Positions 1 through 64,000 of a DNA stretch of 64,000 bases are shown piece by piece. This DNA is from Phycisphaerales bacterium (lineage in GTDB: Bacteria > Planctomycetota > Phycisphaerae > Phycisphaerales > SM1A02). How positions within the stretch are numbered: the stretch's first letter is position 1; each line of letters begins with the position of its first letter. Under the pieces are notes generated by a model. That model was not told where the DNA came from and did not search any database. It worked only from the letters and a program-made list of their open reading frames with translations. Made by a program: the position numbers and the translations under genes. The stretch lies in the NCBI GenBank assembly GCA_029260575.1, contig JAJDDB010000016.1, positions 124,001 through 188,000 of the forward strand, in the 5' to 3' direction.

Positions 1-82
1 ACATTGCGCCAGCGGCAGCGCTGCTGCCACAAAGAAGCGGCCAACGAAAGTGTCGCTGACCGTGGACAACAAGCGCGTGTGA
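1..82 (+). CDS. Possible C-terminal end of an upstream gene (partial)
   Basis: Reading frame 2 is open from the window edge to a TGA at 80-82 and encodes a short Ala/Lys/Arg-rich tail ending TVDNKRV. It lies on the same strand as mdh and ends 81 bases before the mdh start, which fits the end of a preceding gene. There is too little sequence to recognise a family, and chance openness over 80 bases is possible. Confidence 0.35.
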   Translation, partial: HCASGSAAATKKRPTKVSLTVDNKRV

Positions 83-163
83 TTGCGGTTGCCCCGACGA
101 CTGCGGGGTCTATCATGGGCGATTCACGAATACGAAAACCACTTTTTGCGAGGGAAGGCCATC

Positions 164-1141
164 ATGCGACGGGCCAAGATCAGCGTTATTGGAGCGGGAA
201 ATGTCGGAGCGACCTGTGCCCACTGGGCCGCAGCGAAGGAACTGGGCGATGTTGTCCTAGTCGACATTCCTGAGAAGGAAGGCGTCGCCAAAGGCAAGGC
301 GCTTGACCTCATGTGTGCCGGCCCGATGGAACGGTTCGATGCCAATGTCGTCGGCACCAGCGATTACGCCGACACTGCAGGCTCGGACGTCGTCATTGTC
401 ACTGCCGGCATCCCGCGCAAGCCGGGGATGAGCCGCGACGATCTGATTGCCACCAACGTGAAGATCGTCAAGTCGGTGTCGGAACAGGTCGCAAAGCACT
501 CGCCCAATGCAGTGATGATTCTTGTTTCGAATCCACTTGACGCAATGGTGTACACCGCCTGGAAAGCATCGGGTTTCCCGACCAGCCGAATCGTCGGCCA
601 GGCGGGCGCACTTGATGTCGCGCGGTTCCGAACGTTCCTTGCGATGGAAATCGGCTGCTCCGTTGAAGATGTTCAGGCACTGCTGCTCGGCGGGCATGGC
701 GACACTATGGTTCCGCTGCCACGCTATAGCTCGGTGCATGGCATTCCTGTCAGTGAATTCCTTTCACAAGCGCAGATTGATGCATGCGTCGAGCGGGCCA
801 AGATGGGTGGCGGCGAAGTCGTCAAGCTCATGGGCACCAGCGCGTACTACGCCCCCGCAAGCGGTTCCGTACTCATGGCTGAAGCGATCATCAAAGACAA
901 GAAGCGCATCCTGCCGTGTGCTGCGTACTGCAACGGCGAGTTCGGCATCAACGGGTTCTTCGTAGGCGTGCCGTGCATGCTCGGCGCGGGTGGTGTCGAA
1001 CGCGTCATCGACATCGAACTGACCGACAGCGAACAGAAGCTGATGGACAACTCGGTGGAAGCAGTGAAAGAACTAGTGGAAATCGTGAACAACACTTTTC
1101 CGGAGCTTGCGGGTAAGAACGCTCCGGTCGGCGCGGCGTAA
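164..1141 (+). CDS. mdh: Malate dehydrogenase (LDH-like type)
   Basis: This is the NAD-dependent malate/oxaloacetate enzyme of the TCA cycle, cytosolic, 325 residues (usual 310-325). The Rossmann motif GAGNVG is at residues 10-15, Asp34 ends beta-2 (NAD preference), substrate arginines lie in the [11 protein letters not shown] loop (Arg85, Arg91) and at Arg154, and the catalytic His178 is in GGHGDTMVP. The frame is open further upstream, but ATG 164 is preceded by a GGGAAGG-like site and starts right at the conserved N-terminus. A strong terminator follows. The next gene on the other strand is also a TCA enzyme, sucD. Confidence 0.95.
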
Positions 1142-1198
1142 GACTCTCAACGCAGAAACCGTGAGATTGCAGAGACAGAACTCTTCACTGACAGATAA

Positions 1199-1221
1199 CC
1201 CCCGACGTGCCGGGGGTTTTT
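1199..1221 (+). terminator. Rho-independent terminator after mdh
   Basis: CCCCCG and CGGGGG pair around a 6-base loop and are followed by five T residues. It lies 58 bases after the mdh stop. The convergent sucD gene ends at 1246. Confidence 0.9.
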
Positions 1222-1245
1222 CGTTCGTGGGTTGAGAAATATGGC

Positions 1246-2205
1246 TCACGCCGTTGCAGCAAATGCGACGCCGAGCGCTTCAGCCATTGAAGCGCCGATA
1301 TCTGCGGGGCTTTCCGCAACTGTGACGCCGTTGGCGCGAAGTGATTTCATTTTTGCATCTGCAGTGTCATCAGCGCCGCCGATGATCGCGCCTGCGTGTC
1401 CCATGCGTTTGCCTTTGGGCGCAGTCCTGCCAGCGATGAACGCGACCACGGGTTTACTCATGTGCTTCTTGATCCACGCTCCGGCTTCGGTTTCGTCGGA
1501 CCCGCCGATTTCGCCGATCATGACCACGCCATCAGTTGCCTTGTCTTTTTCAAACATGGACAGCAACTCGATGAAGTTCAACCCCTTGACGGGATCGCCG
1601 CCGATACCGACACATGTGCTCTGGCCGATGCCGAGTTGTGACGTCTGCCAGACAGCTTCGTAGGTAAGTGTTCCGGAACGCGAAATGATGCCGACCGCCT
1701 TGCCGGTGGGGGCGTCATCCTTGGCCATGTGAATGTATCCGGGCATGATGCCGATTTTGCAGCCGTCTGCGAAGATCGCGCTCGCGCCTTCACCGGAGGT
1801 TTTTCTGCCGGGCGTAATGACGCCGGGGCAGTTGGGCCCGATGAGATGCACATCGGGATAATCACGAAGGGCGGCTTTGACGCGAATCATGTCCTGCACC
1901 GGTACGCCTTCGGTGATCGCGCAGATGACTTCAACGCCGTCCGCTGCAGCTTCGAGAATCGCGTCGCCTGCAAACGGCGGTGGAACAAAGATCATCGTTG
2001 CGTTTGCGCCGGTTTCCTGGACCGCGTCAGCAACGATGTCGAAGATTGGCAGGCCGTTGTCGTCTTTCTGCCCGCCTTTGCCGGGGGTGACGCCGCCGAC
2101 CATTTTTGTTCCGTAATCGATGCAGCCCTTGGTGTGAAAAGCCCCGGCTGAGCCGGTGATTCCCTGGCAGATGACCTTCGTGTTTCCGTCGATGAGTATG
2201 GACAT
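1246..2205 (-). CDS. sucD: Succinyl-CoA synthetase alpha subunit
   Basis: The alpha subunit of succinate-CoA ligase binds CoA and carries the phosphohistidine of the succinyl-CoA to succinate step of the TCA cycle. It has 319 residues, somewhat longer than the usual 290, partly through extra residues around [15 protein letters not shown] (134-148). The CoA-binding loop GITGSAG is at 15-21 and the active-site His270 is in GHAGAIIGG. The partner sucC is not beside it or anywhere in the window; the upstream neighbour is an Rrf2 regulator. No strong ribosome site precedes the ATG, but the protein start matches the family. Confidence 0.95.
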
Positions 2206-2301
2206 GCCGTCAGAATAGGGGCTATATCGCCAGGGGCAAAAAAGTGGATGCAGCGATCGAGTTTTGCGGTGTCTGCTGGCTGGTTTCCGATCAGGCAGCC
2301 G

Positions 2302-2736
2302 CTAGCCAGTGAGTCCGAGCGATACCTGCAACGGCCGACGTGTCCGGACAAGGTCTGCGAGCGTGATACCGTCGAGTTCGCGAAGAAACGCCTCTGCCGC
2401 ATCGGCCAAGGCGTGCTTCAGCCGGCAGGGCCGTTCGATAGCGCATTGCCCGTGGGGCTGGAAACACTCGACCAACATGAAGTCAGGCTCGCAATCGCAC
2501 ACCACATCACCGACGACGATGTCAAGAGGGTGCCTTATCAACTGAATACCGCCATGACGCCCACGGACGGTTTCAATGTATCCAGCGGCGGCGAGCATCT
2601 GCGCAACCTTTGTCAGGTGGTGGCCTGAAATTCCATACGCATGCGCGATATCAGCCACAGGGGTTAGACCGTCCTCGGAAACGGCCAAATACATGAGCAC
2701 TCGAAGTGCATAGTCAGTCCGCATCGCAAGTCGCAT
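2302..2736 (-). CDS. nsrR: Rrf2-family regulator, NsrR-like (nitric-oxide sensor)
   Basis: This 144-residue protein has an N-terminal winged helix (about 1-70) and the three-cysteine [Fe-S] ligand set in VECFQPHGQCAIERPCRLK: Cys91, Cys98 and Cys104, close to the positions in characterised NsrR proteins. NsrR loses its cluster on meeting NO and releases promoters of NO-detoxifying genes. The divergent gene 95 bases away encodes a truncated globin, which supports this role. Two further cysteines (80, 82) lie just before. Other Rrf2 proteins (IscR, RirA) share the fold, so the NsrR name rests on the Cys spacing plus the neighbour. Confidence 0.8.
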   Translation of the reverse strand: MRLAMRTDYALRVLMYLAVSEDGLTPVADIAHAYGISGHHLTKVAQMLAAAGYIETVRGRHGGIQLIRHPLDIVVGDVVCDCEPDFMLVECFQPHGQCAIERPCRLKHALADAAEAFLRELDGITLADLVRTRRPLQVSLGLTG

Positions 2737-2830
2737 AGGTGATTTTCTCCATCCGAATTTGCCTTGGGCAAAAGCCTCTCATAAAGTGGAATATTGTATG
2801 CCAATTTATAAAGAAAGGCAGTGCAAGGCA
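2737..2830. promoter_or_regulatory. Divergent promoter/operator region between nsrR-like gene and globin
   Basis: This AT-rich gap separates two divergent starts and includes AATATTGTATG and AATTTATAAAG around 2787-2812. A redox regulator next to its probable target makes it the expected operator location. I could not define a clean dyad matching a published NsrR box, so no exact site is claimed. Confidence 0.4.
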
Positions 2831-3289
2831 ATGCCGGAATGCTCACGAGAATCGCATCTGCCATTGCGCGAACACGACGACCTCTCGCATCAACCGGCAC
2901 CCGGTGACGCGACGGCAGGTATTTGCGAAGACGATGTTCGCGCGATCGTGCATGACTTTTACGATCTGGCCCGTCGCGATGCTCAGCTCGGTCCGGTCTT
3001 CGAGCGAAATGTCGCGGATTGGCCGGCGCATCTTGCAAAAATGCATGATTTCTGGTCCTCGGCTGTGTTGCGCAGCGGTAGGTATTCAGGTCGGCCGATT
3101 GAAGCGCATCGGCGCGTGCCGGAGATCGAAGCGGCCCATTTCGGCAGATGGATGGAATTGTTCGACAAGACGGTTCGCGCGCATTGCAATGATCACGATG
3201 CCATGTTGTTCGTGCGAATGGCAGGCCGCATGAAACAATCCATGATGCTGTGTCTGAAACTTGATGACGATCGCGCAAAAGCACATTGA
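2831..3289 (+). CDS. Group III truncated haemoglobin
   Basis: This small 2-on-2 globin (152 residues from this start) probably binds O2/NO and takes part in nitrosative-stress defence. Tyr44 in HDFYDLARRD is the likely B10 residue, His93 in EAHRRVPEI the likely proximal His, and the HFGRWMELFDKTV segment is typical of TrHb3. Upstream in-frame starts exist (ATG 2798, TTG 2759); 2831 is chosen because an AAGG element precedes it and about 30 non-conserved residues still come before helix A. It is divergent from the NsrR-like regulator and overlaps the next gene by 26 bases. Confidence 0.85.
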   Translation: MPECSRESHLPLREHDDLSHQPAPGDATAGICEDDVRAIVHDFYDLARRDAQLGPVFERNVADWPAHLAKMHDFWSSAVLRSGRYSGRPIEAHRRVPEIEAAHFGRWMELFDKTVRAHCNDHDAMLFVRMAGRMKQSMMLCLKLDDDRAKAH

Positions 3290-3737
3290 TCGATTGCGGA
3301 GTCGTGCGGGTGCCGCTGCCGTGGTGGTTCCAATTCTGCACGCAGGTGTACTGCTGGGCTGTTCGGTGCTGGCGACATCTGCGAAGTTTCTTGCGCCGTC
3401 TCTGACACGGCCGGTGGCGCTGGACGTCGGCCGACACACGTTTGGCGTTCTGCATGTGGTGGAATGCGCATTTGTCGCATTCGCTACGGGATTGTGGTGG
3501 TACGTCAGCGGGTTCAACCGCAGCTTCAAACTGATGCTTCTTGTGCTGGCTGTATTGGTACTGGAGATGGCATGGCTGCGGCCCGTGATTGACGCACGAG
3601 TGACGTTGCTTATGGAAGGAGTCGAACTCCCTACGTCCTGGCATCACTATGGATTCATCGCCCTCGAAATACTGAAAATCGCATTGCTGCTGTGGCTTTC
3701 AACAGCCAACCTTCGAAATGTTCAGAGAAGCATCTGA
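3264..3737 (+). CDS. Four-helix membrane protein, unrecognised
   Basis: About 157 residues with roughly four hydrophobic segments (around 18-40, 62-82, 90-108 and 128-148). I do not recognise the family. It starts inside the last codons of the globin gene (TTG and ATG tandem starts, ATG 3264 preferred), so it is very likely co-transcribed and translationally coupled with the globin. That makes a role in NO or O2 stress plausible, but this is inference from position only. Confidence 0.75.
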   Translation: MTIAQKHIDRLRSRAGAAAVVVPILHAGVLLGCSVLATSAKFLAPSLTRPVALDVGRHTFGVLHVVECAFVAFATGLWWYVSGFNRSFKLMLLVLAVLVLEMAWLRPVIDARVTLLMEGVELPTSWHHYGFIALEILKIALLLWLSTANLRNVQRSI

Positions 3738-3789
3738 CGATTTGATTGCCGATGTGCGCTGCTGGCTGGCGCCGCGTTACACTTGCACT

Positions 3790-4932
3790 ATGGCTCGCAC
3801 ACAGGATCGATCTGGCAAGACATCATTGACATACGCAGACTCCGGCGTGGATATCGAAGCTGGCGATCGCGCAGTGTCGCTGATGAAGAGCATGCTCCGC
3901 CGAACGCATGGCCCGCGGGTGATGGGCAGGCATGGCGCGTTCGCCGGCCTGTTTCGTCTGGATTACAACGAGAAACTGTTTCAGCGGAATTATCGTGATC
4001 CGGTCCTGGTTGCGTGCACCGATGGCGTGGGCACGAAGGTCAAAATCGCCTGCGACATCGGTATATACAACACGATCGGCATCGATTGTGTGGCGATGAA
4101 CATCAACGACCTGATTGTTGAAGGCGCGGAGCCGCTGTTTTTTCTCGATTACATCGGCATGCATTCGCAAGATCCGGAAACAACAGCAGGCATCGTGGAA
4201 GGCATCGCGAGAGGATGCGAGATCAGTGGATGCGCATTGCTTGGCGGGGAATGCGCCGAGATGCCGGACATTTATGCGGAAGGTGATTTCGATCTTGCGG
4301 GCTTTGCAGTGGGCGTGCTGGAACTGCATCGGGCAATCGATCCGATGCGCGTCGAGCCGGGCGATATTGTGATCGGACTGGCGAGTGATGGACTGCATTC
4401 GAACGGTTTTTCGTTGGTGCGGAAGATTGTCGATGCTGCGGGTTTGGAATTGCGCAAGGTGTATGAAGAACTGCATTCAGACGATGCAGGTGGCGGACCG
4501 ACGCCGCAAACGCCAGTGCGCGAAAGCGGGGCATGCACTTTGGGCGAGGTGCTACTTACACCAACGCGGATTTATGCCCGGCCGATCGTGAAGTTACTTC
4601 GACGGTATACCGTCAAGCGCATCGTCTCGGGCATGGCGCATATCACCGGCGGTGGGCTGGAAGGCAATGTTAGCCGCGCGCTGCACGAGAAGGTCAATGT
4701 AGTGATCGACCGCAGCACATGGGATGTACCAGCGGTGTTCCGATTCCTGCAAGAGCACGGCAGCGTGGACGAGACAGAGATGTGGCGCGTGTTCAACATG
4801 GGGATTGGATATGTACTTATCGTCCGACCAGCTTTTGCGGATTCAGTGGTGCGCCAGCTTGAACGCATGGGCGAACGGGCCACGGTCATCGGCGAAGTCA
4901 CCCGCGGCGCGGGCGATGTCGTCCTAAAGTGA
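3790..4932 (+). CDS. purM: Phosphoribosylformylglycinamidine cyclo-ligase (AIR synthetase)
   Basis: Catalyses ATP-dependent ring closure of FGAM to AIR, step five of purine synthesis, in the cytosol. It has 380 residues against a usual 340-355. TYADSGVDIEAGD opens the protein, DGVGTK is at 78-83, and MNINDL and GGECAEMPDIY (152-162) are the family signatures. A stretch rich in Gly/Pro (HSDDAGGGPTPQTP) enlarges the loop before LGEVLLTPTRIYARP. The frame is open back to 3718, but ATG 3790 places the conserved start at residue 10. It stands alone, without other pur genes. Confidence 0.95.
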   Translation: MARTQDRSGKTSLTYADSGVDIEAGDRAVSLMKSMLRRTHGPRVMGRHGAFAGLFRLDYNEKLFQRNYRDPVLVACTDGVGTKVKIACDIGIYNTIGIDCVAMNINDLIVEGAEPLFFLDYIGMHSQDPETTAGIVEGIARGCEISGCALLGGECAEMPDIYAEGDFDLAGFAVGVLELHRAIDPMRVEPGDIVIGLASDGLHSNGFSLVRKIVDAAGLELRKVYEELHSDDAGGGPTPQTPVRESGACTLGEVLLTPTRIYARPIVKLLRRYTVKRIVSGMAHITGGGLEGNVSRALHEKVNVVIDRSTWDVPAVFRFLQEHGSVDETEMWRVFNMGIGYVLIVRPAFADSVVRQLERMGERATVIGEVTRGAGDVVLK

Positions 4933-4983
4933 ACCGTATCTTGCGCATGATCATCTTCACCAAATAGAACGCGGCCAGACGTT

Positions 4984-5343
4984 TCAGTTTTTCGATCGAC
5001 GTCTGCGCGGTTTATTCGGATCGAACTTGTGTCCCTCCGGCGTACGGATGTTGTTGTCACGGATGTAATCGCGCAATTCATCGACCGCGGCAAAGAACGC
5101 ATCGAAGTCTTCCGACCAGATCGTGATATTGAATCGGCGGAACGTACCATCGTCCTGCGGCACGCCTTCGACAAGCTTGAGGTACGGATTGTCGTTGCGG
5201 GCCCGGCCGACCTGAACAGCGTACTTGCGGTTGCCGACAGAATCGAAAACGCGGGTGTGCAGCGGCTTGGGTGCTGGCCGCGGCGGCTTTGCAGTCTTCC
5301 CGCGGTACGCAGTATTCGTCGTAGCTTTGGTCGTGGTTGTCAT
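4984..5343 (-). CDS. PUR-domain (DUF3276-type) nucleic-acid-binding protein
   Basis: A 119-residue protein with a Thr/Lys/Pro-rich N-terminus (1-28), one PUR-like beta-beta-beta-beta-alpha unit (about 29-100, containing RKYAVQVGRARNDNPYLKL, then FRRFNITIWSEDFDAFFAAVDELRDYI) and a basic tail ending RRRRSKN. PUR proteins bind single-stranded DNA or RNA and usually dimerise when they have a single repeat. ATG 5343 is preferred over an earlier in-frame start because GGAG lies seven bases ahead of it. The target is unknown. Confidence 0.75.
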   Translation of the reverse strand: MTTTTKATTNTAYRGKTAKPPRPAPKPLHTRVFDSVGNRKYAVQVGRARNDNPYLKLVEGVPQDDGTFRRFNITIWSEDFDAFFAAVDELRDYIRDNNIRTPEGHKFDPNKPRRRRSKN

Positions 5344-5661
5344 GATGAGCTCCGTGGTTTTGGAAAACAATGCACAGGATCATAACCCGCACATTACCCT
5401 ATCATGCACCCGAACAAATTGCGATCGCGATTCGTCAGAATTGGCGGATTGAGTTTATGCACATGTGGCTTGATCAGGCCATTGGGCTGCAGGATCAGCG
5501 ACACAGTGTGCGGAAAGAGCCGTTCATTGCACGCCAGGAATGTTTGTGACAGAAAGAACGAATTGAGAATTTCGGTTCTGGGGCCTTGTAGTCTGGCTCA
5601 CATATGTGATGCTTCATATGTAAGAACGCCACGGGTCCCTATTTTCCCAAGGAGGTGCTTC

Positions 5662-6093
5662 ATGCCTACTGCGGAACGATTGCTGGATCGAAAGGGGCAT
5701 TCGCTTGCCTGGCTGGCGCCGACGACAACGGTTTTCGAAGCAGCGCAGCTGATGAACGACAAGCACATCGGATCGGTGCTGGTGCTGGAAGGCGGTGAGT
5801 TGCGCGGCATCTTCACGGAGCGCGATGTCATGCGGCGGGTGGTTGCTGAACGCCTTGACCCCGAGACGACAGCGCTCGGCGAGGTGATGACGCGCAAAGT
5901 CGTGTGTGCAGCCCCGCACACCACACTCCAGGAGTTGCGCTTTGTGATGCGCGAGCAGCGCATTCGTCACATCCCTGTCGTAGACAACGGCACGGTGTTG
6001 GGCATCATTTCGATTGGTGACCTCAACGAAGCCGAGAGACAGGTACAGGTACAGACGATTGAATACCTGTCGTCGTACATGTCCGTAACCTGA
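5662..6093 (+). CDS. CBS-domain pair protein
   Basis: The 143 residues form one Bateman module: CBS1 about 8-65 (ERDVMRRV near its end) and CBS2 about 75-132 (RHIPVVDNGTVLGIISIGDL). Such stand-alone modules bind adenine nucleotides and report energy state to partner proteins; the partner is not evident here. A near-perfect AAGGAGG lies seven bases before ATG 5662, so the start is firm although the frame extends upstream. The short C-terminal helix (QVQTIEYLSSYMS) may serve dimerisation. Confidence 0.88.
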   Translation: MPTAERLLDRKGHSLAWLAPTTTVFEAAQLMNDKHIGSVLVLEGGELRGIFTERDVMRRVVAERLDPETTALGEVMTRKVVCAAPHTTLQELRFVMREQRIRHIPVVDNGTVLGIISIGDLNEAERQVQVQTIEYLSSYMSVT

Positions 6094-6099
6094 ACGCGA

Positions 6100-6732
6100 T
6101 TACTCAGCTGGTAACAAACTGCTGCGCTGCGGTTTCGGCAGGAACCGACCAACGATGTGCATGTAGCGCCGGTATTCATCGCCGAAGTGTTTGATGAGAT
6201 GCTTTTCTTCTGCACGGGCTTTGATGTTCATCAGCACGATGTGTGTCACTGCGGCTACAGCCATTAGCAGCGTGGGCAGAACAATTGCGGTACACACCAT
6301 CATGACAATGCTGAGTGAATAGATCGGATGACGGCTGAGCGCGAACGGACCTGATGTAACCAGTCCGTGATCCTGTTGCAACACGCCGATGGACCAGCTC
6401 TTTCCCATTGCGAACCAGCATCGCACGGTCAGTAGATAGCAACTGGCTGCTGCGAGTGCAGCGGCCCATCGAACGATGATGATCCACGTGGTATGTTCCG
6501 CCCACGAGGGTAGTTCGATGAGCCAGTGTTCTTTGGTGCCGAGAGCTGGAAGCGTGATCCACGCTGCGATGACGGGCACCCAGATGATCCACATCAGGCG
6601 TTCGCGGTTGTCACTGGGGACGATACCGGACGTATGGCCGTAGAGAATCCGGCTTCGAGCTGAGGTGACGAGCACACCCAGCCAGTAAATCCAGATGGAA
6701 AGGCCTGTTACTAGCAGCGGCGCATCAGCCAC
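6100..6732 (-). CDS. Isoprenylcysteine carboxyl methyltransferase-like membrane protein
   Basis: A 210-residue integral membrane protein with about five helices. The C-terminal SAM-binding signature of the ICMT/PEMT superfamily is clear: GLVTSGPFALSRHPIY (about 124-139), then KARAEEKHLIKHFGDEYRRY (about 172-191). Bacterial members methylate small hydrophobic or lipid substrates; the substrate here is unknown. GTG 6732 has AGGA eight bases upstream. The gene is convergent with the CBS gene, with six bases between the stops. Confidence 0.8.
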   Translation of the reverse strand: MADAPLLVTGLSIWIYWLGVLVTSARSRILYGHTSGIVPSDNRERLMWIIWVPVIAAWITLPALGTKEHWLIELPSWAEHTTWIIIVRWAAALAAASCYLLTVRCWFAMGKSWSIGVLQQDHGLVTSGPFALSRHPIYSLSIVMMVCTAIVLPTLLMAVAAVTHIVLMNIKARAEEKHLIKHFGDEYRRYMHIVGRFLPKPQRSSLLPAE

Positions 6733-6783
6733 GGATGAATCCTGACAGTCATAAGCATACGGTTGGTCGGTCCAACCAACAGT

Positions 6784-7560
6784 TTACTGTGGCTGCGCGT
6801 TGGCGACACCGCCGGTGCCGTTGCTGGAGGATTCGTGCGTCTTGACCTGGGAGACCGTTGTTGACGGATTCTCGCCGTCTGTCGTTTTCACGTACTGCTT
6901 GTTGGGCGGACATGCACGCAATACCTGTTCGACGACCAGTAACTGTACGCCGCGATCTTCCTCAATATCGAAATGGTTGTTCCAACCAAATCGACCGTCT
7001 TCGTTGTGATCGTTGATGTCGTAATTGGTGATGTCAATTAGATCCGTTTCGCCTTCAACGGCAATACCACGCAAGAACGGCACCCAGTCCGTCGAGGGGT
7101 GGGACTTGTACACATTGAAGCACCGCTGCACATTGGTGGGGATCTTCGGCGGCGTGGTCGGATCAATGAGTGCAAGGAAAGTGACTTCGATGTCATACCG
7201 ACCGAGATCGCGTGCAAGGCGCACCGCATCGTCTGCACCGTAACTGTGGCCGACAATCACAAGCGGGCCTTCAATCTTACCCTGGTCATATTCACTGCGG
7301 ATCGTCTTGCTTACATCCGGCCAGCGCAGCCCGGAAACAGATTTGGCGTTGACGCCTTCGGCTTCAAGGTCTTCCTGTATGTCGTACAAACCGAGGCTGA
7401 AGACATCCATCAGCCCGCGTACGAGAACGACATTGCCCTCTCGCGGCTGTGGAGCTTCGGCAGCAAACTGATCGATTGATGCAAAGCATCCTCCGGCCGT
7501 GAATGTAAACAAGAGAATAAGCGTGAACAGTGAAATCCGATTGGTCAATCGCTTGTGCAT
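6784..7560 (-). CDS. Lipoprotein alpha/beta hydrolase
   Basis: From ATG 7560 the protein has a type II signal (basic MHKRLTNR, hydrophobic stretch, lipobox TAGGC) and about 258 residues. The nucleophile elbow is VGHSYGADDAVRLARDLG. A VLVRGLMDVF segment begins the core and HFDIEEDRG may supply the catalytic His. It is probably anchored to a membrane facing the periplasm. An upstream in-frame ATG (7572) is possible. It follows the acyltransferase on the same strand, and a second lipoprotein hydrolase lies beyond that gene. Substrate unknown. Confidence 0.72.
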   Translation of the reverse strand: MHKRLTNRISLFTLILLFTFTAGGCFASIDQFAAEAPQPREGNVVLVRGLMDVFSLGLYDIQEDLEAEGVNAKSVSGLRWPDVSKTIRSEYDQGKIEGPLVIVGHSYGADDAVRLARDLGRYDIEVTFLALIDPTTPPKIPTNVQRCFNVYKSHPSTDWVPFLRGIAVEGETDLIDITNYDINDHNEDGRFGWNNHFDIEEDRGVQLLVVEQVLRACPPNKQYVKTTDGENPSTTVSQVKTHESSSNGTGGVANAQPQ

Positions 7561-7640
7561 GTCTAGTACCATTGGTCTGTAATTCTGTTCGAGAAACCGA
7601 AATCCCGATGTGCGCCGTTCCTGCAATCGGGCCAAATAGC

Positions 7641-8990
7641 CTATCGGGTCCTGCCGACTGTGTCTGCAGCAGCAATTCTATTGTCCGGGACATCTGCTTT
7701 GGCGATACCGTCGGAGCTCGGCTTCCTCGGGGGTCGGGCCTTGCCTCGTGGGCCGTTCAGCAGCACGCCGATTGCGGTGTATCGGACAAACAACTGGTAG
7801 GTCATAAGGCAGATGGCATACCCAATGACTAAAACCACCGCAAATTTGAGCATCGCAGGTGCCTGAACGTGGGTCATCCACACCTGCAAAACGACAACCG
7901 TCGGCAGGTGGATAAGGTACACCCAGTACGACGAATCGCTGAGCCAGCGCACGACCGGCTGGTGGCGGTCAAACCACCGAAGAAACAATCCGATCCACGC
8001 GAAAATACTGAGCCAGCAAAAGGTTGCGATCAATGCGGCGAGTATGAGTTGTCGCGCGGCAGAAAGACCGACTGCGATTTCTGATTCGATCAACAGCACC
8101 ATCGGCACGGCCGCAATCAACGAGCCGAGCAGGTAGATACGTGAGAAACTTTTCAGCTCGCCCAGCCGGTCACGAAAGGCGTACAACCAGGTTCCGATAA
8201 GAAAGAACAGGAAGTTGTACAGCAGCTCCATCGGTGTCGGCGCGTAGCTGTTCTTGAAATCGATGATGGTGTCCGTCTCGACGGCCAGCACCGCAAAGGC
8301 GGGCAGGGCAAATACGATCGGCCGAAGTGGCGAGGCAAACAACGACCGGGCGATTCGATTCAGGCGGTCGGACCGGCGCCACGGCGCACCGGTCTTGCTG
8401 ACGATTGCCCGCCACAGCCAGAATGCGACGCAGTAGATGTAGAGGTATTCAAGAAACCACAGGTGCGCCAGCCCGGCGGCATTGTCATTGACTTCTTCGC
8501 TGCCGAAATCCAGATGGCTGATTTGCTCCCATGTGTATGCGTTGGAGTCCAGCCACCCATACACCCATGCTGCTCCGACCAGTGGAAGTATGGTGATACA
8601 TGCCACGAGAAATGGATACAGGATGCGTTTGGTACGGTGTCGTATGTATTCCAAGCCGCCGCGACTGTTGTGCAGCATGACCGCAAAGAAGCCTGCCACG
8701 ACAAAGAACAACGGAATCCGAAATCCGTGAATCCACCAGAAGAGCCAGTCAACAATTCGGCTGGTAGTTGATTCTTCGATCGGCCAGACAAGGCCGGGCA
8801 TCGGTAGCGCCATGTACGCGACAGCGCCATGTAATACGACGCCGAAGGACATCGCAGCGCCGCGAATTGCATCGAATGCGTGATAGCGCGTTGCCACTGG
8901 CTGGCTGTGCGCAGTCGTTGTGTCGATTGGCGTAGTCACAGGAGGCGTGTTTCGCGTTTGCACCCAGGTGTTGCCCCTACTCGAACACAT
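7641..8990 (-). CDS. Acyltransferase family 3 (OpgC/MdoC-like) membrane protein
   Basis: A 449-residue protein with about ten hydrophobic helices. The family hallmark near the N-terminus is RYHAFDAIRGAAMSFGVVLHGAV (residues 35-57; Arg and the active His typical of Acyl_transf_3), followed by an F-x-x-x-GFFA helix. Members O-acylate sugars or glycans on the cell envelope; MdoC succinylates periplasmic glucans. The C-terminal 45 residues are polar and probably cytosolic. The gene is flanked by two lipoprotein hydrolase genes on the same strand, suggesting an envelope-modifying cluster (inference). Confidence 0.82.
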   Translation of the reverse strand: MCSSRGNTWVQTRNTPPVTTPIDTTTAHSQPVATRYHAFDAIRGAAMSFGVVLHGAVAYMALPMPGLVWPIEESTTSRIVDWLFWWIHGFRIPLFFVVAGFFAVMLHNSRGGLEYIRHRTKRILYPFLVACITILPLVGAAWVYGWLDSNAYTWEQISHLDFGSEEVNDNAAGLAHLWFLEYLYIYCVAFWLWRAIVSKTGAPWRRSDRLNRIARSLFASPLRPIVFALPAFAVLAVETDTIIDFKNSYAPTPMELLYNFLFFLIGTWLYAFRDRLGELKSFSRIYLLGSLIAAVPMVLLIESEIAVGLSAARQLILAALIATFCWLSIFAWIGLFLRWFDRHQPVVRWLSDSSYWVYLIHLPTVVVLQVWMTHVQAPAMLKFAVVLVIGYAICLMTYQLFVRYTAIGVLLNGPRGKARPPRKPSSDGIAKADVPDNRIAAADTVGRTR

Positions 8991-9009
8991 AGGGTAGCCG
9001 GGACCCTAC

Positions 9010-9657
9010 TCAGAAGCGCGATTGGGTTGCCGTGGCGATGAGCTCGTTGACAAGGGCCTCCACCGCATCAGGGTGCGCGGGCACAGCCATATGGTTTTTC
9101 GTCGGCACGCGGTAGACCGTCGCAGCGGGCAGGCCCTGCGGCGGCTCGCGTGATTCGTTGTAGATGCAAACGATGCGCACGACATTGTCGGGGTGGCCGC
9201 GGTCTTTGAGCCGCCCTTTGATCCAGTTGCTGTCGAGGTACACGATGCAGTCAACAATCTCATCGTGATTGCTGAGTTCTGTTGCCGCATCCCAGACTGT
9301 CAATGATCCGCCGCTCCAGGCAACGAACGCGATGCGTGCATAAGGGTTGTTCTCGCGCAAGCGAAGCACTTCCCGGGCCAGCGACTTGCCTTCCGCCCAG
9401 TGTTTATACGACGCATGTTCGAACCCGGCCTCGCGGACATATTTTGTAACGTCACCAAGACGACCGAAGTGCAGTTGATCAAGAGGAGAGTTGATGAAGT
9501 ACACATGCATGTCCTCGCGCTGATCAGCCGGCACAGACTGCACGCGAGCAGTGAGTTGTTCATTGCCTATCGCTGCACAACCGGAGGAGGCGCAGATGAA
9601 CGTGACCGTTATTAACAGGGCAAGACGTTTCAAAATTGAACTCGTGAATACATGCAA
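9010..9657 (-). CDS. Second lipoprotein alpha/beta hydrolase-like protein
   Basis: A 215-residue protein with a signal sequence and lipobox (FICASSGC, Cys at residue 27). The nucleophile elbow appears as VAWSGGSLTVWDAA (A-W-S-G-G rather than canonical G-x-S-x-G), and a late His is in VPTKNHMAVPAHPDAVEAL. Only alternative starts are in frame; TTG 9657 is used here and TTG 9633 would also keep the signal peptide. Weakly similar in layout to the lipoprotein hydrolase at 6784-7560. Substrate unknown. Confidence 0.65.
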   Translation of the reverse strand: MHVFTSSILKRLALLITVTFICASSGCAAIGNEQLTARVQSVPADQREDMHVYFINSPLDQLHFGRLGDVTKYVREAGFEHASYKHWAEGKSLAREVLRLRENNPYARIAFVAWSGGSLTVWDAATELSNHDEIVDCIVYLDSNWIKGRLKDRGHPDNVVRIVCIYNESREPPQGLPAATVYRVPTKNHMAVPAHPDAVEALVNELIATATQSRF

Positions 9658-9729
9658 GTGTGCAACTGTCCGAATAACGAAGAATGGTGTTGATGCACGA
9701 TACCAGATGAGCCGTGCCCCGCGATGCTG

Positions 9730-10215
9730 TCAGAAATCATCCGGCGAACGATCACGTCGTCGCCTGCGCTTCTTTTCTGCCTGTTGTTTCTTCTGGTTGA
9801 GGCGTCGCTGAATCATCGCTTTAGAGGGACGGGTTGGCCTGCGGCGTTTCGGCTCTATCAGCGCCTGTGCGATCAGATCAATCAGCCGGGCTTCACACTG
9901 CTTGCGGTTGCCCAGCTGCGAGCGATGGGTGTCGCATTGAAGCAGCAACTCGTCTTCAGCAGTGCAGCGTTGGCCGGCAAGGCGGCGCAATCGCTCAGCC
10001 GCTCGTGATGACAATCCGATGATGGACGAGATCAGCACCCGCAACTGCACGCGAGAATTGATCTTATTGACCGCCTGTCCGCCGGGGCCGCTTGAACGTG
10101 AGAATGTTGCCGAAAGCGCATGGGCGGGAATCCAGCAAACATCGCTGACAATCAGCGCGTCAACAGGTCGAACGTAGTCCTCCGCATTGGTCGAATTGTT
10201 GTCGTTGTCAGCCAT
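9730..10215 (-). CDS. arfB: Alternative ribosome-rescue factor ArfB-like (GGQ peptidyl-tRNA hydrolase)
   Basis: A codon-independent release factor that hydrolyses peptidyl-tRNA on stalled ribosomes. 161 residues. The catalytic GGQ is at 45-47 inside FSRSSGPGGQAVNKINSRVQL, as in ArfB/ICT1. The C-terminal tail is strongly basic (KKRRRRRDR and preceding KQQAEKK), matching the tail that enters the empty mRNA channel. No stop-codon recognition domain is present, which separates it from RF1/RF2. Confidence 0.9.
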   Translation of the reverse strand: MADNDNNSTNAEDYVRPVDALIVSDVCWIPAHALSATFSRSSGPGGQAVNKINSRVQLRVLISSIIGLSSRAAERLRRLAGQRCTAEDELLLQCDTHRSQLGNRKQCEARLIDLIAQALIEPKRRRPTRPSKAMIQRRLNQKKQQAEKKRRRRRDRSPDDF

Positions 10216-10307
10216 GGTATGAGCGGGTGGATTTGCAGTTTCGCTGGGACGGCGTACCCTTCGCGGTTCACCCTACGCCTCTGACTCGCACTTGCCGCTG
10301 TCTGATT

Positions 10308-11216
10308 ATGAGAAATCGACAATATCACGTTGTATTGGGCGCACTTTTTAAGACGGGCAGCATTGTCGCCGCATTAGTGGTGTGCGCAGGCGCAACAGCA
10401 CAGCAGGACAACTCTGGCGTTGATCCGCTCAATCAAGCGCTCAGGAAAAGCCAGGCATCGCGGGCGGAATTGTTGGCAGGCGTCTGGGTGCCAAGGCTTG
10501 GCGGCGAATCGCGACTTGATACCGGGCTTGGATCGACACAGATAGTCTTTGAAACGGAACTGCACCTAGACGACATCGAAGCAACACCGAACCTGGAGTT
10601 GACTCTGCGCCGCAACGAATATGCCCTGCACATCAGTGGATTCGATTTTTCGACGAGCAATCGAGGGGAATTCGACGCGCGACCGATGGGGACCGGTCCA
10701 CAGCAATTCGGTTCGCTGACGCTTGCTGATGGCGACCCGATTCGCTCGGATTTCGATTTTACCAGCGCAGCAGTTGAATTGCAGTTTCTGAATCTTGGGC
10801 CGCTTGATGAGGAATTGTTGGACGATCCGGATGTCACCATTTCCTTGTCGCCGACAATTGCTGCCCGCTGGGTGCATACTGAGCAATCGATCTCGACGTC
10901 GACAGCATCCGAAAATGCGCGTGGTCAGTGGCTCGGTTTTCTCATCGGCTTCACGTCGGAGACCGTGTGGCACCTCGATCCTGAAGTACCTATCGTGGAT
11001 TGGATTTCATTCGAATTTGCCGTCGCAATTGGGCCGGCCATCGGCGGAGACGGTGGGTTCATCTGGCAGGTGCGCGGGGGTCTGCACGTTGGCATCACGC
11101 CCGAATTCGGATTGCTGTTCGGCTATCGGTTGGTTGAACTGGATCTGGATGGCAACGATTTTGAAATCGATGGCGGCCTGCAAGGGCTGTTTGTAGCCGG
11201 CTCGATCCGATTCTGA
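10308..11216 (+). CDS. Predicted outer-membrane beta-barrel protein
   Basis: From ATG 10308 the protein has about 302 residues with a signal peptide ending ...GATAQQ. The rest alternates beta-like strands (LELTLRRNEYALHISGFDF, GLHVGITPEFGLLFGYRLVEL) and ends LFVAGSIRF, with the terminal Phe typical of barrel proteins recognised by BamA. Length and strand number suggest about ten strands. No specific family is recognised. A longer frame upstream exists but would hide the signal peptide. Confidence 0.6.
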   Translation: MRNRQYHVVLGALFKTGSIVAALVVCAGATAQQDNSGVDPLNQALRKSQASRAELLAGVWVPRLGGESRLDTGLGSTQIVFETELHLDDIEATPNLELTLRRNEYALHISGFDFSTSNRGEFDARPMGTGPQQFGSLTLADGDPIRSDFDFTSAAVELQFLNLGPLDEELLDDPDVTISLSPTIAARWVHTEQSISTSTASENARGQWLGFLIGFTSETVWHLDPEVPIVDWISFEFAVAIGPAIGGDGGFIWQVRGGLHVGITPEFGLLFGYRLVELDLDGNDFEIDGGLQGLFVAGSIRF

Positions 11217-11325
11217 CTCGGCTTTGCTGCTGATTCTCCATTACTTCTGACCTGTGACTGACTCGCTTGCAGGTTTCGGTGAAGCCACTTGTTGCGGCGT
11301 TGGCAGTGGTCGTACTATTGGCGTG

Positions 11326-12240
11326 ATGACCTTTGCGTCCGAAACAGCGGTGAACGAACTTCCGGAACGCGAGAAGCGTCGACGCCGAGCCAAGTATCGG
11401 CGGGCGCGGGTGCGCCATTTTCTATTCACCCACGGACCGAACAAACTCAGCGGTGGGCGTGTCTTGCGTCGGCATGCTGCAGGTGACATCGTTGTCAATG
11501 AATTGGAAATAGCAACGCCACGCTGGCCGGCTGAGCTCGATGGACTGCGCATCGCGCATGTAAGCGACTTCCACCTTGGCGATCTGTTGCCGCTGGATCG
11601 CGCGCTCAACGTGGTTGAATTGATCGCAGCCAACGAGCCGGATTTTGTTGCGTGCACCGGTGACGTTGTGGACCTGCAACTGACGCGCGATGCCGGCGAG
11701 CTGCTGCAGGCGATGGCTTCGATCGGCGCACCGCTTGGCAGCGCGCTGGTTCTAGGCAATCATGATGAACTGCATTGTGGAGAAACGCTTGCAGGAATGG
11801 CTGTGGAAGTAGGCATGCTTGTCTTGTGTGACGAGGCGGCCCAGATATCCTGGAATGGATACCCCGTCGTGATTGCGGGAACGCGCTGGGCTCCGACAGT
11901 GGACAAGTGCGCCCGATCGGTAGATCTCGCGTGCGGCAGCGAAACACATCTGCTGCTTTCACACAATCCGCGTTCCTTCGATCAGGCTGCACGTTTGAAC
12001 GTGCCATTGACACTTGCCGGTCATACACACGGCGGGCAGATCGCGATGAAGAACAAGCCGGCTGCGAATCTGGCGATGACGCATCGTTATTCTGCAGGGA
12101 TCTTTGAACAAGGCGAAAGTCGTCTGTACGTCACGCCGGGCGTCGGGGCATGGTTCCCCCTTCGGGTAAACTGTCCGGCTGAAGTGGCAATAATCACGAT
12201 GCGCAGCATACCAACAGATGTGACCGACAATGCGGAGTGA
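11326..12240 (+). CDS. Calcineurin-like metallophosphoesterase (YkuE/YaeI type)
   Basis: About 304 residues. All metal-binding blocks of the family are visible in order: AHVSDFHLG, CTGDVVDL, LGNHDE, LLLSHNPRSFD and AGHTHGGQI. Members of this branch are usually membrane-associated phosphodiesterases such as UDP-diacylglucosamine or phospholipid esterases; the very basic N-terminus (EKRRRRAKYRRARVRH) may bind acidic lipids. GTG 11254 is an alternative upstream start. Substrate unproven. Confidence 0.87.
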   Translation: MTFASETAVNELPEREKRRRRAKYRRARVRHFLFTHGPNKLSGGRVLRRHAAGDIVVNELEIATPRWPAELDGLRIAHVSDFHLGDLLPLDRALNVVELIAANEPDFVACTGDVVDLQLTRDAGELLQAMASIGAPLGSALVLGNHDELHCGETLAGMAVEVGMLVLCDEAAQISWNGYPVVIAGTRWAPTVDKCARSVDLACGSETHLLLSHNPRSFDQAARLNVPLTLAGHTHGGQIAMKNKPAANLAMTHRYSAGIFEQGESRLYVTPGVGAWFPLRVNCPAEVAIITMRSIPTDVTDNAE

Positions 12241-12306
12241 ATTGCATCCGCGCAGCGCTTCGGCAGAGGACTTGATTGCTCATTTGAAGTCGGAGGATCG
12301 CATCTG

Positions 12307-13212
12307 GTGACGAACGACTGCAGAACTCTTCTTCTCGATGGTGCGACGGGCACAGAGCTTGGGCGGCGTGGTGTGGATATCACTTCAACTGCGTGGTCGG
12401 CCCGCGCAATTCGTGATGCGCCCGGAGTCCTGCAGGAGATTCACGAACAGTATCTGCACGCCGGCGCTGGCGCGATCACAGCCAACACATTTCGAACGCA
12501 TGAACGATCGGTAATTGCAAGCGATCTGAGCGGCGCAGCAAAACTGTTGACACGGGAAGCAGTGCAGATTGCCATAGCAGCACGTGACAATGTGCAACCG
12601 GCTGCGCTGGTGTTCGGATCTGTTGCCCCATTGGAAGATTGTTACGAACCGCACCTGGCGCCGAAATTTGATGTCTGCAAGGCTGAGCATGCACAGCAGA
12701 TCGAGCGCCTGCTCGATGCTGGTGTTGATCGCATCCTGATCGAAACGATAAACATCCAACATGAAGCGATGGCTGCAGCAGAAGCTGCCCGGGAGTACGC
12801 ACCCGGAAAATGGATGATCAGCTTTTGCACGCTTGCAGATGGGCCTCCGGGCACGCTGCTGAGCGGCCAGCCGGTCACCGATGTTCTGCCACAACTCTCA
12901 GACGCCGCGGCGGTGGGAATAAACTGCGTGGCTGCGCCTGCGATTGCGCCGCATGTGCGATTGTTGCGCGCCCTGCTGCCAGATACTGTCGAAGTCATGG
13001 CGTACGGCAATATCGGCCGGGTTGAGCCGTCTGGACAATGGGTGCAGACCGATGCTGTCAGTCCGGATCGATATGCGATGTACGCCCAGCAGTGGCGCGA
13101 TGCCGGTGCGACAATCATCGGCGGGTGCTGCGGCACTTCCCCGGAAACGCTCGCGGCAGTAGCACGGCAACTTGGACCGACACGTCTCGAAGGGGAGAAT
13201 TCCAGGGCATGA
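12307..13212 (+). CDS. Homocysteine S-methyltransferase family protein
   Basis: A 301-residue Pfam S-methyl_trans barrel. It begins LLLDGATGTELGRRG and has the zinc ligands Cys in GINC (about 207) and the paired Cys in GGCCGTSPET near the C-terminus. The family transfers methyl groups to homocysteine to form methionine; without attached cobalamin or folate domains it resembles the MmuM/BHMT-like stand-alone type. GTG 12307 follows a GGAGG-like site. Its TGA overlaps the ATG of the S41 peptidase gene, so the two are translationally coupled, although no functional link is obvious. Confidence 0.85.
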   Translation: MTNDCRTLLLDGATGTELGRRGVDITSTAWSARAIRDAPGVLQEIHEQYLHAGAGAITANTFRTHERSVIASDLSGAAKLLTREAVQIAIAARDNVQPAALVFGSVAPLEDCYEPHLAPKFDVCKAEHAQQIERLLDAGVDRILIETINIQHEAMAAAEAAREYAPGKWMISFCTLADGPPGTLLSGQPVTDVLPQLSDAAAVGINCVAAPAIAPHVRLLRALLPDTVEVMAYGNIGRVEPSGQWVQTDAVSPDRYAMYAQQWRDAGATIIGGCCGTSPETLAAVARQLGPTRLEGENSRA

Positions 13213-15032
13213 TGCAAGAAACACCTCCAAGAGTGCTCCACAAGATTGTGATGATGGCCGCATTTGTCTGCGTTCTGTGTGCTGCAGCGCACGGCGCAAC
13301 CGCGCAGGACGAGTACCCGAAAGTCAGTCCGTTTGAAGCGGTTCGTTTCGCCGACGATTTGATCCTCGTGCAGGTCAACGGTTCGTGGTATGAACTGCTC
13401 AAGATCAACGATGCCGATGCGTTCGATGTGCTTGAACATTGTCACGAAACGTATGGTGCTCTCGCTACCAAGAGGTTTACTGAAGATCTCGTGCAGGTCT
13501 TGACTGAATACGGCCACCGACCCAAGGACCGCGTTGATCTGACCATTCGCAAACTTGTTGAACGCACACCGACAATCCTCAAAGATGTCATCATGACCAA
13601 ACAGAATCGACAGAAGATTCTGGAAGCCAATCGCAGAAATGCCTCGAAATCGAATCAGCGAGATGTTCAGATTACCCGCGGGCAGGCAGCAAAGGACATT
13701 GCATTTCTGCGCCTGAGGCTTGAGAACCAATACGCGTATCTACACCATGCAAACGTTGATGTTCACGGAATGCTCGATGCACTTGCCGATTCGCTCGGCG
13801 AGTCTGTAAACGTCGCCGAGTTTGCAATTTCTCTTCAGAAGTTCCTGTCGCGTTTTGGCGATGGTCATACCCGCGTGAATGGCTCGGCCGGGTATTTACC
13901 GCAGGGGTATCTGCCGTTTGCTGTAGAGCTTGCTGATACGCGAATCGTTGCGTTTGACCCGAACACGAAGACACTTCTACGCGATGATGCTCCGTATGTC
14001 GCCGCGATCGACGGCATAGAGATTGATAGCTGGCTGAAGGCGGCGGGAACATTGGTTGCTGATGGCTCCGCGAGCCTGCAAACATCTGACGCCGTTCGCC
14101 GACTTGTGTTCCTCAACTGGTTGCGCAACCAACTCGACCTTCCAATCACGACTGATGTTACTGTGCAACTTGCTGGTCGCATGCATATGGGTCTTGAAAC
14201 GGTCACTTTGCCGGTCGCTGATGAACCGATCATTGCCCGCAAATCACCCTTGACACAATACGAATTCGTAAACGGTGACATGCTCGTGCTGCGGATCCCA
14301 TCGTTCTCCACGCGCAATGCACCCAAGCATGTGGAGCGTTGCATCGAGGCAATGGAACAGGCCAGGACTGCGAGTGGTTTGATAATCGATGTGCGTGGCA
14401 ATTCCGGCGGCAGTCGTCGAGCATTGAAATATCTCCTGCCGTATTTCATGAACCCTGACGAACCGCCGGTCGTTGTCAATACTGCGAAATATCGATTAGC
14501 CGAAGAATTCGAACAGGATCATCTGGCGAACCGTTTTCTGCATCGACCTGATGCGCCGCACTGGACAGACGATGAACGGGCCGCGATCAAGGAATTCGCA
14601 GCGACATTTGAACCGCAGTGGCAGCCGCCATCCGAATTTTTCAGCGACTGGCATTACATGGTTGTGCGTCAAACTGCGCACGCCGATGTATACCACTTCA
14701 CGAAGCCGGTCGTAATTCTGATGGATCGTGAATGCTTCAGCGCGACCGACATCTTTCTGGGGGCGTTCAAGGGCCGCGAGAACGTAACATTACTTGGCAC
14801 TCCCAGCGGCGGCGGCAGCGGCAGATCAATAACAGTACGCCTCCCACACAGCGGCATTCGTCTTTCGCTGTCATCGATGGCGTCGTTTCAACCGAATGGC
14901 AAGCTGTACGATGGCAACGGCATCGAGCCGGATATTGTCATCGAACCGACTGCCAGTGATGTGCTGGGCCGCACAGACACGCAAATGGAAGCTGCCCTTC
15001 GCATTCTCTTGCAGCACACCAAACGTCGCTAA
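13209..15032 (+). CDS. S41 family (C-terminal processing) peptidase, secreted
   Basis: 607 residues with a signal peptide (AAFVCVLCAAAHGATAQ). An N-terminal helical region (about 35-155) precedes a region with FGDGHTRVNG and a PDZ-like part, then the tail-specific protease core: SGLIIDVRGNSGGSRRALKYLLP and the nucleophile Ser511 in RECFSATDIFLG; GTPSGGGSGRS follows. The ATG overlaps the preceding methyltransferase stop (ATGA). Probably periplasmic protein turnover; it resembles the large secreted S41 proteins of planctomycetes and bacteroidetes more than classical CtpA. Confidence 0.82.
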   Translation: MMQETPPRVLHKIVMMAAFVCVLCAAAHGATAQDEYPKVSPFEAVRFADDLILVQVNGSWYELLKINDADAFDVLEHCHETYGALATKRFTEDLVQVLTEYGHRPKDRVDLTIRKLVERTPTILKDVIMTKQNRQKILEANRRNASKSNQRDVQITRGQAAKDIAFLRLRLENQYAYLHHANVDVHGMLDALADSLGESVNVAEFAISLQKFLSRFGDGHTRVNGSAGYLPQGYLPFAVELADTRIVAFDPNTKTLLRDDAPYVAAIDGIEIDSWLKAAGTLVADGSASLQTSDAVRRLVFLNWLRNQLDLPITTDVTVQLAGRMHMGLETVTLPVADEPIIARKSPLTQYEFVNGDMLVLRIPSFSTRNAPKHVERCIEAMEQARTASGLIIDVRGNSGGSRRALKYLLPYFMNPDEPPVVVNTAKYRLAEEFEQDHLANRFLHRPDAPHWTDDERAAIKEFAATFEPQWQPPSEFFSDWHYMVVRQTAHADVYHFTKPVVILMDRECFSATDIFLGAFKGRENVTLLGTPSGGGSGRSITVRLPHSGIRLSLSSMASFQPNGKLYDGNGIEPDIVIEPTASDVLGRTDTQMEAALRILLQHTKRR

Positions 15033-15037
15033 CCGCA

Positions 15038-15685
15038 TTAATGTAAATCTGCGGATGCGCTGCGGCGCAGATGTTCGGCCATCTGCCGGGCGGCATTGCC
15101 ACGATGCGAACGTGCGTTCTTGTCCTGCGGCGTCAGCTGCGCGCTGGTGCAATTCATATCCGGCAGGCAAAGCAACGGGTCGTAACCAAAGCCGTTGTCG
15201 CCTGTCGGAGTGTCGGTGATGACGCCCTCAAATGTGCCGCGCGATTCAGCAAGAACGTTGCCATCTGCATCAGCAAGGCACAGCGCGCATACGAAGCGCG
15301 CGGTTTTCTGCGCAGCGGGAACAGACACAAGCAGTCGGAGGAGTTTGCGGTTGTTTGCCGCGTCACGATCCGTGCGCTGCAGGCCGTAGAAGCTGTCGAT
15401 TTCATCGGAAGCAAAACGTCCGGAATGCACGCCGGGCGCACCGCCAAGTGCGTCAACCTCAAGGCCGGAATCATCTGCGATACACGTGCAACCGAGTTGC
15501 TGGGCGTAGTAGATGGCTTTGATGCGAGCGTTGGCTTCGAAGGTTTCGCCGTCCTCAACCGGTTCCTGGGGAACTACGTCATACTCATCCAGGCTGATCA
15601 CTTCAATGTTCAGAGGCACGAGAATGGCCTGCACTTCTTCGATCTTGTGCGGATTGGATGTCGCCAAGAGCAACTGCATCGGCAA
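15038..15685 (-). CDS. rdgB: Non-canonical purine NTP pyrophosphatase (RdgB/HAM1)
   Basis: Hydrolyses dITP, ITP and XTP to the monophosphates, keeping deaminated purines out of nucleic acids; cytosolic homodimer. 215 residues. Signatures: LATSNPHKIEEVQ at the N-terminus, DDSGLEVDALGGAPGVHSGRF around 72-92, GDNGFGYDPL and SHRGNA near the end. It is preceded two bases upstream by a small zinc-ribbon membrane protein gene on the same strand, giving a probable queF - zinc ribbon - rdgB transcription unit. Confidence 0.94.
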   Translation of the reverse strand: MPMQLLLATSNPHKIEEVQAILVPLNIEVISLDEYDVVPQEPVEDGETFEANARIKAIYYAQQLGCTCIADDSGLEVDALGGAPGVHSGRFASDEIDSFYGLQRTDRDAANNRKLLRLLVSVPAAQKTARFVCALCLADADGNVLAESRGTFEGVITDTPTGDNGFGYDPLLCLPDMNCTSAQLTPQDKNARSHRGNAARQMAEHLRRSASADLH

Positions 15686-15687
15686 AC

Positions 15688-15969
15688 CTAGACATGTTGA
15701 ATAAAGATCAGAAGTGCAGCAAAGGCTGGACCTGCAAGAATGAATGCCATGCCAATCCAGAAATAGTTTCGATCACGCCGAAGACGGTCCAGATCGCGAA
15801 TAAAGCTGCCGCACTCGGGGCAATTCGTCGTCATTTTCGACAGCCTTCGAAGATCGTACCCGCACGTGACGCACTCGTTGGGATTGCGAACCACTTTGAT
15901 CGAGAGCGAAAGCATCGAAATCCCTGCGATCAACATCACCGTTCCGATCAAGAGCGGCATCGTCACCAT
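15688..15969 (-). CDS. Small zinc-ribbon membrane protein
   Basis: About 93 residues from ATG 15969: one N-terminal helix (MPLLIGTVMLIAGISMLSL), a cytosolic zinc ribbon CVTCGYDL...NCPECGS, then a second helix at the C-terminus. The same arrangement, ribbon next to membrane helices with a 'C-x-x-C-x-Y-x-L' knuckle, recurs in the gene at 47935. The longer frame upstream would overlap queF and is not used. Function unknown. Confidence 0.72.
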   Translation of the reverse strand: MVTMPLLIGTVMLIAGISMLSLSIKVVRNPNECVTCGYDLRRLSKMTTNCPECGSFIRDLDRLRRDRNYFWIGMAFILAGPAFAALLIFIQHV

Positions 15970-15991
15970 GATCACATTCCAGAGAGCGTAT

Positions 15992-16360
15992 CTACCCGCA
16001 GCGCCATTGCTCGGGCACATCGCCGTGTGTTGCAATAATGCGTGAGCTGATGCCGCCGCGCCCGCGCCATTCGGTGATGATCTGCATCCACGCCGGCTGC
16101 ATTGAAGTTGCCAAATCATCTCGAATGCTGTTGGTCACCGCCTCGTAGAAAATGCCATCGTTGCGATACGACTGGTAATACAGCTTGAGGCTCTTGAGCT
16201 CGACGCATGTGGCGGCTGGCTGGTAGCGCAGGATGATTGAACCAAAGTCGGGGTGGCCAGTCTTCGGACAGACACTGGTGAATTCATCAGCGATGTGTTC
16301 GATGACGAACGGAGAATCAACCGGAGTAGGGAATACTTCAAGGAGCGCTGCATCAGCCAT
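15992..16360 (-). CDS. queF: NADPH-dependent preQ0 reductase (QueF, unimodular)
   Basis: Reduces 7-cyano-7-deazaguanine to preQ1 in queuosine biosynthesis for tRNA wobble modification. 122 residues, the short Bacillus-type form. The catalytic Cys31 is in TSVCPKTGHPDFG (Asp38 the proton donor) and Glu54 is in the NADPH/substrate motif CVELKSLKLYYQSYRNDG (53-69). No other queuosine genes are in the window. Confidence 0.94.
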   Translation of the reverse strand: MADAALLEVFPTPVDSPFVIEHIADEFTSVCPKTGHPDFGSIILRYQPAATCVELKSLKLYYQSYRNDGIFYEAVTNSIRDDLATSMQPAWMQIITEWRGRGGISSRIIATHGDVPEQWRCG

Positions 16361-16443
16361 AACGGACGATGATAGCGGCGGAGGCGCAGGTGATCTTGCT
16401 ATGTCATCCGAGTCTTCTTCGAAGACTTCTCAGGTGCGGCTTC

Positions 16444-17475
16444 TTACTGCATGCTGAAGTTGCTCATGAGCGCGATCAGGCGCGGCTGCGAGCGGTTGAT
16501 TCGCAGTGATCTGCGGAATGCATCCCGGGATTCAGACCACGCTTCACTATCGCTTTTCTTACTCATCAGCCATGAATTGAGCGCGTTGATGCCCACGCCG
16601 TTGAGTGACGGCCAGTGACTGGAATCACGGCGAACACCGTTGCGATATGCTTCGATGGACTTGTCAAATGCGCCCAGACGGAAGTACGCCCAGCCGAGAC
16701 GTTCGTATGCGTTGGCGGACGGCTGAATGCGGATGAGATTCTCCGCAGTGTTGACCGTTTCCTGATACCGGTGCTCCTTGGCGAGTACGTTGACCAGATT
16801 GAGCATGATCGGAGCGGGATCGTCTTCGATGAGTTCGATCGCAACGATGTATTCATCAATCGCATCAGCATTGCGTTCGAGCTGTTCATAGATCGCGCCC
16901 AGGTTTACGCGTGCAGATCCATTGTTGGGCTCCAGTTCGACTGCCTTTTCCGCAAACACGAGCGCGCTGCGGGTTTGCCCGAGCTGAAGATACGTGGTGG
17001 CAATGTTGAGGTTGGCGCCCGGGCTTTCCGGATCGATGGTCAGCGCCCGAAGGTATGCTTTGGCAGCATCAGTAAATCGGCCGATCATCTGCAGTGCCAG
17101 GCCGTGGCCGTACTGGGCATCATAATTGCGAGGCTCGAGCTTGGCTGCACGTTCATACACTGGCACAGCGAGATCGAATTCCTTCTGAATCATGTAGATG
17201 TCGCCGATACCGAGGTATGCGGTCGTGATCGTCGGGTTTTCAGCAAGGATGGATCTGAACAACTCCAGCGCCTGTTGATAGTCGCCGGATTCTGTAGCCT
17301 GCTCAGCTAGTTCAATGCGCTGTTGTTGTTGTTCGCTCGGCAGGCCGGGCGTGGTGGTGATGCGCGGTCGCTTTCGGGTGCGCTGCTGTTCGATGAGTTC
17401 GCAGCCGGTCAGACCCGCACCAAGCAGAGCGAGTGCGCATACAAGCGGGATGAGTCTGAGCAATCGACGGGTCAT
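16444..17475 (-). CDS. TPR-repeat lipoprotein
   Basis: 343 residues from ATG 17475, which has GAGGAG ahead of it. A type II signal ends in LLGAGLTGC. After a Gln-rich linker there are about six to seven tetratricopeptide repeats spanning 50-280, for example YQQALELFRSILAENPTITTAYLGIGDIY and AYERLGWAYFRLGAFDKSIEAYRNG. TPR arrays act as protein-docking scaffolds; anchored lipoproteins of this type often organise envelope complexes. No partner is evident from the neighbours (queF cluster downstream, nfo upstream). Confidence 0.82.
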   Translation of the reverse strand: MTRRLLRLIPLVCALALLGAGLTGCELIEQQRTRKRPRITTTPGLPSEQQQQRIELAEQATESGDYQQALELFRSILAENPTITTAYLGIGDIYMIQKEFDLAVPVYERAAKLEPRNYDAQYGHGLALQMIGRFTDAAKAYLRALTIDPESPGANLNIATTYLQLGQTRSALVFAEKAVELEPNNGSARVNLGAIYEQLERNADAIDEYIVAIELIEDDPAPIMLNLVNVLAKEHRYQETVNTAENLIRIQPSANAYERLGWAYFRLGAFDKSIEAYRNGVRRDSSHWPSLNGVGINALNSWLMSKKSDSEAWSESRDAFRRSLRINRSQPRLIALMSNFSMQ

Positions 17476-17589
17476 CGTTTCGGGGATCTCCTCGGTCGGG
17501 TTCCCGGTCATGGCCAGTACGCCCGCACAGCGAACCTGGGCAATCTTCAGTAGACAATCGGTACTGATAGCAGTGGCCCGTGATGCGGT

Positions 17590-18537
17590 TCATCGGCTCG
17601 ACACGGGCTTGTGGATGAGCCGTTTGAGCCGACGGATGTTCATGACATCCCACGAAAGGCCCTTTTCGGTCTTTCCTTTGGGCGTTTCAAGAATCTTGGG
17701 TACGCGGGCAAGGCTTGGATGGTTCACGATGGCCCGGAAACACGATTTGCCACATTCCCCATCGCCGATATGAGCGTGCCGATCACGCCGGGACCCGACC
17801 GCACCTACGGAGTCATTGATATGGATCACATGAAGGTCCGAGAATCCCAGTGTTTTCTTCCAGTTGCGCATGACAGCATCCGCTTTGGCGTCCGTTGTCA
17901 TGTCATATCCAGCCGCAGTGATGTGACATGTATCCATGCAATAGCCGACGCGTTCCTGCTGGTTTACGCCTGCCTTAATGAATCCCAGGTGATGAAATGC
18001 GTATCCAAGGTTAGTACCGGAGCCGACGGTGGTTTCCAGCGCGGTAACGGTGCGATAGCCTGGCAAATCGCTGTGAATACGATCGAGGGCTTTGACAATC
18101 CTCTTGAGACCGGCCAGTTCGTCTTTGTTCGGCGAGGCATTGAGATCGTTGGGCTCGCCGGGCTTTCTGGTCTGGCCAAGATGCGCTCCCGGGTGCGACA
18201 CACAGACAGGAATGTGTAATGCCTCACATCGTTCCAACTCGACACGCTGCAGGTTCAGCGATTTCTCCCACATCGCTTTGTCTGGCGATGCGAGGTTGAT
18301 CAGGTAGCTGTTGTGACTGACGGTGCGAATCGGCTGGCTGGATCGAGAATCGGGCTGATCCCATTTCATATCACGCAGCAGGCTCAGCCAGACTTCACGA
18401 GCATCGTCAGTCAATTCCGGCACACGCCACTGCTGCTGGTTCTTGGTGAATACCTGCACGCAGTCCATCTTGAGCTGCTGCGCTTCAGCAAGCGCGTTGG
18501 TCATTCCGCCGGCTATGGAAAGATGCGAACCAAACAT
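17590..18537 (-). CDS. nfo: Deoxyribonuclease IV (AP endonuclease 2 family)
   Basis: A zinc TIM-barrel enzyme cutting 5' of abasic sites in base-excision repair. About 315 residues, slightly longer than usual (280). Metal ligands are seen in the expected order: VSHNSYL, VSHPGAHLG, ALETTVGSG (Glu), GYCMDTCH (Asp, His), VIHINDS, DRHAHIGDG (Asp, His) and ILETPKG (Glu). It lies 25 bases downstream of tkt on the same strand, so the two may be co-transcribed. An upstream GTG at 18546 is an alternative start. Confidence 0.93.
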   Translation of the reverse strand: MFGSHLSIAGGMTNALAEAQQLKMDCVQVFTKNQQQWRVPELTDDAREVWLSLLRDMKWDQPDSRSSQPIRTVSHNSYLINLASPDKAMWEKSLNLQRVELERCEALHIPVCVSHPGAHLGQTRKPGEPNDLNASPNKDELAGLKRIVKALDRIHSDLPGYRTVTALETTVGSGTNLGYAFHHLGFIKAGVNQQERVGYCMDTCHITAAGYDMTTDAKADAVMRNWKKTLGFSDLHVIHINDSVGAVGSRRDRHAHIGDGECGKSCFRAIVNHPSLARVPKILETPKGKTEKGLSWDVMNIRRLKRLIHKPVSSR

Positions 18538-18562
18538 GCCACCCACTCAGCAGGAAGGACAA

Positions 18563-20527
18563 TCACGCACCGACAGGCACGCCGAGCATTGAAGCAGCGG
18601 TCTTGACAATGTCGGAGAAGTGCAGGCCGCATTCCCTAAGCACGGAATCTTCATCGCGTGCAGACTTTGGAATGCGCTTGACAGTCATCTGTTCGATCTG
18701 GAATCCATCGCCCGAAGCTGTACACGCATCCGCTACAGCGCTGCCGAGTGATGCGCCGTAGTTGTCTTCGACGGTAAGAATGTTGCCGTTGTTCTGATTG
18801 GCAAAATCCAGCAGTTTGTCTGCGTCGAACGGCAGCGAATACAGATCGACCAATGTGGCATCGACGCCGAGGCGGTCGAGTTGATCGAGGGCTTTGTTAC
18901 ATTCATGCACCATGTAGCCGGCAGTGACGATCATGAGGTCACGGCCTTCGGTGAGTACTTCAAAGTCGCCGAGTTTGAAAGTGGCGTTGGCGTCGTAGAT
19001 GAATTCGACGTCCGGACGATGCACACGCATATAGCAGGCACCGGGATGCTGGGCCATCTGTTGCGTCAGCGCGAACGCCGCATACGCATCCGCAGGCTGA
19101 ATCACGTAACACGCTGGGTTTCCATCATGATTGGTGACTGTTCCGAAGCTGCGGAACCATGCAATATCGGGCAGCGCCATCTGGCTGGGTCCGTCGGCTG
19201 CAAGTGAAATACCGACATGGCTGCCGACGATCTTGATGTTTGCGCCGGAGATTATTGCCATCTCGATCTGGTCATACCCGCGGGTGATGAATTTGCCGAA
19301 CGTCGAACAGAACGGAATCTTCCCGCTTGCGGACATGCCCGCAGCAGTGGAGAACATGTTCTGTTCTGCGATCTTGCATTCGAAGAATCGATGCGACAAA
19401 TTCTTGTCCCGGGCAAAGTACTGCGCGAACGTTGAGTTGCTGACGTCCGCATCAAGGGAGACTACACGTGCATCAGCGTGGCCGAGTTCCCGCAGCGCAA
19501 GCCCGAACGCCTTGCGCGTTGCCAGCTTGCCGGACTTGAGGACAAGCCCCATGTCGTAGGCCTTCATCGCCTCATCAAAGCTGCGCATCGGCCGGTTTTC
19601 CGCCTGCTTTGGCTGATATTCTTCCGGCGGATAGATGCGCAGTTCGTCCGAGCTGAGCGCGCCGGTGAGGCCGACGCCAGTCGCCTGAAGTTCTTCGATG
19701 GCTCGGGCAAGTTCATCGCCGACCGGAGGCTTGCCGTGCCAGCCGCCGCCCTGTATCGATGGGCAACCCCAACCCTTTACGGTTTGCGCGACGATCGCAT
19801 AGATCGTGTTTGGATCATCGTTGCTGCGGAACTGATCCACCGCAGCTTTGATGTCGTCGGGCTTGTGACCATCGATCGTAAGGACCGTAAAACCCGTCGC
19901 TTCGAGCTTGGCTGCGATTCGCTGCGGAGACTGTTGCTGGCTGACTTTATCCGCCTGACCATAACCGTTGCAGTTGAAGATCGGCAGCACGTTGCCAAGC
20001 TTCTTATCGATGATGAAATCGAGCGCTTCTGCGATCTGCCCCTCGCGAGATTCACCATCACCGATGATGCAGTAGATGTTCTTGTCGATCTGATCAAGGT
20101 TGGCAGCAAGCGCAAGCCCTGCTGCTACGGAAAGCCCCTGTCCGAGCGAGCCGGTGGCTGCATCAAAGAACGGGAATCCCTCTTCGGGGTTGGGATGACC
20201 ATCCAAGACGGAATCCACCTTACGGAGATTGTCCAGTTCACCCGTGGAGAGTGGACGTTTTTCATGTTTGCCGACTGCTACACCAACATCCGCACATGCT
20301 GCGTAAATGATCGGGACTGCATGGCCTTCCGAGAGGACCAGCCGATCGGAAGTAGGGTAGGATGGATCATCGGGAACCCAGCGCATCGAGTGATACATGA
20401 GTACCGTGACGATATGAGTCAAGCTGAGGGCGGTAGTGGGGTGGCCACTGCCAGCCGTCGCACACATAGTCAAGCTCTGATGCCCCAATTGGATAGCCTT
20501 GGCGTGTACGGCAGCTTCAAATGACAT
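18563..20527 (-). CDS. tkt: Transketolase
   Basis: Thiamine-diphosphate enzyme moving two-carbon units in the pentose-phosphate pathway. 654 residues, full length. N-terminal TPP domain: TAGSGHPT (His29), SEGHAVP and the GDG motif GDGESREGQIAEALDFI with NCNGYGQ. Middle domain: DADVSNSTFAQYF, CKIAEQNMFSTAAGM and the FSTFGKF-like region. The C-terminal regulatory domain starts near residue 525. ATG 20527 has GGAAGGA ahead of it; the frame extends another 24 codons upstream without support. Confidence 0.95.
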   Translation of the reverse strand: MSFEAAVHAKAIQLGHQSLTMCATAGSGHPTTALSLTHIVTVLMYHSMRWVPDDPSYPTSDRLVLSEGHAVPIIYAACADVGVAVGKHEKRPLSTGELDNLRKVDSVLDGHPNPEEGFPFFDAATGSLGQGLSVAAGLALAANLDQIDKNIYCIIGDGESREGQIAEALDFIIDKKLGNVLPIFNCNGYGQADKVSQQQSPQRIAAKLEATGFTVLTIDGHKPDDIKAAVDQFRSNDDPNTIYAIVAQTVKGWGCPSIQGGGWHGKPPVGDELARAIEELQATGVGLTGALSSDELRIYPPEEYQPKQAENRPMRSFDEAMKAYDMGLVLKSGKLATRKAFGLALRELGHADARVVSLDADVSNSTFAQYFARDKNLSHRFFECKIAEQNMFSTAAGMSASGKIPFCSTFGKFITRGYDQIEMAIISGANIKIVGSHVGISLAADGPSQMALPDIAWFRSFGTVTNHDGNPACYVIQPADAYAAFALTQQMAQHPGACYMRVHRPDVEFIYDANATFKLGDFEVLTEGRDLMIVTAGYMVHECNKALDQLDRLGVDATLVDLYSLPFDADKLLDFANQNNGNILTVEDNYGASLGSAVADACTASGDGFQIEQMTVKRIPKSARDEDSVLRECGLHFSDIVKTAASMLGVPVGA

Positions 20528-20804
20528 GAGCGTCCTTCCGTCGATGAGCGGCCTGACCCGGCCGATTTTCCGAAAATCTGAGGCGATGAATCGAACCAAT
20601 CAGTATCCCGCGCCACAGGAAATGTAGCAACCACCGGTCCGGGCGATTGATGACACGGCAGGTTGGGCCGCTTCATCATGTTACCGACCGCCGGCCTGCG
20701 AAGCGTGCTGCCCGTCTGCGGCGTCGCTATCCCGCAATCCCATTGGTGGTGCTACACTCTGCGCTGGTCCAGCAAATGCTGGAACACATGAAGGAACACA
20801 CGCG

Positions 20805-21917
20805 ATGAAGGTCATTTGCGATCGTGCCGCACTTCTGGATGCGGTAAATCTCTGCACGGGAGTCGTCGTTTCCCGGACGCCGACGCCGGTGCTGCAATGC
20901 ATGAAACTCTCCGCAGCTGACGGACTGCTGACGCTTGCTGCGACCGATCTGGAAGTCGGCCTTCGGCTCGGGATCGAGCAGATCGAGATCGAACAGCCGG
21001 GCGAAGCTCTGATCCCTGCAGACAAACTGGCGCAGATTGTCCGCGCTTGTGACGATCCGACGCTGACGCTGGAGACCGAAGACAACGCCATGCACATTCG
21101 TGGCGAGAATTCGCATTTCAAGATCTATGGCTACGACCCGAAAGAAGCGCCGCAGGTGCGCGACTTCGCTGGGGTCAAAGTTGATTGCGAGATTCCCGCT
21201 GGTTCGCTGCAACGTCTGGTCAGCCGAACATTGTTCGCCGCTGCTGCAGAGCACAGTCGATACGCAATCAACGGCGTGTTGTTTGATCGTCACGCAAAGA
21301 AAATGCGCCTTGTCGCCACCGATGGCAGGCGGCTGGCTATAGCGCGTGGTGAGTGCAGCAAGGGTGATGGCGATTCATCGTGCATCGTTCCCACCAAGGC
21401 CCTGAACCTTGTCAACAAGTTGATTGACGACCCGGAGACAACCGTCCGTCTCGGTGTTGAGGAAAACCAGATCGTTTTTGCTATCGGCGACGCGCCGGAC
21501 GCAGCGGTGCTAACGAGCAACTTAGTGGAAGGCGCGTTCCCGCCGTTTGAAGATGTGATTCCCAAGGACCAGGACAAACGTGTGACGTTTGATGCACCAA
21601 CGCTTGCCGGGGCAATCCGCCGGGCAGCGCTTTTGACAAACGAAGAATCCAAGGGGGTTCGGCTGGCGTTTGATGACAAGATGCTGACTTTAAGCAGCCG
21701 AGCACCGGAAATGGGAGAAGCGGAAGTCAAGCTGGCTGCAGAGAAATACGAAGGCGAGTCCCTGGAGATCGGATTCAACCCGGGATACATCGTAGATGCT
21801 CTGAAAGTCGTGGACGGCGGCGATGTGATGATCGAGCTGAAAGCACCGAACAAGCCTGGTGTGATCCGCACTGGACAGGAATTCACCTACGTGATAATGC
21901 CGGTGAATCTGCAGTAA
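20805..21917 (+). CDS. dnaN: DNA polymerase III beta subunit (sliding clamp)
   Basis: The 370-residue clamp holds the replicase on DNA. Three repeated domains of about 120 residues are visible; the N-terminus MKVICDRAALLDAVNLCTGVV and the C-terminus ending GQEFTYVIMPVNL are typical, the latter forming part of the partner-binding pocket. GAAGGA precedes ATG 20805. Neither dnaA nor recF nor gyrB is adjacent, unlike the common bacterial arrangement. A strong palindromic terminator follows. Confidence 0.96.
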   Translation: MKVICDRAALLDAVNLCTGVVVSRTPTPVLQCMKLSAADGLLTLAATDLEVGLRLGIEQIEIEQPGEALIPADKLAQIVRACDDPTLTLETEDNAMHIRGENSHFKIYGYDPKEAPQVRDFAGVKVDCEIPAGSLQRLVSRTLFAAAAEHSRYAINGVLFDRHAKKMRLVATDGRRLAIARGECSKGDGDSSCIVPTKALNLVNKLIDDPETTVRLGVEENQIVFAIGDAPDAAVLTSNLVEGAFPPFEDVIPKDQDKRVTFDAPTLAGAIRRAALLTNEESKGVRLAFDDKMLTLSSRAPEMGEAEVKLAAEKYEGESLEIGFNPGYIVDALKVVDGGDVMIELKAPNKPGVIRTGQEFTYVIMPVNLQ

Positions 21918-21948
21918 ACCTGCGCGACCACGCGTACAAGAACAAGAA

Positions 21949-21978
21949 ACAAGCCCGGATCAATTGATCCGGGCTTGT
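21949..21978. terminator. Perfect 15-bp palindrome, bidirectional terminator
   Basis: ACAAGCCCGGATCAA is followed directly by its exact reverse complement. It sits between the convergent ends of dnaN (21917) and the redoxin gene (22008). T-rich runs after it are short, so termination strength is inferred from stem stability. Confidence 0.75.
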
Positions 21979-22007
21979 CATTGATGCGAGTTGTCGAAAT
22001 CGGGTGA

Positions 22008-22679
22008 TTACTTGCTGGCGTATTTGACGCTGCAGCCCCAGCGGCGTGCGCTGTCAGGTGCAACCGTTTCGCCCGCCTTAATCTGCGTCAGCGCGTTAGT
22101 CACGTAGTTCATGCTCTCGGTGCCGTTCTTAAAACGGTAATCATCGGTGTAACCGCCAAGATAGCGCAACGTCATTTCAGAATCGATGACGTAGAGGTCT
22201 GGCGTGTGCTTTGCGCCGAACATTTTGCCAACTTTTCCGTCGTAGTCGATGAGCACGGGAACGTCGACATTGTGCTCTTTGAGGAATGCCTTATTCTGCT
22301 TGATCACAGCTTCCTTGGACATATTGCCGGTGCTGTTGATCGCGATGTACACGACATCATCCATCTCGTTGATCTTCTCAACGGTCTGCTTGACGATGCC
22401 GTGCTTGTACACGCCGACGACGTACGGGCAACCAGGATTGGTCCATTCAAGAACGATGGTCTTGCCCTCGAAGTCGGACAGGCTGTGTTCCTTGCCATCG
22501 AGATCGGGCAGCGTGAAGTCGGGCACAGTCTCGCCGACCTTGACGGTTGCAGCATCAGCAGTCTTTGCCTTGCCGTCGGCTTTCTTTGCAAATTGCGGAG
22601 CTGCGGTGACAGCGGCGCCAAGGCCTGCCACAGCCGCAACCAATCCAAGCGTCGCTACGGTTCGGAACATTCGTTTCAT
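22008..22679 (-). CDS. Secreted redoxin (AhpC/TSA or thioredoxin-like) protein
   Basis: 223 residues from ATG 22679, which has GGAG eight bases ahead. A signal peptide (GLVAAVAGLGAAVTAAP) is followed by a thioredoxin fold: VPDFTLPDLDGKEHSLSDFEGKTIVLEW, then TNPGCPYVVGVYKHG carrying one cysteine where thioredoxins have CxxC, and HTPDLYVID at the cis-Pro loop. A single peroxidatic-type Cys favours a peroxiredoxin-like or thiol-binding role outside the cytosol. The next gene upstream encodes a DsbD-alpha-like protein, pointing to a small periplasmic redox cluster. Confidence 0.83.
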   Translation of the reverse strand: MKRMFRTVATLGLVAAVAGLGAAVTAAPQFAKKADGKAKTADAATVKVGETVPDFTLPDLDGKEHSLSDFEGKTIVLEWTNPGCPYVVGVYKHGIVKQTVEKINEMDDVVYIAINSTGNMSKEAVIKQNKAFLKEHNVDVPVLIDYDGKVGKMFGAKHTPDLYVIDSEMTLRYLGGYTDDYRFKNGTESMNYVTNALTQIKAGETVAPDSARRWGCSVKYASK

Positions 22680-22758
22680 TGGTTCAATCTCCATGGGAAT
22701 CTGAGGTGTATTGTGAGTTTGCAAACTCGGGGGGACAACAGATCGCACAAACGGCCGG

Positions 22759-23643
22759 TCATTTCCCGAGCGGAACAGAAAATTCGAATGAGGGATCGCT
22801 CTGATCCTCGCCCAGCGCAATCAACCCGCCCGCAACGGGTTTTGTGCCCGCAAAATTTCGAGGCTGCGTGATGATCTCAGTAGTCAGCGTGAATCTGTCG
22901 TTGCTGATGTTGATGTCGGCGGAGCCATATTGCACGCCAGGCGTCGGGTTCGGAAGGAACTTTGCCGTCTTGAAGCCGCGGGCGGGACCCGTGATCGTCA
23001 ACGTCGAGCCGTCGATGTAAGCATCAACGTCCTCAGCTGTTTCTACTGAGACAGGAAGACGTTGTTTATGGCGTTTGATGGTGCGATCCTGCTCTGCACG
23101 ATCGTCATTGCCGCGCAGCTGCGGAGCGGCTGCGACTGTGATCGACCCCTTTTTGGATTGCATCAGACAGCGCTGATCATCACATACTGCCCAGGCAATG
23201 TCATAGCGAATTAGTACCGCCTCAACTGAGAAATGTTCAGCGGTCGTGATCGGCACGAACAGCGCGATCTGACCGTCGTAGCCGTACATGTCGCCAACGT
23301 CTGACGTGATGATCTTCGGCCGCGGCCAGAGTGGCGTTTCGACAATGAAATTCGCAGGGCCATCAACTTCAATTTCTATCGGTGCTGCGCCCGCGCCGGG
23401 ATTCTTCCAATACAAATGCCAACTATCCTTGATGTCGAACAGGATCACGAGGTGAAACGTTGTCATCGCCTCGATACGGCTGGCATCAGTGAAGATCGAA
23501 ACGTTGACCTGACCGTTGCTGCGGCCGGGACTGCCGAAGCCGGGCGATCCGGGTTCGCGGAACTGCGCGCTTGTGTGTGTCGCAGGCAGTAGAAGCGAGA
23601 GTGTCGCAGCGATTGAGAAGATGATGTGGCAGGATTGGGTCAT
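22759..23643 (-). CDS. Free-standing DsbD alpha-like (ScsB N-terminal) domain protein
   Basis: 294 residues from ATG 23643 with a signal peptide (LSLLLPATHTSAQ). The family signature WHLYWKNPGAGAAP and the later Cys pair VCDDQRCLM are those of the immunoglobulin-like domain that receives electrons in DsbD/ScsB. The membrane beta and thioredoxin-like gamma parts of DsbD are absent here and from the neighbourhood. The frame continues upstream to 24216, but that extension has no signal sequence and no family similarity. Confidence 0.78.
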   Translation of the reverse strand: MTQSCHIIFSIAATLSLLLPATHTSAQFREPGSPGFGSPGRSNGQVNVSIFTDASRIEAMTTFHLVILFDIKDSWHLYWKNPGAGAAPIEIEVDGPANFIVETPLWPRPKIITSDVGDMYGYDGQIALFVPITTAEHFSVEAVLIRYDIAWAVCDDQRCLMQSKKGSITVAAAPQLRGNDDRAEQDRTIKRHKQRLPVSVETAEDVDAYIDGSTLTITGPARGFKTAKFLPNPTPGVQYGSADINISNDRFTLTTEIITQPRNFAGTKPVAGGLIALGEDQSDPSFEFSVPLGK

Positions 23644-23937
23644 ATTCAAAGGATTCTTGCTGAGGATCGATCCTGATTCACACCGGCTTCTGCCGATGCG
23701 GATGCAGGATTGGACAAGTGTAGTCAGCGGAATCTCAACACACATATGTTGGCCTTTGATGCCGGCAATCGCAAAATGGGCTGATTGAACCGCTGCTATG
23801 TCATGATGGACACACACAAGAGTGTCTTTGTTCGCTGAATTACTCTGACAACCCCGCACAAATGCCAACCAGGTGGTGGTTTCCAAGCCAGCACTGCGTG
23901 GGAAAACTGATATGTTTAGATTGAGGAGGTTTTGAAT

Positions 23938-24420
23938 ATGCGCACTGTGACACACCCTGGGCTGGCAACGATCGGGATGTTTGTTCTGTTGCTGGTGCTG
24001 ATGACCGGCTGCGAAGGCATCAAGACCAGCGACCGGGACATCAGCTACGTCGACCCGGAGGCAGGCATGGAAGCTGTCCGCGAGAAAAAGACGCTGCTGG
24101 GTATGGGTGCGATGCAAAAGGGCGTCTGGGTTGATCCACGGGGCGCGACGGAATTCGAGAAGGGACACATTCCCGGCGCGATCAATCTGCCGTTTCAAAA
24201 CGTCACAGATGACCACTACCTTGTGCGCGATTACGACGTCATTGTGGTCTACGGCAAAGATTACAACGATCCGAAGGCGACCGGCATGAGCAAGAAGCTC
24301 CTCGAGCTTGGATACAAGAACGTCAAGACGTTGCGGGGCGGGCTGCGCGCTTGGAAGGAATCCGGCAACGGACTGGCTGAGGGCCCCGAAGACAGCATGG
24401 TTAACGCCGCCGAGGAGTAA
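23938..24420 (+). CDS. Rhodanese-like lipoprotein lacking the catalytic cysteine
   Basis: 160 residues. GAGGAGG precedes ATG 23938. A lipobox (LLVLMTGC) follows the signal peptide. The rhodanese fold is clear: GVWVDPRGATEFEKGHIPGAINLPF and, near the C-terminus, KKLLELGYKNVKTLRGGLRAWKESG. At the active-site loop the usual Cys after VVY is Gly (VVYGKDYNDPKATG), so sulfur transfer is not expected; a binding role is more likely. The next gene starts five bases after its stop. Confidence 0.85.
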   Translation: MRTVTHPGLATIGMFVLLLVLMTGCEGIKTSDRDISYVDPEAGMEAVREKKTLLGMGAMQKGVWVDPRGATEFEKGHIPGAINLPFQNVTDDHYLVRDYDVIVVYGKDYNDPKATGMSKKLLELGYKNVKTLRGGLRAWKESGNGLAEGPEDSMVNAAEE

Positions 24421-24424
24421 ACCG

Positions 24425-26602
24425 GTGTTCAGAATCTCGAAACATCACACTGTGTGTGCTGCAGGTGCGTGCGCCATTGCAGTGGCGACAACTGTGTGTC
24501 CAGCGGACGGCAGCTCGTATTGGCTTCCGGCAAACGTTGAATCGCAGCGCGAATTCGAACGGATCCTGAATTCCATTCCTGATGCCGACAATCTTCGACA
24601 CCTGCACGATGTGATGTGCTCAGAACCGCATCCCGCGGGAAGCCCGGGTGACCAGCGGCTGATCGACACCTTGCATGGGTTGTTTGGCTCCTACGGCATT
24701 GCGTCACAGATTCACGACATCTATCCGCTGCTTGCCAAACCGGTGAGCGCATCGGTGACGCTGGAAATTTTGCGTGAGTTTCCCAAGGATGACAGGTCGA
24801 TCATCCAGGTTGATGAACAGATCGATCTTGCCGTACGCGAACCAGAAATCCCTTCAGATGCATTCAGCAGTCATGACGACCTGAGCATCGGTTGGAATGC
24901 ATACAGCGGCTCGGGCAGCGCTGCAGGCAGCGTCGTCTACGCAAACTATGGCACGAAGGCAGACTTTGACACGCTACAGGAACGTGGCATTGACGTGCGC
25001 GGGGCAATTGTGCTTGCGCGATACGGCGGCAATTTCCGCGGCTTCAAAGCCAAGTTCGCAGAGCAAGCAGGCGCTGCGGGATTGCTGATCTACACCGATC
25101 CGGCTGACAGCGGATACATGCGCGGACCGATGTTCCCCGAGGGTGGCTGGGCACACGGCGGTTACATTCAAAATGGATCGATCAAGACGTTGGCGTATCC
25201 CGGAGACCCGCTGACACCCGGCGTTGAAGCGCACGAAGCAGCAGCCCGGCTGGAGGAATCAGACGTGGCGCTGCCCGGCATTCCAGTACAGCCGATCGGC
25301 TGGGATGCAGCGCAGCAGATCATGCAGCGCATGGCCGGTCAGACGTTGCCACAATCTCTTCGCAAATCCTGGCAGGGTGGATTGCCGCTGGTGTATCGCT
25401 TCAACAGCGGCGACTCGATGCGCGTACGCATGGAGGTGCAGCAGAACCGCAGTCTGATGCGAACCGCCAATGTTCTGGGGATTGTCGAAGGCGCGACGCA
25501 TCCGCAGCAGGTGGTGATAGTTGGTTGTCATCACGATGCGTGGTCGTTTGGCGCTGGTGATCCTCAGGCAGGAAGCATTGTGCTCATGGAGATGGCGCGC
25601 AGCTTCGGCGAGGCGGCGCGGCAGGGCCACAAGCCGGCACGGACCGTGATCTTCGCCAATTGGGGTGCTGAAGAGTTCGGCATCATCGGTTCCACGGAAT
25701 GGGTCGAAGCCAATCGCGAGCATCTTCTGAAACATGCGGTCGCATACATCAACCTTGACATGGCTGCGATGGGGCCGAACTTCGGTTGCAGCAGTGCGCC
25801 ATCGCTAAAGCGCATCATTGCTGATGCGGCGCGCAGCACACCACAGGCACGTGGCGCGAAAGACCAGATGGTGTACGACGTTTGGAACGGCAGCGGCGCA
25901 AGCGAACCGAACTATGGAACGCTCGGCGGCGGTTCAGATCATGTCGGCTTTTACTGCCACGTAGGTGTGCCGTCATGCGGCCTCGGCGCAAGCGGAAGTG
26001 ATGGCGTGTCGTATCACTCCAACAGTGACAACCTCAATTGGTATCGGCAGGTTGTAGGAGACGACTACGAACCGGCGCTGATGTTGACGCGGCTGGGCAA
26101 CACGCTCGTGTCGCGATTGGCAAACGCTGATCTGGTCCCGTTGGATCCGACGCGATATGCCCGTGATGTTGACCATCATCTCAACGCATTGCAGGAGTTG
26201 GCTGAATCGCGAGGAATGTCGCTGGAGACTGCTTCACTGCGAGAAACCATCGCCTCGTTTGAACAGGTTGCTGATTCGACGATGCGGGCAGTCGAGTCGG
26301 CGATTGACCGTGGCGATGTAGCGTCAGATGTGCTGACTGCGATCAACCAGGAGTTGGTTACGCTTGAGCGGAACTGGCTTCGTGATGCGGGTCTGGATGG
26401 CCGGCCGTGGTATCGAAGCCTCTACGCAGCGACAGACCCGAATTCGGGCTACGGCGCATGGACACTGCCTGGTCTTCGCGGTGCAATTGAGGCAGGCGAC
26501 TACGGGCAGATTGCGGCGGAATTGGATGACTGCCAAGCCGTATTCGCGGCTCTATCGCAGCAAATGCAGGTTATCGGTAGCCACCTGGGCAACCAGAATT
26601 GA
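24425..26602 (+). CDS. M28 family metallopeptidase (glutamate carboxypeptidase II-like) with PA domain
   Basis: 725 residues from GTG 24425, four bases after the rhodanese stop, hence the same operon. A signal peptide is followed by an N-terminal part, a PA-like insert (about 155-270, with RGAIVLARYGGNFRGFKAKFAEQAGA), and the two-zinc core: VGCHHDAWSFGAGDP (His, Asp), WGAEEFGIIGS (Glu-Glu), YINLDMAAMG (Asp) and VSYHSNSDN (His). A helical dimerisation domain closes the protein. This is the PSMA/transferrin-receptor layout; substrates are short peptides in the periplasm. Confidence 0.9.
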   Translation: MFRISKHHTVCAAGACAIAVATTVCPADGSSYWLPANVESQREFERILNSIPDADNLRHLHDVMCSEPHPAGSPGDQRLIDTLHGLFGSYGIASQIHDIYPLLAKPVSASVTLEILREFPKDDRSIIQVDEQIDLAVREPEIPSDAFSSHDDLSIGWNAYSGSGSAAGSVVYANYGTKADFDTLQERGIDVRGAIVLARYGGNFRGFKAKFAEQAGAAGLLIYTDPADSGYMRGPMFPEGGWAHGGYIQNGSIKTLAYPGDPLTPGVEAHEAAARLEESDVALPGIPVQPIGWDAAQQIMQRMAGQTLPQSLRKSWQGGLPLVYRFNSGDSMRVRMEVQQNRSLMRTANVLGIVEGATHPQQVVIVGCHHDAWSFGAGDPQAGSIVLMEMARSFGEAARQGHKPARTVIFANWGAEEFGIIGSTEWVEANREHLLKHAVAYINLDMAAMGPNFGCSSAPSLKRIIADAARSTPQARGAKDQMVYDVWNGSGASEPNYGTLGGGSDHVGFYCHVGVPSCGLGASGSDGVSYHSNSDNLNWYRQVVGDDYEPALMLTRLGNTLVSRLANADLVPLDPTRYARDVDHHLNALQELAESRGMSLETASLRETIASFEQVADSTMRAVESAIDRGDVASDVLTAINQELVTLERNWLRDAGLDGRPWYRSLYAATDPNSGYGAWTLPGLRGAIEAGDYGQIAAELDDCQAVFAALSQQMQVIGSHLGNQN

Positions 26603-26869
26603 TCTACCGGCTGGTAATCGGTCATTCCGGGCCAACATTGATGCTGAAGGTTGCTGAGTTTTCTTGCCCAGTCCTGTTCCCTGCCGTACTGTTGAATCGA
26701 CGCTGCAACCCCGCTGAGTGACCGGTGAATAGGTTTGGGAGGCAACCGCCGGTGCGCTTGGTGCGAACCGTTGGCAGAGCGTCCGCTATCGAGGGGTGGG
26801 AGCTATCGCCGCAGCAATGGCTGATTCTCAGCTGGCTGCGTCGATGCAGGAGACCAGAAGAAAGGATTT

Positions 26870-28285
26870 GTGAGAATCATGTTCAGGACACTAACGGCAA
26901 TTGCCGTGACGGCTGTCGCCCTGTTGGGCAACACGACAATGGCTGATGCCGGCAAACGAGGTGCATCGAACATCCAGGTCCGACGCATTCTCGATGGATC
27001 GCAGTTCGGGCGTCTGACATATGTCACGCATGCACCCGGCGATACTACAAGACTGTTCATCGTGGAGAAGTCGGGCCTCATCCAGATTTACAATCTGAAA
27101 ACCGGCACGCTGAATCCGGACCCATATCTGGATATCACCGGCCCGGTAGATCCGGCGGGAAATGAGCAGGGCTTGCTCGGACTAGCATTTCACCCCGATT
27201 ACCAGAACAACGGCCTGTTCTACGTGAATTACAACGACTCCGGTGATGACACCATCATTCGTCAGTATTCGCGAGACGGGAGCGATCCGGACAAGGCCAC
27301 GACCGTCGGCAGCGTCATTCTCATGGAAATCTTTCAGCCGGCGACCAACCACAACGGTGGATGGATCGGCTTCAGTCCGATCGACGGTTACCTGTACATC
27401 GCCACCGGTGATGGCGGCTCATTCTGCGATCCCGCAGAAAACGCGCAGAACCTCAACAGTCTGCTCGGCAAGATGCTCCGGATTGACGTCGACAACACGG
27501 ATGTCGGTCTCAATTACGCCATTCCGAACGATAACCCGTTCGTCGGAATGTTGAACGTGCGCGAAGAAGTCTATCTCTGGGGTCTGCGCAACCCTTACCG
27601 GTGTGCATTCGATCGCGACACTGGCGATCTGTATGTCGCTGACGTCGGACAAGACGCACAGGAAGAAGTCGATTTCAAGTCGGGCGCTGCTGTCGGCGGC
27701 CAGAACTACGGCTGGGATTGCCGTGAGGGTACAGGTTCAAGCGGCGCGGCCAACAGTTTCTGTGGAGATATCGACTGTTCAAACTCGGCATCCTTCGTGG
27801 ACCCAATTCATGCCTACTCTCACATAAATTGGCCGTTTGGCGTCAATGTGTGTTCAGTGATCTCCGGGACGATCTATCGCGGATGCGCGCTACCGAATGA
27901 AACCGGCAACTACTTCTTCATTGACTATTGCGACTCCATCTGGCGTTCAATGAAGTACGACGGCGTAAGCGTATCGGACTTTCAGAATCGCTCTGCTGAC
28001 TTTGCACCTGATCTCGGTTCAATCAGCACCGTGACCGGTGCAGGCGAAGACGCATGGGGCGAAATGTACTTCGTGGAAGATTTTTCCGGCGAAGTCTTCA
28101 AGGTTGACTCCATTGTGCCTCGTAAGCACGAGGATGTGACGTGTGATCTTCTTGTCAATGTGTTCGATCTGCTCGATCTGTTGTCCGCATGGGGGCCGTG
28201 CATCGGTTGCCCCGAGGACGTCAACGGCGACGACGTTGTCGATGTTTTTGACCTGCTTGACCTACTGAGCGCCTGGGATATTTGA
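26870..28285 (+). CDS. PQQ-dependent sugar dehydrogenase-like protein with dockerin-like C-terminus
   Basis: 471 residues, secreted (AVALLGNTTMADA). Six-bladed propeller features of soluble aldose sugar dehydrogenases: NEQGLLGLAFHPDY, NHNGGWIGF (catalytic His), YLYIATGDGG, WGLRNPYRCAFDRDTGDLYVADVGQ and GQNYGWDCREG. The last 55 residues hold two repeats VFDLLDLLSAWG and NGDDVVDVFDLLDLLSAW joined by a Cys-containing linker. GTG 26870 follows AAAGGA; ATG 26879 is possible. Activity would need exogenous or endogenous PQQ; no pqq genes are here. Confidence 0.87.
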   Translation: MRIMFRTLTAIAVTAVALLGNTTMADAGKRGASNIQVRRILDGSQFGRLTYVTHAPGDTTRLFIVEKSGLIQIYNLKTGTLNPDPYLDITGPVDPAGNEQGLLGLAFHPDYQNNGLFYVNYNDSGDDTIIRQYSRDGSDPDKATTVGSVILMEIFQPATNHNGGWIGFSPIDGYLYIATGDGGSFCDPAENAQNLNSLLGKMLRIDVDNTDVGLNYAIPNDNPFVGMLNVREEVYLWGLRNPYRCAFDRDTGDLYVADVGQDAQEEVDFKSGAAVGGQNYGWDCREGTGSSGAANSFCGDIDCSNSASFVDPIHAYSHINWPFGVNVCSVISGTIYRGCALPNETGNYFFIDYCDSIWRSMKYDGVSVSDFQNRSADFAPDLGSISTVTGAGEDAWGEMYFVEDFSGEVFKVDSIVPRKHEDVTCDLLVNVFDLLDLLSAWGPCIGCPEDVNGDDVVDVFDLLDLLSAWDI

Positions 28286-28328
28286 CCCACATCGCGATTC
28301 ACCCAGATCCTTCTAGGCGGTATACTCC

Positions 28329-28363
28329 CGTCGGTCGCTCTTCACTGAGCGGCCGACGTTTTC
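28329..28363 (+). terminator. Rho-independent terminator after the sugar dehydrogenase gene
   Basis: CGTCGGTCGCTC pairs with GAGCGGCCGACG (one G-T pair) around a 6-base loop, followed by TTTTC. It separates the dehydrogenase from the tRNA gene. Confidence 0.85.
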
Positions 28364-28372
28364 GATTGATTC

Positions 28373-28446
28373 GGGCTAGTAGCTCAGCTGGCTAGAGCGC
28401 ACCCCTGATAAGGGTGAGGTCGGAGGTTCGAGTCCTCTCTGGCCCA
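28373..28446 (+). tRNA. tRNA-Ile (GAT)
   Basis: A 74-base cloverleaf: acceptor GGGCTAG pairs with CTGGCCC, D-arm AGCTC...GAGC, anticodon arm ACCCC-TGATAAG-GGGT with anticodon GAT, T-arm GGAGG-TTCGAGT-CCTCT (first pairs seen directly). Discriminator A; CCA is not encoded. It is a single gene outside an rRNA operon. The phage-like gene block begins 274 bases downstream, and tRNA genes are common phage integration sites. Confidence 0.95.
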
Positions 28447-28719
28447 TTTTCAAACCACGCGGCGAATCCGTTCGTCGCGTGTTGTCGTTTTGCCAACCGC
28501 ACGTCTCGGCGAAGTATCTGCGCGCGCCACGTGCAGCGCGAATGTGACCGTTCACCACAGAAAATAGAAATTTCCTGCGCTGTTCAAGACTCAGAAACAG
28601 CGTTCTCCGCGCATTGCTGACACGTCTGCGCGCGCCCGATTCGTCGACGGCCCAAGGGTATTGAACACCTGCTGCTGACCACCGTCCGCAGCGGAACCAC
28701 CCTCCTGGGAGACCGACTC

Positions 28720-30249
28720 GTGGCGTATGCGCTTGAACCGTTTGAATCGATCGGCCTTGACGAATCAATGCTCGAACTGTTGATCAGTCAGCACACTTCG
28801 CAGGCACTTCCCGAACTGTCGCGATTGTGGTGCTACTACCGCAACTCTCTTGCGGCTGCAACCGCATCAGGTGGATCAGCAGGCGCGCCGGCACAAGCTG
28901 CTGGACTTCCCAATCGATTGAAATCTCCAGCATCCACGAGTGACGGCCAGACGACGCGCGAGGTTGTTGTCGAAAACGACATTGCTTGGCGGATTCACAC
29001 GCTCGTCGACTACATGTTCCCGCAGCCGCCCCGCCTCATCAGTACCGCCAGCGATCCGCAGATGCGCTCGGATATTGAGTTCATTTTGCAATCGATCATC
29101 GACGCCAACGGCGGAGCGAGTCTCTGGCATAACGCTGCACTGTTCGGATCGGTGTACGGCTGGGTGGATTTTCTTGTCAACACGCACAACTTGCACGCAG
29201 TCAATCGACAGAAACTTGCATCTTCATCCCAGGGTGATCGTTCCGGGGAGGCCCCGTCTAAACCCCTTGCTGCACTCGTGGCCGAACTGGTCAGGCCAAA
29301 CGTAGTGATTGAGACGGTGGAGGCCCCCCGGGCGGTCGCGCTGGTGAATCGAACCGATTATCGCAAGCTCGATGCGTATGTCCTGCACTATCGCCAGTTC
29401 ATCAATGATGTCCAGCGAGCCGGCTGGCTGAGCAGACTGGCGCGCGGCATCGGTGGAATTCCATCCACTGGCGCACAACGTGCGACGATCGAAGTCACCG
29501 AAGTCTATTCCGACAGCCACTACCAACGCTACGAAAACCAAGTGTTGGTGGATGAGCGCGCCAATCGCCTGGGACGTTTGCCGATTGTGCATGTTCAGAA
29601 TCTGCCGCAGCCACTGCGCTGGGAAGGCCTCAGCGATGTCGAACCGTTGATCCCGTTGCAGGATGAATTGAACACCCGTCTCAGCGATCGCGCCAGCAGG
29701 GTCACCATGCAGAGTTTCCGCATGTGGCTCGGAAAGGGCATTGATGGATTTCTCGATCGGCCGGTCGGCCCCGGACAGATGTGGTTCACAGACAATCTTG
29801 ACGCAGCGATTGAAGCCTTCGGCGGCGATGCGGACAGCCCCAGCGAGCGCGCACATATCGAAGAGTTGCGCGAAGCAATGGACAAAGCCTCCGGCGTGAC
29901 GCCCGCAGCAGCGGGGCATATACGCGCCAAGGTCGGCAACCTCTCATCCGAAAACGCGCTGCGGATCTCATTGATGGGAACCATCGCCAAGACCAAACGC
30001 AAACGCATCACCTATGGCGCGGGCATCAGCACTCTGTGCGAATTGATCCTGCATGCGCTGGATGTGCACAACATCTTCCGGACCCAGCCAAGTGATCGGC
30101 ATGTTGACGTGACGTGGTCCGACCCGCTTCCGCCGGATGAATCACGACGCATTCATGATGCACTGGATAAGGCGCAGCTCGGCGTTCCGCTGGAGGTTCT
30201 CCGCGCTGAACTGGGCTACCCCGACACGGACATTCCAAACGCCGCATGA
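28720..30249 (+). CDS. Phage portal protein
   Basis: 509 residues, no signal peptide. The layout fits SPP1 gp6-type portals: N-terminal WRIHTLVDYMFPQPPRL (about 87-105), a wing with YGWVDF, the YSDSHYQRYENQVLVDERANRLGRLPIVH strand region, and the helical GLSDVEPLIPLQDELNTRLSDRASRV segment near 305-335. C-terminal SDPLPPDESRRIHDALDKAQLGV is typical of portals. GTG 28720 has GGGAG upstream. First gene of an intact head-gene block; portals form the dodecameric DNA gate of a capsid. Confidence 0.82.
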   Translation: MAYALEPFESIGLDESMLELLISQHTSQALPELSRLWCYYRNSLAAATASGGSAGAPAQAAGLPNRLKSPASTSDGQTTREVVVENDIAWRIHTLVDYMFPQPPRLISTASDPQMRSDIEFILQSIIDANGGASLWHNAALFGSVYGWVDFLVNTHNLHAVNRQKLASSSQGDRSGEAPSKPLAALVAELVRPNVVIETVEAPRAVALVNRTDYRKLDAYVLHYRQFINDVQRAGWLSRLARGIGGIPSTGAQRATIEVTEVYSDSHYQRYENQVLVDERANRLGRLPIVHVQNLPQPLRWEGLSDVEPLIPLQDELNTRLSDRASRVTMQSFRMWLGKGIDGFLDRPVGPGQMWFTDNLDAAIEAFGGDADSPSERAHIEELREAMDKASGVTPAAAGHIRAKVGNLSSENALRISLMGTIAKTKRKRITYGAGISTLCELILHALDVHNIFRTQPSDRHVDVTWSDPLPPDESRRIHDALDKAQLGVPLEVLRAELGYPDTDIPNAA

Positions 30250-30315
30250 CGCAACGTGCCGTTTCGCACGCAAACCACACGCACTTGGCAGCAGCCATCG
30301 AACAGGAGTTACCAG

Positions 30316-30891
30316 ATGACCGAGCACGGTACAGCGATTGACGAACAACAGCAGACCGAGCAAACCGAACACGAGTTGCCCGAGACTCTGGACAGCGAAG
30401 AACTACCGAGCAGACCGCAGGAACCAACCGAGCGACTGGTGCCGGTTTCGGAGGCCCGGCGGTATCGCAGACGAGCGCAAACAGCTGAGCAACGTGTGCG
30501 CGAGCTTGAATCGGATCTCCACGAGGGCCAGGAGCAACTGGCGCAGCGCGAGCAGCAGCTTGACGAATTGGCGACCAAGCGAGCTATTGACATCGCGCTG
30601 CAGGAACACGACGTGGTCGATGCGGAAGTTGCAACGCTGCTGATTCAGCAGCAGCTCGAAGATGCATGTGATGGAGATGTCGAGCAGGCGGTGTGCGAAC
30701 TTCGGCGGCGCAAGCCGTTTCTGTTTCGACCGCAGCGCACGCAATCGTTGACAACAGCGCTTGGGCCGTACACCGAGCAACGAAACGGACACGGTGGAGG
30801 TCGGATGGAACACGCCGCTGAAGAAGCGATCCGCTCAGGCCGGCGCGGCGATTTACTGCAGTACCTGCGATTGCGCCGCAGCCAGAAGTAA
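30316..30891 (+). CDS. Scaffold-like coiled-coil protein
   Basis: 191 residues from ATG 30316 (AGGAG seven bases upstream). An acidic Gln/Glu-rich N-terminus (1-45) is followed by a coiled coil (about 55-110, RRRAQTAEQRVRELESDL and EQLAQREQQLDELATKRAI) and a basic C-terminal part with RRRKPFLFRPQ. Position between portal and capsid genes and composition are those of phage scaffolding proteins, which shape the procapsid. No sequence family is recognised directly. Confidence 0.62.
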   Translation: MTEHGTAIDEQQQTEQTEHELPETLDSEELPSRPQEPTERLVPVSEARRYRRRAQTAEQRVRELESDLHEGQEQLAQREQQLDELATKRAIDIALQEHDVVDAEVATLLIQQQLEDACDGDVEQAVCELRRRKPFLFRPQRTQSLTTALGPYTEQRNGHGGGRMEHAAEEAIRSGRRGDLLQYLRLRRSQK

Positions 30892-30965
30892 TTGAGCGAT
30901 CACGCTTCGACAGCGAAACACTGGAATTTGAACATCAACGACACAATTCATTTGGAGCATACTTC

Positions 30966-32138
30966 ATGACGTTCACAGGAAAAACAACATTTGCCGGCGG
31001 CGCGAGCCTGCCTGAAATCGCTGAGGATGTCAGCGACATCATTGGTATTGTTAGTCCGTTCGAGACAATGCTTCTGGATCACCTTGGTAACCCTCTGCGG
31101 GCAGCAACAAGCACCGTTCACGAGTGGCTGGAAGATTCACTGTTGCCCAATACGGACACGATAAATGATCAGAGTATCTCGAATCCGACCACGGAGACAA
31201 GCTTTGACGTCAGCAACGGCGATTACTTCCAGGTCGGCGATCAGATCATGCTCGACAATGATGTCGAAGTCATGCTCGTCACCGCTGTCACCGACGATAC
31301 GTTGTCTGTTGTGCGACAGTACGGCGGCACTACTGCTGCATCACTTGTCGACAGCGCTGTTATCAACATCATCGGCAACGCAGCTCTGGAAGGCAGCGAT
31401 GCGCCGGAATCCCGATTCACTTCACGCGTCCGCAAGCAGAATTACACACAGATCTTCACCGCATCTATCGAAGTGTCCGGCAGTCAGTTGGCTGCACAGA
31501 ATATCGGTGTGGACGATGAAATGGACTACCAGAAGCAGGAACGCATCCGCGAGCTGCTGCGCGATCTGGAAAACTGCGTCATCAACGGTGTAGCGGCAAC
31601 AGCCAACCCGCAAGGTACATCGTCTGTCCGCAGAACGATGCGCGGCGTCATGGGGTCGATTGTGACGAACATTTATGAGCCGGGCAGCGATCCGATTCCC
31701 GATGGCGGCGGTGGCAGCAGTGATCTGTTGACCGAAGAAGTGCTCAACTCGGCACTGCGCGCAATCTGGGAGCAAAGCTCCGGCAGCGTAGACACGATTG
31801 TCTGCAGCGGCGCGCAGAAACGCCAAATTAATAACTTCATCTCGTCATCGCAGCGGTTTGCAGATGACAACAATCGATTCGGGTCGCTGGTGGATATCTA
31901 CGAATCGGACTTCGGCGTCTGCCGGGTTGTCCTGAGCCGATGGATGCCGAGCGAGTCGCTGTTGTTGCTGGATTCCAGCCGAATCAACGTGCTGCCACTG
32001 GCTGGACGCAGCTTCCACTTCAAGCCGCTGGCGACATCCGGCGACTACGAATCGGGGCAGGTTATTGGTGAATACACACTTGAGATGCGCAATGAAAACG
32101 CACACGGCGTGCTTACGAATCTCGGCCTGACCGGCTGA
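30966..32138 (+). CDS. Major capsid protein, SU10/DUF5309 type (HK97 fold)
   Basis: 390 residues. N-terminus with EIAEDVSDIIGIVSPFETMLLDHLG, a 'SPxETP'-like start shared by DUF5309 capsid proteins, then an inserted beta domain (about 70-130, with GDQIMLDNDVEVMLVTAV), ESRFTSRVRKQNYTQIF, QKQERIRELLRDLENCVINGV, and a C-terminal P-domain-like stretch with RINVLPLAGRSFHFKPLA. No premature stops or frame breaks. It follows the scaffold-like gene by 74 bases. Confidence 0.8.
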   Translation: MTFTGKTTFAGGASLPEIAEDVSDIIGIVSPFETMLLDHLGNPLRAATSTVHEWLEDSLLPNTDTINDQSISNPTTETSFDVSNGDYFQVGDQIMLDNDVEVMLVTAVTDDTLSVVRQYGGTTAASLVDSAVINIIGNAALEGSDAPESRFTSRVRKQNYTQIFTASIEVSGSQLAAQNIGVDDEMDYQKQERIRELLRDLENCVINGVAATANPQGTSSVRRTMRGVMGSIVTNIYEPGSDPIPDGGGGSSDLLTEEVLNSALRAIWEQSSGSVDTIVCSGAQKRQINNFISSSQRFADDNNRFGSLVDIYESDFGVCRVVLSRWMPSESLLLLDSSRINVLPLAGRSFHFKPLATSGDYESGQVIGEYTLEMRNENAHGVLTNLGLTG

Positions 32139-32224
32139 TCGAACTCTTTCCTCCCTCCCGTCACCGGTTGGCGGCCAGACGGTCGCCGATCGGTTTTTCT
32201 CGCCTGAAAATTAAGGAGCCGATT

Positions 32225-32860
32225 GTGGCGCTGATCAATGACACCGATCTCTTGCTCTTGGAACCAACACTCTTCACCGACGCCAGTACCGCCGCTGTGT
32301 TGTTGGAAGCTGCTGATGACGCGACTCTCTCCGGCTCGGTGCTTATCAGCTCCACAGCGGAATTCAACACGGTTGGAGTGAACGCCGGCCATGTCGTCGT
32401 CGTCAACGGCGAACCGCTGGAAATTACCGGGGCGATCGGCAACACGACGCTGTCGGTGACCAAACGCCGCAGCCCCGGATCATCGATCATCAAACCGGGC
32501 AGCGGCAGCGGTCTTACGTACGAGGTTCTTACGTTCAGCCCGACCATAGATGCTTCTGAACGATGGCTTGATCGTGTGCTCGGGCTTGATGCGAACCATC
32601 CAACGCAGCCGTTGACAAGCGCGAACGTGCAGAATTACGAGGAATTCGCATCGCTGGTCGCGCTGCACTGCATCGCGTCGGCATTCTCGCAGGTCAGCGC
32701 AGCAACTCCTGAGGACGACTCGCTACGCGAACGCGCAGAGTTGTATGAACGCCTTGATTTTGAGATGCGCCAACACCTCGTAGCGTCCGTTGATGTCAAC
32801 GGCAATGGCGTCGTTGACGAGCGACGCCGGCTGGCTGTTGGAACCTGGGTGCGCCTGTGA
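32225..32860 (+). CDS. Phage head-tail connector-like protein
   Basis: 211 residues from GTG 32225 (AAGGAG seven bases upstream). The N-terminal 100 residues are beta-rich with repeated Asp/Thr/Ser (DTDLLLLEPTLFTDASTA). The C-terminal half is helical (NVQNYEEFASLVALHCIASAF, LRERAELYERLDFEMRQHL), a pattern of neck or completion proteins that sit on the portal. DVNGNGVVDERRRL near the C-terminus resembles a calcium-binding loop. Assignment rests on position and secondary structure only. Confidence 0.5.
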   Translation: MALINDTDLLLLEPTLFTDASTAAVLLEAADDATLSGSVLISSTAEFNTVGVNAGHVVVVNGEPLEITGAIGNTTLSVTKRRSPGSSIIKPGSGSGLTYEVLTFSPTIDASERWLDRVLGLDANHPTQPLTSANVQNYEEFASLVALHCIASAFSQVSAATPEDDSLRERAELYERLDFEMRQHLVASVDVNGNGVVDERRRLAVGTWVRL

Positions 32861-32892
32861 GTTAATCGTTGATTGAAAGGAGTATTCGAGCC

Positions 32893-33177
32893 GTGGACCC
32901 GAATTCGATCGAAGCCATGACAGCAATCTTGACGCAATTCGGCGCTGCCGGCCTGATCGGGCTGCTGTGGGTTCTGGAGCGCCGCACAGCAATGCAGCGC
33001 GATCGTCAACTCCAGGAGGCACACGACAAGCTCATGGCGCAGCGTCAGGCAACCGAGTCACTGCTCCAGATCGTCAAAGACAATACTGCAGCGATGAAGT
33101 CGCTGGAGTATGCGCAACGACGGCTCATCGACCACCTCAACCGGGCTGCTGCCAACGATCACGCGAGTGCTGCGTAA
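32893..33177 (+). CDS. Small one-helix coiled-coil protein, holin-like
   Basis: 94 residues. One hydrophobic helix near the N-terminus (ILTQFGAAGLIGLLWVLE) is followed by a charged coiled coil (MQRDRQLQEAHDKLMAQRQATESL). This is the plan of BhlA/UviB-like phage holins. GTG 32893 is preferred because AAGGAG lies just before; TTG 32869 is an upstream option. Last gene of the phage-like block. A non-phage membrane protein of this shape cannot be excluded. Confidence 0.55.
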   Translation: MDPNSIEAMTAILTQFGAAGLIGLLWVLERRTAMQRDRQLQEAHDKLMAQRQATESLLQIVKDNTAAMKSLEYAQRRLIDHLNRAAANDHASAA

Positions 33178-33235
33178 CCAAGTTGCATTTTCGGCTGCAT
33201 TGTCGCTTAGGCAGTTGCTGCGATAAACTTCAGCC

Positions 33236-33859
33236 ATGCGTAAGAGCCGGCAAACGTTGCTGTTGATCGTGGGGCTCACATCCTCGATCGGATGCGGCAC
33301 AGGGTGCGATCAGTTGCAGCCGACTGTTGATCGTCCGCAGACACAGCCGGACCCGATTGCAGACAGCGGCGACGTAGGCTGGCCATACTGGCCGGTGTCA
33401 ATGTCAATTCATGCGCTGACGAGGATCACTATTGACCGCGGCGAGAATGCACCTGTACTCGAAGCACGTGTTGAATTTACCGACGCGGAGGGCGCGACAA
33501 CCAAGGCCACCGGCCAGGTGCTTCTGGAACTTACCGATGACGTGGCCTTCGCTGACGCTGCGCCAGCCAGCGAAGTCTGGTCTATCGATCTTCGAGCCCT
33601 TCGAAAAAACGCGACGCATTTTGACGAGGTCACAAGAACGTACCTTTTCAAGTTGCGACTGAAACCCGAGCAGCAGTGGCATCGACCCAGGTTGCGCGTG
33701 CAATTTCAGGGTGCTGATGGAGCGGTCCTGACAGATCGCAGCTCAGTTCGCCCGTACGTGATTGATGCTGGACAGGACGACAAGACACCCGGCGATGTGC
33801 TGTCCGATGAACCGGATGCAGTCAATCCGGCTCATGCAGATGCTCTGCCTGCAGATTGA
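33236..33859 (+). CDS. Lipoprotein, unrecognised
   Basis: 207 residues with signal peptide and lipobox (LTSSIGCGTGC). The middle is beta-rich (LTRITIDRGENAPVLEARVEFTD, TYLFKLRLKPEQQWHRPRLRVQF), suggesting an immunoglobulin-like fold; the C-terminal 40 residues are acidic and Pro/Asp rich. It follows the holin-like gene by 58 bases but its composition is that of a host envelope protein. No family recognised. Confidence 0.72.
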   Translation: MRKSRQTLLLIVGLTSSIGCGTGCDQLQPTVDRPQTQPDPIADSGDVGWPYWPVSMSIHALTRITIDRGENAPVLEARVEFTDAEGATTKATGQVLLELTDDVAFADAAPASEVWSIDLRALRKNATHFDEVTRTYLFKLRLKPEQQWHRPRLRVQFQGADGAVLTDRSSVRPYVIDAGQDDKTPGDVLSDEPDAVNPAHADALPAD

Positions 33860-34125
33860 TCATCCGAAGCGTCCACAGCATCGATCACCGTGAACTGATC
33901 GAGATTCAGGATGACGATTTCGCCATCATCCAGTCGCAGTTCCAGGCGATCGAGCCAGAGTTGATCGTCCTTTGCATGGGCGAACCACGAACCGGTCTTG
34001 GCCTGCCTGAACCTGGTGATGACACCCTCAGTGACGTTGGTCCACGAGCCGTCCCTGCGGGGGATCTGCTGCACAACGCGAACGCGCGTTCCCGGTTGAT
34101 AAAGCGATGTCTGAAGGGCAATCAT
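33832..34125 (-). CDS. Small beta-rich protein, unrecognised
   Basis: 97 residues from ATG 34125. QPGTRVRVVQQIPRRDGSWTNVTEGVI suggests an SH3-like barrel binding nucleic acid or ribosome (KOW-like), followed by KDDQLWLDRLELRLDDGEIVILNLDQF. The final residues overlap the end of the convergent lipoprotein gene by 28 bases. A longer frame upstream would overlap the M16 gene end and is not used. Function unknown. Confidence 0.65.
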   Translation of the reverse strand: MIALQTSLYQPGTRVRVVQQIPRRDGSWTNVTEGVITRFRQAKTGSWFAHAKDDQLWLDRLELRLDDGEIVILNLDQFTVIDAVDASDDQSAGRASA

Positions 34126-34199
34126 TACGGCAAGACTGTAGCACGGAACGCCTGTATCAAACAATACTGCCAGCCAAGCAGGTAGCTCGGCAATTCGTC

Positions 34200-35456
34200 T
34201 CAACCTGCCGAAGCCGGGGCCATGTGCTCCGGGACATTCAGAGCTTGTGGTCCGATCGACGCAATTGTGAACGGCCCGAACTGTCGTTCTGCCAAATATG
34301 AATTCAACTGGTCCAGCGAGATTTTTTCGATCGCATCCACTCGATCTTTGAGACTGCGCGCGTGGCCGAGCCTGAATTGATCCTGGCCCAGCGCAGCAGC
34401 GCGGGCTTGTGTGGATTCGCCTTGCATGACCAGCCGGCTCTTGAGCTTGGTTATTGCACGATCGAACTCCGTAGCTGTTGCACCCTCATTCATCCGGTGA
34501 ATCTGCTCGACTGTCACGTCAAGGGTCTCCTGCGCCCGCTCGGGTGTCGTGCCTGCGTATACAGATACAACACCATCATCGCGAGCGCCGCTATAGCTGG
34601 CTCCGACGGAATAGCACAGCGAGCGCCGCTGTCGAACTTCCGTAAATAATCGTCCGCTGGTTCCGCCACTGAGCACAGACGTCGCCAGATGTTCGAGTGT
34701 CGAATTCGGATCCGGCTCAGCGGGAGCGCCATAGGCGAGGCCGATGTGTACTTGTGCGGTTTCCTGTTCGATGGGCTCATATCCTCCCAGTGGTTCCTGC
34801 TGATACTGCGGCTCGATTACATCGCCCGTGAACCCGCTGAACAGTGTGTTGAACTGCGCTGCGAGCTCGTGTGGATCAACATGACCCGCGGCTGCGATGA
34901 TCGACCCGCCGGGGCGGAATTGCGATCTGCGCACCTCTTGCAACTGTTGAAGCGTCGCTTCTTCCAGGACACTTCGCTCGCCATAACCGTTGCGGTTGAA
35001 AGGCGCGGGGCGATGTCTGCGGCGCAACTCAAGCATCACCTGGTGCTGCGGATCATCGCTGAGCGAATCAAGTGATTGCAGACACAGGCTGCGGATGGAT
35101 GTCAACGCCTCTTCCGGAAGCTGCGGATTGAGAATCAGCGATACCAAGACCGGCAACGCTCGTTCACGTTTGTCGCCAAGCATCGTGGCGGAAAGCTGCA
35201 GGTGATGTGTGCCCACATGCCCTGACCTGCGTACCCCGAGCCGATCAAACGTGTCTGAGAGTTCACGGCTGCTGAGTTCACCTGCCCCGCGGAAGATGTA
35301 CTCGGATAACAGTGTCGAAGCACCAATGAGCTGATCCGGGTCGGTTGCGGAACCTGCGGGCACCAACCAATTCATCGCAAGTGACGCCACGCTGTCAATC
35401 CGCTCGACGAGCAACGGGATACCGCAATCAAGTCCGATACTGACAATTCTGCTCAT
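34200..35456 (-). CDS. M16 (insulinase) family protein without the zinc motif
   Basis: 418 residues from ATG 35456. The fold is clear from YGAPAEPDPNSTLEHLATSVLSGGTSGRLFTEVRQRRSLCYSVGASY, the C-terminal half with the Arg/Tyr pair of M16 peptidases. Where HxxEH should stand the protein reads LLSEYIFRGAGELSS, so zinc binding and catalysis are lost. M16 proteins commonly occur as an active/inactive pair; the active partner is not in the window. No signal peptide, so probably cytosolic. Confidence 0.82.
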   Translation of the reverse strand: MSRIVSIGLDCGIPLLVERIDSVASLAMNWLVPAGSATDPDQLIGASTLLSEYIFRGAGELSSRELSDTFDRLGVRRSGHVGTHHLQLSATMLGDKRERALPVLVSLILNPQLPEEALTSIRSLCLQSLDSLSDDPQHQVMLELRRRHRPAPFNRNGYGERSVLEEATLQQLQEVRRSQFRPGGSIIAAAGHVDPHELAAQFNTLFSGFTGDVIEPQYQQEPLGGYEPIEQETAQVHIGLAYGAPAEPDPNSTLEHLATSVLSGGTSGRLFTEVRQRRSLCYSVGASYSGARDDGVVSVYAGTTPERAQETLDVTVEQIHRMNEGATATEFDRAITKLKSRLVMQGESTQARAAALGQDQFRLGHARSLKDRVDAIEKISLDQLNSYLAERQFGPFTIASIGPQALNVPEHMAPASAG

Positions 35457-35678
35457 TGCTGGTCCAACCTTCGCATCGCTCAATTCCACTGCGCAAATAA
35501 CGTGTTATCAGCCGTTGCCACATCGGGATGCGATCGCGCGACCGGATCACTTTACCGGATCACTACATGCGTGTCGGCATGTGGTGAATCATTGACTTGT
35601 GCATTTGGACAACTTGCGTTTCATTCATATAGACAATAGTGCGTCCGTCTCGTTGTGGCGACGAGCGGAGGAGAACCC

Positions 35679-36167
35679 ATGCGAATTGTCCTCGACACTC
35701 TGGTGGCATTGATGGTGGCAGGAATCCTGGCCGGTGTGACGTTGCATCATCGCAACACCGACAGCGCCCAGGTCCAGGTCCAGCAACTTGCCCGCAATGT
35801 GAAACTGCTCAACCGCGAGGTGCAGCTCCGCGCCGCACTCAGCCAATCGATCATCTCCGAGCGTGGATTCCCGGATGCAATTGACCCGGAATGGTTCAGT
35901 GACACGTTGCCGCGCAATCCACTGCTTGATGATGGCAGGCCGTGGGTCGAAGTCGCAACGATCGAGCAGCAACACTCCGAGCACCCACCTGACATCGGTC
36001 CCGAAAACAAAATGTCAGCCGGCTTCTGGTACAACCCGGCCAAAGGCATTGTGCGCGCCCGCGTACCAATCGGACTCTCAGATCGTGAGACACTTGAGTT
36101 GTACAACTCTGTCAACGATTGCAGCCTTGGTAGTCGCTTCCCGGTGTCCACAACATCACCGCACTAA
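35679..36167 (+). CDS. Membrane-anchored protein, pseudopilin-like N-terminus
   Basis: 162 residues; GCGGAGGAG precedes ATG 35679. The N-terminus RIVLDTLVALMVAGILAGVTLHH followed by an amphipathic helix (QVQVQQLARNVKLLNREVQLRAAL) and a C-terminal globular part with FWYNPAKGIVRARVP resembles type II secretion or type IV minor pseudopilins. The Gly-Phe cleavage site and Glu5 of true pilins are not evident, so the processed-pilin idea is unproven. One membrane helix is certain. Confidence 0.65.
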   Translation: MRIVLDTLVALMVAGILAGVTLHHRNTDSAQVQVQQLARNVKLLNREVQLRAALSQSIISERGFPDAIDPEWFSDTLPRNPLLDDGRPWVEVATIEQQHSEHPPDIGPENKMSAGFWYNPAKGIVRARVPIGLSDRETLELYNSVNDCSLGSRFPVSTTSPH

Positions 36168-36211
36168 TCGCAGTTCAAGGTCGTGCAAACAACGTGCGCG
36201 AGGCCGCCGCA

Positions 36212-36916
36212 TCACTCGCAAACAGAGGCAGATAACCCGCACGCCTCGGCAATGTCATAGTCGCCCGGCGGCTGCTGACAGAGCCATCGTCCAGCATCAA
36301 GTGCTCCCGAAGCGAACAGATCACGGCTGATTGCGGTATGCGAGAACTCCAGAATCTCCCCAATTCCGGAAAAATACACACAATGTTTGCCAATTATTTT
36401 TCCCGCCCGAATGCTGTGGATCCGGTCGTCCGAAATAGCGGCTCCGCTGGCTCGCAAAGCATCGGCTAATCGCAGCGCCGTGCCGGACGGCCGATCGCGC
36501 TTGCCCGCATGATGTGATTCGATGATGTCCACATCACTTGCGCCTCCCAGGACCTTCGCAACCTGCTGCAACACATGGGTCAGTAGCGCCACTCCGCGCG
36601 ACGTGTTGGGCGCGATCATGATCGGACTGTGTTGCGCACAACTCCTTATGGTTGTACTGGTTTGCGCGGAAAGTCCGGTTGTGCCCACAAGCAGCGCTGC
36701 GCCGTATTTCTTGCTCAGATCAACAGCCTGCAACGCGCCGTCATCCGACGAGAAATCAATCACAAGATCAATATCAGCAGCAGGATTCAAACCCGCGTTT
36801 GCGGCGTTGTTTCGCCCAATTCGCGCGACTAAATCAATGTCGTCAGCAGCCTCTGACACCGCGCACAGACGTTGTCCCATTTGGCCTTGCGCACCGTTGA
36901 TAACCAGTCGAATCAC
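36212..36916 (-). CDS. dapB: 4-hydroxy-tetrahydrodipicolinate reductase
   Basis: Reduces HTPA with NAD(P)H in the lysine/diaminopimelate pathway. 234 residues from GTG 36916 (GGAG ten bases upstream), a little shorter than the usual 265. N-terminal VINGAQGQMGQRL is the nucleotide loop, DFSS and GTTGL the hinge, and the catalytic motif ESHHAGKRDRPSGTALRLA is intact (His-His, Lys, SGTA). Alone without other dap genes. Confidence 0.93.
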   Translation of the reverse strand: MIRLVINGAQGQMGQRLCAVSEAADDIDLVARIGRNNAANAGLNPAADIDLVIDFSSDDGALQAVDLSKKYGAALLVGTTGLSAQTSTTIRSCAQHSPIMIAPNTSRGVALLTHVLQQVAKVLGGASDVDIIESHHAGKRDRPSGTALRLADALRASGAAISDDRIHSIRAGKIIGKHCVYFSGIGEILEFSHTAISRDLFASGALDAGRWLCQQPPGDYDIAEACGLSASVCE

Positions 36917-36998
36917 TATGCAAACTCCGATCGTGTGAAGATAATCGCAACTGTTTTGATCAAGAGACTTTCCAGATGCGTCCGATAGAGGTAAAAAT

Positions 36999-37022
36999 TT
37001 TGGCGGCGGTAGGTCCGCCAAA
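36999..37022. promoter_or_regulatory. Hairpin and TATAAA box upstream of the histone-like gene
   Basis: TTTGGCGG and CCGCCAAA form an 8-bp inverted repeat around an 8-base loop, 58 bases before the histone-like start. A TATAAA follows at about 37032-37037 and AGGAGG lies just ahead of the ATG. The repeat lies between two divergent genes and could be an operator or, read leftward with the adjoining T run, a terminator. Role unproven. Confidence 0.35.
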
Positions 37023-37080
37023 CCAGAGGGTATAAAACCTCCCCTCGCTCCGACAACTCACACTACAGGAGGTCAATTCA

Positions 37081-37527
37081 ATGGCCAAGAAACGCGCCAC
37101 ACGAAAAAAGACCGCGAAGAAGCGGGCAACAAGGCGGAAAAAGTCCACCAGGAAGAAGTCCACCAGGAAGAAGGCAACACGCCGCAAGAAGGCCACTCGT
37201 AAGAAGAAGGCCACACGCAAGAAGAAGGCCACACGTAAGAAGAAGGCCACTCGTAAGAAGAAGGCCACACGCAAGAAGAAGGCCACTCGCAAGAAGAAGG
37301 CCACACGTAAGAAGAAGGCCACACGTAAGAAGAAGGCCACTCGTAAGAAGAAGGCCACTCGTAAGAAGAAGGCCACTCGTAAGAAGAAGGCCACTCGTAA
37401 GAAGAAGGCCACTCGTAAGAAGAAGGCCACACGTAAGAAGAAGGCCACACGCAAGAAGAAGGCCACTCGCAAGAAGAAGACTGGTCGCAAGAAAGCGACT
37501 CGACGCAAGAAAACCAAGCGTCGTTGA
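37081..37527 (+). CDS. Histone H1-like Lys/Arg-rich nucleoid protein
   Basis: 148 residues, almost only Lys, Arg, Ala and Thr, built from 16 copies of a six-residue unit (KKKATR) between shorter variants at both ends. No acidic residues and essentially no hydrophobic core. Such proteins (Hc1/AlgP-like) bind DNA non-specifically by charge and compact the nucleoid. AGGAGG precedes the ATG, and a promoter-like TATAAA and a terminator frame the gene. Both strands are open here because of the repeat; the strand with RBS, terminator and sensible protein is this one. Confidence 0.88.
   Translation: MAKKRATRKKTAKKRATRRKKSTRKKSTRKKATRRKKATRKKKATRKKKATRKKKATRKKKATRKKKATRKKKATRKKKATRKKKATRKKKATRKKKATRKKKATRKKKATRKKKATRKKKATRKKKATRKKKTGRKKATRRKKTKRR
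37192..37479 (+). repeat. Sixteen tandem 18-bp coding repeats
   Basis: The unit GCCACNCGNAAGAAGAAG occurs 16 times without interruption. Variation is confined to the third positions of the Thr (ACA/ACT) and Arg (CGT/CGC) codons, so the encoded hexapeptide is constant. Patches of identical variants in a row suggest recent unit duplication. Copy number is likely to vary between strains. Confidence 0.95.
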
Positions 37528-37564
37528 TCGATCGCTTATTGCGATCACTTTGCACATTCACACA

Positions 37565-37600
37565 GGCGGAGTCGGTACCCCCGGCTCCGCCTTTTCTCTT
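37565..37600 (+). terminator. Terminator after the histone-like gene
   Basis: GGCGGAG pairs with CTCCGCC over a 13-base loop that itself can pair TCGG with CCGG; TTTTCTCTT follows. Confidence 0.8.
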
Positions 37601-37730
37601 GCGGCGTCCCGACCGGCGGTGTGGCGAGTTCGCAGAGGAATGTTGCCGATTCGGGCATTGCGCCTAGAATCGTCACCCAGCCGTTTGGCTGTCTCAGCAT
37701 CCATTCATTCTTCAGCTGCCCCGAACCGCC

Positions 37731-37997
37731 ATGACTCACATCATCGCTGAACCGTGCATCGGAACCAAGGACACATCCTGCGTAGATGTCTGTCCGGTGG
37801 ATTGCATTCATCCGACCACAGATGAAAACCCGTTCGCGGAAGCGGACATGCTGTACATCGATCCCGAAACCTGTATCGACTGTGGGTTGTGTGTGGATGA
37901 ATGCCCCGTGCAGGCGATCTTCCCCGAAGAAGACCTGCCCCAGGAGTGGCACAAGTACATCGAAATTAATGCTGAGTGGTATCAGGAAAACGGCTGA
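37731..37997 (+). CDS. fdxA: 7Fe-type (3Fe-4S/4Fe-4S) ferredoxin
   Basis: 88 residues, cytosolic electron carrier. The first cluster motif is C-x7-C-x3-C-P (CIGTKDTSCVDVCPVDCIH), with Thr where classical 8Fe ferredoxins have the second Cys, as in FdxA-type proteins. The second is CIDCGLCVDECPVQAI, intact for [4Fe-4S]. The C-terminal acidic extension (PEEDLPQEWHKYIEINAEW) also matches FdxA. Redox partner unknown. Confidence 0.9.
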   Translation: MTHIIAEPCIGTKDTSCVDVCPVDCIHPTTDENPFAEADMLYIDPETCIDCGLCVDECPVQAIFPEEDLPQEWHKYIEINAEWYQENG

Positions 37998-38027
37998 TTG
38001 CGCGGAGTACGCATCGCGCGCTGACCA

Positions 38028-38456
38028 TCACAACTCTGTTTCGTCTTCGTCTTCGGGCGTCGGCTTGTTTACGCCTGACGGAGCATCTGCGCGTTCGGTC
38101 CAGTCTTCAGCACGACGACTCAGATTCAGCTCACTTGGCATCGTCTTGCGATAGCCCAGTTTGCGGATCACCTCGAGAACATCTGTCCACGTCGGAAACG
38201 TCAAACCGTTGACGCGCTTGAACGTGTCGATCGCCATAACGAACAGAAACTGTTCCTGCGTCATCTCGCCTTCATCAGCGCTGCGCAGGAAATCCGTACG
38301 CCGACGTCCGGGGCCACGCCGGCGCTCCAGGTTTGTCTGCACGCTCGGCTCGATGTCACGCCGATCGTGACCCAGACGACGGTCGACGACACTTTCACGC
38401 CGGGTTTCGGATCGCTTGGTCGTCTCAGATGTCTTGACTGGATCGGTGCTGCTCAT
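38028..38456 (-). CDS. Charged protein with arginine-rich N-terminus, unrecognised
   Basis: 142 residues. The N-terminal 55 are disordered and Arg-rich with an RRRGPGRRR core (ERRRGPGRRRTDFLRS), the middle forms a compact helical unit (EEQFLFVMAIDTFKRVNGLTFPTWTDVLEVIRKLGYRK-like, about 67-104), and the C-terminus is acidic. The central unit with a conserved 'FPTWTDVLEVI' segment suggests a nucleic-acid or adaptor role. No family recognised. It lies convergent to the ferredoxin gene. Confidence 0.7.
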   Translation of the reverse strand: MSSTDPVKTSETTKRSETRRESVVDRRLGHDRRDIEPSVQTNLERRRGPGRRRTDFLRSADEGEMTQEQFLFVMAIDTFKRVNGLTFPTWTDVLEVIRKLGYRKTMPSELNLSRRAEDWTERADAPSGVNKPTPEDEDETEL

Positions 38457-38681
38457 TTCCGGTGTGCCTCATTGCTGGCAGGACGGCCTGCGGGGTGCGC
38501 AGCGTCATTGAACCGCTACACTGTTCGGCTCGATCGGCGGTTTCCTGATCGCACTACAGTCAGCCCGGCATGCAGGGGTACACGCGATGCCGGTACCGGC
38601 CGATCTGAGTGACCTGCCGTGCCTGCCGACGGTCCGAGAACCACAGGAACATTTGCATCAGCCTAGGAGTAGAGCTTTTCA

Positions 38682-39155
38682 ATGTCCTCACATGACCACG
38701 TTGACTTGCCGCTGACGCCCGGTGCTGCCGTGCTGGCGTGGTTGTGGCCGGGTGCAGGTCATATCAGCCTCGGGCAGACCAAACGCGGCATCTTCATCAT
38801 GGCAGGGGTGTTGTTTCTCTTCATTGGCGGCCTGCTCATCGGCGGGCTTGATGTCGTCGACCGCAAGAATGATCGCCTCTGGTTCATCGCACAGGTTTTC
38901 TGCGGCCCGATTGCCCTCGGTGCGGATTTCCTCAACCAGAACGTGATCAAGACCGTTGACGATGACAAAAGGGCACAGGAAGAACCTGAGCGGCTCACAA
39001 CCACAAGCCTCGGCCGGGTCAACGAGATCGGCACGCTGTACTGCGCTCTTGCCGGCCTCATGAATCTCGTGGTGATCCTGGATGCGCTGCAATACCGCCC
39101 CAAGCACCCGCCCGCACGGCGCACGGATGATCGACGAACCGGTGAAACCGCATGA
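38682..39155 (+). CDS. Membrane protein of DUF6677-like type
   Basis: 157 residues with about four hydrophobic segments. PGAAVLAWLWPGAGHISLGQTKRG is the hallmark: a TM2-like 'P-G-x-GH-x-x-x-GQ-x-x-RG' turn between helices, found in small planctomycete membrane proteins. TRTGETA-like tail is hydrophilic. TAGGAG precedes the ATG. Its stop overlaps the ATG of the next membrane-protein gene, so the two proteins are likely partners. Confidence 0.72.
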   Translation: MSSHDHVDLPLTPGAAVLAWLWPGAGHISLGQTKRGIFIMAGVLFLFIGGLLIGGLDVVDRKNDRLWFIAQVFCGPIALGADFLNQNVIKTVDDDKRAQEEPERLTTTSLGRVNEIGTLYCALAGLMNLVVILDALQYRPKHPPARRTDDRRTGETA

Positions 39156-39442
39156 TGTTCGCCAGCCTGTTCCAATCCGGTTGTGTCGCAACTGACTCGC
39201 TGCTTGCGTACGTACCGTTCAAGACGCCGATCAATGCGCTGCACGACTGGTGGTATCTGCTGTTGATCCCGCTGGCCTTCGGCATTGCGCTAACCTACAA
39301 GGCGCTGCGCGTGTACGACCTGCGAGCCATCTGGAGCCAGACGCTGCTCATGACAGTGCAGATCGTTGTCGCGATGATCGGTCTTGCCGTGGCGCTTGCG
39401 ATCTTCGTGCTCGTGGTGATTCCGCGCCTGCCGGTGCAGTGA
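39152..39442 (+). CDS. Small two-helix membrane protein
   Basis: 96 residues with helices at about 34-52 (WWYLLLIPLAFGIALTYKAL) and 68-92 (VQIVVAMIGLAVALAIFVLVVI), and a cytosolic loop with RVYDLRAIWSQ. It starts by an ATGA overlap with the preceding membrane-protein gene. No family recognised; co-expression suggests a joint membrane complex. Confidence 0.7.
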   Translation: MMFASLFQSGCVATDSLLAYVPFKTPINALHDWWYLLLIPLAFGIALTYKALRVYDLRAIWSQTLLMTVQIVVAMIGLAVALAIFVLVVIPRLPVQ

Positions 39443-39641
39443 TCATGCTCGTTCGCGTGCCGAGAAGGGTATTCTCGGACACTCGCGACATACGACGCGC
39501 AACTTATGCCGAGTAGACAAGTTAGAAATTGTTGTGTATAAATCGCAGTGCGCCTCCGGTACTGTGCCGATAGGCTCAAGTTTTTCGTTTCGTCACGGAT
39601 TGGCGAAACGGCAGTGATTGAATCGGCCAAGGAAGGTCCCG

Positions 39642-40505
39642 ATGCCACTTGCACCTGCTGCTGCACGCGCGCACCGCTCACGCGACGAATCGCGCCAAAC
39701 CAATCGAACTCGACCGTCCACAATTCAACTGCAGATCGCTGAGGTGTGGCGACAGTACAAACGCAATCCCACGCGTGACTGTCGCGATCAACTGATCGAG
39801 TACTACATGAAAGTGCATGTGCGCCGCATTGCCGAGCGCATGCACTCGTCTTTGCCCAAGCAGGTGGATATCGACGACCTTATTCAGCAGGGATACCTCG
39901 GACTGGTTGAATCAATCGAACGATTTGATCCGACGCGCAACGTGAAGTTCGAGACTTTCTCCGGCAGGCGAATCTTCGGTGCTATGCGCGACTATCTGCG
40001 CAGTATCGACCCCATGCCCCGGCTCAGTCGTATCCGCGAAAAGAAGATCCAGTCCGTCACCGAACGATTCCGCAAGGAGTTTGGCCGCGAACCCGGTGAT
40101 GCTGAACTATGCAGAGAACTGGACCTGCCCGAACCGCGCTTCCGCAGAATGATGGGCAGCGACCGTGCGCCGAACATGGTGCATTTCAACAGCGCTCGCT
40201 CAGACTCTGATGACATGGATGACTCTGACGGCATGCGCTCGTTCGAAGATCTTCGAGGTTCCACTCCGCATGTTCGTGCTGAACACAAGGATCTTCTGAA
40301 ATGGGTCTGCTCCGGCTTCGGCAGACGCGATCGGTTGATTATCGTGCTCTACTACTACGAGCGCATGACCATGAAAGAGATTGGCAGATCACTGGGCATC
40401 AGCGAGTCACGCGTCAGCCAGCGGCTCGATTCCATTCTGCAGTGTCTGCGATCGCGGTTGTGCCACATGCAGGCAGCGGAACAGGAATTCTTCTTCTCTG
40501 TCTGA
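39642..40505 (+). CDS. RNA polymerase sigma factor, FliA/WhiG-like
   Basis: 287 residues. After a 25-residue basic tail, region 2 has QVDIDDLIQQGYLGLVESIERFDPTRNVKFETFSGRRIFGAMRDYLRSID, the sigma-28 hallmark. Region 3 follows with SVTERFRKEFGREPGDAELCREL, and region 4 with RDRLIIVLYYYERMTMKEIGRSLGISESRVSQRLDSIL. GGAAGG precedes ATG 39642. Such factors drive motility or developmental genes; no flagellar gene or anti-sigma factor (FlgM) lies nearby. Confidence 0.88.
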   Translation: MPLAPAAARAHRSRDESRQTNRTRPSTIQLQIAEVWRQYKRNPTRDCRDQLIEYYMKVHVRRIAERMHSSLPKQVDIDDLIQQGYLGLVESIERFDPTRNVKFETFSGRRIFGAMRDYLRSIDPMPRLSRIREKKIQSVTERFRKEFGREPGDAELCRELDLPEPRFRRMMGSDRAPNMVHFNSARSDSDDMDDSDGMRSFEDLRGSTPHVRAEHKDLLKWVCSGFGRRDRLIIVLYYYERMTMKEIGRSLGISESRVSQRLDSILQCLRSRLCHMQAAEQEFFFSV

Positions 40506-40511
40506 TGGGCG

Positions 40512-41111
40512 TCAGGTTGCGGCGCGATCATTCGTTGTGATCTGCGTCAGCATGTGATCTTCGACTTGATACAGCAGCGGCGCAACGAGACACGTCGGAA
40601 ACTGTTGCCGCAGCCACTGCGCGCGCTCGGATGTCGCAACGACCGGATCGTGAATCGCAAAAATCTGCTGCAGATCGCTGAACATTGCTTCGCTTGCATT
40701 GTCGGACCAACCCTCTGCTTCGATCATGTGCTGCAGGAATGGTTGTCGCGCGACGTCCGTACGCGCCATTGCGCAATCGGTGTGGCCGATGATGCAGATA
40801 GTCCGAACGCCCGCAGCTGCCACGGCAAAGGCGATGTTGGACAGCGCTGGCTGAGGTGCAGCCCCAGCCGTTCGAATTACAAATGCACCTTCCTTGGGGA
40901 TCTTCAACACTAGGCGAGCATCCATACACGTCACAATGACCATCGACGTTGATGCATCAAGTTCCGCAACCCCGTCGAGATCGTGCATCGTGAGCAGGTC
41001 CGCAACCGGCGTGTCAAGATACTCCGGCAGAATATCCGTGTTGCTGCACACCGCCTTGAGCGCAAGCAATTGCCGCTTCGCTGCGGTCGTCTGGTCTGCT
41101 GAGTTACACAT
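40512..41111 (-). CDS. Beta-class carbonic anhydrase
   Basis: 199 residues, cytosolic; interconverts CO2 and bicarbonate. Zinc ligands: Cys62 in VTCMDARL with the catalytic dyad Asp64/Arg66, and His110 and Cys113 in IGHTDCAM. Only the third ligand position differs little from the type II open-site forms. Convergent with the sigma-factor gene, with six bases between stops. Confidence 0.88.
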   Translation of the reverse strand: MCNSADQTTAAKRQLLALKAVCSNTDILPEYLDTPVADLLTMHDLDGVAELDASTSMVIVTCMDARLVLKIPKEGAFVIRTAGAAPQPALSNIAFAVAAAGVRTICIIGHTDCAMARTDVARQPFLQHMIEAEGWSDNASEAMFSDLQQIFAIHDPVVATSERAQWLRQQFPTCLVAPLLYQVEDHMLTQITTNDRAAT

Positions 41112-41225
41112 TATCTGTAACGATACACGCAGATGGACATATCGGGTGGATGTATCCGATGACTGATGTTGCCAAACACGCCCACGTCAAATCATCAAGG
41201 TCGCCATCGTCAACGCCGGCTCAGT

Positions 41226-41924
41226 TCATGAGCAGGAATTCCAGTTGCCCAACAGTTCCAGAAGGTCGAATACGTCTACCACATCGGTGGGCGCAGCTAT
41301 CGCAGCACCGTTGCCGTTCGTATTCCAGTTGGCGAGCAGTTCGAGAAGATCAAAGACATTAATCAGTCCATCCGGCGGACCGCCTTTGCTGTCCGTCAGG
41401 TCTGCCGGGCATTTCGGTTCATCCGAGCAGTCGACCGATCCGGTGTCGCCTGCATAATTGGAAGGCGAGTTGACCGCTGCTCCGGAACCGTCGTTGAGTG
41501 AATTCACGCAATCCAGCGGCACTTGTCCTGCACCAATGACCCAGGTGTCATTTGTGTGAAATCGAATCGTGTCACCAGTAGCGTCGAAGAAGTTTGCGGG
41601 GATGATGTGATCCGGCGTCGGCGCGCCCGGAAGCGCTGCAAAAGCCGTTGTTGCAAGAAGAATGGTCTTATTGCTGGTCGGCGGGGCAACGTTGGCGGGA
41701 ATCGTAAATTCATTGCCTGTGCTTTGGCTGGTGACTTTCTTGCCACCTATTCCTGTCTCACCTGCACCACCACCCATCTCACGCAGTTCAATGAACTGAA
41801 TCGTCCCATCAGCATTGCTGAACACTTCGCGAACATCCCATGTGTGACCACCCGCGCTCGCAAGAGATGCGAACATCGCCGTGGCTGCAATGGCTGGTAC
41901 TCCAAATTTCACGTGCAGAGTCAT
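41226..41924 (-). CDS. Secreted protein with paired dockerin-like repeats
   Basis: 232 residues from ATG 41924 (GGAAGGAG upstream). A signal peptide is followed by a beta-rich domain (about 25-165) with FIELREMGGG and DTIRFHTNDTWVIGAG, similar in style to lamin-tail-like folds. The C-terminal 60 residues are the paired module: CPADLTDS...INVFDLLELLANWN and VVDVFDLLELLGNWNSCS. The flanking CPAD and SCS cysteines can staple the module. Likely exported to the cell surface; function unknown. Confidence 0.75.
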   Translation of the reverse strand: MTLHVKFGVPAIAATAMFASLASAGGHTWDVREVFSNADGTIQFIELREMGGGAGETGIGGKKVTSQSTGNEFTIPANVAPPTSNKTILLATTAFAALPGAPTPDHIIPANFFDATGDTIRFHTNDTWVIGAGQVPLDCVNSLNDGSGAAVNSPSNYAGDTGSVDCSDEPKCPADLTDSKGGPPDGLINVFDLLELLANWNTNGNGAAIAAPTDVVDVFDLLELLGNWNSCS

Positions 41925-42035
41925 TTTCAATTGCTCCTTCCCGAAGCTTCAGTCCAATCCGTCGCAGCGTTGCAGAAACATTTTTGCGATGGAGAGCCCG
42001 CCCACAGACCTGTTACTGCACGCGGAAGCCGAAGA

Positions 42036-42803
42036 CTATTGGTACGAAATCAGACATGTCGGACAATCGCGATGCGCCACCATGGCGCACGCGCATAACT
42101 CACATTCTGCGGATCGATCTATTGCTTGTTTGAGAATCGAAAACTCACGCGCAGTTACCTCGAATACATCCTGATCAGAAAACACGACGTTGCCGACGAT
42201 TCCGATAGAGCAGCGATCGCACCACACTGCATCGCCAGAGTGCCCGGCAAATGTTGCACAATCTCGCCGGCTCAAATCTACTCGTCTACCACGTGCAAGG
42301 CCATGTGTCAGACGGGTGAAATACACGAGTTGGTTGTGACAACCCATTCCGCATTCGGCGCAGAATCCATTGCTCGTATAGTTGGCCTTGCACGTCGCAC
42401 ATTCCCAGACGTTGACATCGAGGCGGTGTCCGTGCGGATCGAGCGCTTCAAACAACATCGCTGATTCAATCCGCTGCTGTGCAACGTAACCGACATCACA
42501 CCTCATGCACCAGACATCCTGGGTTTCGTACGAGGCGCACACGCACTTTGAATGAGGGTCATACGCAGGGTGCTGATGGACATGCGCATCGTCATGTTCA
42601 TGCGCGTGTGCATGCTCACCATACGCTTGCGGCGCATCGTGGTCATGATCAATCGCAAGATCATGTTCAACGAGTAACTCTGCATCATGTGCTTCGTCAA
42701 TGCGAGCAGATGCGTAGCGAGTGGAGGTGCTAGCACACGCTGTAGCCAACACGGCACAGGCGATCAGGACAATTAGAGTTGTCATCCGCAACCGGCGCAT
42801 CAT
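42036..42803 (-). CDS. His- and Cys-rich lipoprotein, candidate metal-binding protein
   Basis: 255 residues. A lipobox (VLATACAS) makes it a membrane-anchored lipoprotein. Residues about 50-82 are a His/Asp cluster with alternating HAHAHEHDD. Then two copies of a Cys unit follow: VWCMRCDVGYV...VWECATCKANYTSNGFCAECGMGC and AVWCDRCSIGIV...ECELCACAMVAHRDCPTC. The duplication shows each half as a zinc-ribbon-like CxxC...CxxC unit. Periplasmic or surface zinc/copper buffering is the simplest idea; no known family. Confidence 0.72.
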   Translation of the reverse strand: MMRRLRMTTLIVLIACAVLATACASTSTRYASARIDEAHDAELLVEHDLAIDHDHDAPQAYGEHAHAHEHDDAHVHQHPAYDPHSKCVCASYETQDVWCMRCDVGYVAQQRIESAMLFEALDPHGHRLDVNVWECATCKANYTSNGFCAECGMGCHNQLVYFTRLTHGLARGRRVDLSRRDCATFAGHSGDAVWCDRCSIGIVGNVVFSDQDVFEVTAREFSILKQAIDRSAECELCACAMVAHRDCPTCLISYQ

Positions 42804-42928
42804 CTATCGAACCTCCCGTAAGCGCACCTCAGTAGTAAATGTACTCGCGAGATCGGTCTCTTGCACTAGAATTTCAAAAGTCGCAGATTGTCCGGGCTGC
42901 CTATGCCAAGCATCTGGTATTCAAGAGC

Positions 42929-44386
42929 TTATGAACATGCCCCCCATGCCGCCAGAAGATCCAGAAGGTCAAAGACATCGATCGTACCTTCAGGTTCGGC
43001 GATGGCGGCGCCGTTGCCACTGGTTCCCCAATTGGCCAGGAGTTCGAGCAGATCAAACACATCGACCGCGCCATCCGGTTGCGTGCCGCCGCTGTCGGCT
43101 ACATCCGCGGGACAAAAGCACATTGCAGAAATGCCGAACGAATACGCATGACCCGTAAGATTGCTTTCGATCTTTCCGCCAAGTGCCGTCACAACTGCTA
43201 CGTCCTGATGCAGCACCACCGCCCAGCCAAAAAAATCGCCATCGTTCACATCATCGGCCAACAACTGCGTCTTCAGATTCCATTGACCCGCTGCAATGCG
43301 CTCAAACAGAAATGCTGCGCCGCTGCCTGCGCCCTGATCGTCATCCTGCCGCGCACCCACAAGAAGCTGCGATCCGAATACTGATACAGCACTGCCAAAG
43401 TGATCGCCGATCGCCGCGCCGGCCGATGTAATCTTTACCGTCTCTGCCCACGCCCGCATCATCGATTCGAAGACGTACACTGCGCCCGAATCTGCTCCTG
43501 CCTGGTTGTGCAATCGCGCACCAACTACTGCGACTTCATTGTCGATTGATACATCACTGCCGAATTCATCATCTGTCGCGCCGTCACTTGCTACAAATTT
43601 TGTTGCCAGCGACCACAAGCGTGCGCCTGACAGCTCAAACAGATACGCTGAACCCGAATCAACACCTTTGTCATCATCGAATAGCGATCCAACAAGCAGG
43701 CGATCGCCTGAAACATCCACCGCTGTGCCGAATTCATCACCACCCGAACCGTCAAAGGCAGTCAACTTCTGCTGAAACGTCCACGTAGTACCAACTAGCT
43801 CGAAGAAAAGTACAGAACCGGACTTCGAACCGGCATCATCATCGCCCGGTGTGCCAATTGCCAGGCGCGCGCCATCCAGCGCCACCGCTGTACCAAACTT
43901 ATCACCGGCAACGAGCTCCAGCGGCGCAATCTTCTCAGCAAACATCCACACACCCCCAACTCGTTCATACATATACACCGCGCCCGCAGCGCTTCCCTTG
44001 TCATCGTCAAACGGCGCGCCGACCGCAAGCCAGTTGCCATCCACTGCAACCGCAAATCCGAATTGATCAAATGCATCACCAACGGCAGGTGACAAAGACA
44101 CCTCTTCGCCCCACACGCCACCGGTTTTCTTGAATACTTTCGCGCTTCCGGAATCCGTGCCCGCCAGATCATCACCGCGCGCGCCGACAATGATTGTCGC
44201 GCCGTCGCAATCCACATCGAATCCATATTCGCCGAGCGTTATTTGCCCCGATGGCACCAGCGCTTCCGGATCACACTGACCGTAGACAGAATGCGACAAG
44301 GACGCAGCGATCAACGCCACGAGACACTGGCGCATCGTTCGCCGAATCCAATTGGATTTGCCCGAATTTTCAGGCAACTCGGCCAT
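42929..44386 (-). CDS. FG-GAP-repeat secreted protein with paired dockerin-like repeats
   Basis: 485 residues from ATG 44386 (GGGAG upstream). A signal peptide ends YGQ. About seven FG-GAP units of 50-60 residues follow, each with 'FG.AV....D..AVGAP.DDD.G..SGAVY.F' (for example FDQFGFAVAVDGNWLAVGAP), an integrin-alpha-like beta-propeller with calcium loops. The C-terminal 65 residues are the paired repeats CPADVADS...VDVFDLLELLANWG and IDVFDLLDLLAAWGACS. Probably an extracellular or surface binding protein. Confidence 0.85.
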   Translation of the reverse strand: MAELPENSGKSNWIRRTMRQCLVALIAASLSHSVYGQCDPEALVPSGQITLGEYGFDVDCDGATIIVGARGDDLAGTDSGSAKVFKKTGGVWGEEVSLSPAVGDAFDQFGFAVAVDGNWLAVGAPFDDDKGSAAGAVYMYERVGGVWMFAEKIAPLELVAGDKFGTAVALDGARLAIGTPGDDDAGSKSGSVLFFELVGTTWTFQQKLTAFDGSGGDEFGTAVDVSGDRLLVGSLFDDDKGVDSGSAYLFELSGARLWSLATKFVASDGATDDEFGSDVSIDNEVAVVGARLHNQAGADSGAVYVFESMMRAWAETVKITSAGAAIGDHFGSAVSVFGSQLLVGARQDDDQGAGSGAAFLFERIAAGQWNLKTQLLADDVNDGDFFGWAVVLHQDVAVVTALGGKIESNLTGHAYSFGISAMCFCPADVADSGGTQPDGAVDVFDLLELLANWGTSGNGAAIAEPEGTIDVFDLLDLLAAWGACS

Positions 44387-44628
44387 GTCAACTCCCGAAG
44401 CCGTCGCTCGCTCGGCCGCACCCTCCACCGGCCGGCACAGCGGCAATTGTATCTTCCAGTCGCGCGCGTCCTATTCGGTGTACCGCACCGCAGCCGACGA
44501 GGCAATCGGAAAATACGAGCTTCATTGACCGCTGATTCGCGTGGCATGGCCATTCAGCGTCTATTTGTCCCGGACATGCAAACGATCACGCCCTGAGCAC
44601 GCTGTTGCCGATACGATGCAGTATTCCC

Positions 44629-45597
44629 ATGAATACTTTCACGCCCGCAATTGATGATCGCCTCCCGCTGCCCGACACCGTTGTGCTCGGCAAAGTTCGT
44701 TGGTCCTACGCGATCCCCATCAGCATCATGCACCTGGCTGCCCTCACTGCTGTCCTGCCGTGGCTGTTCAGTTGGTCAGGCCTTATCGTTATGCTGCTCG
44801 GCGTACACATCTTCGGCCAGGCAATCAACCTCTGCTATCACCGCCTGCTCGCGCACAAATCCGCACGCGTCCCGCAATGGCTCGAACACACATTCGTCGT
44901 CATGGCGCTGTGCTGCATGGAAGACACGCCCGGCAAGTGGGTGGCCACGCACCGCTATCACCATCATCATTCCGATGAACAACCCGACCCGCACAGCCCA
45001 CTGGTCAACTTCCTGTGGTCACACATCGGCTGGCTGATGTTTCACAACGGCGGCACGCACAACATCGACACCTATCGCAAGTACGCACCGGACATCTTCC
45101 GCAACCCGTTCTACATGCGACTCGAACGCGGACTGCTCTGGTTCTGGATGTGGGTCGCACACGCAATCCTGTTCTTTGTCGTCGGCGCTGTCATCGGCTT
45201 CTTCACAGGCGGCGCGATGGAAGCACTCCGCTTCGGCCTGAGCCTGCTCGTCTGGGGCGTGATTGTCCGAACCGTTATCGTCTGGCACATCACGTGGTCA
45301 GTCAATTCGCTGACACACCTATTCGGCTATCAGAACTACGGCACCGATGACCACAGCCGCAACAACTGGCTGGTTGCGATCCTGACTGTTGGCGAGGGTT
45401 GGCACAACAACCACCACCACGACCCCGCAAGTGGAAGCAATCAACATCGCTGGTGGGAGTTCGACATCACGTACTACGAACTCAAGCTGCTCGAACTGCT
45501 CGGCCTTGCAAAGAACGTCATTGCCCCGCGACACAAACGCCACGCTGATCGTGACGAAGGTGAAGTTGTCGCCAAATCGCCGCCGAATCACGACTGA
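44629..45597 (+). CDS. Acyl-CoA/acyl-lipid delta-9-type fatty acid desaturase
   Basis: 322-residue membrane enzyme that introduces a double bond into fatty acyl chains. Histidine boxes of the stearoyl-CoA desaturase type are present: HRLLAHKS, HRYHHHHSDEQPDPH and NNHHHDP. Four helices are visible. A C-terminal charged tail (HKRHADRDEGEVV) follows. TTG 44605 is a weaker upstream start. Electron donor (cytochrome b5 or ferredoxin) is not fused; the ferredoxin gene at 37.7 kb is a possible but untested partner. Confidence 0.88.
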   Translation: MNTFTPAIDDRLPLPDTVVLGKVRWSYAIPISIMHLAALTAVLPWLFSWSGLIVMLLGVHIFGQAINLCYHRLLAHKSARVPQWLEHTFVVMALCCMEDTPGKWVATHRYHHHHSDEQPDPHSPLVNFLWSHIGWLMFHNGGTHNIDTYRKYAPDIFRNPFYMRLERGLLWFWMWVAHAILFFVVGAVIGFFTGGAMEALRFGLSLLVWGVIVRTVIVWHITWSVNSLTHLFGYQNYGTDDHSRNNWLVAILTVGEGWHNNHHHDPASGSNQHRWWEFDITYYELKLLELLGLAKNVIAPRHKRHADRDEGEVVAKSPPNHD

Positions 45598-45634
45598 GCG
45601 AACCCGAAGCTGCCTGCAACTCGTTCGCTCCGTC

Positions 45635-46054
45635 TCACCACACCAAACGCTTCGATACCTCATCACTCGCAACCGACATCAAGTGAATGTGACCAAGCTG
45701 TCGGCGCAGGTTGATGTCACAACGCCACCACTTGACATCCTTCACAAGCAACATCTTGTTCAAGTGACCGAATTGACACGTCATGTAATACTCCAATCGC
45801 CTGGATTTCGGCAGGTAGACCACTAATTCGACTCGATCTTTCCCATTCGAATCTTGACTGAGTCCATCCTCAATGCGCAGCTGATTTCGCTCAACTTGAA
45901 CCGTAAACCGTGTGGAATCCGACGCGCCCACCAGCCGCATCATCCTCTCGATCAGCCGCAGAGCGATCAACGCATCGTGCCGCCAGGCAACCGCGTTGTT
46001 GGACACAGCATCGTGCCCGGAAACAACACCGTTGGCTGTATCAAGAATTGTCAC
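45635..46054 (-). CDS. Hypothetical protein (PilZ-like?)
   Basis: 139 residues from GTG 46054, which has AGAAGG ten bases ahead. Two halves: a helical DALIALRLIERMMRLVGAS region and a beta-rich part (TRFTVQVERNQLRIED, DRVELVVYLPKSRRLEYYMTCQF) containing basic pairs. No close family recognised. The opposite strand has only short frames, so this is the best reading of the interval. Confidence 0.5.
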   Translation of the reverse strand: MTILDTANGVVSGHDAVSNNAVAWRHDALIALRLIERMMRLVGASDSTRFTVQVERNQLRIEDGLSQDSNGKDRVELVVYLPKSRRLEYYMTCQFGHLNKMLLVKDVKWWRCDINLRRQLGHIHLMSVASDEVSKRLVW

Positions 46055-46150
46055 AAATCAACCTTCTGCCGTATGGCGCAATAACTCCTCGTGCCAAGAG
46101 TCAATACGACAGTTGCGCCTGCGGATTAAGATGAGTTAGGCTGATTGGCG

Positions 46151-46459
46151 ATGAATGACGTCCCGACGCCATCGCTCGATCTCGCCGGCATCGACCCCGC
46201 AGCACTTGCAGACCCGCAGGCACTGCTGCAAATCGCCGAGCGTTTGCTTGCCGACACGCAGCAGCAAATGGCAATCGCCGCCGGCGCTATCGCCTGGTCG
46301 AAGCTTCCAGAGGCCCGAAAACACGGCCACGATCGCGAGCAATACATTGCCGACACCGCACAAGCGTTCCTGAAGGCGATGGACGATGAAGACCGTGCCT
46401 CCATCCGCCAGCACATCATCGAACGCCTGCAGGCCCACCAGCGAAATCCACGCAACTGA
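46151..46459 (+). CDS. Small helical protein, unrecognised
   Basis: 102 residues from ATG 46151, Ala/Gln-rich and predicted almost wholly helical (DPQALLQIAERLLADTQQQMAIAAGAIAWSKLPEARKHG, then EQYIADTAQAFLKAMDDEDRASIRQHIIERL). Composition suggests a coiled-coil or adaptor. Genes around are unrelated. No ribosome site stands out. Confidence 0.5.
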   Translation: MNDVPTPSLDLAGIDPAALADPQALLQIAERLLADTQQQMAIAAGAIAWSKLPEARKHGHDREQYIADTAQAFLKAMDDEDRASIRQHIIERLQAHQRNPRN

Positions 46460-46768
46460 CGCCACATACTTAATCCCCGGCGCGTTCGGCCGTATGGCCT
46501 TATGGAACGGGAGATCGATCGTCTCGCGCCAGTTCACAGCCGCAGCCGAGAATCTGCGCGCAACATGTCTGTGGGGGGTCTTTTCCTCTTGCCGCCAAGT
46601 GGGGGCCTCTTGTGGTTGCGCTCCATGGCCCAGAGGGGGCCTCCATGACGCGGTAGTTCGATCACCCCCGAGTCCACCGAGTCCGACCGGGATGCGCTGC
46701 GTTGATACACACGCCCCCTTGAGCCGAGCCTGTCCGTGACGCGAACAGTTCGCTCGGGGGCGCTGTTT
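46460..46768. other. Intergenic stretch without a convincing gene
   Basis: 309 bases between a small helical-protein gene and the end of the GNAT-like gene. It contains G-rich runs (GGGGGG, GGGGGCC twice) and a short dyad GCGAAC-AG-GTTCGC-like around 46741-46753. I see no RNA gene, repeat family or regulatory element. Confidence 0.4.
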
Positions 46769-47896
46769 TCACGCTGCATCGAGCAGGCGGGTCGCATCCT
46801 CGACAATCGCTGGATTCCGCTGCGACATCACACTCGGCGCTGCCTGCAACTGCCTGCTCACGTCATACTTCCCATCGCCGCTGGGCAACATACGACCTGC
46901 CTGCACCTCCTCCAGATACCGCGCGCACAACTCCCGTGCTGCTGCGACCAGCTTGGGATCGTTCTTCTGCGCCTTCCGTTTTGCACGCTTCGGCTTTTCC
47001 TGCTTCGCGTTCGCCTTCTCTTCAGGCCCGGCACCGAACCACAACCCGCCCCGCGCCGCAGCAGACGCTACCGGTTTCTTTTTCCTTTGTGGCGCACGCT
47101 TTCGAGGTCCGCACTCGCCGGAGTCTTCAAGCAGTGGCTGTCCCAACTTCTCCATCCCCGGCAGCACCGCAGGCTTCGCATGACTCCAATGAGTCCCCGG
47201 CGGAATCGGCAATATCAACCGATTCTCACGCACAGCGCCCCCGGAAGTCTCCGACGGAAACCAATAGGGAGTCTCGCAGTCACCTTCCCGTATCCGCTTC
47301 TGCCAGAATATATGTATCCGCGGCTCCGCCTTCTTGCCTCGCCCTCGCGAACCCGTCCGAAACGCCAAAGGCACAAAACCGATGCTCTCCCAGAAATGAT
47401 TCGCTGCAATATCCTGCGCGCACCAGCAGCTAAACAACCTGCACCCGTACGCCGCCCGCTCGAACGTCGCCTCCACAAGACGTGCCCCGACCAGCTTGCG
47501 ATGCTCACCCGGCTGCACGTTGAGCTGATACACGATGCCGCAGTCTTCGCGCTTCATGTACTTGTCACGAGCAATGCAGTACCCAAGCGGCGTCGACGAG
47601 CCGCGCCCGTGAGCAAGCGATTGAGTGTCGCCGCCGCCAGAACCGTTCGAAGAACCGCTTGCTGACACGCGCGGCTCGTTGGCCTGCTCCGCAATCAACA
47701 CATGTCCGCCTGCGATGTTCGCTTCAAGCTGTTTCGTGGGGAACCAGCCAACCATCTTGGTGTGCTGCTTCTGCAGGCCGTCAATGAACGGCAGATCACT
47801 CAACTCCGCCGGCCGAATACAGATCGGCGTTCGCGGTGCGGGAAGTACGATCAGTTGTGTTGCTTCATCATCAGGTCGAATTGTCAGTTCTGTCAT
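46769..47896 (-). CDS. GNAT-like domain protein with basic C-terminal half
   Basis: 375 residues from ATG 47896 (AGGTGA eight bases upstream). The N-terminal half resembles a GNAT acyltransferase: ICIRPAELSDLPFIDGLQKQ, GHVLIAEQ, GYCIARDKYMKREDCGIVYQLNVQPGEHRKLVGARLV, and HFWESIGFVPLAFRTGS near the acetyl-CoA end. A Ser/Gly-rich insert splits it at about 80-105. The C-terminal half is Lys-rich (KKKPVASAAARGG, KPKRAKRKAQKNDP), a possible nucleic-acid binding tail. Substrate unknown. Confidence 0.6.
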   Translation of the reverse strand: MTELTIRPDDEATQLIVLPAPRTPICIRPAELSDLPFIDGLQKQHTKMVGWFPTKQLEANIAGGHVLIAEQANEPRVSASGSSNGSGGGDTQSLAHGRGSSTPLGYCIARDKYMKREDCGIVYQLNVQPGEHRKLVGARLVEATFERAAYGCRLFSCWCAQDIAANHFWESIGFVPLAFRTGSRGRGKKAEPRIHIFWQKRIREGDCETPYWFPSETSGGAVRENRLILPIPPGTHWSHAKPAVLPGMEKLGQPLLEDSGECGPRKRAPQRKKKPVASAAARGGLWFGAGPEEKANAKQEKPKRAKRKAQKNDPKLVAAARELCARYLEEVQAGRMLPSGDGKYDVSRQLQAAPSVMSQRNPAIVEDATRLLDAA

Positions 47897-47934
47897 GTCG
47901 GTCACCTGCGTTGTTCATTGCGTACAATTCACCC

Positions 47935-48270
47935 GTGCATTGCATATCGTGTCGCTATTCACTGAAGAACCTCACTGCGAATCGCTGCCCGGAATGCGGC
48001 CGCGAGTTTGATCCCAAGAATCCTGACTCGTACCGGTACACAACCGTTCGTTCGATCCTCGTTCGCGTCCTAGTGTGCTGTGTCGTCGTCTACCCGATCT
48101 TCTTCTTCGTGTTCTTCTACTACGGCGCCGAGATGCTCATGAGTGGGTTACTTGACGATCTGATCCTGGCATCGATCGGAACCTTTTTCATGGCGCCGGT
48201 GTTCTACCTTCTCGCGCTCTCCGGCCTTCGCCGTCGCGCATTTCGAAAAGCGGCCGAAGGTCATCGCTGA
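47935..48270 (+). CDS. Zinc-ribbon membrane protein, two helices
   Basis: About 111 residues from GTG 47935. A treble-clef-like ribbon HCISCRYSLKNLTANRCPECGREF starts the protein, followed by two long hydrophobic helices (ILVRVLVCCVVVYPIFFFVFFYYG, IGTFFMAPVFYLLALSGL). It is divergent from the GNAT-like gene. The gene at 15688 encodes the same kind of ribbon-membrane combination, so a small family is present. Function unknown. Confidence 0.68.
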   Translation: MHCISCRYSLKNLTANRCPECGREFDPKNPDSYRYTTVRSILVRVLVCCVVVYPIFFFVFFYYGAEMLMSGLLDDLILASIGTFFMAPVFYLLALSGLRRRAFRKAAEGHR

Positions 48271-48299
48271 CCCCCGGCCGTATGCATCATTACTCCGTA

Positions 48300-49001
48300 T
48301 CACGCTGCCAGCGGCAACTGGTCGCTGATGCGTGTGTTCTCAAACGTCGACGCAGCACTTGAGTCCTTGCGGGCGTTGAACCAGAACGCCGTCAGCCACA
48401 CCTTGGCTCCTGCCGCAACAGTGCCGGGAATCTCCACGTCGAACGCGGTCTTCGAGGCGTTCATCGCAAATGTCCACACCGCAGGATCGTTAGGCGGCGT
48501 CTCTTCGCTCACGTGATACAAAACCGTCGCGCCTTGAACGCCGTCCGGTTTGCCGCGATTGTCTTCGCTGTCCTGATCGCGCAATCGTACCTTAATCACG
48601 CGACCTGCCGTCGAGATGATCGACAGATCAGGCGCGGTCTTGGGCGCGGGCACAGGCGTCGGTTCGGTGTCGGGAATGCGCAAGCCGAGATCGCCACGAA
48701 TTATATTGGTCGTGCCGGGGAACGCCTGAATGATATTGACCAGTTCCCACGCGCCGCCGAGACCGTTGAGCAGTTGTTCTCTGGTCTGGTTCTTGGCGTT
48801 GACGTTGGCCTTGGAGTTCGTTGTCGGGGTGATCGCTGTGCTGTAGGCAGTCGCATACGCAACGTGCAACCCGGTGTATGCGGTTGCCTGTGTTGCATCG
48901 AGGCCATAGGTCGCCGGAGCCAAATTGATTTCTGTGTTGAAGTGAGTTGACCATGAGAGCAGGTCCGCATCTTTGCGCGGCGGGAATTCCGGTGCGGGCA
49001 T
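48300..49001 (-). CDS. Unrecognised protein with fibronectin/Ig-like C-terminal half
   Basis: 233 residues, no signal peptide. The N-terminal 115 are helical with regular Ala/Thr-rich spacing (LDATQATAYTGLHVAYATAYSTAI, TREQLLNGLGGAWELVNIIQAF). The C-terminal 120 are beta-rich (VIKVRLRDQDSEDNRGKPDGVQGATVLYHVSEE, AVWTFAMNASKTAFDVEIPGTVAAGAKVWLTAFWFN), like an Ig or fibronectin domain. AAAGGAAA precedes the ATG. Similar two-domain proteins occur in planctomycetes; function unknown. Confidence 0.68.
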   Translation of the reverse strand: MPAPEFPPRKDADLLSWSTHFNTEINLAPATYGLDATQATAYTGLHVAYATAYSTAITPTTNSKANVNAKNQTREQLLNGLGGAWELVNIIQAFPGTTNIIRGDLGLRIPDTEPTPVPAPKTAPDLSIISTAGRVIKVRLRDQDSEDNRGKPDGVQGATVLYHVSEETPPNDPAVWTFAMNASKTAFDVEIPGTVAAGAKVWLTAFWFNARKDSSAASTFENTRISDQLPLAA

Positions 49002-49737
49002 AGTGATTTCCTTTCTAATGATGGATCGCTGTGGTGCGATTCACCCGCGAAGCACAACGATGCATCTGAGCGAACCACATGTGAGGCAGACCCATCGACG
49101 CGGGGCCCTGCGCACTGCACCGAAGGGCGCGTCAAGACCCAAAATTACGTAGTTCCTACGATACGATTGTGCGTTTTTGTGTCGCGGAGAGCGCCCGAGG
49201 ATTGCGGAGAGCGCCCGCGACTTGCGGAGGGCGTCCGCGGATTGCGGAGGGCGCCCGCAACTTGCGGAGGGCGCCCGAGGATCGCGGAGTGCGCCCGAGA
49301 ATCGCGGGGGGCGCCCGCGGATCGCGGAGAGCGCCCGAGAATCGCGGACGACAGATATGAGTTTCGGACGTCGCGCGAGGATTGCGGACGATGGATCAGA
49401 ACCTCCCTCGTCGCGGGAGAGTCTCCCGTGACGAATAAAAACCTGCCGGCGCGCGGGGGAAATTGCCGTGCCGAATGAGAATCTCCTGTGATGAATACAT
49501 CTTTCCCGCGACGCGTGAGATCATCCCACGCGCCCGGGATTACATGGAGCACCGTCGAATTCTGTCTTGGAGACGGAGTTGCAGCACATTATTAGCCGAT
49601 TCCCTGCGAGAGACTACGACTTTCCCGTTGCTTCCATGTGACGCACACCAGCGGGCGCAGAAGTTGGCGTCGCCCGATCCGACTCCGTTATTGACGGGAT
49701 CGTTGATGTACAATCCAGACCGATAAAGGCGGTGACA
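49002..49737. other. 736-bp gap without a supported gene
   Basis: This gap separates an unrecognised gene from the three-gene accessory cassette. It contains the 20-bp repeat array (49184-49343) and then about 160 bases of degenerate GAATNNNNNTCNCGNGA-like echoes (CGCGGGAGAGTCTCCCGTGACGAAT, GCCGTGCCGAATGAGAATCTC). Several frames are open through the repeats because they are GC-rich and have no stops; none has an RBS or a protein-like composition. Confidence 0.6.
49184..49343 (+). repeat. Eight tandem 20-bp repeats
   Basis: Eight consecutive units of exactly 20 bases with consensus GCGGAGNGCGCCCGNGNATT or ...CTT/ATC (core GCGGAG-GCGCCCG). Phase is perfect across the array. Twenty is not a multiple of three, so the repeat is not coding in the usual sense. 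The spacing puts successive units almost two helical turns apart, as for binding-site arrays. It lies about 395 bases upstream of the accessory cassette. Confidence 0.92.
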
Positions 49738-50508
49738 GTGGCGTTTAACCTAGGCAAACCTCCTGTTGTTGAGTGCTGGATCGAGTTCGAGACAGAGATC
49801 GAAGATGCTGGCGCACGCTGGAACCCTGACGCGACAAAGGCATTCTTGAATGCACTATCAGGAGACTTCCGAGCGAAACGGCTTCGCTGGGCCACAGAGG
49901 TTGACTTAGACCCGGATGATGAAATTCCGACCCTCTCTCAATATTGCGATCGCGTGGAAGCCGTGAGCGAGAGTCAAAACCGCGTCGTTCAGGTGGGACA
50001 GAGCGTATTGATCTATAGCGCGCTTCGAGACGAGAAACCGTGGCCAGCGTTCTCAGAAATTTGCGATCAGGCGATGGAGGCTCTCCAAGCATATCGCGAC
50101 AGAATCAACCCGGGCTCTCTCAATCGGGTGACACTTCACTATCGAGACATAGTCAACCTACCCTGTCCAAAGGCCGATGAAGGGGTAGAAATCGAAGACT
50201 ACCTCAATGTCTACGCCAAGATTCCTGAGATGATTCCCGCAAGACAACTGGCGTACTACTCGATCGAGCTCTATTTCGATCCCTCAGGTACCAGAGACGG
50301 CATCTATCTTGAGACCCGACCCTTAGCCTACGATATAGAATGCAAGACCTTGCCAATCGAATTGCTCTGGCATAGCGTGAGCAAAATAGACGATCCGGTT
50401 ACGGATCAGGGGGTCGCCGAATCGCTTGGGGTCGCCGACGACTCGCTCTCGTTGGCATTTCGTGCCTGCTTTACGGATCTTGGTTGGTCTTTATTCGAAC
50501 CAAAATGA
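49738..50508 (+). CDS. TIGR04255-like protein (first gene of a coupled cassette)
   Basis: 256 residues from GTG 49738. The opening KPPVVECWIEFETEIEDAG and the LNRVTLHYRDIVNLP motif near residue 130 are the marks of the sporadically distributed TIGR04255 family; length fits (about 260). No catalytic residues are apparent. Members occur patchily in genomes and often next to conflict genes, but their role is unknown. Its TGA overlaps the next ATG (ATGA), so translation is coupled. GTG 49732 is an alternative start. Assignment from motif only. Confidence 0.6.
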   Translation: MAFNLGKPPVVECWIEFETEIEDAGARWNPDATKAFLNALSGDFRAKRLRWATEVDLDPDDEIPTLSQYCDRVEAVSESQNRVVQVGQSVLIYSALRDEKPWPAFSEICDQAMEALQAYRDRINPGSLNRVTLHYRDIVNLPCPKADEGVEIEDYLNVYAKIPEMIPARQLAYYSIELYFDPSGTRDGIYLETRPLAYDIECKTLPIELLWHSVSKIDDPVTDQGVAESLGVADDSLSLAFRACFTDLGWSLFEPK

Positions 50509-51251
50509 TCATTGTCCCACCTATTCAACCCGACTTCGCGCTGCAACACGAGTATTCGATCAGATCCCAATTCACCGACGAGACGTTTGATGCGATCGTC
50601 GATGAGTCACCCAGATCGTTTGGAACGCTCGGCAATGTTCCAGTCAGCAGCGTTCGAGTCGAACGCACCCAATACAATTTCGCGACAACACTGCGCGGTG
50701 AGTATGGCTGGCGTGACGGCTATACGTTTCGAGTACCGCAGGCCCATCTGACACTCAAAGGAATTGGTGAGACCTTCACTCAAGCACGACGCGACTGGGA
50801 GCATCGGTTTCACGCATTATTTCAACGACTCTACTCAACGCCTTCATTCGAGATGTCATCGGACGAGGCAACAGAATGGAAACGGATTCGATCGCAGATT
50901 GACATCAACGCCTATTCAGATCTGATCCCGCTCACTGCACGCGAGATCGGCCAAATTCGCTTTGGGGCGGCTTCGTATCCAACAGAGATCCAGTGGGTAG
51001 ATGGACGCCGAGAGCGGATCTTGTTGGATAGAGTCCCCAGAATAATCGCCGGTTCACGACCGGGTCAGTTTGTTGAGGCATGGGTAGAACGCGATCCGTT
51101 AACGAAGCAGATCAGTCAGATCATTCTTGCTGAACGTATAGGATCTTTGCACCCGCTCAATGAGGCACAGAGAAAGGCCCGCTGGGCAAACCTACCTCGA
51201 GCGAAACTTCCAACCACCGACTGGGATTGGCCGGATCGGGATCAAAGATGA
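50505..51251 (+). CDS. Unrecognised middle protein of the accessory cassette
   Basis: 248 residues, cytosolic. ATG 50505 overlaps the stop of the TIGR04255-like gene, and its own stop overlaps the ATG of the MBL-fold gene. N-terminal half beta-rich (TQYNFATTLRGEYGWRDGYTFRVPQAHLTLKGIGETF), then a helix (ARRDWEHRFHALFQRLY), and a C-terminal half with ERILLDRVPRIIAGSRPGQFVEAWVERDPLTKQISQIILAERI. No nuclease or ATPase motif seen. It may be an adaptor or the antagonist of the effector; this is inference. Confidence 0.7.
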   Translation: MIIVPPIQPDFALQHEYSIRSQFTDETFDAIVDESPRSFGTLGNVPVSSVRVERTQYNFATTLRGEYGWRDGYTFRVPQAHLTLKGIGETFTQARRDWEHRFHALFQRLYSTPSFEMSSDEATEWKRIRSQIDINAYSDLIPLTAREIGQIRFGAASYPTEIQWVDGRRERILLDRVPRIIAGSRPGQFVEAWVERDPLTKQISQIILAERIGSLHPLNEAQRKARWANLPRAKLPTTDWDWPDRDQR

Positions 51252-52264
51252 CACCTGTCTATCAATGCCGATTTCTCGATGTGGGCCAAGGCACCAGTAA
51301 TGTGATTCTGCTCGGCAAGGGTCGTGCGATTGTTATTGATTGTGGTCCAAAGAGCTGTCACGTTTGCGTCGATCTCTTAGAACGATTTGTGTCGGAGATT
51401 GAGGTGCTCCTAATATCACACAACCACACCGACCATATCGGCGGGGCGACCCGTATCATTGCCGCATTTCAAAAGAAGATAAAAAAAGTTCTGTTCCTCG
51501 ATGACGGCCCACCAATGCACAAATACCTCCTGCCTCTTATCGATCGGGAGGTCAATGCTGGGCATATTCCGGAACCAGAGCGCCTTGAGGCCTCAGCCAA
51601 GCCGACCGTCATTTGGCAACAAAGTGACTCCCGATTGCGGGTTATGCATCCGACCTTTCGGGCCAACGTGCAGGCGACGGACCCGAATGCGACTTCCGCT
51701 ATTATCTCTTTTGAGCATAAGAGCAATGTGATAGTCTTCGGTGGAGATGCGCCTCACGCTGCTTGGACCGAGTTGAGCAGCCGGGTGGGAAAACCCATCG
51801 ACTGTGATGTCCTGAGCGTGTCTCATCATGGCGGCAATATCAATAGCCCGGATTACGTCGATTTGTATTCAAAAACGATTCGAACCCAGACCGCGGTTCC
51901 CTCCGTGGGATCTACCAACATATACAAACATCCGAGGCCGGATCATCTTCATGGGCTCGCAGCGAGTGGCGCACAAATTATGTGTACCCAAATGACCAAG
52001 CAGTGCTGCGGCGACTTAGAGTCGGTGCGTCCTGGCCTCGTTCCTTGCGACAGGTACTGCCGATCAACGGGTCAGCGATCGACTACTGCGTCGGGCAATA
52101 GCCGTGACGTTGCGTGTGCGGGGACGGTAATCGTTGACGTAGCAGATGATGGCGTTCACGTGCAATCATCCAGTGATCACAAGACGGGTGTCGCGGCGAT
52201 GGTTCGGCATGGGCACAAGCCATTGTGTGTCCTTGCAGCGAAATCGACGTCGGGCGCGATGTAA
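51248..52264 (+). CDS. ComEC/Rec2-like metallo-beta-lactamase-fold protein
   Basis: 338 residues without membrane helices. It begins RFLDVGQGTSNVILLGKGRAIVIDCG, the ComEC-type MBL start. Metal residues: SHNHTDHIGG (His58, His60, Asp62, His63), Asp167 in FGGDAP, and His193/194 in VSHHGG. Stand-alone ComEC MBL proteins are probable hydrolases or nucleases. A C-terminal module (about 240-330) is Cys/His-rich (Cys246, 253, 254, 267, 271, 290, 327). Third gene of a tightly coupled cassette and the likely effector. Confidence 0.82.
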   Translation: MTPVYQCRFLDVGQGTSNVILLGKGRAIVIDCGPKSCHVCVDLLERFVSEIEVLLISHNHTDHIGGATRIIAAFQKKIKKVLFLDDGPPMHKYLLPLIDREVNAGHIPEPERLEASAKPTVIWQQSDSRLRVMHPTFRANVQATDPNATSAIISFEHKSNVIVFGGDAPHAAWTELSSRVGKPIDCDVLSVSHHGGNINSPDYVDLYSKTIRTQTAVPSVGSTNIYKHPRPDHLHGLAASGAQIMCTQMTKQCCGDLESVRPGLVPCDRYCRSTGQRSTTASGNSRDVACAGTVIVDVADDGVHVQSSSDHKTGVAAMVRHGHKPLCVLAAKSTSGAM

Positions 52265-52341
52265 GGCGAGGAACAGTGCAGCCGACATTGGGCATGTGCT
52301 CGCACTGTCCATCCGCCATGTTGCCTGCGGATTACACAATG

Positions 52342-52680
52342 TCAGCCGGACCCGGAACGTGGCGCGTTGGCATCGCTGACCATCTGCAGCCACGTGGACC
52401 AGACCTTTGACACCACCGCTGGCCGCGTGTGTACCTTCAGGCGCTTGTGAACAGCGGTGATGTGTGTTGTCACCGTGCGCTCGGCGATGAACAGTCGCTG
52501 CCCGATGGCAGCGGATGTGAGGCTTTCCTCCACGATGAGCTGCACGACGTCCAACTGCCGACGTGTCAGGCCGAGTTGCTTGCGAATCTCCAGCCAGTCG
52601 ATGCGGTCGCACTGACGATCGAGCGGACCACTCGACGCCGAACTATGCAATTGCGTTGCGTCAGGCAGACTGTGGCGCAT
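52342..52680 (-). CDS. LuxR-type HTH protein
   Basis: 112 residues from ATG 52680 with GGAGAA upstream. The HTH (about 37-100) reads LTRRQLDVVQLIVEESLTSAAIGQRLFIAERTVTTHITAVHKRLKV, standard for LuxR/FixJ output domains. No receiver or autoinducer domain is attached; the 36 N-terminal residues are Ser/His-rich. It lies next to the ECF/kinase pair on the same strand as the ECF gene and may be controlled by it. Two extra in-frame codon blocks upstream are not used. Confidence 0.82.
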   Translation of the reverse strand: MRHSLPDATQLHSSASSGPLDRQCDRIDWLEIRKQLGLTRRQLDVVQLIVEESLTSAAIGQRLFIAERTVTTHITAVHKRLKVHTRPAVVSKVWSTWLQMVSDANAPRSGSG

Positions 52681-52795
52681 GGCGGTTCTCCACGTCTGAG
52701 GTCGGGGGCAGTGGGTCTGTCCCCCGATATCAATACGTGGCCGGCTGCGCGAGATTAAATGGGCGCCGATTTTCTGCGAATGGGGATCGGCTGCG

Positions 52796-53551
52796 TCATT
52801 TGTTCTGCAGGATGGACTGAACGCGCTCGAATTCTTCTGTGGTATCAGCAGCGTCATCGACAGTGCGTGCAACGGTCTGTTCGAGGATGACCTTCAGCCG
52901 CTGCTTGACTGTGTGCACCGCGACGGAGACATGTCCTTCATCGGCGAAGCCGCATTCGCGGGCGATGTCAGCGCGTGGCGGCGGGTCGTTGCCATACAGC
53001 GCAGGTTGTAGTGTCCACAGTTCGAATGCACGCCAGTACTTGTCCTGATTCCTGGCGCTGAACTGTTTCTGACACTCGAGCATGGCCTGTTCGAGAATCG
53101 CAAGTGCCCAGCGTGTGTCGAATACATCGTCCGGAGATACATCTGATGCCGCTGACTGCATCGACTCTTCGCGTTCAATTTGAGCTGGGTCGACAGACAA
53201 ACGATCTCGCCGACGGTTCTCTTTGATATTGTAATCAATAAGATAGTTTTTCAGAGCGGTTTTCAGGAGGTCGCGCAGTCTGCCACGGGTTCTGTCAGCG
53301 CGTTCGAAGAGCTTGCGCGACAGAACGACGTCGTGAAAGAATGCTTGTGTACATTCCGAGGCCTTCTCCGGAGTGACGCCTCGCTTGCGAAGCCATGCAT
53401 AGGCCGGCGGCCAGTATTGATCGGCAAGATGCGCTGCGGCGTTCTGCTGCCGCGTTTCGTCCGAGCACTGGAGGTCTTCGAGAAGTGTCCACTGCGTCGT
53501 TTGGAATTGCGCCCCGGTCCGCTCGATATTTGCATGCATACATCGCCCCAC
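52796..53551 (-). CDS. ECF-type RNA polymerase sigma factor
   Basis: 251 residues. Region 2: AAHLADQYWPPAYAWLRKRGVTPEKASECTQAFFHDVVLSRKLFERADRTRGRLRDLLKTALKNYLIDY (about 40-107). A linker is followed by region 4-like helices ending KPALYGNDPPPRADIARECGFADEGHVSVAVHTVKQRLKVILEQTV. GTG 53551 or ATG 53539 may start it. Planctomycetes encode ECF factors genetically linked to Ser/Thr kinases; here the kinase gene is divergent, 147 bases away. No anti-sigma factor is adjacent, so kinase control is plausible. Confidence 0.82.
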   Translation of the reverse strand: MGRCMHANIERTGAQFQTTQWTLLEDLQCSDETRQQNAAAHLADQYWPPAYAWLRKRGVTPEKASECTQAFFHDVVLSRKLFERADRTRGRLRDLLKTALKNYLIDYNIKENRRRDRLSVDPAQIEREESMQSAASDVSPDDVFDTRWALAILEQAMLECQKQFSARNQDKYWRAFELWTLQPALYGNDPPPRADIARECGFADEGHVSVAVHTVKQRLKVILEQTVARTVDDAADTTEEFERVQSILQNK

Positions 53552-53698
53552 ACATTCGTTCCCGTTTCATGATGAGCACGTTTCGTGAATTCTGCAATAC
53601 CAATTCTTAATTTGCGGCACACCGCCTCGTATCTGTTGTGAACAAAGGTCGCGGTGATGTTCGTGCGTTGAGCGAGCGCAACAGGAGTTTGAGTCACC

Positions 53699-55117
53699 AT
53701 GTCCGAATCCAAGAAGAATGGAAACGCCCAGTCGATGCACATCCCGAACGTCAATTCGGGGCGTCGACTGCTGGAGGCGGTCTTTGATGTGGAGTTGGGC
53801 GATCAGCCGGACCCCGGCTGGCCGGTCGTTCCCGGATACAGAATGGTGCGCGAGCTCGGCCACGGTGGTGGTGGTGATGTATACCTGGCGCTGCGCGATG
53901 GGAGCGAGAATCTCTGCGCACTGAAGATCATTCAGCGACGCATAACGGATGAATCAAATGCGAAGCGAGCATGGCGCGAGCTTGATGTCCTGCAGCAACT
54001 GAAACTGCCGTTCGTACCTCGTGTGCTGGATTACGGCATTCACGAAGGTCGTCTGTATTTTGCGTCGGACTACATTGAAGGCCTGCCGATCGACAAGCAT
54101 TGCGAAGAACAGCAGCTTGCTATACGGGCGCGTGTTGAACTTCTTGAACGTCTCGCGCGGGATGTTCAGCACGTACACGAGCAGGGAGTGACGCATCGAG
54201 ATCTGAAACCCAGCAATGTCATCGTCGACCTGCAGGGCAACTGCCACATCATCGACTTCGGTATTGCCAATCTGTTGGCTGACGACTCCGGTGAGACAAT
54301 AACTGAGACGGGCGCGATCATCGGCAGCCCAGCATACATGTCGCCGGAACAGGCACGAGGCGATCGCCGTCTTATCTCGACGCGAAGCGATGTGTATTCG
54401 TTGGCGGCGATCGGGTACCGGCTTCTTGTCGGCGAATCGCCGTATGCATCACACGGACTGCAGCCGCATGTCCTGTTGCGTCGAGTGGCATCAGAGCCGC
54501 CGCGTACACCTCGGAGCATAGATTCGGGCGTTCCACGCGCGCTGGATGCAATTCTGACAAGAGCTGCGGAGTACGATCCTTCATCGCGCCTGGCAACTGC
54601 ACTTGATCTCTCGGAAGAACTCAAACGCTGGCTCACCGGTAAACCGGTTCGCAGCCAGCGCATGAGCCCACTCGAACGACTCTGGTTGCACATGAAGTTG
54701 CGGCCGGCGCTGTCGACGGCGGTGACTCTTGCAACGATTGCGCTGCTTGCATCTATCTTCTTTGGAGCAACAGCGGTATCCAACGCGCAGCATGCAGATC
54801 ACATGACAGAACTGCGCGACGACATGCGAGACCGCATCTTCGATGGCATTGTCGGATTCACCAAGTCACTTGATGACGAGCGATACAACGAAGCCTTGCG
54901 TTTTCTACGCGCGCTTGAACAGTTCAAGGGCTATGAGATGTCGGATGAGGAGTTTGTTGCGCAGCTCGATGGAGCTCGGCGAAACCTGAGCAAATCGGTC
55001 CTTGAAGCAACCTATGGCGTTGACGACCTGGAAGTCATTGACGCAGCTGATTCGTTTGATCAGTTGCTACGCGACCTGGAGGAGGCAGGCGCGTCGGAGA
55101 GTTCCTTAAAGCAGTAA
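53699..55117 (+). CDS. Membrane Ser/Thr protein kinase
   Basis: 472 residues. Cytosolic kinase domain about 46-312: Gly-rich loop ELGHGGGGDVYLA, Lys76 (CALKII), THRDLKPSNV (Asp169), DFG Asp186, activation end GSPAYMSPEQARG. One membrane helix follows at about 341-360 (AVTLATIALLASIFFGATAV), then a 110-residue outer domain with acidic helices. It is divergent from an ECF sigma gene, which suggests phosphorylation control of that factor (an arrangement known from planctomycetes). ATG 53699; the downstream gene begins 12 bases after its stop. Confidence 0.9.
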   Translation: MSESKKNGNAQSMHIPNVNSGRRLLEAVFDVELGDQPDPGWPVVPGYRMVRELGHGGGGDVYLALRDGSENLCALKIIQRRITDESNAKRAWRELDVLQQLKLPFVPRVLDYGIHEGRLYFASDYIEGLPIDKHCEEQQLAIRARVELLERLARDVQHVHEQGVTHRDLKPSNVIVDLQGNCHIIDFGIANLLADDSGETITETGAIIGSPAYMSPEQARGDRRLISTRSDVYSLAAIGYRLLVGESPYASHGLQPHVLLRRVASEPPRTPRSIDSGVPRALDAILTRAAEYDPSSRLATALDLSEELKRWLTGKPVRSQRMSPLERLWLHMKLRPALSTAVTLATIALLASIFFGATAVSNAQHADHMTELRDDMRDRIFDGIVGFTKSLDDERYNEALRFLRALEQFKGYEMSDEEFVAQLDGARRNLSKSVLEATYGVDDLEVIDAADSFDQLLRDLEEAGASESSLKQ

Positions 55118-55129
55118 AGGAGAAAGAAA

Positions 55130-55522
55130 ATGCCCGCAGATCCTATCAAAGAATGGCTTGAAGACCTGAAAGAAGCTGCATGTGCAGCGTACGAAATTGC
55201 ACACACATATACGACGTCTGGAATGGGGATGACATCCACAACACCGATTGTGCAATACGGTTTGCTTGTGGCTGATACAAAATCCAGCACGCTTGTCAAT
55301 CCCAATCTCTCACCATCGTTCGTTCCGCCTGACGCCGGTAGCAACTACACGCCGATCGATTCGTCCGGGTTCAGTCTTGCTCAATTCTCCAGTGTGCTCA
55401 AGGAAGAGGCTTGCGATGCGCTCAGGACGTATTGCGACGGCGACACCAATGAGGCCGCGTCGCATGTCCGCAGACTCAAGGACATCATTCCAGGTTATGA
55501 AGAGGCGATTGGCGTAACCTGA
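55130..55522 (+). CDS. Small protein co-transcribed with the kinase, unrecognised
   Basis: 130 residues, cytosolic, AAAGGAGA six bases before ATG 55130. N-terminal helix (IKEWLEDLKEAACAAYEIAHTY), a Ser/Thr-rich centre, and a C-terminal helical pair (LKEEACDALRTYCDGDTNEAASHVRRLKDIIPGYEEAI). No family recognised. Position 12 bases behind the kinase gene makes it a candidate kinase substrate or regulator. Confidence 0.65.
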   Translation: MPADPIKEWLEDLKEAACAAYEIAHTYTTSGMGMTSTTPIVQYGLLVADTKSSTLVNPNLSPSFVPPDAGSNYTPIDSSGFSLAQFSSVLKEEACDALRTYCDGDTNEAASHVRRLKDIIPGYEEAIGVT

Positions 55523-55527
55523 CGACC

Positions 55528-55785
55528 ATGACGGATTACAACTCCGGGGTACCGCGAGTGTGGGCCCCGGAGTTCTCTCTTTTACACATCTTATCCAACA
55601 CCCGATTTCAAGAACGTGATCGCTACAAGCTGCTCATCGAGTCGCTGCAGCAGTATCACTACCCGCCGGATCAGCACGAAGACACCCAGCCGGTCAAGGA
55701 TGGCAACGACCACGCAGCAGATGCGCTGCGGTACATGATTGTGAATCATAATCGACGCGGCGGCGTGGAAGTGCGGTGGTATTGA
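55528..55785 (+). pseudogene. C-terminal remnant of a phage terminase large subunit
   Basis: 85 residues. RDRYKLLIESLQQYHYPP then DGNDHAADALRYMIVNHNRRGG matches the end of the terminase nuclease domain, whose last acidic ligand sits in the 'DHAxDALRY' motif. The ATPase and most of the nuclease (over 300 residues) are missing, so the fragment cannot be functional. It starts five bases after a host gene and ends by a TGATG overlap with another short frame. It may once have belonged with the head genes at 28.7-33.2 kb. Confidence 0.62.
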
Positions 55786-55828
55786 TGGCAATCGGTGGCT
55801 GGAAGCCGGCAATCGGCGAGAACGATCG

Positions 55829-56011
55829 TTGCCGATATCCGTCATTGTCGGCAGCGCGGTCATCAGTGACTGCACACCGCCATCAGGCAAAGGCGAATTC
55901 GGCAACTGCTGGCAGTGGCATCTCACGGACGTCAAGCGCTACAAACGACAGCGCACACCAACACGCCAACCGCGACCGGTATGGTTCCAGCCGTTCACCA
56001 AAGCTGCGTGA
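55829..56011 (+). pseudogene. Coding remnant ending PRPVWFQPFTKAA
   Basis: The frame without a real start reads VIVGSAVISDCTPPSGKGEFGNCWQWHLTDVKRYKRQ and ends PRPVWFQPFTKAA at TGA 56009-56011. A second, diverged copy of the same end lies at 56902-56949 (EPQPVWVQPFMKTA). The third-position pattern of differences shows both were coding. It follows the terminase remnant directly, so it may be the next phage gene, also broken. Confidence 0.45.
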
Positions 56012-56013
56012 AG
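55966..56013 (+). repeat. 48-bp direct repeat, left copy
   Basis: Aligns without gaps to 56902-56949 with 38 of 48 identical bases. Together the two copies flank the dockerin-like gene on the other strand. The left copy continues 3' of a terminase remnant. Confidence 0.8.
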
Positions 56014-56033
56014 AGCAGAGAAACGTACACGAC

Positions 56034-56801
56034 TTACGTACACGACCCCCATGCGGCAAGCAGATCCAGCAGATCGAAGACATCGACCACGTTCGATAGC
56101 GGCGCAATGTCCGCGCCGGGACCATTGGTGCCCCAGTTCGCAAGCAGTTCGAGCAAGTCGAAGACGTTGACATCGCCGTCAGGTGTTGCGCCTCCGGATT
56201 CCGCAATGTCTGCCGGGCATTCTGGAGGAGGACTGGTCGTGAGGTTGACAAAGCCGCTGCCATTGATGCCGTGTTGTTGTATGCATCCAACGAAGACATA
56301 TAAGTTTCCGGGCTCGATATTCAGCGTAACAGAGCCAGCGGTGGGTTCAGCCGCTTCGTAGATAAACCCAACCCCGAGTTGATATACATTGCCAATACCA
56401 ATCTCGGTGTTGGTGAAATCCCACTCCAAGACAACATTCGCCTCGCATTCCACCGTGAACCACTGATAGGCGACCGTATAGGCAAAGATGTCCCACGTGT
56501 TGGCATCCGTGAGGGTGAGGTGGGTGCCGATGATGAGCGGGTATGCATAGGCGCTCATCGTCAGTCCTGATCCGGTGTAACCCCGCGGACCCGGAAAACC
56601 GTCGGGACTCGTGTTGGAACCACCAACATATGCACTGGAGCCTGAGCCCACGACACGCAAGAGATTGTCCGCACCAAATGGGCTGGCAGCAGGCACAAAG
56701 AGAAACTCAGCTGTTGCGGTTGTGGTGATCGCGGCAGCGACAATGCCTGCTCTGAACAGCGCACCACCAAAGAGATCTTGATTATGTTTGAGCATCTGCA
56801 T
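56034..56801 (-). CDS. Secreted protein with paired dockerin-like repeats
   Basis: 255 residues from ATG 56801 (GGGAG nine bases upstream). Signal peptide (IVAAAITTTATA), then a beta-rich domain with YTVAYQWFTVECEANVVLEWDF and SVTLNIEPGNLYVFVGCIQQHG (about 85-185), resembling PEP-CTERM-style secreted proteins. The C-terminal 66 residues are the paired module: CPADIAES...VNVFDLLELLANWG and VVDVFDLLDLLAAWGSCT. The gene lies between two copies of a 48-bp coding fragment. Function unknown. Confidence 0.78.
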   Translation of the reverse strand: MQMLKHNQDLFGGALFRAGIVAAAITTTATAEFLFVPAASPFGADNLLRVVGSGSSAYVGGSNTSPDGFPGPRGYTGSGLTMSAYAYPLIIGTHLTLTDANTWDIFAYTVAYQWFTVECEANVVLEWDFTNTEIGIGNVYQLGVGFIYEAAEPTAGSVTLNIEPGNLYVFVGCIQQHGINGSGFVNLTTSPPPECPADIAESGGATPDGDVNVFDLLELLANWGTNGPGADIAPLSNVVDVFDLLDLLAAWGSCT

Positions 56802-57134
56802 TGTTCGCAACTCCCTGCAACGAATCGGTCTTCACGCAACGATGCCACACAACATACGGCGACGATGGATGGAATACAAAGAAAACTCGTCTATCAATCA
56901 CCGAACCGCAACCGGTGTGGGTTCAACCGTTCATGAAAACGGCGTGAAGCAGACTGACCCCGTGGCGGCCAGCCATTTTAATCGTCTTTGGCACTGATCA
57001 GACCTGCCGTCACGGCTCTTGATGCTTCTCTGGCAGTAAAACAAAGATAGATTTGTGCTTGGCGATCGTGCTGCTGTATGGTGAAACTGCACTCGGCTTC
57101 ACCATGAAAGCCGGAACCAGGCAGGAGATCGTCC
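56802..57134. other. Intergenic stretch holding the right fragment copy
   Basis: 333 bases between divergent secreted-protein genes. The only recognisable content is the right copy of the 48-bp coding fragment (56902-56949), ending in TGA. No promoter motif or RNA gene is obvious in it. Confidence 0.5.
56902..56949 (+). repeat. 48-bp direct repeat, right copy
   Basis: Encodes EPQPVWVQPFMKTA followed by TGA, matching the end of the remnant at 55829-56011. The frame upstream (CHTTYGDDGWNTKKTRLSIT) is open for only about 25 codons. Confidence 0.8.
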
Positions 57135-57770
57135 ATGAATTGCAACGCTCGAATCGCTGTCCTTGTGGTGACATGTATGACGCTGTTCCTTTCACCACGG
57201 AGTTTCGCAGGGACGGGATGTTCCGACGTTTTCGATGATGGAGCATGGGCTGTTGATGTCTTTGACCTGCTGGATGTTCTCTCGAACTGGGGCACGCCGG
57301 GACCCACAGCAGAAATCGCTGCGCCGTTTGACGACACCGATGTCTTCGATCTGTTGCAGTTGCTTCAGGACTGGGGTCTGCAGTACTGCGAAGCCGGCTG
57401 CAGAGTGTGCTTTGCAGATTGCGAATTCGATGGCGAGCCAATTTCGCACGGACAAACGATTCCGTTCGGCGTGTGCGATACCTGTACCTGTCTGCACGGC
57501 GAGTTCGACCAATGCACCGCACTCGACTGCTTTTCGGATTGCGATCTCGACGGCAAGCCGATTCCTCACGGCTCGGGCGTTCCGTTTGGTTGCGTGAATT
57601 GCGTATGCCAGCACGGCGTCCTACCGCCGATCGAACAATGCGATGACTCCAACTGCCACTGCGTGTACATGGGCGAGACGATTCTCAACGGTGACACGTT
57701 GATGGTCGGCTGCGAACTCGTCACCTGCACTGAGGGTGTGGTCAGCGTCGACGACAGCAACTGCCCGTAA
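57135..57770 (+). CDS. Secreted Cys-rich protein with an N-terminal dockerin-like pair
   Basis: 211 residues. A signal peptide (VLVVTCMTLFLSPRSFA) is followed at once by two repeats (VDVFDLLDVLSNWGTPGP, TDVFDLLQLLQDWG). The remaining 125 residues hold three Cys-rich units, each C-x-C-x(n)-D-G-x-x-I-x-H-G-x-x-(I/V)-P-F-G-x-C, resembling von Willebrand factor C or short disulfide-rich ligand repeats (CEFDGEPISHGQTIPFGVC, CDLDGKPIPHGSGVPFGC). In the other proteins here the dockerin-like pair is C-terminal, so the order is reversed. Likely extracellular. Confidence 0.75.
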   Translation: MNCNARIAVLVVTCMTLFLSPRSFAGTGCSDVFDDGAWAVDVFDLLDVLSNWGTPGPTAEIAAPFDDTDVFDLLQLLQDWGLQYCEAGCRVCFADCEFDGEPISHGQTIPFGVCDTCTCLHGEFDQCTALDCFSDCDLDGKPIPHGSGVPFGCVNCVCQHGVLPPIEQCDDSNCHCVYMGETILNGDTLMVGCELVTCTEGVVSVDDSNCP

Positions 57771-57977
57771 CGGGATCGGTATTATGGCACTCACAGGGGA
57801 ATTCTTACCTCATCGCTGTTCCGCCATCCGTCGGCCTGACAACCGCGACTCTTGCCGGAACACCCGCCGGCCGTTAGCGTATAGATTGATTCAGCCCCAA
57901 CTGTCCCTGGTTACGAGCTGTGCCCGCATTTCCTGATCCCCAGACGTGGCTGCAACCGGCCCGTGGAGTGACCGATC

Positions 57978-58886
57978 ATGGCCAAGATGTTCTATACCCT
58001 CGAAGAGGTCTGCGAGAAGCTCGGCAAGAGCGAAGATGAAGTCAAGGAAATGGCCTCCTCCGGTCAGGTCCAGGAATTTCGCGATCGTGACAAGCTCATG
58101 TTCAAAGTCGATCAGATAGACCTGCTTGCGGGCGGCGATGAAGACTCGGGCGAAGTTCACCTCGACCTCGAAGACACCTCCGGCGGGTCCGGACTCGATC
58201 TCCAGGACACTGGCGGCGGCTCCGCCATCGGGCTTGTCGATTCACGCGAGTCCACCGGACTAGATGTCAGTGGCGCTTCCCAAGGCATTGACCCCAGCGA
58301 AGGCACCGGAATCTCTGTTTTTGACACCGGCCACGGTGAAGTCAGCGAGTTCGACTCCGGCACCGGAAGCCCGATGCTCGACGATCTCGCTTCAGGTGAC
58401 ACCCAGATGGGTGACTCGCTTGATGACGACCTCAGCCTCGAGGCGGTCGGCTCAGGCAGCGGTCTGCTTGACCTCACACGTGAATCCGATGACACCTCAC
58501 TCGGCGCTGAACTGCTCGAGGAGGTGTATTCCAGCGATGACAACATCGAAATCCCCGCAAACGCATCGGGATTGTTCGAAGCAACCGGCCCGGAAACTGC
58601 ACACGACCCGATCGGCGAACCAATGGGCGCTGCTGCGGTGCCGATGATTGTCGAAGCGTATGACGGCTCAGGCTCCGGCCTCGGCGTCGGCCTTATGCTC
58701 GGTGCGCTCGCAGCTCTGGTCATGATGGGAATCGTCGTAATCGTCGGCGTCCGCGGCGCAACGCCGGACCTTGCAATGAAGATGACTTCAAGCTCGACAA
58801 CGCTCATGATCTGGGCAGGCGGATTGCTCGGCGTGACGATCATCCTTGGCCTCATCGGGCTGTTCATCGGCAAGGCATCTGAATAA
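57978..58886 (+). CDS. Excisionase/MerR-like HTH fused to an acidic linker and two membrane helices
   Basis: 302 residues. N-terminal 55: MFYTLEEVCEKLGKSEDEVKEMASSGQVQEFRDRDKLMFKVDQID, a winged HTH of the excisionase/MerR type. An acidic, Gly/Ser-rich linker of about 155 residues follows with few hydrophobic residues. C-terminal helices at about 232-256 (LGVGLMLGALAALVMMGIVVIVGV) and 275-297 (LMIWAGGLLGVTIILGLIGLFIG) anchor it. Membrane-tethered DNA-binding or protein-binding adaptor is the obvious guess. A strong terminator follows. Confidence 0.75.
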   Translation: MAKMFYTLEEVCEKLGKSEDEVKEMASSGQVQEFRDRDKLMFKVDQIDLLAGGDEDSGEVHLDLEDTSGGSGLDLQDTGGGSAIGLVDSRESTGLDVSGASQGIDPSEGTGISVFDTGHGEVSEFDSGTGSPMLDDLASGDTQMGDSLDDDLSLEAVGSGSGLLDLTRESDDTSLGAELLEEVYSSDDNIEIPANASGLFEATGPETAHDPIGEPMGAAAVPMIVEAYDGSGSGLGVGLMLGALAALVMMGIVVIVGVRGATPDLAMKMTSSSTTLMIWAGGLLGVTIILGLIGLFIGKASE

Positions 58887-58921
58887 TCACCGCTGAGGAT
58901 GTTCGCTAACTGAAACTTGAG

Positions 58922-58944
58922 CCCCCGGCTTGCCGGGGGTTTTT
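58922..58944 (+). terminator. Rho-independent terminator
   Basis: CCCCCGGC and GCCGGGGG form an 8-bp stem with a two-base loop (TT), followed by five T residues. It ends transcription from the HTH/membrane gene ahead of psd. Confidence 0.9.
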
Positions 58945-58968
58945 CATTCCGCAACACTGCGTTCAATT

Positions 58969-59661
58969 ATGCCGCTTACACCCTACGGAATTCGTGAATG
59001 GATGACCGCCACCGTCATTGCGGTCGCGCTCGTAATCGGACTCGCTCTTCTTGAATGGTGGTGGGGCATCGTCCTCGTGGCGCTGCTGTGGTTCGTTGTC
59101 GCATCATTCTTCCGAGACCCCATTCGGCGCCTGCCGCGTGATCTCAAACCCGGCGACATGATCAGTCCATCAGACGGCGTCGTCAGTGCCGTCGAAAACA
59201 TCTATGAACACGAAGCTACAGGTGGCGAACCGGCGGTCATCATCCGAACCTTTCTGAGTGTGCTCAACGTCCATGTCAACCGCGCGCCGTTTGATGCCAC
59301 CGTTGAAGCGAAGAAACACACGCCTGGCCAATACATCAATGCACAGAAACCCCAATCCGCAGCACTCAATGAACAGACATTGCTCACCATGCGGCTGACT
59401 GCTGCTGGTTACGAGAGTGACTCTATTGGCCTGAAACAGATTGCGGGAATGGTGGCCCGCCGTATCGTCTGCCCGCTTGAATTGGGCGACAACGTGCGCC
59501 GCGGCGAGAAGTTTGGCATGATCAAATTCGGCTCGACGACGGAGTTGATATTGCCCCGCCCGAACGACGTCACCGTGCATGTCAGAGTCGGCGACACCGT
59601 CAAAGGCGGCAAAACCGTGCTGGCAACGTTGCAGCCTGCTTCAACTTCCAACGCACACTGA
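58969..59661 (+). CDS. psd: Phosphatidylserine decarboxylase-like protein
   Basis: 230 residues, the short type. Makes phosphatidylethanolamine using a pyruvoyl group formed by self-cleavage at Ser; the cleavage motif is FGSTTELILP near the C-terminus. Two N-terminal helices (WMTATVIAVALVIGLALL, WWWGIVLVALLWFVVASFF) anchor it. SPSDGVVSAVE, VIIRTFLSVLNVHVNRAP and GLKQIAGMVARRIVC are the other family blocks. ATG 58969 starts the conserved region; no clear ribosome site. Confidence 0.9.
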   Translation: MPLTPYGIREWMTATVIAVALVIGLALLEWWWGIVLVALLWFVVASFFRDPIRRLPRDLKPGDMISPSDGVVSAVENIYEHEATGGEPAVIIRTFLSVLNVHVNRAPFDATVEAKKHTPGQYINAQKPQSAALNEQTLLTMRLTAAGYESDSIGLKQIAGMVARRIVCPLELGDNVRRGEKFGMIKFGSTTELILPRPNDVTVHVRVGDTVKGGKTVLATLQPASTSNAH

Positions 59662-59722
59662 GACATCGCGGACCAGCAGCGTTCGAACTTGCAGCATGAA
59701 TCCACGTTGACATCATGTATGC

Positions 59723-60172
59723 ATGGCACGATCGACGCATCCGAGTCGTTTTCTGACGCCCGACGAATCATCGCGCGTTGAGCAAAGCATCGCTGACGCG
59801 GAGCGCTGCACAAGTGCTGAACTCAAACTCGTAGTTGTACGTCACTGCTGGCGAGACATTCGCGATCGGGCTGCAAGTATTTTTCACCGAAACGGTTTGC
59901 ACCAAACCCGCAAGCACAACGCAGTTCTGATTCTGCTGGTAACTGCGAACCATGAGTTTCTGATCTATGGCGACCGCGGCATCAACAAGCACGTCGGGAC
60001 AGACTACTGGTGGGATGTGCGTGATGAAATGCTGCATCACTTTCGCAATGATCAGATCGGCGATGGTCTGTGCGCTGGAGTTTCCATGATTGCGGAGAAA
60101 CTCACTACTTTCTTCCCTGCGCGCGATGATGACATCAACGAGATCTCAAATGAGGTTCTGATCGATGAATAG
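59723..60172 (+). CDS. TPM-domain protein (cytosolic, short)
   Basis: 149 residues, TPM_phosphatase domain. FLTPDESSRVEQSIADAERCTSAELKLVVVRH opens it, then NAVLILLVTANHEFLIYGDRGINKHVGTDYW and FRNDQIGDGLCAGVSMIAEKL close it. No signal peptide or Gly-rich tail. Its stop lies inside the start of the longer TPM gene (overlap of eight bases), so the two form one operon. TPM proteins include photosystem-II repair factor TLP18.3; bacterial ones are linked to LemA, which is absent here. Confidence 0.83.
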   Translation: MARSTHPSRFLTPDESSRVEQSIADAERCTSAELKLVVVRHCWRDIRDRAASIFHRNGLHQTRKHNAVLILLVTANHEFLIYGDRGINKHVGTDYWWDVRDEMLHHFRNDQIGDGLCAGVSMIAEKLTTFFPARDDDINEISNEVLIDE

Positions 60173-61016
60173 AACAACTCATCTCGCAATGGCTGCGCTG
60201 TTCGCCCTGCTCATTGGCATCTCAGCCACGAACGCTCAAAGCGGTATTCCCGATCAGACTCCCGCGCGGATTCAAGGCATCTCCGCTTCTGCAACTGATT
60301 CTGCGCAGTATGCACCGTACCCAACTCCTGTTTTCGGTTACGTGACCGATCTCGCCGATGTGCTGAGCACGCAACAGGAAGATGAACTCGATCAAGTGTT
60401 GTGGGAAGTCGAGAAACAATCGGACATTGAGATCGCCGTTTTAACTATCAACTCGATTGACGACTTCGAAGCGACTGGTGCAACTTCAATCGAGTCGTTT
60501 GCGCGCGGCCTGTTCGACAAATGGAACATCGGCAACATGCCCGCCAACCACGGCGTGTTGCTGCTTATCGCTGTTCGCGACCGCAAGGCGCGCATCGAAC
60601 TCGGAGCGGGCTACGGAAATCTTCGTGACAGTGATGCGGCAAGGATCATGACCAACACGATCGTGCCGCACTTCAAGAACAACGATTATTCTGGAGGCAT
60701 TCGAGCTGGCGTTGAATCGCTCGCCAGTGAATTTGCCGGGGTGCATTTCGGCTGGAACTGGTGGCTGATCGTGCTGCTCGCGTGTGCCCCACTTGCATTT
60801 GCGGTCGGTTTGAGTCTGATTCTGAAGGGCAAACGCGGGTGGGGCTGGGTGTTTGTGGGCAGCGGATTCATTCTGGGTATATCTGTTCTTGCTGCCTTGC
60901 AGCGCGCTGCTGGGGATCCATCCAACTGGAGCGGCGGATCGTCGGGTGGATTCGGGATCGGGGGCGGCAGTGGGGGTGGATTTTCCGGCGGCGGAGGCGC
61001 AACAGGCAGTTGGTAA
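60165..61016 (+). CDS. YgcG-like TPM-domain protein with glycine-rich tail
   Basis: 283 residues. Signal peptide (ALFALLIGISATNAQ), TPM domain about 58-185 (YVTDLADVLSTQQEDELDQVL, DIEIAVLTINS, NHGVLLLIAVRDRKARIELGAGYG, YSGGIRAGVESLAS), then a helix pair (WWLIVLLACAPLAFAVGLSLIL, WGWVFVGSGFILGISVLAAL) and a flexible Gly/Ser-rich C-terminus ending GGGGATGSW. This is the YgcG plan. Overlaps the short TPM gene. Envelope maintenance is the assumed role. Confidence 0.87.
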   Translation: MNRTTHLAMAALFALLIGISATNAQSGIPDQTPARIQGISASATDSAQYAPYPTPVFGYVTDLADVLSTQQEDELDQVLWEVEKQSDIEIAVLTINSIDDFEATGATSIESFARGLFDKWNIGNMPANHGVLLLIAVRDRKARIELGAGYGNLRDSDAARIMTNTIVPHFKNNDYSGGIRAGVESLASEFAGVHFGWNWWLIVLLACAPLAFAVGLSLILKGKRGWGWVFVGSGFILGISVLAALQRAAGDPSNWSGGSSGGFGIGGGSGGGFSGGGGATGSW

Positions 61017-61025
61017 ATGAAAGCA

Positions 61026-61853
61026 TCACTTCGGCGCGAGCGCCACATCCATCGATTCCATACGCATTGTCCGCTCTGCAAACCGTGCGATCTCGGTGTA
61101 ACCCGCAGCCGTAAGGCGCTGTGCCGCTCGATCGAAATCGCGTAGCAGGTGATCGCCCTGATGCGCATCTGCCGAGATCGTCATTGAAATCCCGCGATCG
61201 AAACACTTGCAGACGATATCCTCGCTTGGATACGCATCACCGCACGGTTTGTGCCAACCGGCTGTGTTGATTTCAACAACAAGATTCTGCTGCGCAGCTA
61301 TTGCGTCCAGCGCCGCATCGATTTCCGCTGAAAGATCAACCGTCGGAGAGAAGCCAAACTTCTTCGTCAGATCAATGTGCGCGACAATGTCAAACACACC
61401 GCATTCCGCCAGGCCGATCATCTGCTGCCAATACGCTCGGTGCATGTCATTGCGCTGACACTCTGAGAGTTTCTGCCACGCAGCAGGCGATCCATCGATC
61501 GAAAATGCGTCAATGTAATGCACGCTTCCGATGATGTAATCCAGCGGAAGTGGATGCAATGTGTCGCGCAACAGCTCGCCGTGCTCCGGAAACCAATCCA
61601 CTTCCAGGCCAAGGCGCACCGACGGGCCGCCCGCAGAGTGGAACTTCGCGCGCAATCGTGACAACTCATCAATGTACATCTGCAACGCTTCAATCGGCAT
61701 GGACCACTCGACCGACCTGCCATCGCGATGCAATACAAAGTGATCAGAAATGCCAAGTTCATCAACACCGAGCCTGACTCCTGCGTCGGCCAATGCACTG
61801 GGCGTGTGCTTGCCATCGCTGTAGGTCGTGTGATTGTGGTAGGTTGCGATCAT
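61026..61853 (-). CDS. PHP-domain phosphatase (histidinol-phosphatase type)
   Basis: 275 residues from ATG 61853. Metal-binding PHP motifs: HNHTTYSDG (His6, His8), GISDHF, LGLEVDWFPEH (Glu), GSVHYID (His), DIVAHIDL (His) and SADAHQGDHLL (Asp, His). Lengths and motif spacing fit HisK-type histidinol-phosphatases, which release histidinol in histidine synthesis; other PHP enzymes cannot be excluded, since no his genes are nearby. Convergent with the TPM gene, nine bases apart. Confidence 0.85.
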   Translation of the reverse strand: MIATYHNHTTYSDGKHTPSALADAGVRLGVDELGISDHFVLHRDGRSVEWSMPIEALQMYIDELSRLRAKFHSAGGPSVRLGLEVDWFPEHGELLRDTLHPLPLDYIIGSVHYIDAFSIDGSPAAWQKLSECQRNDMHRAYWQQMIGLAECGVFDIVAHIDLTKKFGFSPTVDLSAEIDAALDAIAAQQNLVVEINTAGWHKPCGDAYPSEDIVCKCFDRGISMTISADAHQGDHLLRDFDRAAQRLTAAGYTEIARFAERTMRMESMDVALAPK

Positions 61854-61891
61854 GGCTGTGGTTCCGCACGCGATCAATATCGCGGCGCATC

Positions 61892-62335
61892 TTATGACAC
61901 AGTTCCGTTTTCGACAGTCAACACCGGCGGATCGAAATACCCTGCACCAAACGCATCGCTACAAAGCAGCGCCGACCGTGCATACACCAGCTTACCTTGC
62001 GCCGTTGCTGTCAACTTCAGCAACGACTGATCCGCATCCACAACATCGATATGTACGAGACCGTCAGATCGCCGGAGGGAGCACGGAGCGATTCGTCTGT
62101 GCTGCACCACGTGTCTTTCGTTGCATCTCGATTCAGTCCACGCTTCGATCGAGGCACAATCGTCGAGCACATGCAGCGCCACGACCAGCGACAACGACTG
62201 ATGGGCGGGCACTCGTGCACACGATTCAATGTCGCTGTCTGACCACCGGCTGTGTGTGGCGGACCAGCGTAGAGCGCACGAGAGCGCAGACGGCACCTCG
62301 CTGATCGTATCCGGATTCAGGTGCAAGCTGCTCAC
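61892..62335 (-). CDS. Unrecognised protein coupled to the GbsR-like regulator
   Basis: 147 residues from GTG 62335. Beta-rich with LRWSATHSRWSDSDIESCARVPAHQSLSLVVALHVLD and DGLVHIDVVDADQSLLKLTATAQGKLVY; a single central helix is weak. Layout suggests a hot-dog-like or START-like small-ligand fold, but I could not assign it. Its start codon overlaps the stop of the upstream regulator gene (GTGA). Confidence 0.55.
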   Translation of the reverse strand: MSSLHLNPDTISEVPSALSCALRWSATHSRWSDSDIESCARVPAHQSLSLVVALHVLDDCASIEAWTESRCNERHVVQHRRIAPCSLRRSDGLVHIDVVDADQSLLKLTATAQGKLVYARSALLCSDAFGAGYFDPPVLTVENGTVS

Positions 62336-62937
62336 GATGCCTGCTCCGTTGTTGCACTGCTGAGTGTCGACGCAGCCCGCTGCAGTTCAGCGCCTGCGTC
62401 ATTGGTCAACCCCGCAGAGATGTCTGCAACCATCTCCAGAAACGTCAGCATGCTGTTGAGCCGATTGTTGTGCCCGAGCAACTGCTGCTGATCATCACTG
62501 TTTCGTGGTGCAAGGCCATCGGTCAGTGCCCGACACTGACGAAGCTCTTCGAGCACTGGATCGACTTCTCGCTTCTTGCGCTCCCGCAGGATCGTTCGAA
62601 AGAGCTTCCAGACATCCTGTTCCGCCTGAAAATATTCCTTCCGATCGCCGCGCAGATGCACCCGCTGCACGATACCCCAGTCGATCAACTTTCGAAGCGT
62701 CATCGAGGCATTACCTCGACTGATCTCCAGGAAGTCAATGATCTCGTCTGTATTCATCGGTCGGCCGGCAATGAACAGAGTCGCGTGTACCTCAGCCATG
62801 GTGCGCGGGATGCCCCAATGCGCACCCATCTGTCCCCACAATGCGACGAAGCGCTCGCGCGATTCACGCAATTGAGTGCCAATTTGCGCAGCATTGTTCG
62901 GTGTACCGGAATTGGTATCTGGCCGCGGCTTCGCCAT
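62332..62937 (-). CDS. GbsR/MarR-family transcriptional regulator
   Basis: 201 residues from ATG 62937. ESRERFVALWGQMGAHWGIPRTMAEVHATLFIAGRPMNTDEIIDFLEISRGNASMTLRKLIDWGIVQRVHLRGDRKEYF is the winged HTH in the arrangement of GbsR-type repressors (about 25-110), followed by a helical dimerisation tail with RTILRERKKREVDPVLEELR. GbsR regulates choline/betaine genes in Bacillus; the ligand here is unknown. It overlaps the following gene, suggesting co-regulation. Confidence 0.85.
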   Translation of the reverse strand: MAKPRPDTNSGTPNNAAQIGTQLRESRERFVALWGQMGAHWGIPRTMAEVHATLFIAGRPMNTDEIIDFLEISRGNASMTLRKLIDWGIVQRVHLRGDRKEYFQAEQDVWKLFRTILRERKKREVDPVLEELRQCRALTDGLAPRNSDDQQQLLGHNNRLNSMLTFLEMVADISAGLTNDAGAELQRAASTLSSATTEQAS

Positions 62938-63030
62938 AGCAAATGCTCCTGCACCGGCAGTAAAGCACACTCGCGGCGAATTTTCAACTCGTTTTGAAAG
63001 TTCTGATAGTCAGATCGGCAAGAAGGATAT

Positions 63031-63318
63031 TCAGGCTGTCACATCGATGGGGTGGGTTTCACCATCATTGGGACGATGCTGTGGCTGCCGTGCCAACTGG
63101 CGTTGATGCTCGTCTTCTGCCTGCTCGGAATCGTTTTGCGGGAGCTTGCGAATGGCGTCGCTGTGTTCGAGACCGGCCACACGAAGTTCGACCTGATCCT
63201 GAAACCGCCGGGCCTGTTCGCTTGCTGCGCGTTCCTTGTCGCGAGACTTGGACGCAGTCTGCTGAGCCTGCGCAGCCTGGATCAATGACGTATCAATTGG
63301 TGAACCAATTGTGCTCAT
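63031..63318 (-). CDS. Small Gln/Arg-rich helical protein
   Basis: 95 residues, helical and polar: IDTSLIQAAQAQQTASKSRDKERAASEQARRFQDQVELRVAG and HSDAIRKLPQNDSEQAEDEHQRQLARQ. Composition resembles flagellar/secretion accessory proteins of planctomycetes but no family is recognised. Ribosome site not obvious (GTGACATGAG upstream). Confidence 0.6.
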   Translation of the reverse strand: MSTIGSPIDTSLIQAAQAQQTASKSRDKERAASEQARRFQDQVELRVAGLEHSDAIRKLPQNDSEQAEDEHQRQLARQPQHRPNDGETHPIDVTA

Positions 63319-63388
63319 GTCACTTCACTTATCGACCTTATGAACCGGCCATCTGAATACCGGCTATGTGGCCGATAAGAACCAGTCG

Positions 63389-64000
63389 CTATGGCGTTTG
63401 CGAGCCGTCGTCTGTCTCGTCGACTTCGGTCCAGATGGTTCGAAGCAGTGGCAACAGGCGATCGTCTGGCGATGCCCGCTGCATGGCATCAAGCCCCTCT
63501 TCAACCATCGCGCGATCGTCGAACTGATGTCCGATGTAGGCAAGAAGGAAGCCCATCATTGCGGGTTCCATTCCCTGCTCCAGACGTTCACGAATGAGAT
63601 TAATGTTCTGTTGCAGCCGAACGCGCGTCGGAAGAATATCCCGGTCGTACCGAACATCGATCATCTCGGGGTAGCGTCGCAGGACTTGTCGCAATGACAG
63701 TGCAGCAGGGGTATACAGACCCGCACCAAGCTGAGCGTGTGCCTTGCCTGCTGAAGCCAGGGGATGCAGCGGCCGAAATCGCAAGGCCCGGGCAAAGCGC
63801 CGCTCAGCCCAGAAATATTCGCCGGTCGTCAAACTCTGTTGAGCCGAAGTCACCAACTCATTGAAGCGATCATCATCACCACTAGCGTAGGATTTGACTG
63901 TCTGTCCATGTCGAAGTGCGATTCCGAACGACTCGAGCGTCGGCAGCACATCCGGCGTTTGCGGTGTGGCTGGTGCGATTCCTGCATCATCACTCTCGTC
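63389..64000 (-). CDS. TPR-like protein, cut by the window edge
   Basis: The frame is open from the stop at 63389 to the last base, so the start lies outside. The visible 203 residues: an N-terminal Asp/Ala/Pro-rich stretch, then LVTSAQQSLTTGEYFWAERRFARALRFRPLHPLASAGKAHAQLGAGLYTPAALSLRQVLRRYP and helices RVRLQQNINLIRERLEQG and MGFLLAYIGHQFDDRAMVEEGLDAMQRASPDD. The pairs of helices with Gly-Tyr/Ala and Ala-Leu spacing look like TPR units. Function unknown. Confidence 0.65.
   Translation of the reverse strand, partial: DESDDAGIAPATPQTPDVLPTLESFGIALRHGQTVKSYASGDDDRFNELVTSAQQSLTTGEYFWAERRFARALRFRPLHPLASAGKAHAQLGAGLYTPAALSLRQVLRRYPEMIDVRYDRDILPTRVRLQQNINLIRERLEQGMEPAMMGFLLAYIGHQFDDRAMVEEGLDAMQRASPDDRLLPLLRTIWTEVDETDDGSQTP

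Follow-up and report, generated by a model that had tools for sequence, protein, structure and literature searches.

A vertically inherited phage-derived head and packaging system in Phycisphaerae, probably resembling gene transfer agents, with its packaging locus deleted in one genome

Here we describe a block of phage head genes in a Phycisphaerales bacterium, many of whose relatives across the class Phycisphaerae carry the same genes in the same order and, at a second locus, a dedicated packaging motor. We consider it likely that this is an independently domesticated system of the gene-transfer-agent kind, from which the tail module is repeatedly absent and whose motor has been lost in the genome analysed here. 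Judging from its genes, the system probably packages the host's own DNA. The window, that is, the whole stretch of DNA analysed, comprises 64,000 nt of assembly GCA_029260575.1 (contig JAJDDB010000016.1, positions 124,001-188,000, forward strand; GTDB lineage Bacteria; Planctomycetota; Phycisphaerae; Phycisphaerales; SM1A02).

Results

A preliminary description of the window had listed five head-block open reading frames, and all five were recovered at the positions given in Table 1, on one strand and with zero internal stops. A sixth conserved gene, lipoprotein-like, had been overlooked. Occurrence in relatives is given for the 90 well-flanked loci among 131 loci in total.

Table 1. Features of the window discussed in the text
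Feature	Positions	Strand	Length	Evidence and occurrence
tRNA-Ile(gat)	28373-28446			
Portal protein gene	28720-30249	+	509 aa	PF05133 E 1.8e-16; phrog_104 1.2e-20; portal HMM in 87/90 well-flanked loci
Scaffold-like gene	30256-30891	+	211 aa	PF06810 1.6e-4, under Pfam cut-off
SU10-type major capsid protein gene	30966-32138	+	390 aa	PF17236 SU10_MCP 3.4e-92
Probable head-tail adaptor with inserted beta domain	32168-32860	+	230 aa	83/90 loci
Small holin-like gene	32869-33177	+	102 aa	One hydrophobic stretch (hydropathy); 59/90 loci
Lipoprotein-like sixth block gene	33236-33859	+	207 aa	44/90 loci; equivalent position in relatives
C-terminal remnant of dedicated large terminase	55618-55782	+		Within ORF 55528-55782; profile positions 434-487 of ~490, E 1.6e-9
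Two flank genes	57978-58886, 58930-59661	+		59% and 50% identity to neighbours in L344

The scaffold-like protein matched an HMM of its relatives at 8.9e-54 and is present in 83/90 loci. PDB relatives of the capsid protein are 9ny2, 9in6 (VP1 major capsid) and 7z45 (major head protein; further entry 7z4b). For the two genes previously called connector-like and holin-like, the positions held, and neither acquired a family through a convincing Pfam or PHROGs match. The AF2 model of the first (pLDDT 86) gave no Foldseek match at E<0.001; in VIA-align, all near-full-chain rows (9/9) were phage portal, neck or tail entries with Z of 5.7-6.9, which is only suggestive of an adaptor. Past its hydrophobic stretch, the small protein appears coiled-coil-like in our reading, and we call it holin-like, its holin function being putative. 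In PDB profile searches, the alignments for adaptor, tail tube, hub and C6 returned nothing significant, and the portal reached only E 0.18. The C14 protein is TIGR03790-like, under the NCBIfam cut-off.

The same block was then sought in related genomes, as the preliminary description had proposed, and it is not confined to the window genome. The capsid gene is present in 29/61 relatives and in 132/298 genomes of the class, mostly in single copy, and the gene order of the window block recurs in relatives. As can be seen from the trees of 30 genomes, capsid and rpoB have 17/27 splits in common, where 1000 tip shuffles gave at most two, and a single conflict has support of at least 95 on both sides. 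Within lineages, the conserved genes beside the block belong to the host (phosphoglucomutase, amidohydrolases, a sigma-54 activator). From its trees and surroundings, we conclude that the block is not a local prophage remnant and that it has descended vertically across the class.

In close pairs of relatives, dN/dS was 0.025-0.16 for the capsid gene and 0.05-0.30 for the portal gene (25 pairs printed), far under one and not near it. The earlier suggestion that selection retained the head genes thus agrees with their vertical inheritance across the class and with the purifying selection in relatives. In most relative-rate counts the window lineage showed no significant excess. For the portal, window versus G036 gave 44 vs 25 with G043 as outgroup (chi2 5.2) and 36 vs 37, no excess, with G051; the adaptor (38 vs 23, chi2 3.7) and the lipoprotein (25 vs 14, chi2 3.1) had the same lean, below significance, and for rpoB the rate excess falls in G012 instead (chi2 3.6 and 4.3). 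The capsid gene is dispensable, since most genomes of family f1 (29/37) are without it and several others (G009, G061, G243, G048, G083 and G045) have broken copies. We also observed capsid genes into which serine-recombinase elements have integrated.

The reported absence of tail and integrase genes near the block was confirmed: HMMs of the tail genes of relatives match nothing in the window, and a Pfam scan of 21 window ORFs found no integrase. Among relatives, long-form loci carry a tail-tube/baseplate/fibre-like module after the adaptor and before the small membrane and lipoprotein genes in many lineages, and in 28/90 well-flanked loci none of the tail families sought was found (short form). 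The AF2 model of C11, a predicted structure, resembles phage tail tubes (best E 4.3e-4), the match at rank 10 being a chain of a native gene transfer agent virion (6tba). The C6 tail marker was found in 0/13 f1 and f4 genomes tested and in 4/23 genomes overall, an absence that is only suggestive, since the same search did not pick up G109, a known positive whose locus has a C6 match.

That a terminase is missing, as the preliminary description had stated, is true of the copy in this genome and not of the system, as relatives have a divergent, dedicated TerL at a second locus. This locus 2 encodes an S24-type repressor with an HTH protein (PF00717 7e-16), an ABC-type ATPase with similarity to mad3 (9e-15, PADLOC), a GNAT protein, a ParB-like protein, a TerS-like protein (phrog_2538, 4e-4 and 0.017) and the divergent TerL (PF17289 1.4e-8). 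Head and packaging loci lie as close together as about 5 kb (G068) and as far apart as nearly 1 Mb (G076), and TerL lies within the head locus stretch (up to ~21 kb) in 2/131 loci. The idea of a system without terminase was dropped when weak Terminase_6N matches near the head locus pointed to the dedicated TerL. Another candidate terminase, L299, was excluded as what we read as an unrelated helicase-like protein.

TerL and capsid occur together. Across 298 genomes (TerL at E<1e-50), 123 have both, 9 have the capsid only (including the window genome), 26 have TerL only and 140 have neither; in 61 relatives at E<1e-3 the corresponding counts are 26, 3, 4 and 28, with the window remnant counted as both. 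For Terminase_6N, the 61 relatives gave 6, 23, 2 and 30 in the same order and no link to the capsid (p 0.14, co-occurrence p-values here ignoring shared ancestry). This family was found in 8/61 relatives and in 7/17 genomes, 15 of the 17 being new; TerL_ATPase was found in 4/24 genomes, Terminase_3 in 1/24 and GpA_ATPase in 2/24. In a tree of 20 of the 30 genomes, TerL has 13/17 splits in common with rpoB and 12/17 with the capsid, with no conflict at 95/95 support. Data from these trees indicate that TerL, too, is vertically inherited.

A terminase end 22 kb from the block had been mentioned previously, and it proved to be real, with a match to the TerL profile (Table 1) and 53-63% identity to the terminases of seven relatives over 42-55 residues. 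No other convincing piece of TerL was found anywhere in the window. The two flank genes have their counterparts in relative G036, where these immediately follow the intact terminase; by this comparison the flank genes mark the site of the lost packaging locus, and the remnant sits at the orthologous position. Locus 2 of the window genome is deleted to the last ~54 TerL codons, and therefore DNA packaging by this copy has probably ceased, although its head genes are intact. The suggested search for a full terminase elsewhere in the genome gave a divided answer: of the dedicated family there is only the remnant, so that by our own criterion the dedicated motor of this copy is absent beyond it, and terminases of other families lie on contigs C25, C40 and C41. 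Such ordinary terminases, found in some of these genomes and numbering three in the window's own, could in principle act as substitutes.

Discussion

Gene transfer agents are known as the RcGTA type and the unrelated BaGTA, VSH-1, VTA and Dd1. A gene-transfer-agent-like particle was among the possibilities raised in the preliminary description, and class-wide vertical inheritance together with purifying selection in relatives favors it. In the accessible text of PMC9662315, such agents are defined by tailed-phage-derived proteins, particles that contain mostly random host DNA and deliver it to other cells, full endogenisation, often at several loci, with vertical inheritance and host-congruent trees, and a head too small to hold all of its own genes. 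The system described here has family matches to phage portal, capsid and TerL and a tail-tube fold in the long form; its head and packaging genes are endogenised at separate loci; and both trees follow rpoB (17/27 and 13/17 splits), with one supported capsid conflict. The separation of the two loci agrees with incomplete packaging of the system's own genes and, as far as genomic layout can tell, points the same way.

We propose that an ancestor of the Phycisphaerae (Planctomycetota) took over a phage-derived particle system that would have been passed on by vertical descent since. Its repressor may be relieved under DNA damage or stress, whereupon a scaffolded SU10-type head would assemble on the portal and the TerS/TerL motor would load it with host DNA, perhaps by headful. 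Closure of the filled head would fall to the adaptor, with or without a tail, and particles could then be released to related cells and transfer their cargo. The window copy may still be making shells. We hold only tentatively, and regard as doubtful, the further proposition that, in a class-wide Planctomycetota system, the tail was lost on several occasions and, in the window lineage, the motor too, with portal, scaffold, capsid and adaptor intact; the result would be a gene transfer agent without a tail or else a head moving to a new, motor-free function. To our knowledge, no tail-less gene transfer agent is known.

Ordinary decaying prophages, acquired repeatedly and partly eroded, could also have left a genome with a truncated TerL and no tail, and they would account for the broken capsid genes and for the related capsids, at 58-59% identity, in two virus-like contigs. 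Such prophages would hardly yield two separate loci congruent with rpoB, mostly one copy per genome, and chromosomal neighbours common within lineages. Nor was another virus with the same portal found in IMG/VR or in cultured-phage records: the IMG/VR scan returned the portal on one contig only, which carries the same host-type cluster, and among the cultured-phage matches listed the best capsid and portal reached 31% and 27% identity. As read from the genomes, host-congruent trees and low dN/dS speak against decaying prophages, an origin that we regard as quite unlikely. Extremely unlikely, in our judgment, is the integration of a mobile element, such as a phage satellite, at the tRNA-Ile gene, which lies 273 bases upstream of the block and had been taken for its point of integration. 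In G030 a tRNA-Thr gene lies ~150 bases past the holin-like gene, at the opposite end of the block. Of the 89 loci of relatives scanned (30 plus 59 of 120 others, a few contigs being counted twice), however, 7 have any tRNA and none has tRNA-Ile; in the window, the last 15-30 bases of its tRNA occur only once. The satellite proposed earlier also finds no integrase or replication family among the annotated recurrent genes alongside the block, and the inheritance of the block tracks the host.

At least for the window genome and lineages of the short form, the head genes might instead be retained for a capsid function other than DNA transfer, namely a protein compartment or a shell free of DNA. 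The tail-less short-form loci would fit this explanation, as would the lack of C6 matches in f1 and f4, from a search that overlooked a known positive, and the intact head genes of the window, which persist despite TerL loss with no consistent rate increase. However, portal and adaptor are kept alongside the capsid, and near full-length TerL is present in 10/14 capsid-bearing f1 and f4 genomes, all short form where the block is readable. The annotated recurrent neighbours are general host genes and no cargo-type gene was recognised, several small recurrent genes being without family. As far as gene content informs, a portal in 87/90 loci and TerL in 123/132 capsid-bearing genomes do not fit a plain compartment, and we judge this explanation unlikely.

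Like gene transfer agents, the preferred gene-transfer-agent-like system, here known from its genes, has tailed-phage-derived head, portal, terminase and partly tail genes in several loci, with vertical inheritance, host-congruent trees, purifying selection and no recognised replication or integration gene. It differs from them in belonging to another phylum, in keeping TerL apart from the head locus, among ATPase, GNAT, ParB-like and S24-repressor genes, in lacking tail genes in many Phycisphaerae lineages, and in that its gene transfer is a prediction. Its capsid is of the SU10 family (PF17236), whereas the accessible text of PMC8346489 gives PF05065 for putative gene transfer agent capsids. 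The major capsid family is shared with SU10-like podophages and phage VP1, and the adaptor model aligns, weakly, with SU10 and VP1 portal-tail entry chains (Z 6.3-6.6); unlike in these phages, the portal is of the SPP1_portal family, a phage genome is absent around the block, and capsid identity to cultured-phage records is about 31% at best among the matches listed. Encapsulin nanocompartments are similarly virus-derived HK97-fold shells retained by a host, defined in addition by a dedicated mechanism of cargo loading; here, by contrast, portal, scaffold and adaptor are kept, most capsid-bearing relatives have a terminase and a cargo gene was not recognised.

The literature searched, which lay outside subscription papers and preprints, yielded no account of a system of this kind in Phycisphaerae, and the accessible texts of PMC8346489, PMC8597652, PMC13055281, PMC12213060 and PMC12946183 do not describe it. 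In its accessible part, PMC8597652 tabulates incomplete prophages with tail genes and without capsid in Phycisphaerales MAGs. The 2022 classification, in the text available, is built on gene transfer agents whose genetic basis is established, which fall into three groups of independent exaptation (PMC9662315), and according to the available text of a 2024 review, new ones cannot yet be definitively located by homology, synteny or gene content (PMC11841831). To find other such systems, we suggest looking for a capsid and a divergent terminase that occur together and whose trees both agree with that of the host. A class-wide, two-locus system with natural deletions of tail and motor and with mobile elements that insert into its capsid gene would be a comparative system in which to probe the purpose of the particles and the parts that selection keeps.

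Conservation of the head block

The preliminary description had reported five intact same-strand ORFs (portal, scaffold-like, SU10-type capsid, connector-like and holin-like) beside a tRNA-Ile gene; we confirmed the ORFs at 28720-33177 with zero internal stops, and the tRNA gene upstream at a distance of 273 bases. The portal belongs to PF05133 (Pfam, PHROGs) and the major capsid protein to the SU10 family (Pfam PF17236), the scaffold matched PF06810 weakly, below the cut-off, and the fourth protein (the adaptor) and the fifth had no convincing family in Pfam or PHROGs. The window covers positions 124001-188000 of contig C16; its genome amounts to 4.1 Mb in 41 contigs and is 95.3% complete.

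Comparison with related genomes, proposed in the same description, showed the block to be conserved: 29 of 61 relatives have the capsid, as do 132 of 298 genomes taken from the class, mostly as a single copy per genome. Nearly full-length matches are 51-70% identical, and some genomes hold additional distant copies (27-36%). Nearly all named relatives sharing this capsid are MAGs that carry the label Phycisphaerales, Phycisphaeraceae, Phycisphaerae or Planctomycetota, which makes the host a planctomycete and most probably a member of Phycisphaerae. Some loci were taken around the capsid; others came from scanning named genomes, where 250 stretches matched, 196 of them relatives, and the best 80 were used. 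The 151 loci, including the window, gave 131 non-redundant loci with a capsid match. Of these, 90 are well flanked, with 3.5 kb or more ahead of the capsid gene and 8.5 kb or more behind it. Portal was found in 87 of the 90, scaffold and adaptor in 83 each, and the three together in 75; broken loci or genes under the thresholds explain at least part of the misses. The genes that keep recurring beside the block within a lineage belong to the host: phosphoglucomutase, amidohydrolases, a sigma-54 activator and, in family f1, an M16 peptidase.

O7, a small conserved protein, was seen in 30 head loci. Family f1 has it downstream of the block, and others have it upstream of the portal; family searches with O7 gave no match. 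Separately, a tRNA-Thr in G030 is the only tRNA so near the downstream side of the block in the 30 loci scanned.

Coordinates of block features, packaging-locus genes and inserted elements (unprefixed positions are those of the window)
Feature	Position	Size or frequency	Match or remark
Sixth block gene, lipoprotein-like	33236-33859		part of block in relatives
O7	33832-34203 (-)		
TerL remnant	55624-55782		TerL profile positions 434-487
t2 (locus-2 gene HMM) match	39618-40502		E 6e-5
Genes matching those downstream of intact TerL in G036 (L344)	57978-58886, 58930-59661, 63052-63288, 63389-63949		
tRNA-Thr, G030	L038 4-76 (as fetched)		~150 bases past holin-like gene
C14 long-form protein	L101 14363-16504		also in relatives
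Element in capsid gene, G009	L054 about 6248-17821	~11.6 kb	large serine recombinase at left end
Element in capsid gene, G061	L239 about 5740-12597	~6.9 kb	large serine recombinase at left end
Element in capsid gene, G243	L240 about 4451-15345	~10.9 kb	codon ~324
GNAT protein	before TerL	at least 10/25	phrog_886 2e-11
HTH protein	before TerL	at least 10/25	
ABC-type ATPase	before TerL	at least 9/25	phrog_293 2e-25
ParB-like protein	before TerL	at least 6/25	phrog_723 4e-16
TerS-like proteins, two clusters	before TerL	at least 6/25 and 4/25	phrog_2538 0.017 and 4e-4
HTH+S24 repressor-like protein	before TerL	at least 5/25	PF00717 7e-16

A dedicated terminase at a second locus

General terminase families had suggested a system without terminase, a reading dropped once a dedicated family, TerL, was found. 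In some class members Terminase_6N matched weakly at a distance of 5-14 kb from the head locus, and six of seven fetched ORFs form a single family of ~490 residues, 39-88% identical, with Walker A, Walker-B-like and nuclease motifs; the one member scanned matches Terminase_6C, Terminase_6N and phrog_2. A six-sequence profile found TerL in 30 of the 61 relatives and in 174 of the 298 class genomes, 149 of these at E<1e-50.

TerL and capsid occur together (counts as both, capsid only, TerL only, neither) in the 61 genomes (26, 3, 4, 28, the window's remnant scored as both; p 6e-10), in the 298 (123, 9, 26, 140, TerL at E<1e-50 and the window scored as capsid only; p 4e-45) and within family f1 (6, 2, 2, 27, the six including the window's remnant and a partial gene in G031; p 3e-4), all three p values ignoring shared ancestry. 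As a control, Terminase_6N tabulated likewise gave 6, 23, 2, 30 (p 0.14). Three of the nine capsid-only genomes, among them the window's, reach a completeness of 90% or more.

In the 25 TerL neighbourhoods the same families recur before TerL (see table), with counts that are lower bounds, based on predicted genes. Together, the ATPase, GNAT and ParB-like genes are presumably reminiscent of phage DNA-modification cassettes.

Inheritance and selection

Capsid and rpoB trees of 30 genomes have 17 of 27 splits in common (at most 2 in 1000 tip shuffles), with one conflict at 95 support or more on both sides. The TerL tree, built from the 20 of these genomes with an extracted sequence, agrees with rpoB in 13 of 17 splits and with the capsid in 12 of 17, and shows zero conflicts at 95/95. 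The dN/dS suggested earlier for portal and capsid proved low in pairs of relatives: omega (NG86) was 0.025-0.16 for the capsid (two pairs with saturated dS excluded), 0.05-0.30 for the portal, 0.055-0.27 for the adaptor and 0.10-0.40 for the scaffold, values that are rough because many dS exceed 1 and that come from 25 pairs listed among the 42 whose capsids exceed 84% identity, the window's species being in none.

Long-form and short-form loci

Downstream of the adaptor, 27 of the 90 loci carry at least two of the protein families C23, C8, C14 and C12, 35 carry only C11 and/or C6, and 28, including the window, carry none of the six. By predicted fold, C11 is a tail-tube protein: the top PDB match of its AF2 model (pLDDT 82) is a siphophage tail tube (E 4.3e-4, TM 0.63), and the native gene transfer agent virion (6tba) has a chain at rank 10. 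C6 matched Sipho_tail weakly (0.011), short of the cut-off, and a LamG domain (4.7e-25) occurs in another long-form protein. Short forms were seen in families f1, f4, f6 (G053, G278), f9, f11, f13, f18, f20, f23 and f27; since some of these families hold longer forms too, loss or gain of tail genes happened on more than one occasion. The adaptor model (AF2, pLDDT 86) had no significant match in Foldseek. Nine of the 50 matches listed by VIA-align span nearly the whole chain (Z 5.7-6.9), and all nine are phage portal, neck or tail structures (KHP30, crAss001, VP1, SU10 twice, Pa223, P1, T5, Milano), a likeness of the modelled protein that is suggestive only.

C14 occupies a fibre or adhesin place and resembles TIGR03790, an uncharacterised family (1.5e-11, below cut-off).

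Apparent loss of the motor and broken capsid genes

The search for a full terminase elsewhere in the window genome, also proposed earlier, returned, on contigs C25, C40 and C41, terminases from other families that perhaps belong to prophages, and the dedicated TerL only as a remnant, the single match to its profile. Queries with the terminases of seven relatives (tblastn) recovered this end, 53-63% identical, and yielded no other TerL piece that convinces. HMMs of other locus-2 genes had no match near the remnant, their only match in the window, t2, being weak and away from it. Genes downstream of the remnant match those that follow the intact TerL in G036, so an in-place deletion seems to have removed the packaging locus. 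Relative-rate counts showed that the head genes are not consistently accelerated in the window lineage; therefore, either the TerL loss is recent or the head genes are still under selection. The window copy has no functional motor of its own.

In G031, a one-contig genome that is 79% complete, the terminase match (L346) begins only at profile position 159 and the Walker A region is absent; this is either a sequencing error or possibly a second case of motor loss within family f1.

The capsid gene is itself an integration target, split at codon ~57-60 in G009 and G061 (families f1, f7) by elements whose left-end recombinases have domains PF07508 and PF00239. The G009 element looks like a phage or satellite, because it also codes for a capsid-type protein (PF25209 3e-40) and an AAA_25 protein. 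In G243, a third capsid gene is split at a different site by an element whose own capsid-type gene is similar (PF25209 3.8e-41). Inversion or deletion broke the capsid in L056 (G048), L057 (G045) and L245 (G083) at codons ~60, ~47 and ~93, respectively: in some lineages the system is decaying.

Virus-like relatives and standing as a gene transfer agent

Top-ranked INPHARED matches were 31% identical for the capsid (280 records matched) and 27% for the portal (30 records matched). A pattern scan of IMG/VR with the portal found one contig, in two pieces, carrying the host-type cluster PORTAL-SCAF-MCP-CONN-C6-C23-C8-C12. This contig, IMGVR_UViG_3300031673_016560 (L166/L447), is filed as viral and bears the host-type long cluster; it is probably a host fragment. 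Two virus-like IMG/VR contigs (L164, L165) have capsids 58-59% identical to the window's among different neighbours; one has a scaffold match, and searches of both found portal and adaptor absent. Either capsid exchange with phages or descent from phages would account for them.

A search of the openly available literature found no earlier report of such a system in Phycisphaerae. In PMC9662315, gene transfer agents are defined by six features, of which three were found here by test and the other three concern particles; because of this count, we regard the system as a candidate rather than a member. It is probably a domesticated particle system working like a gene transfer agent.
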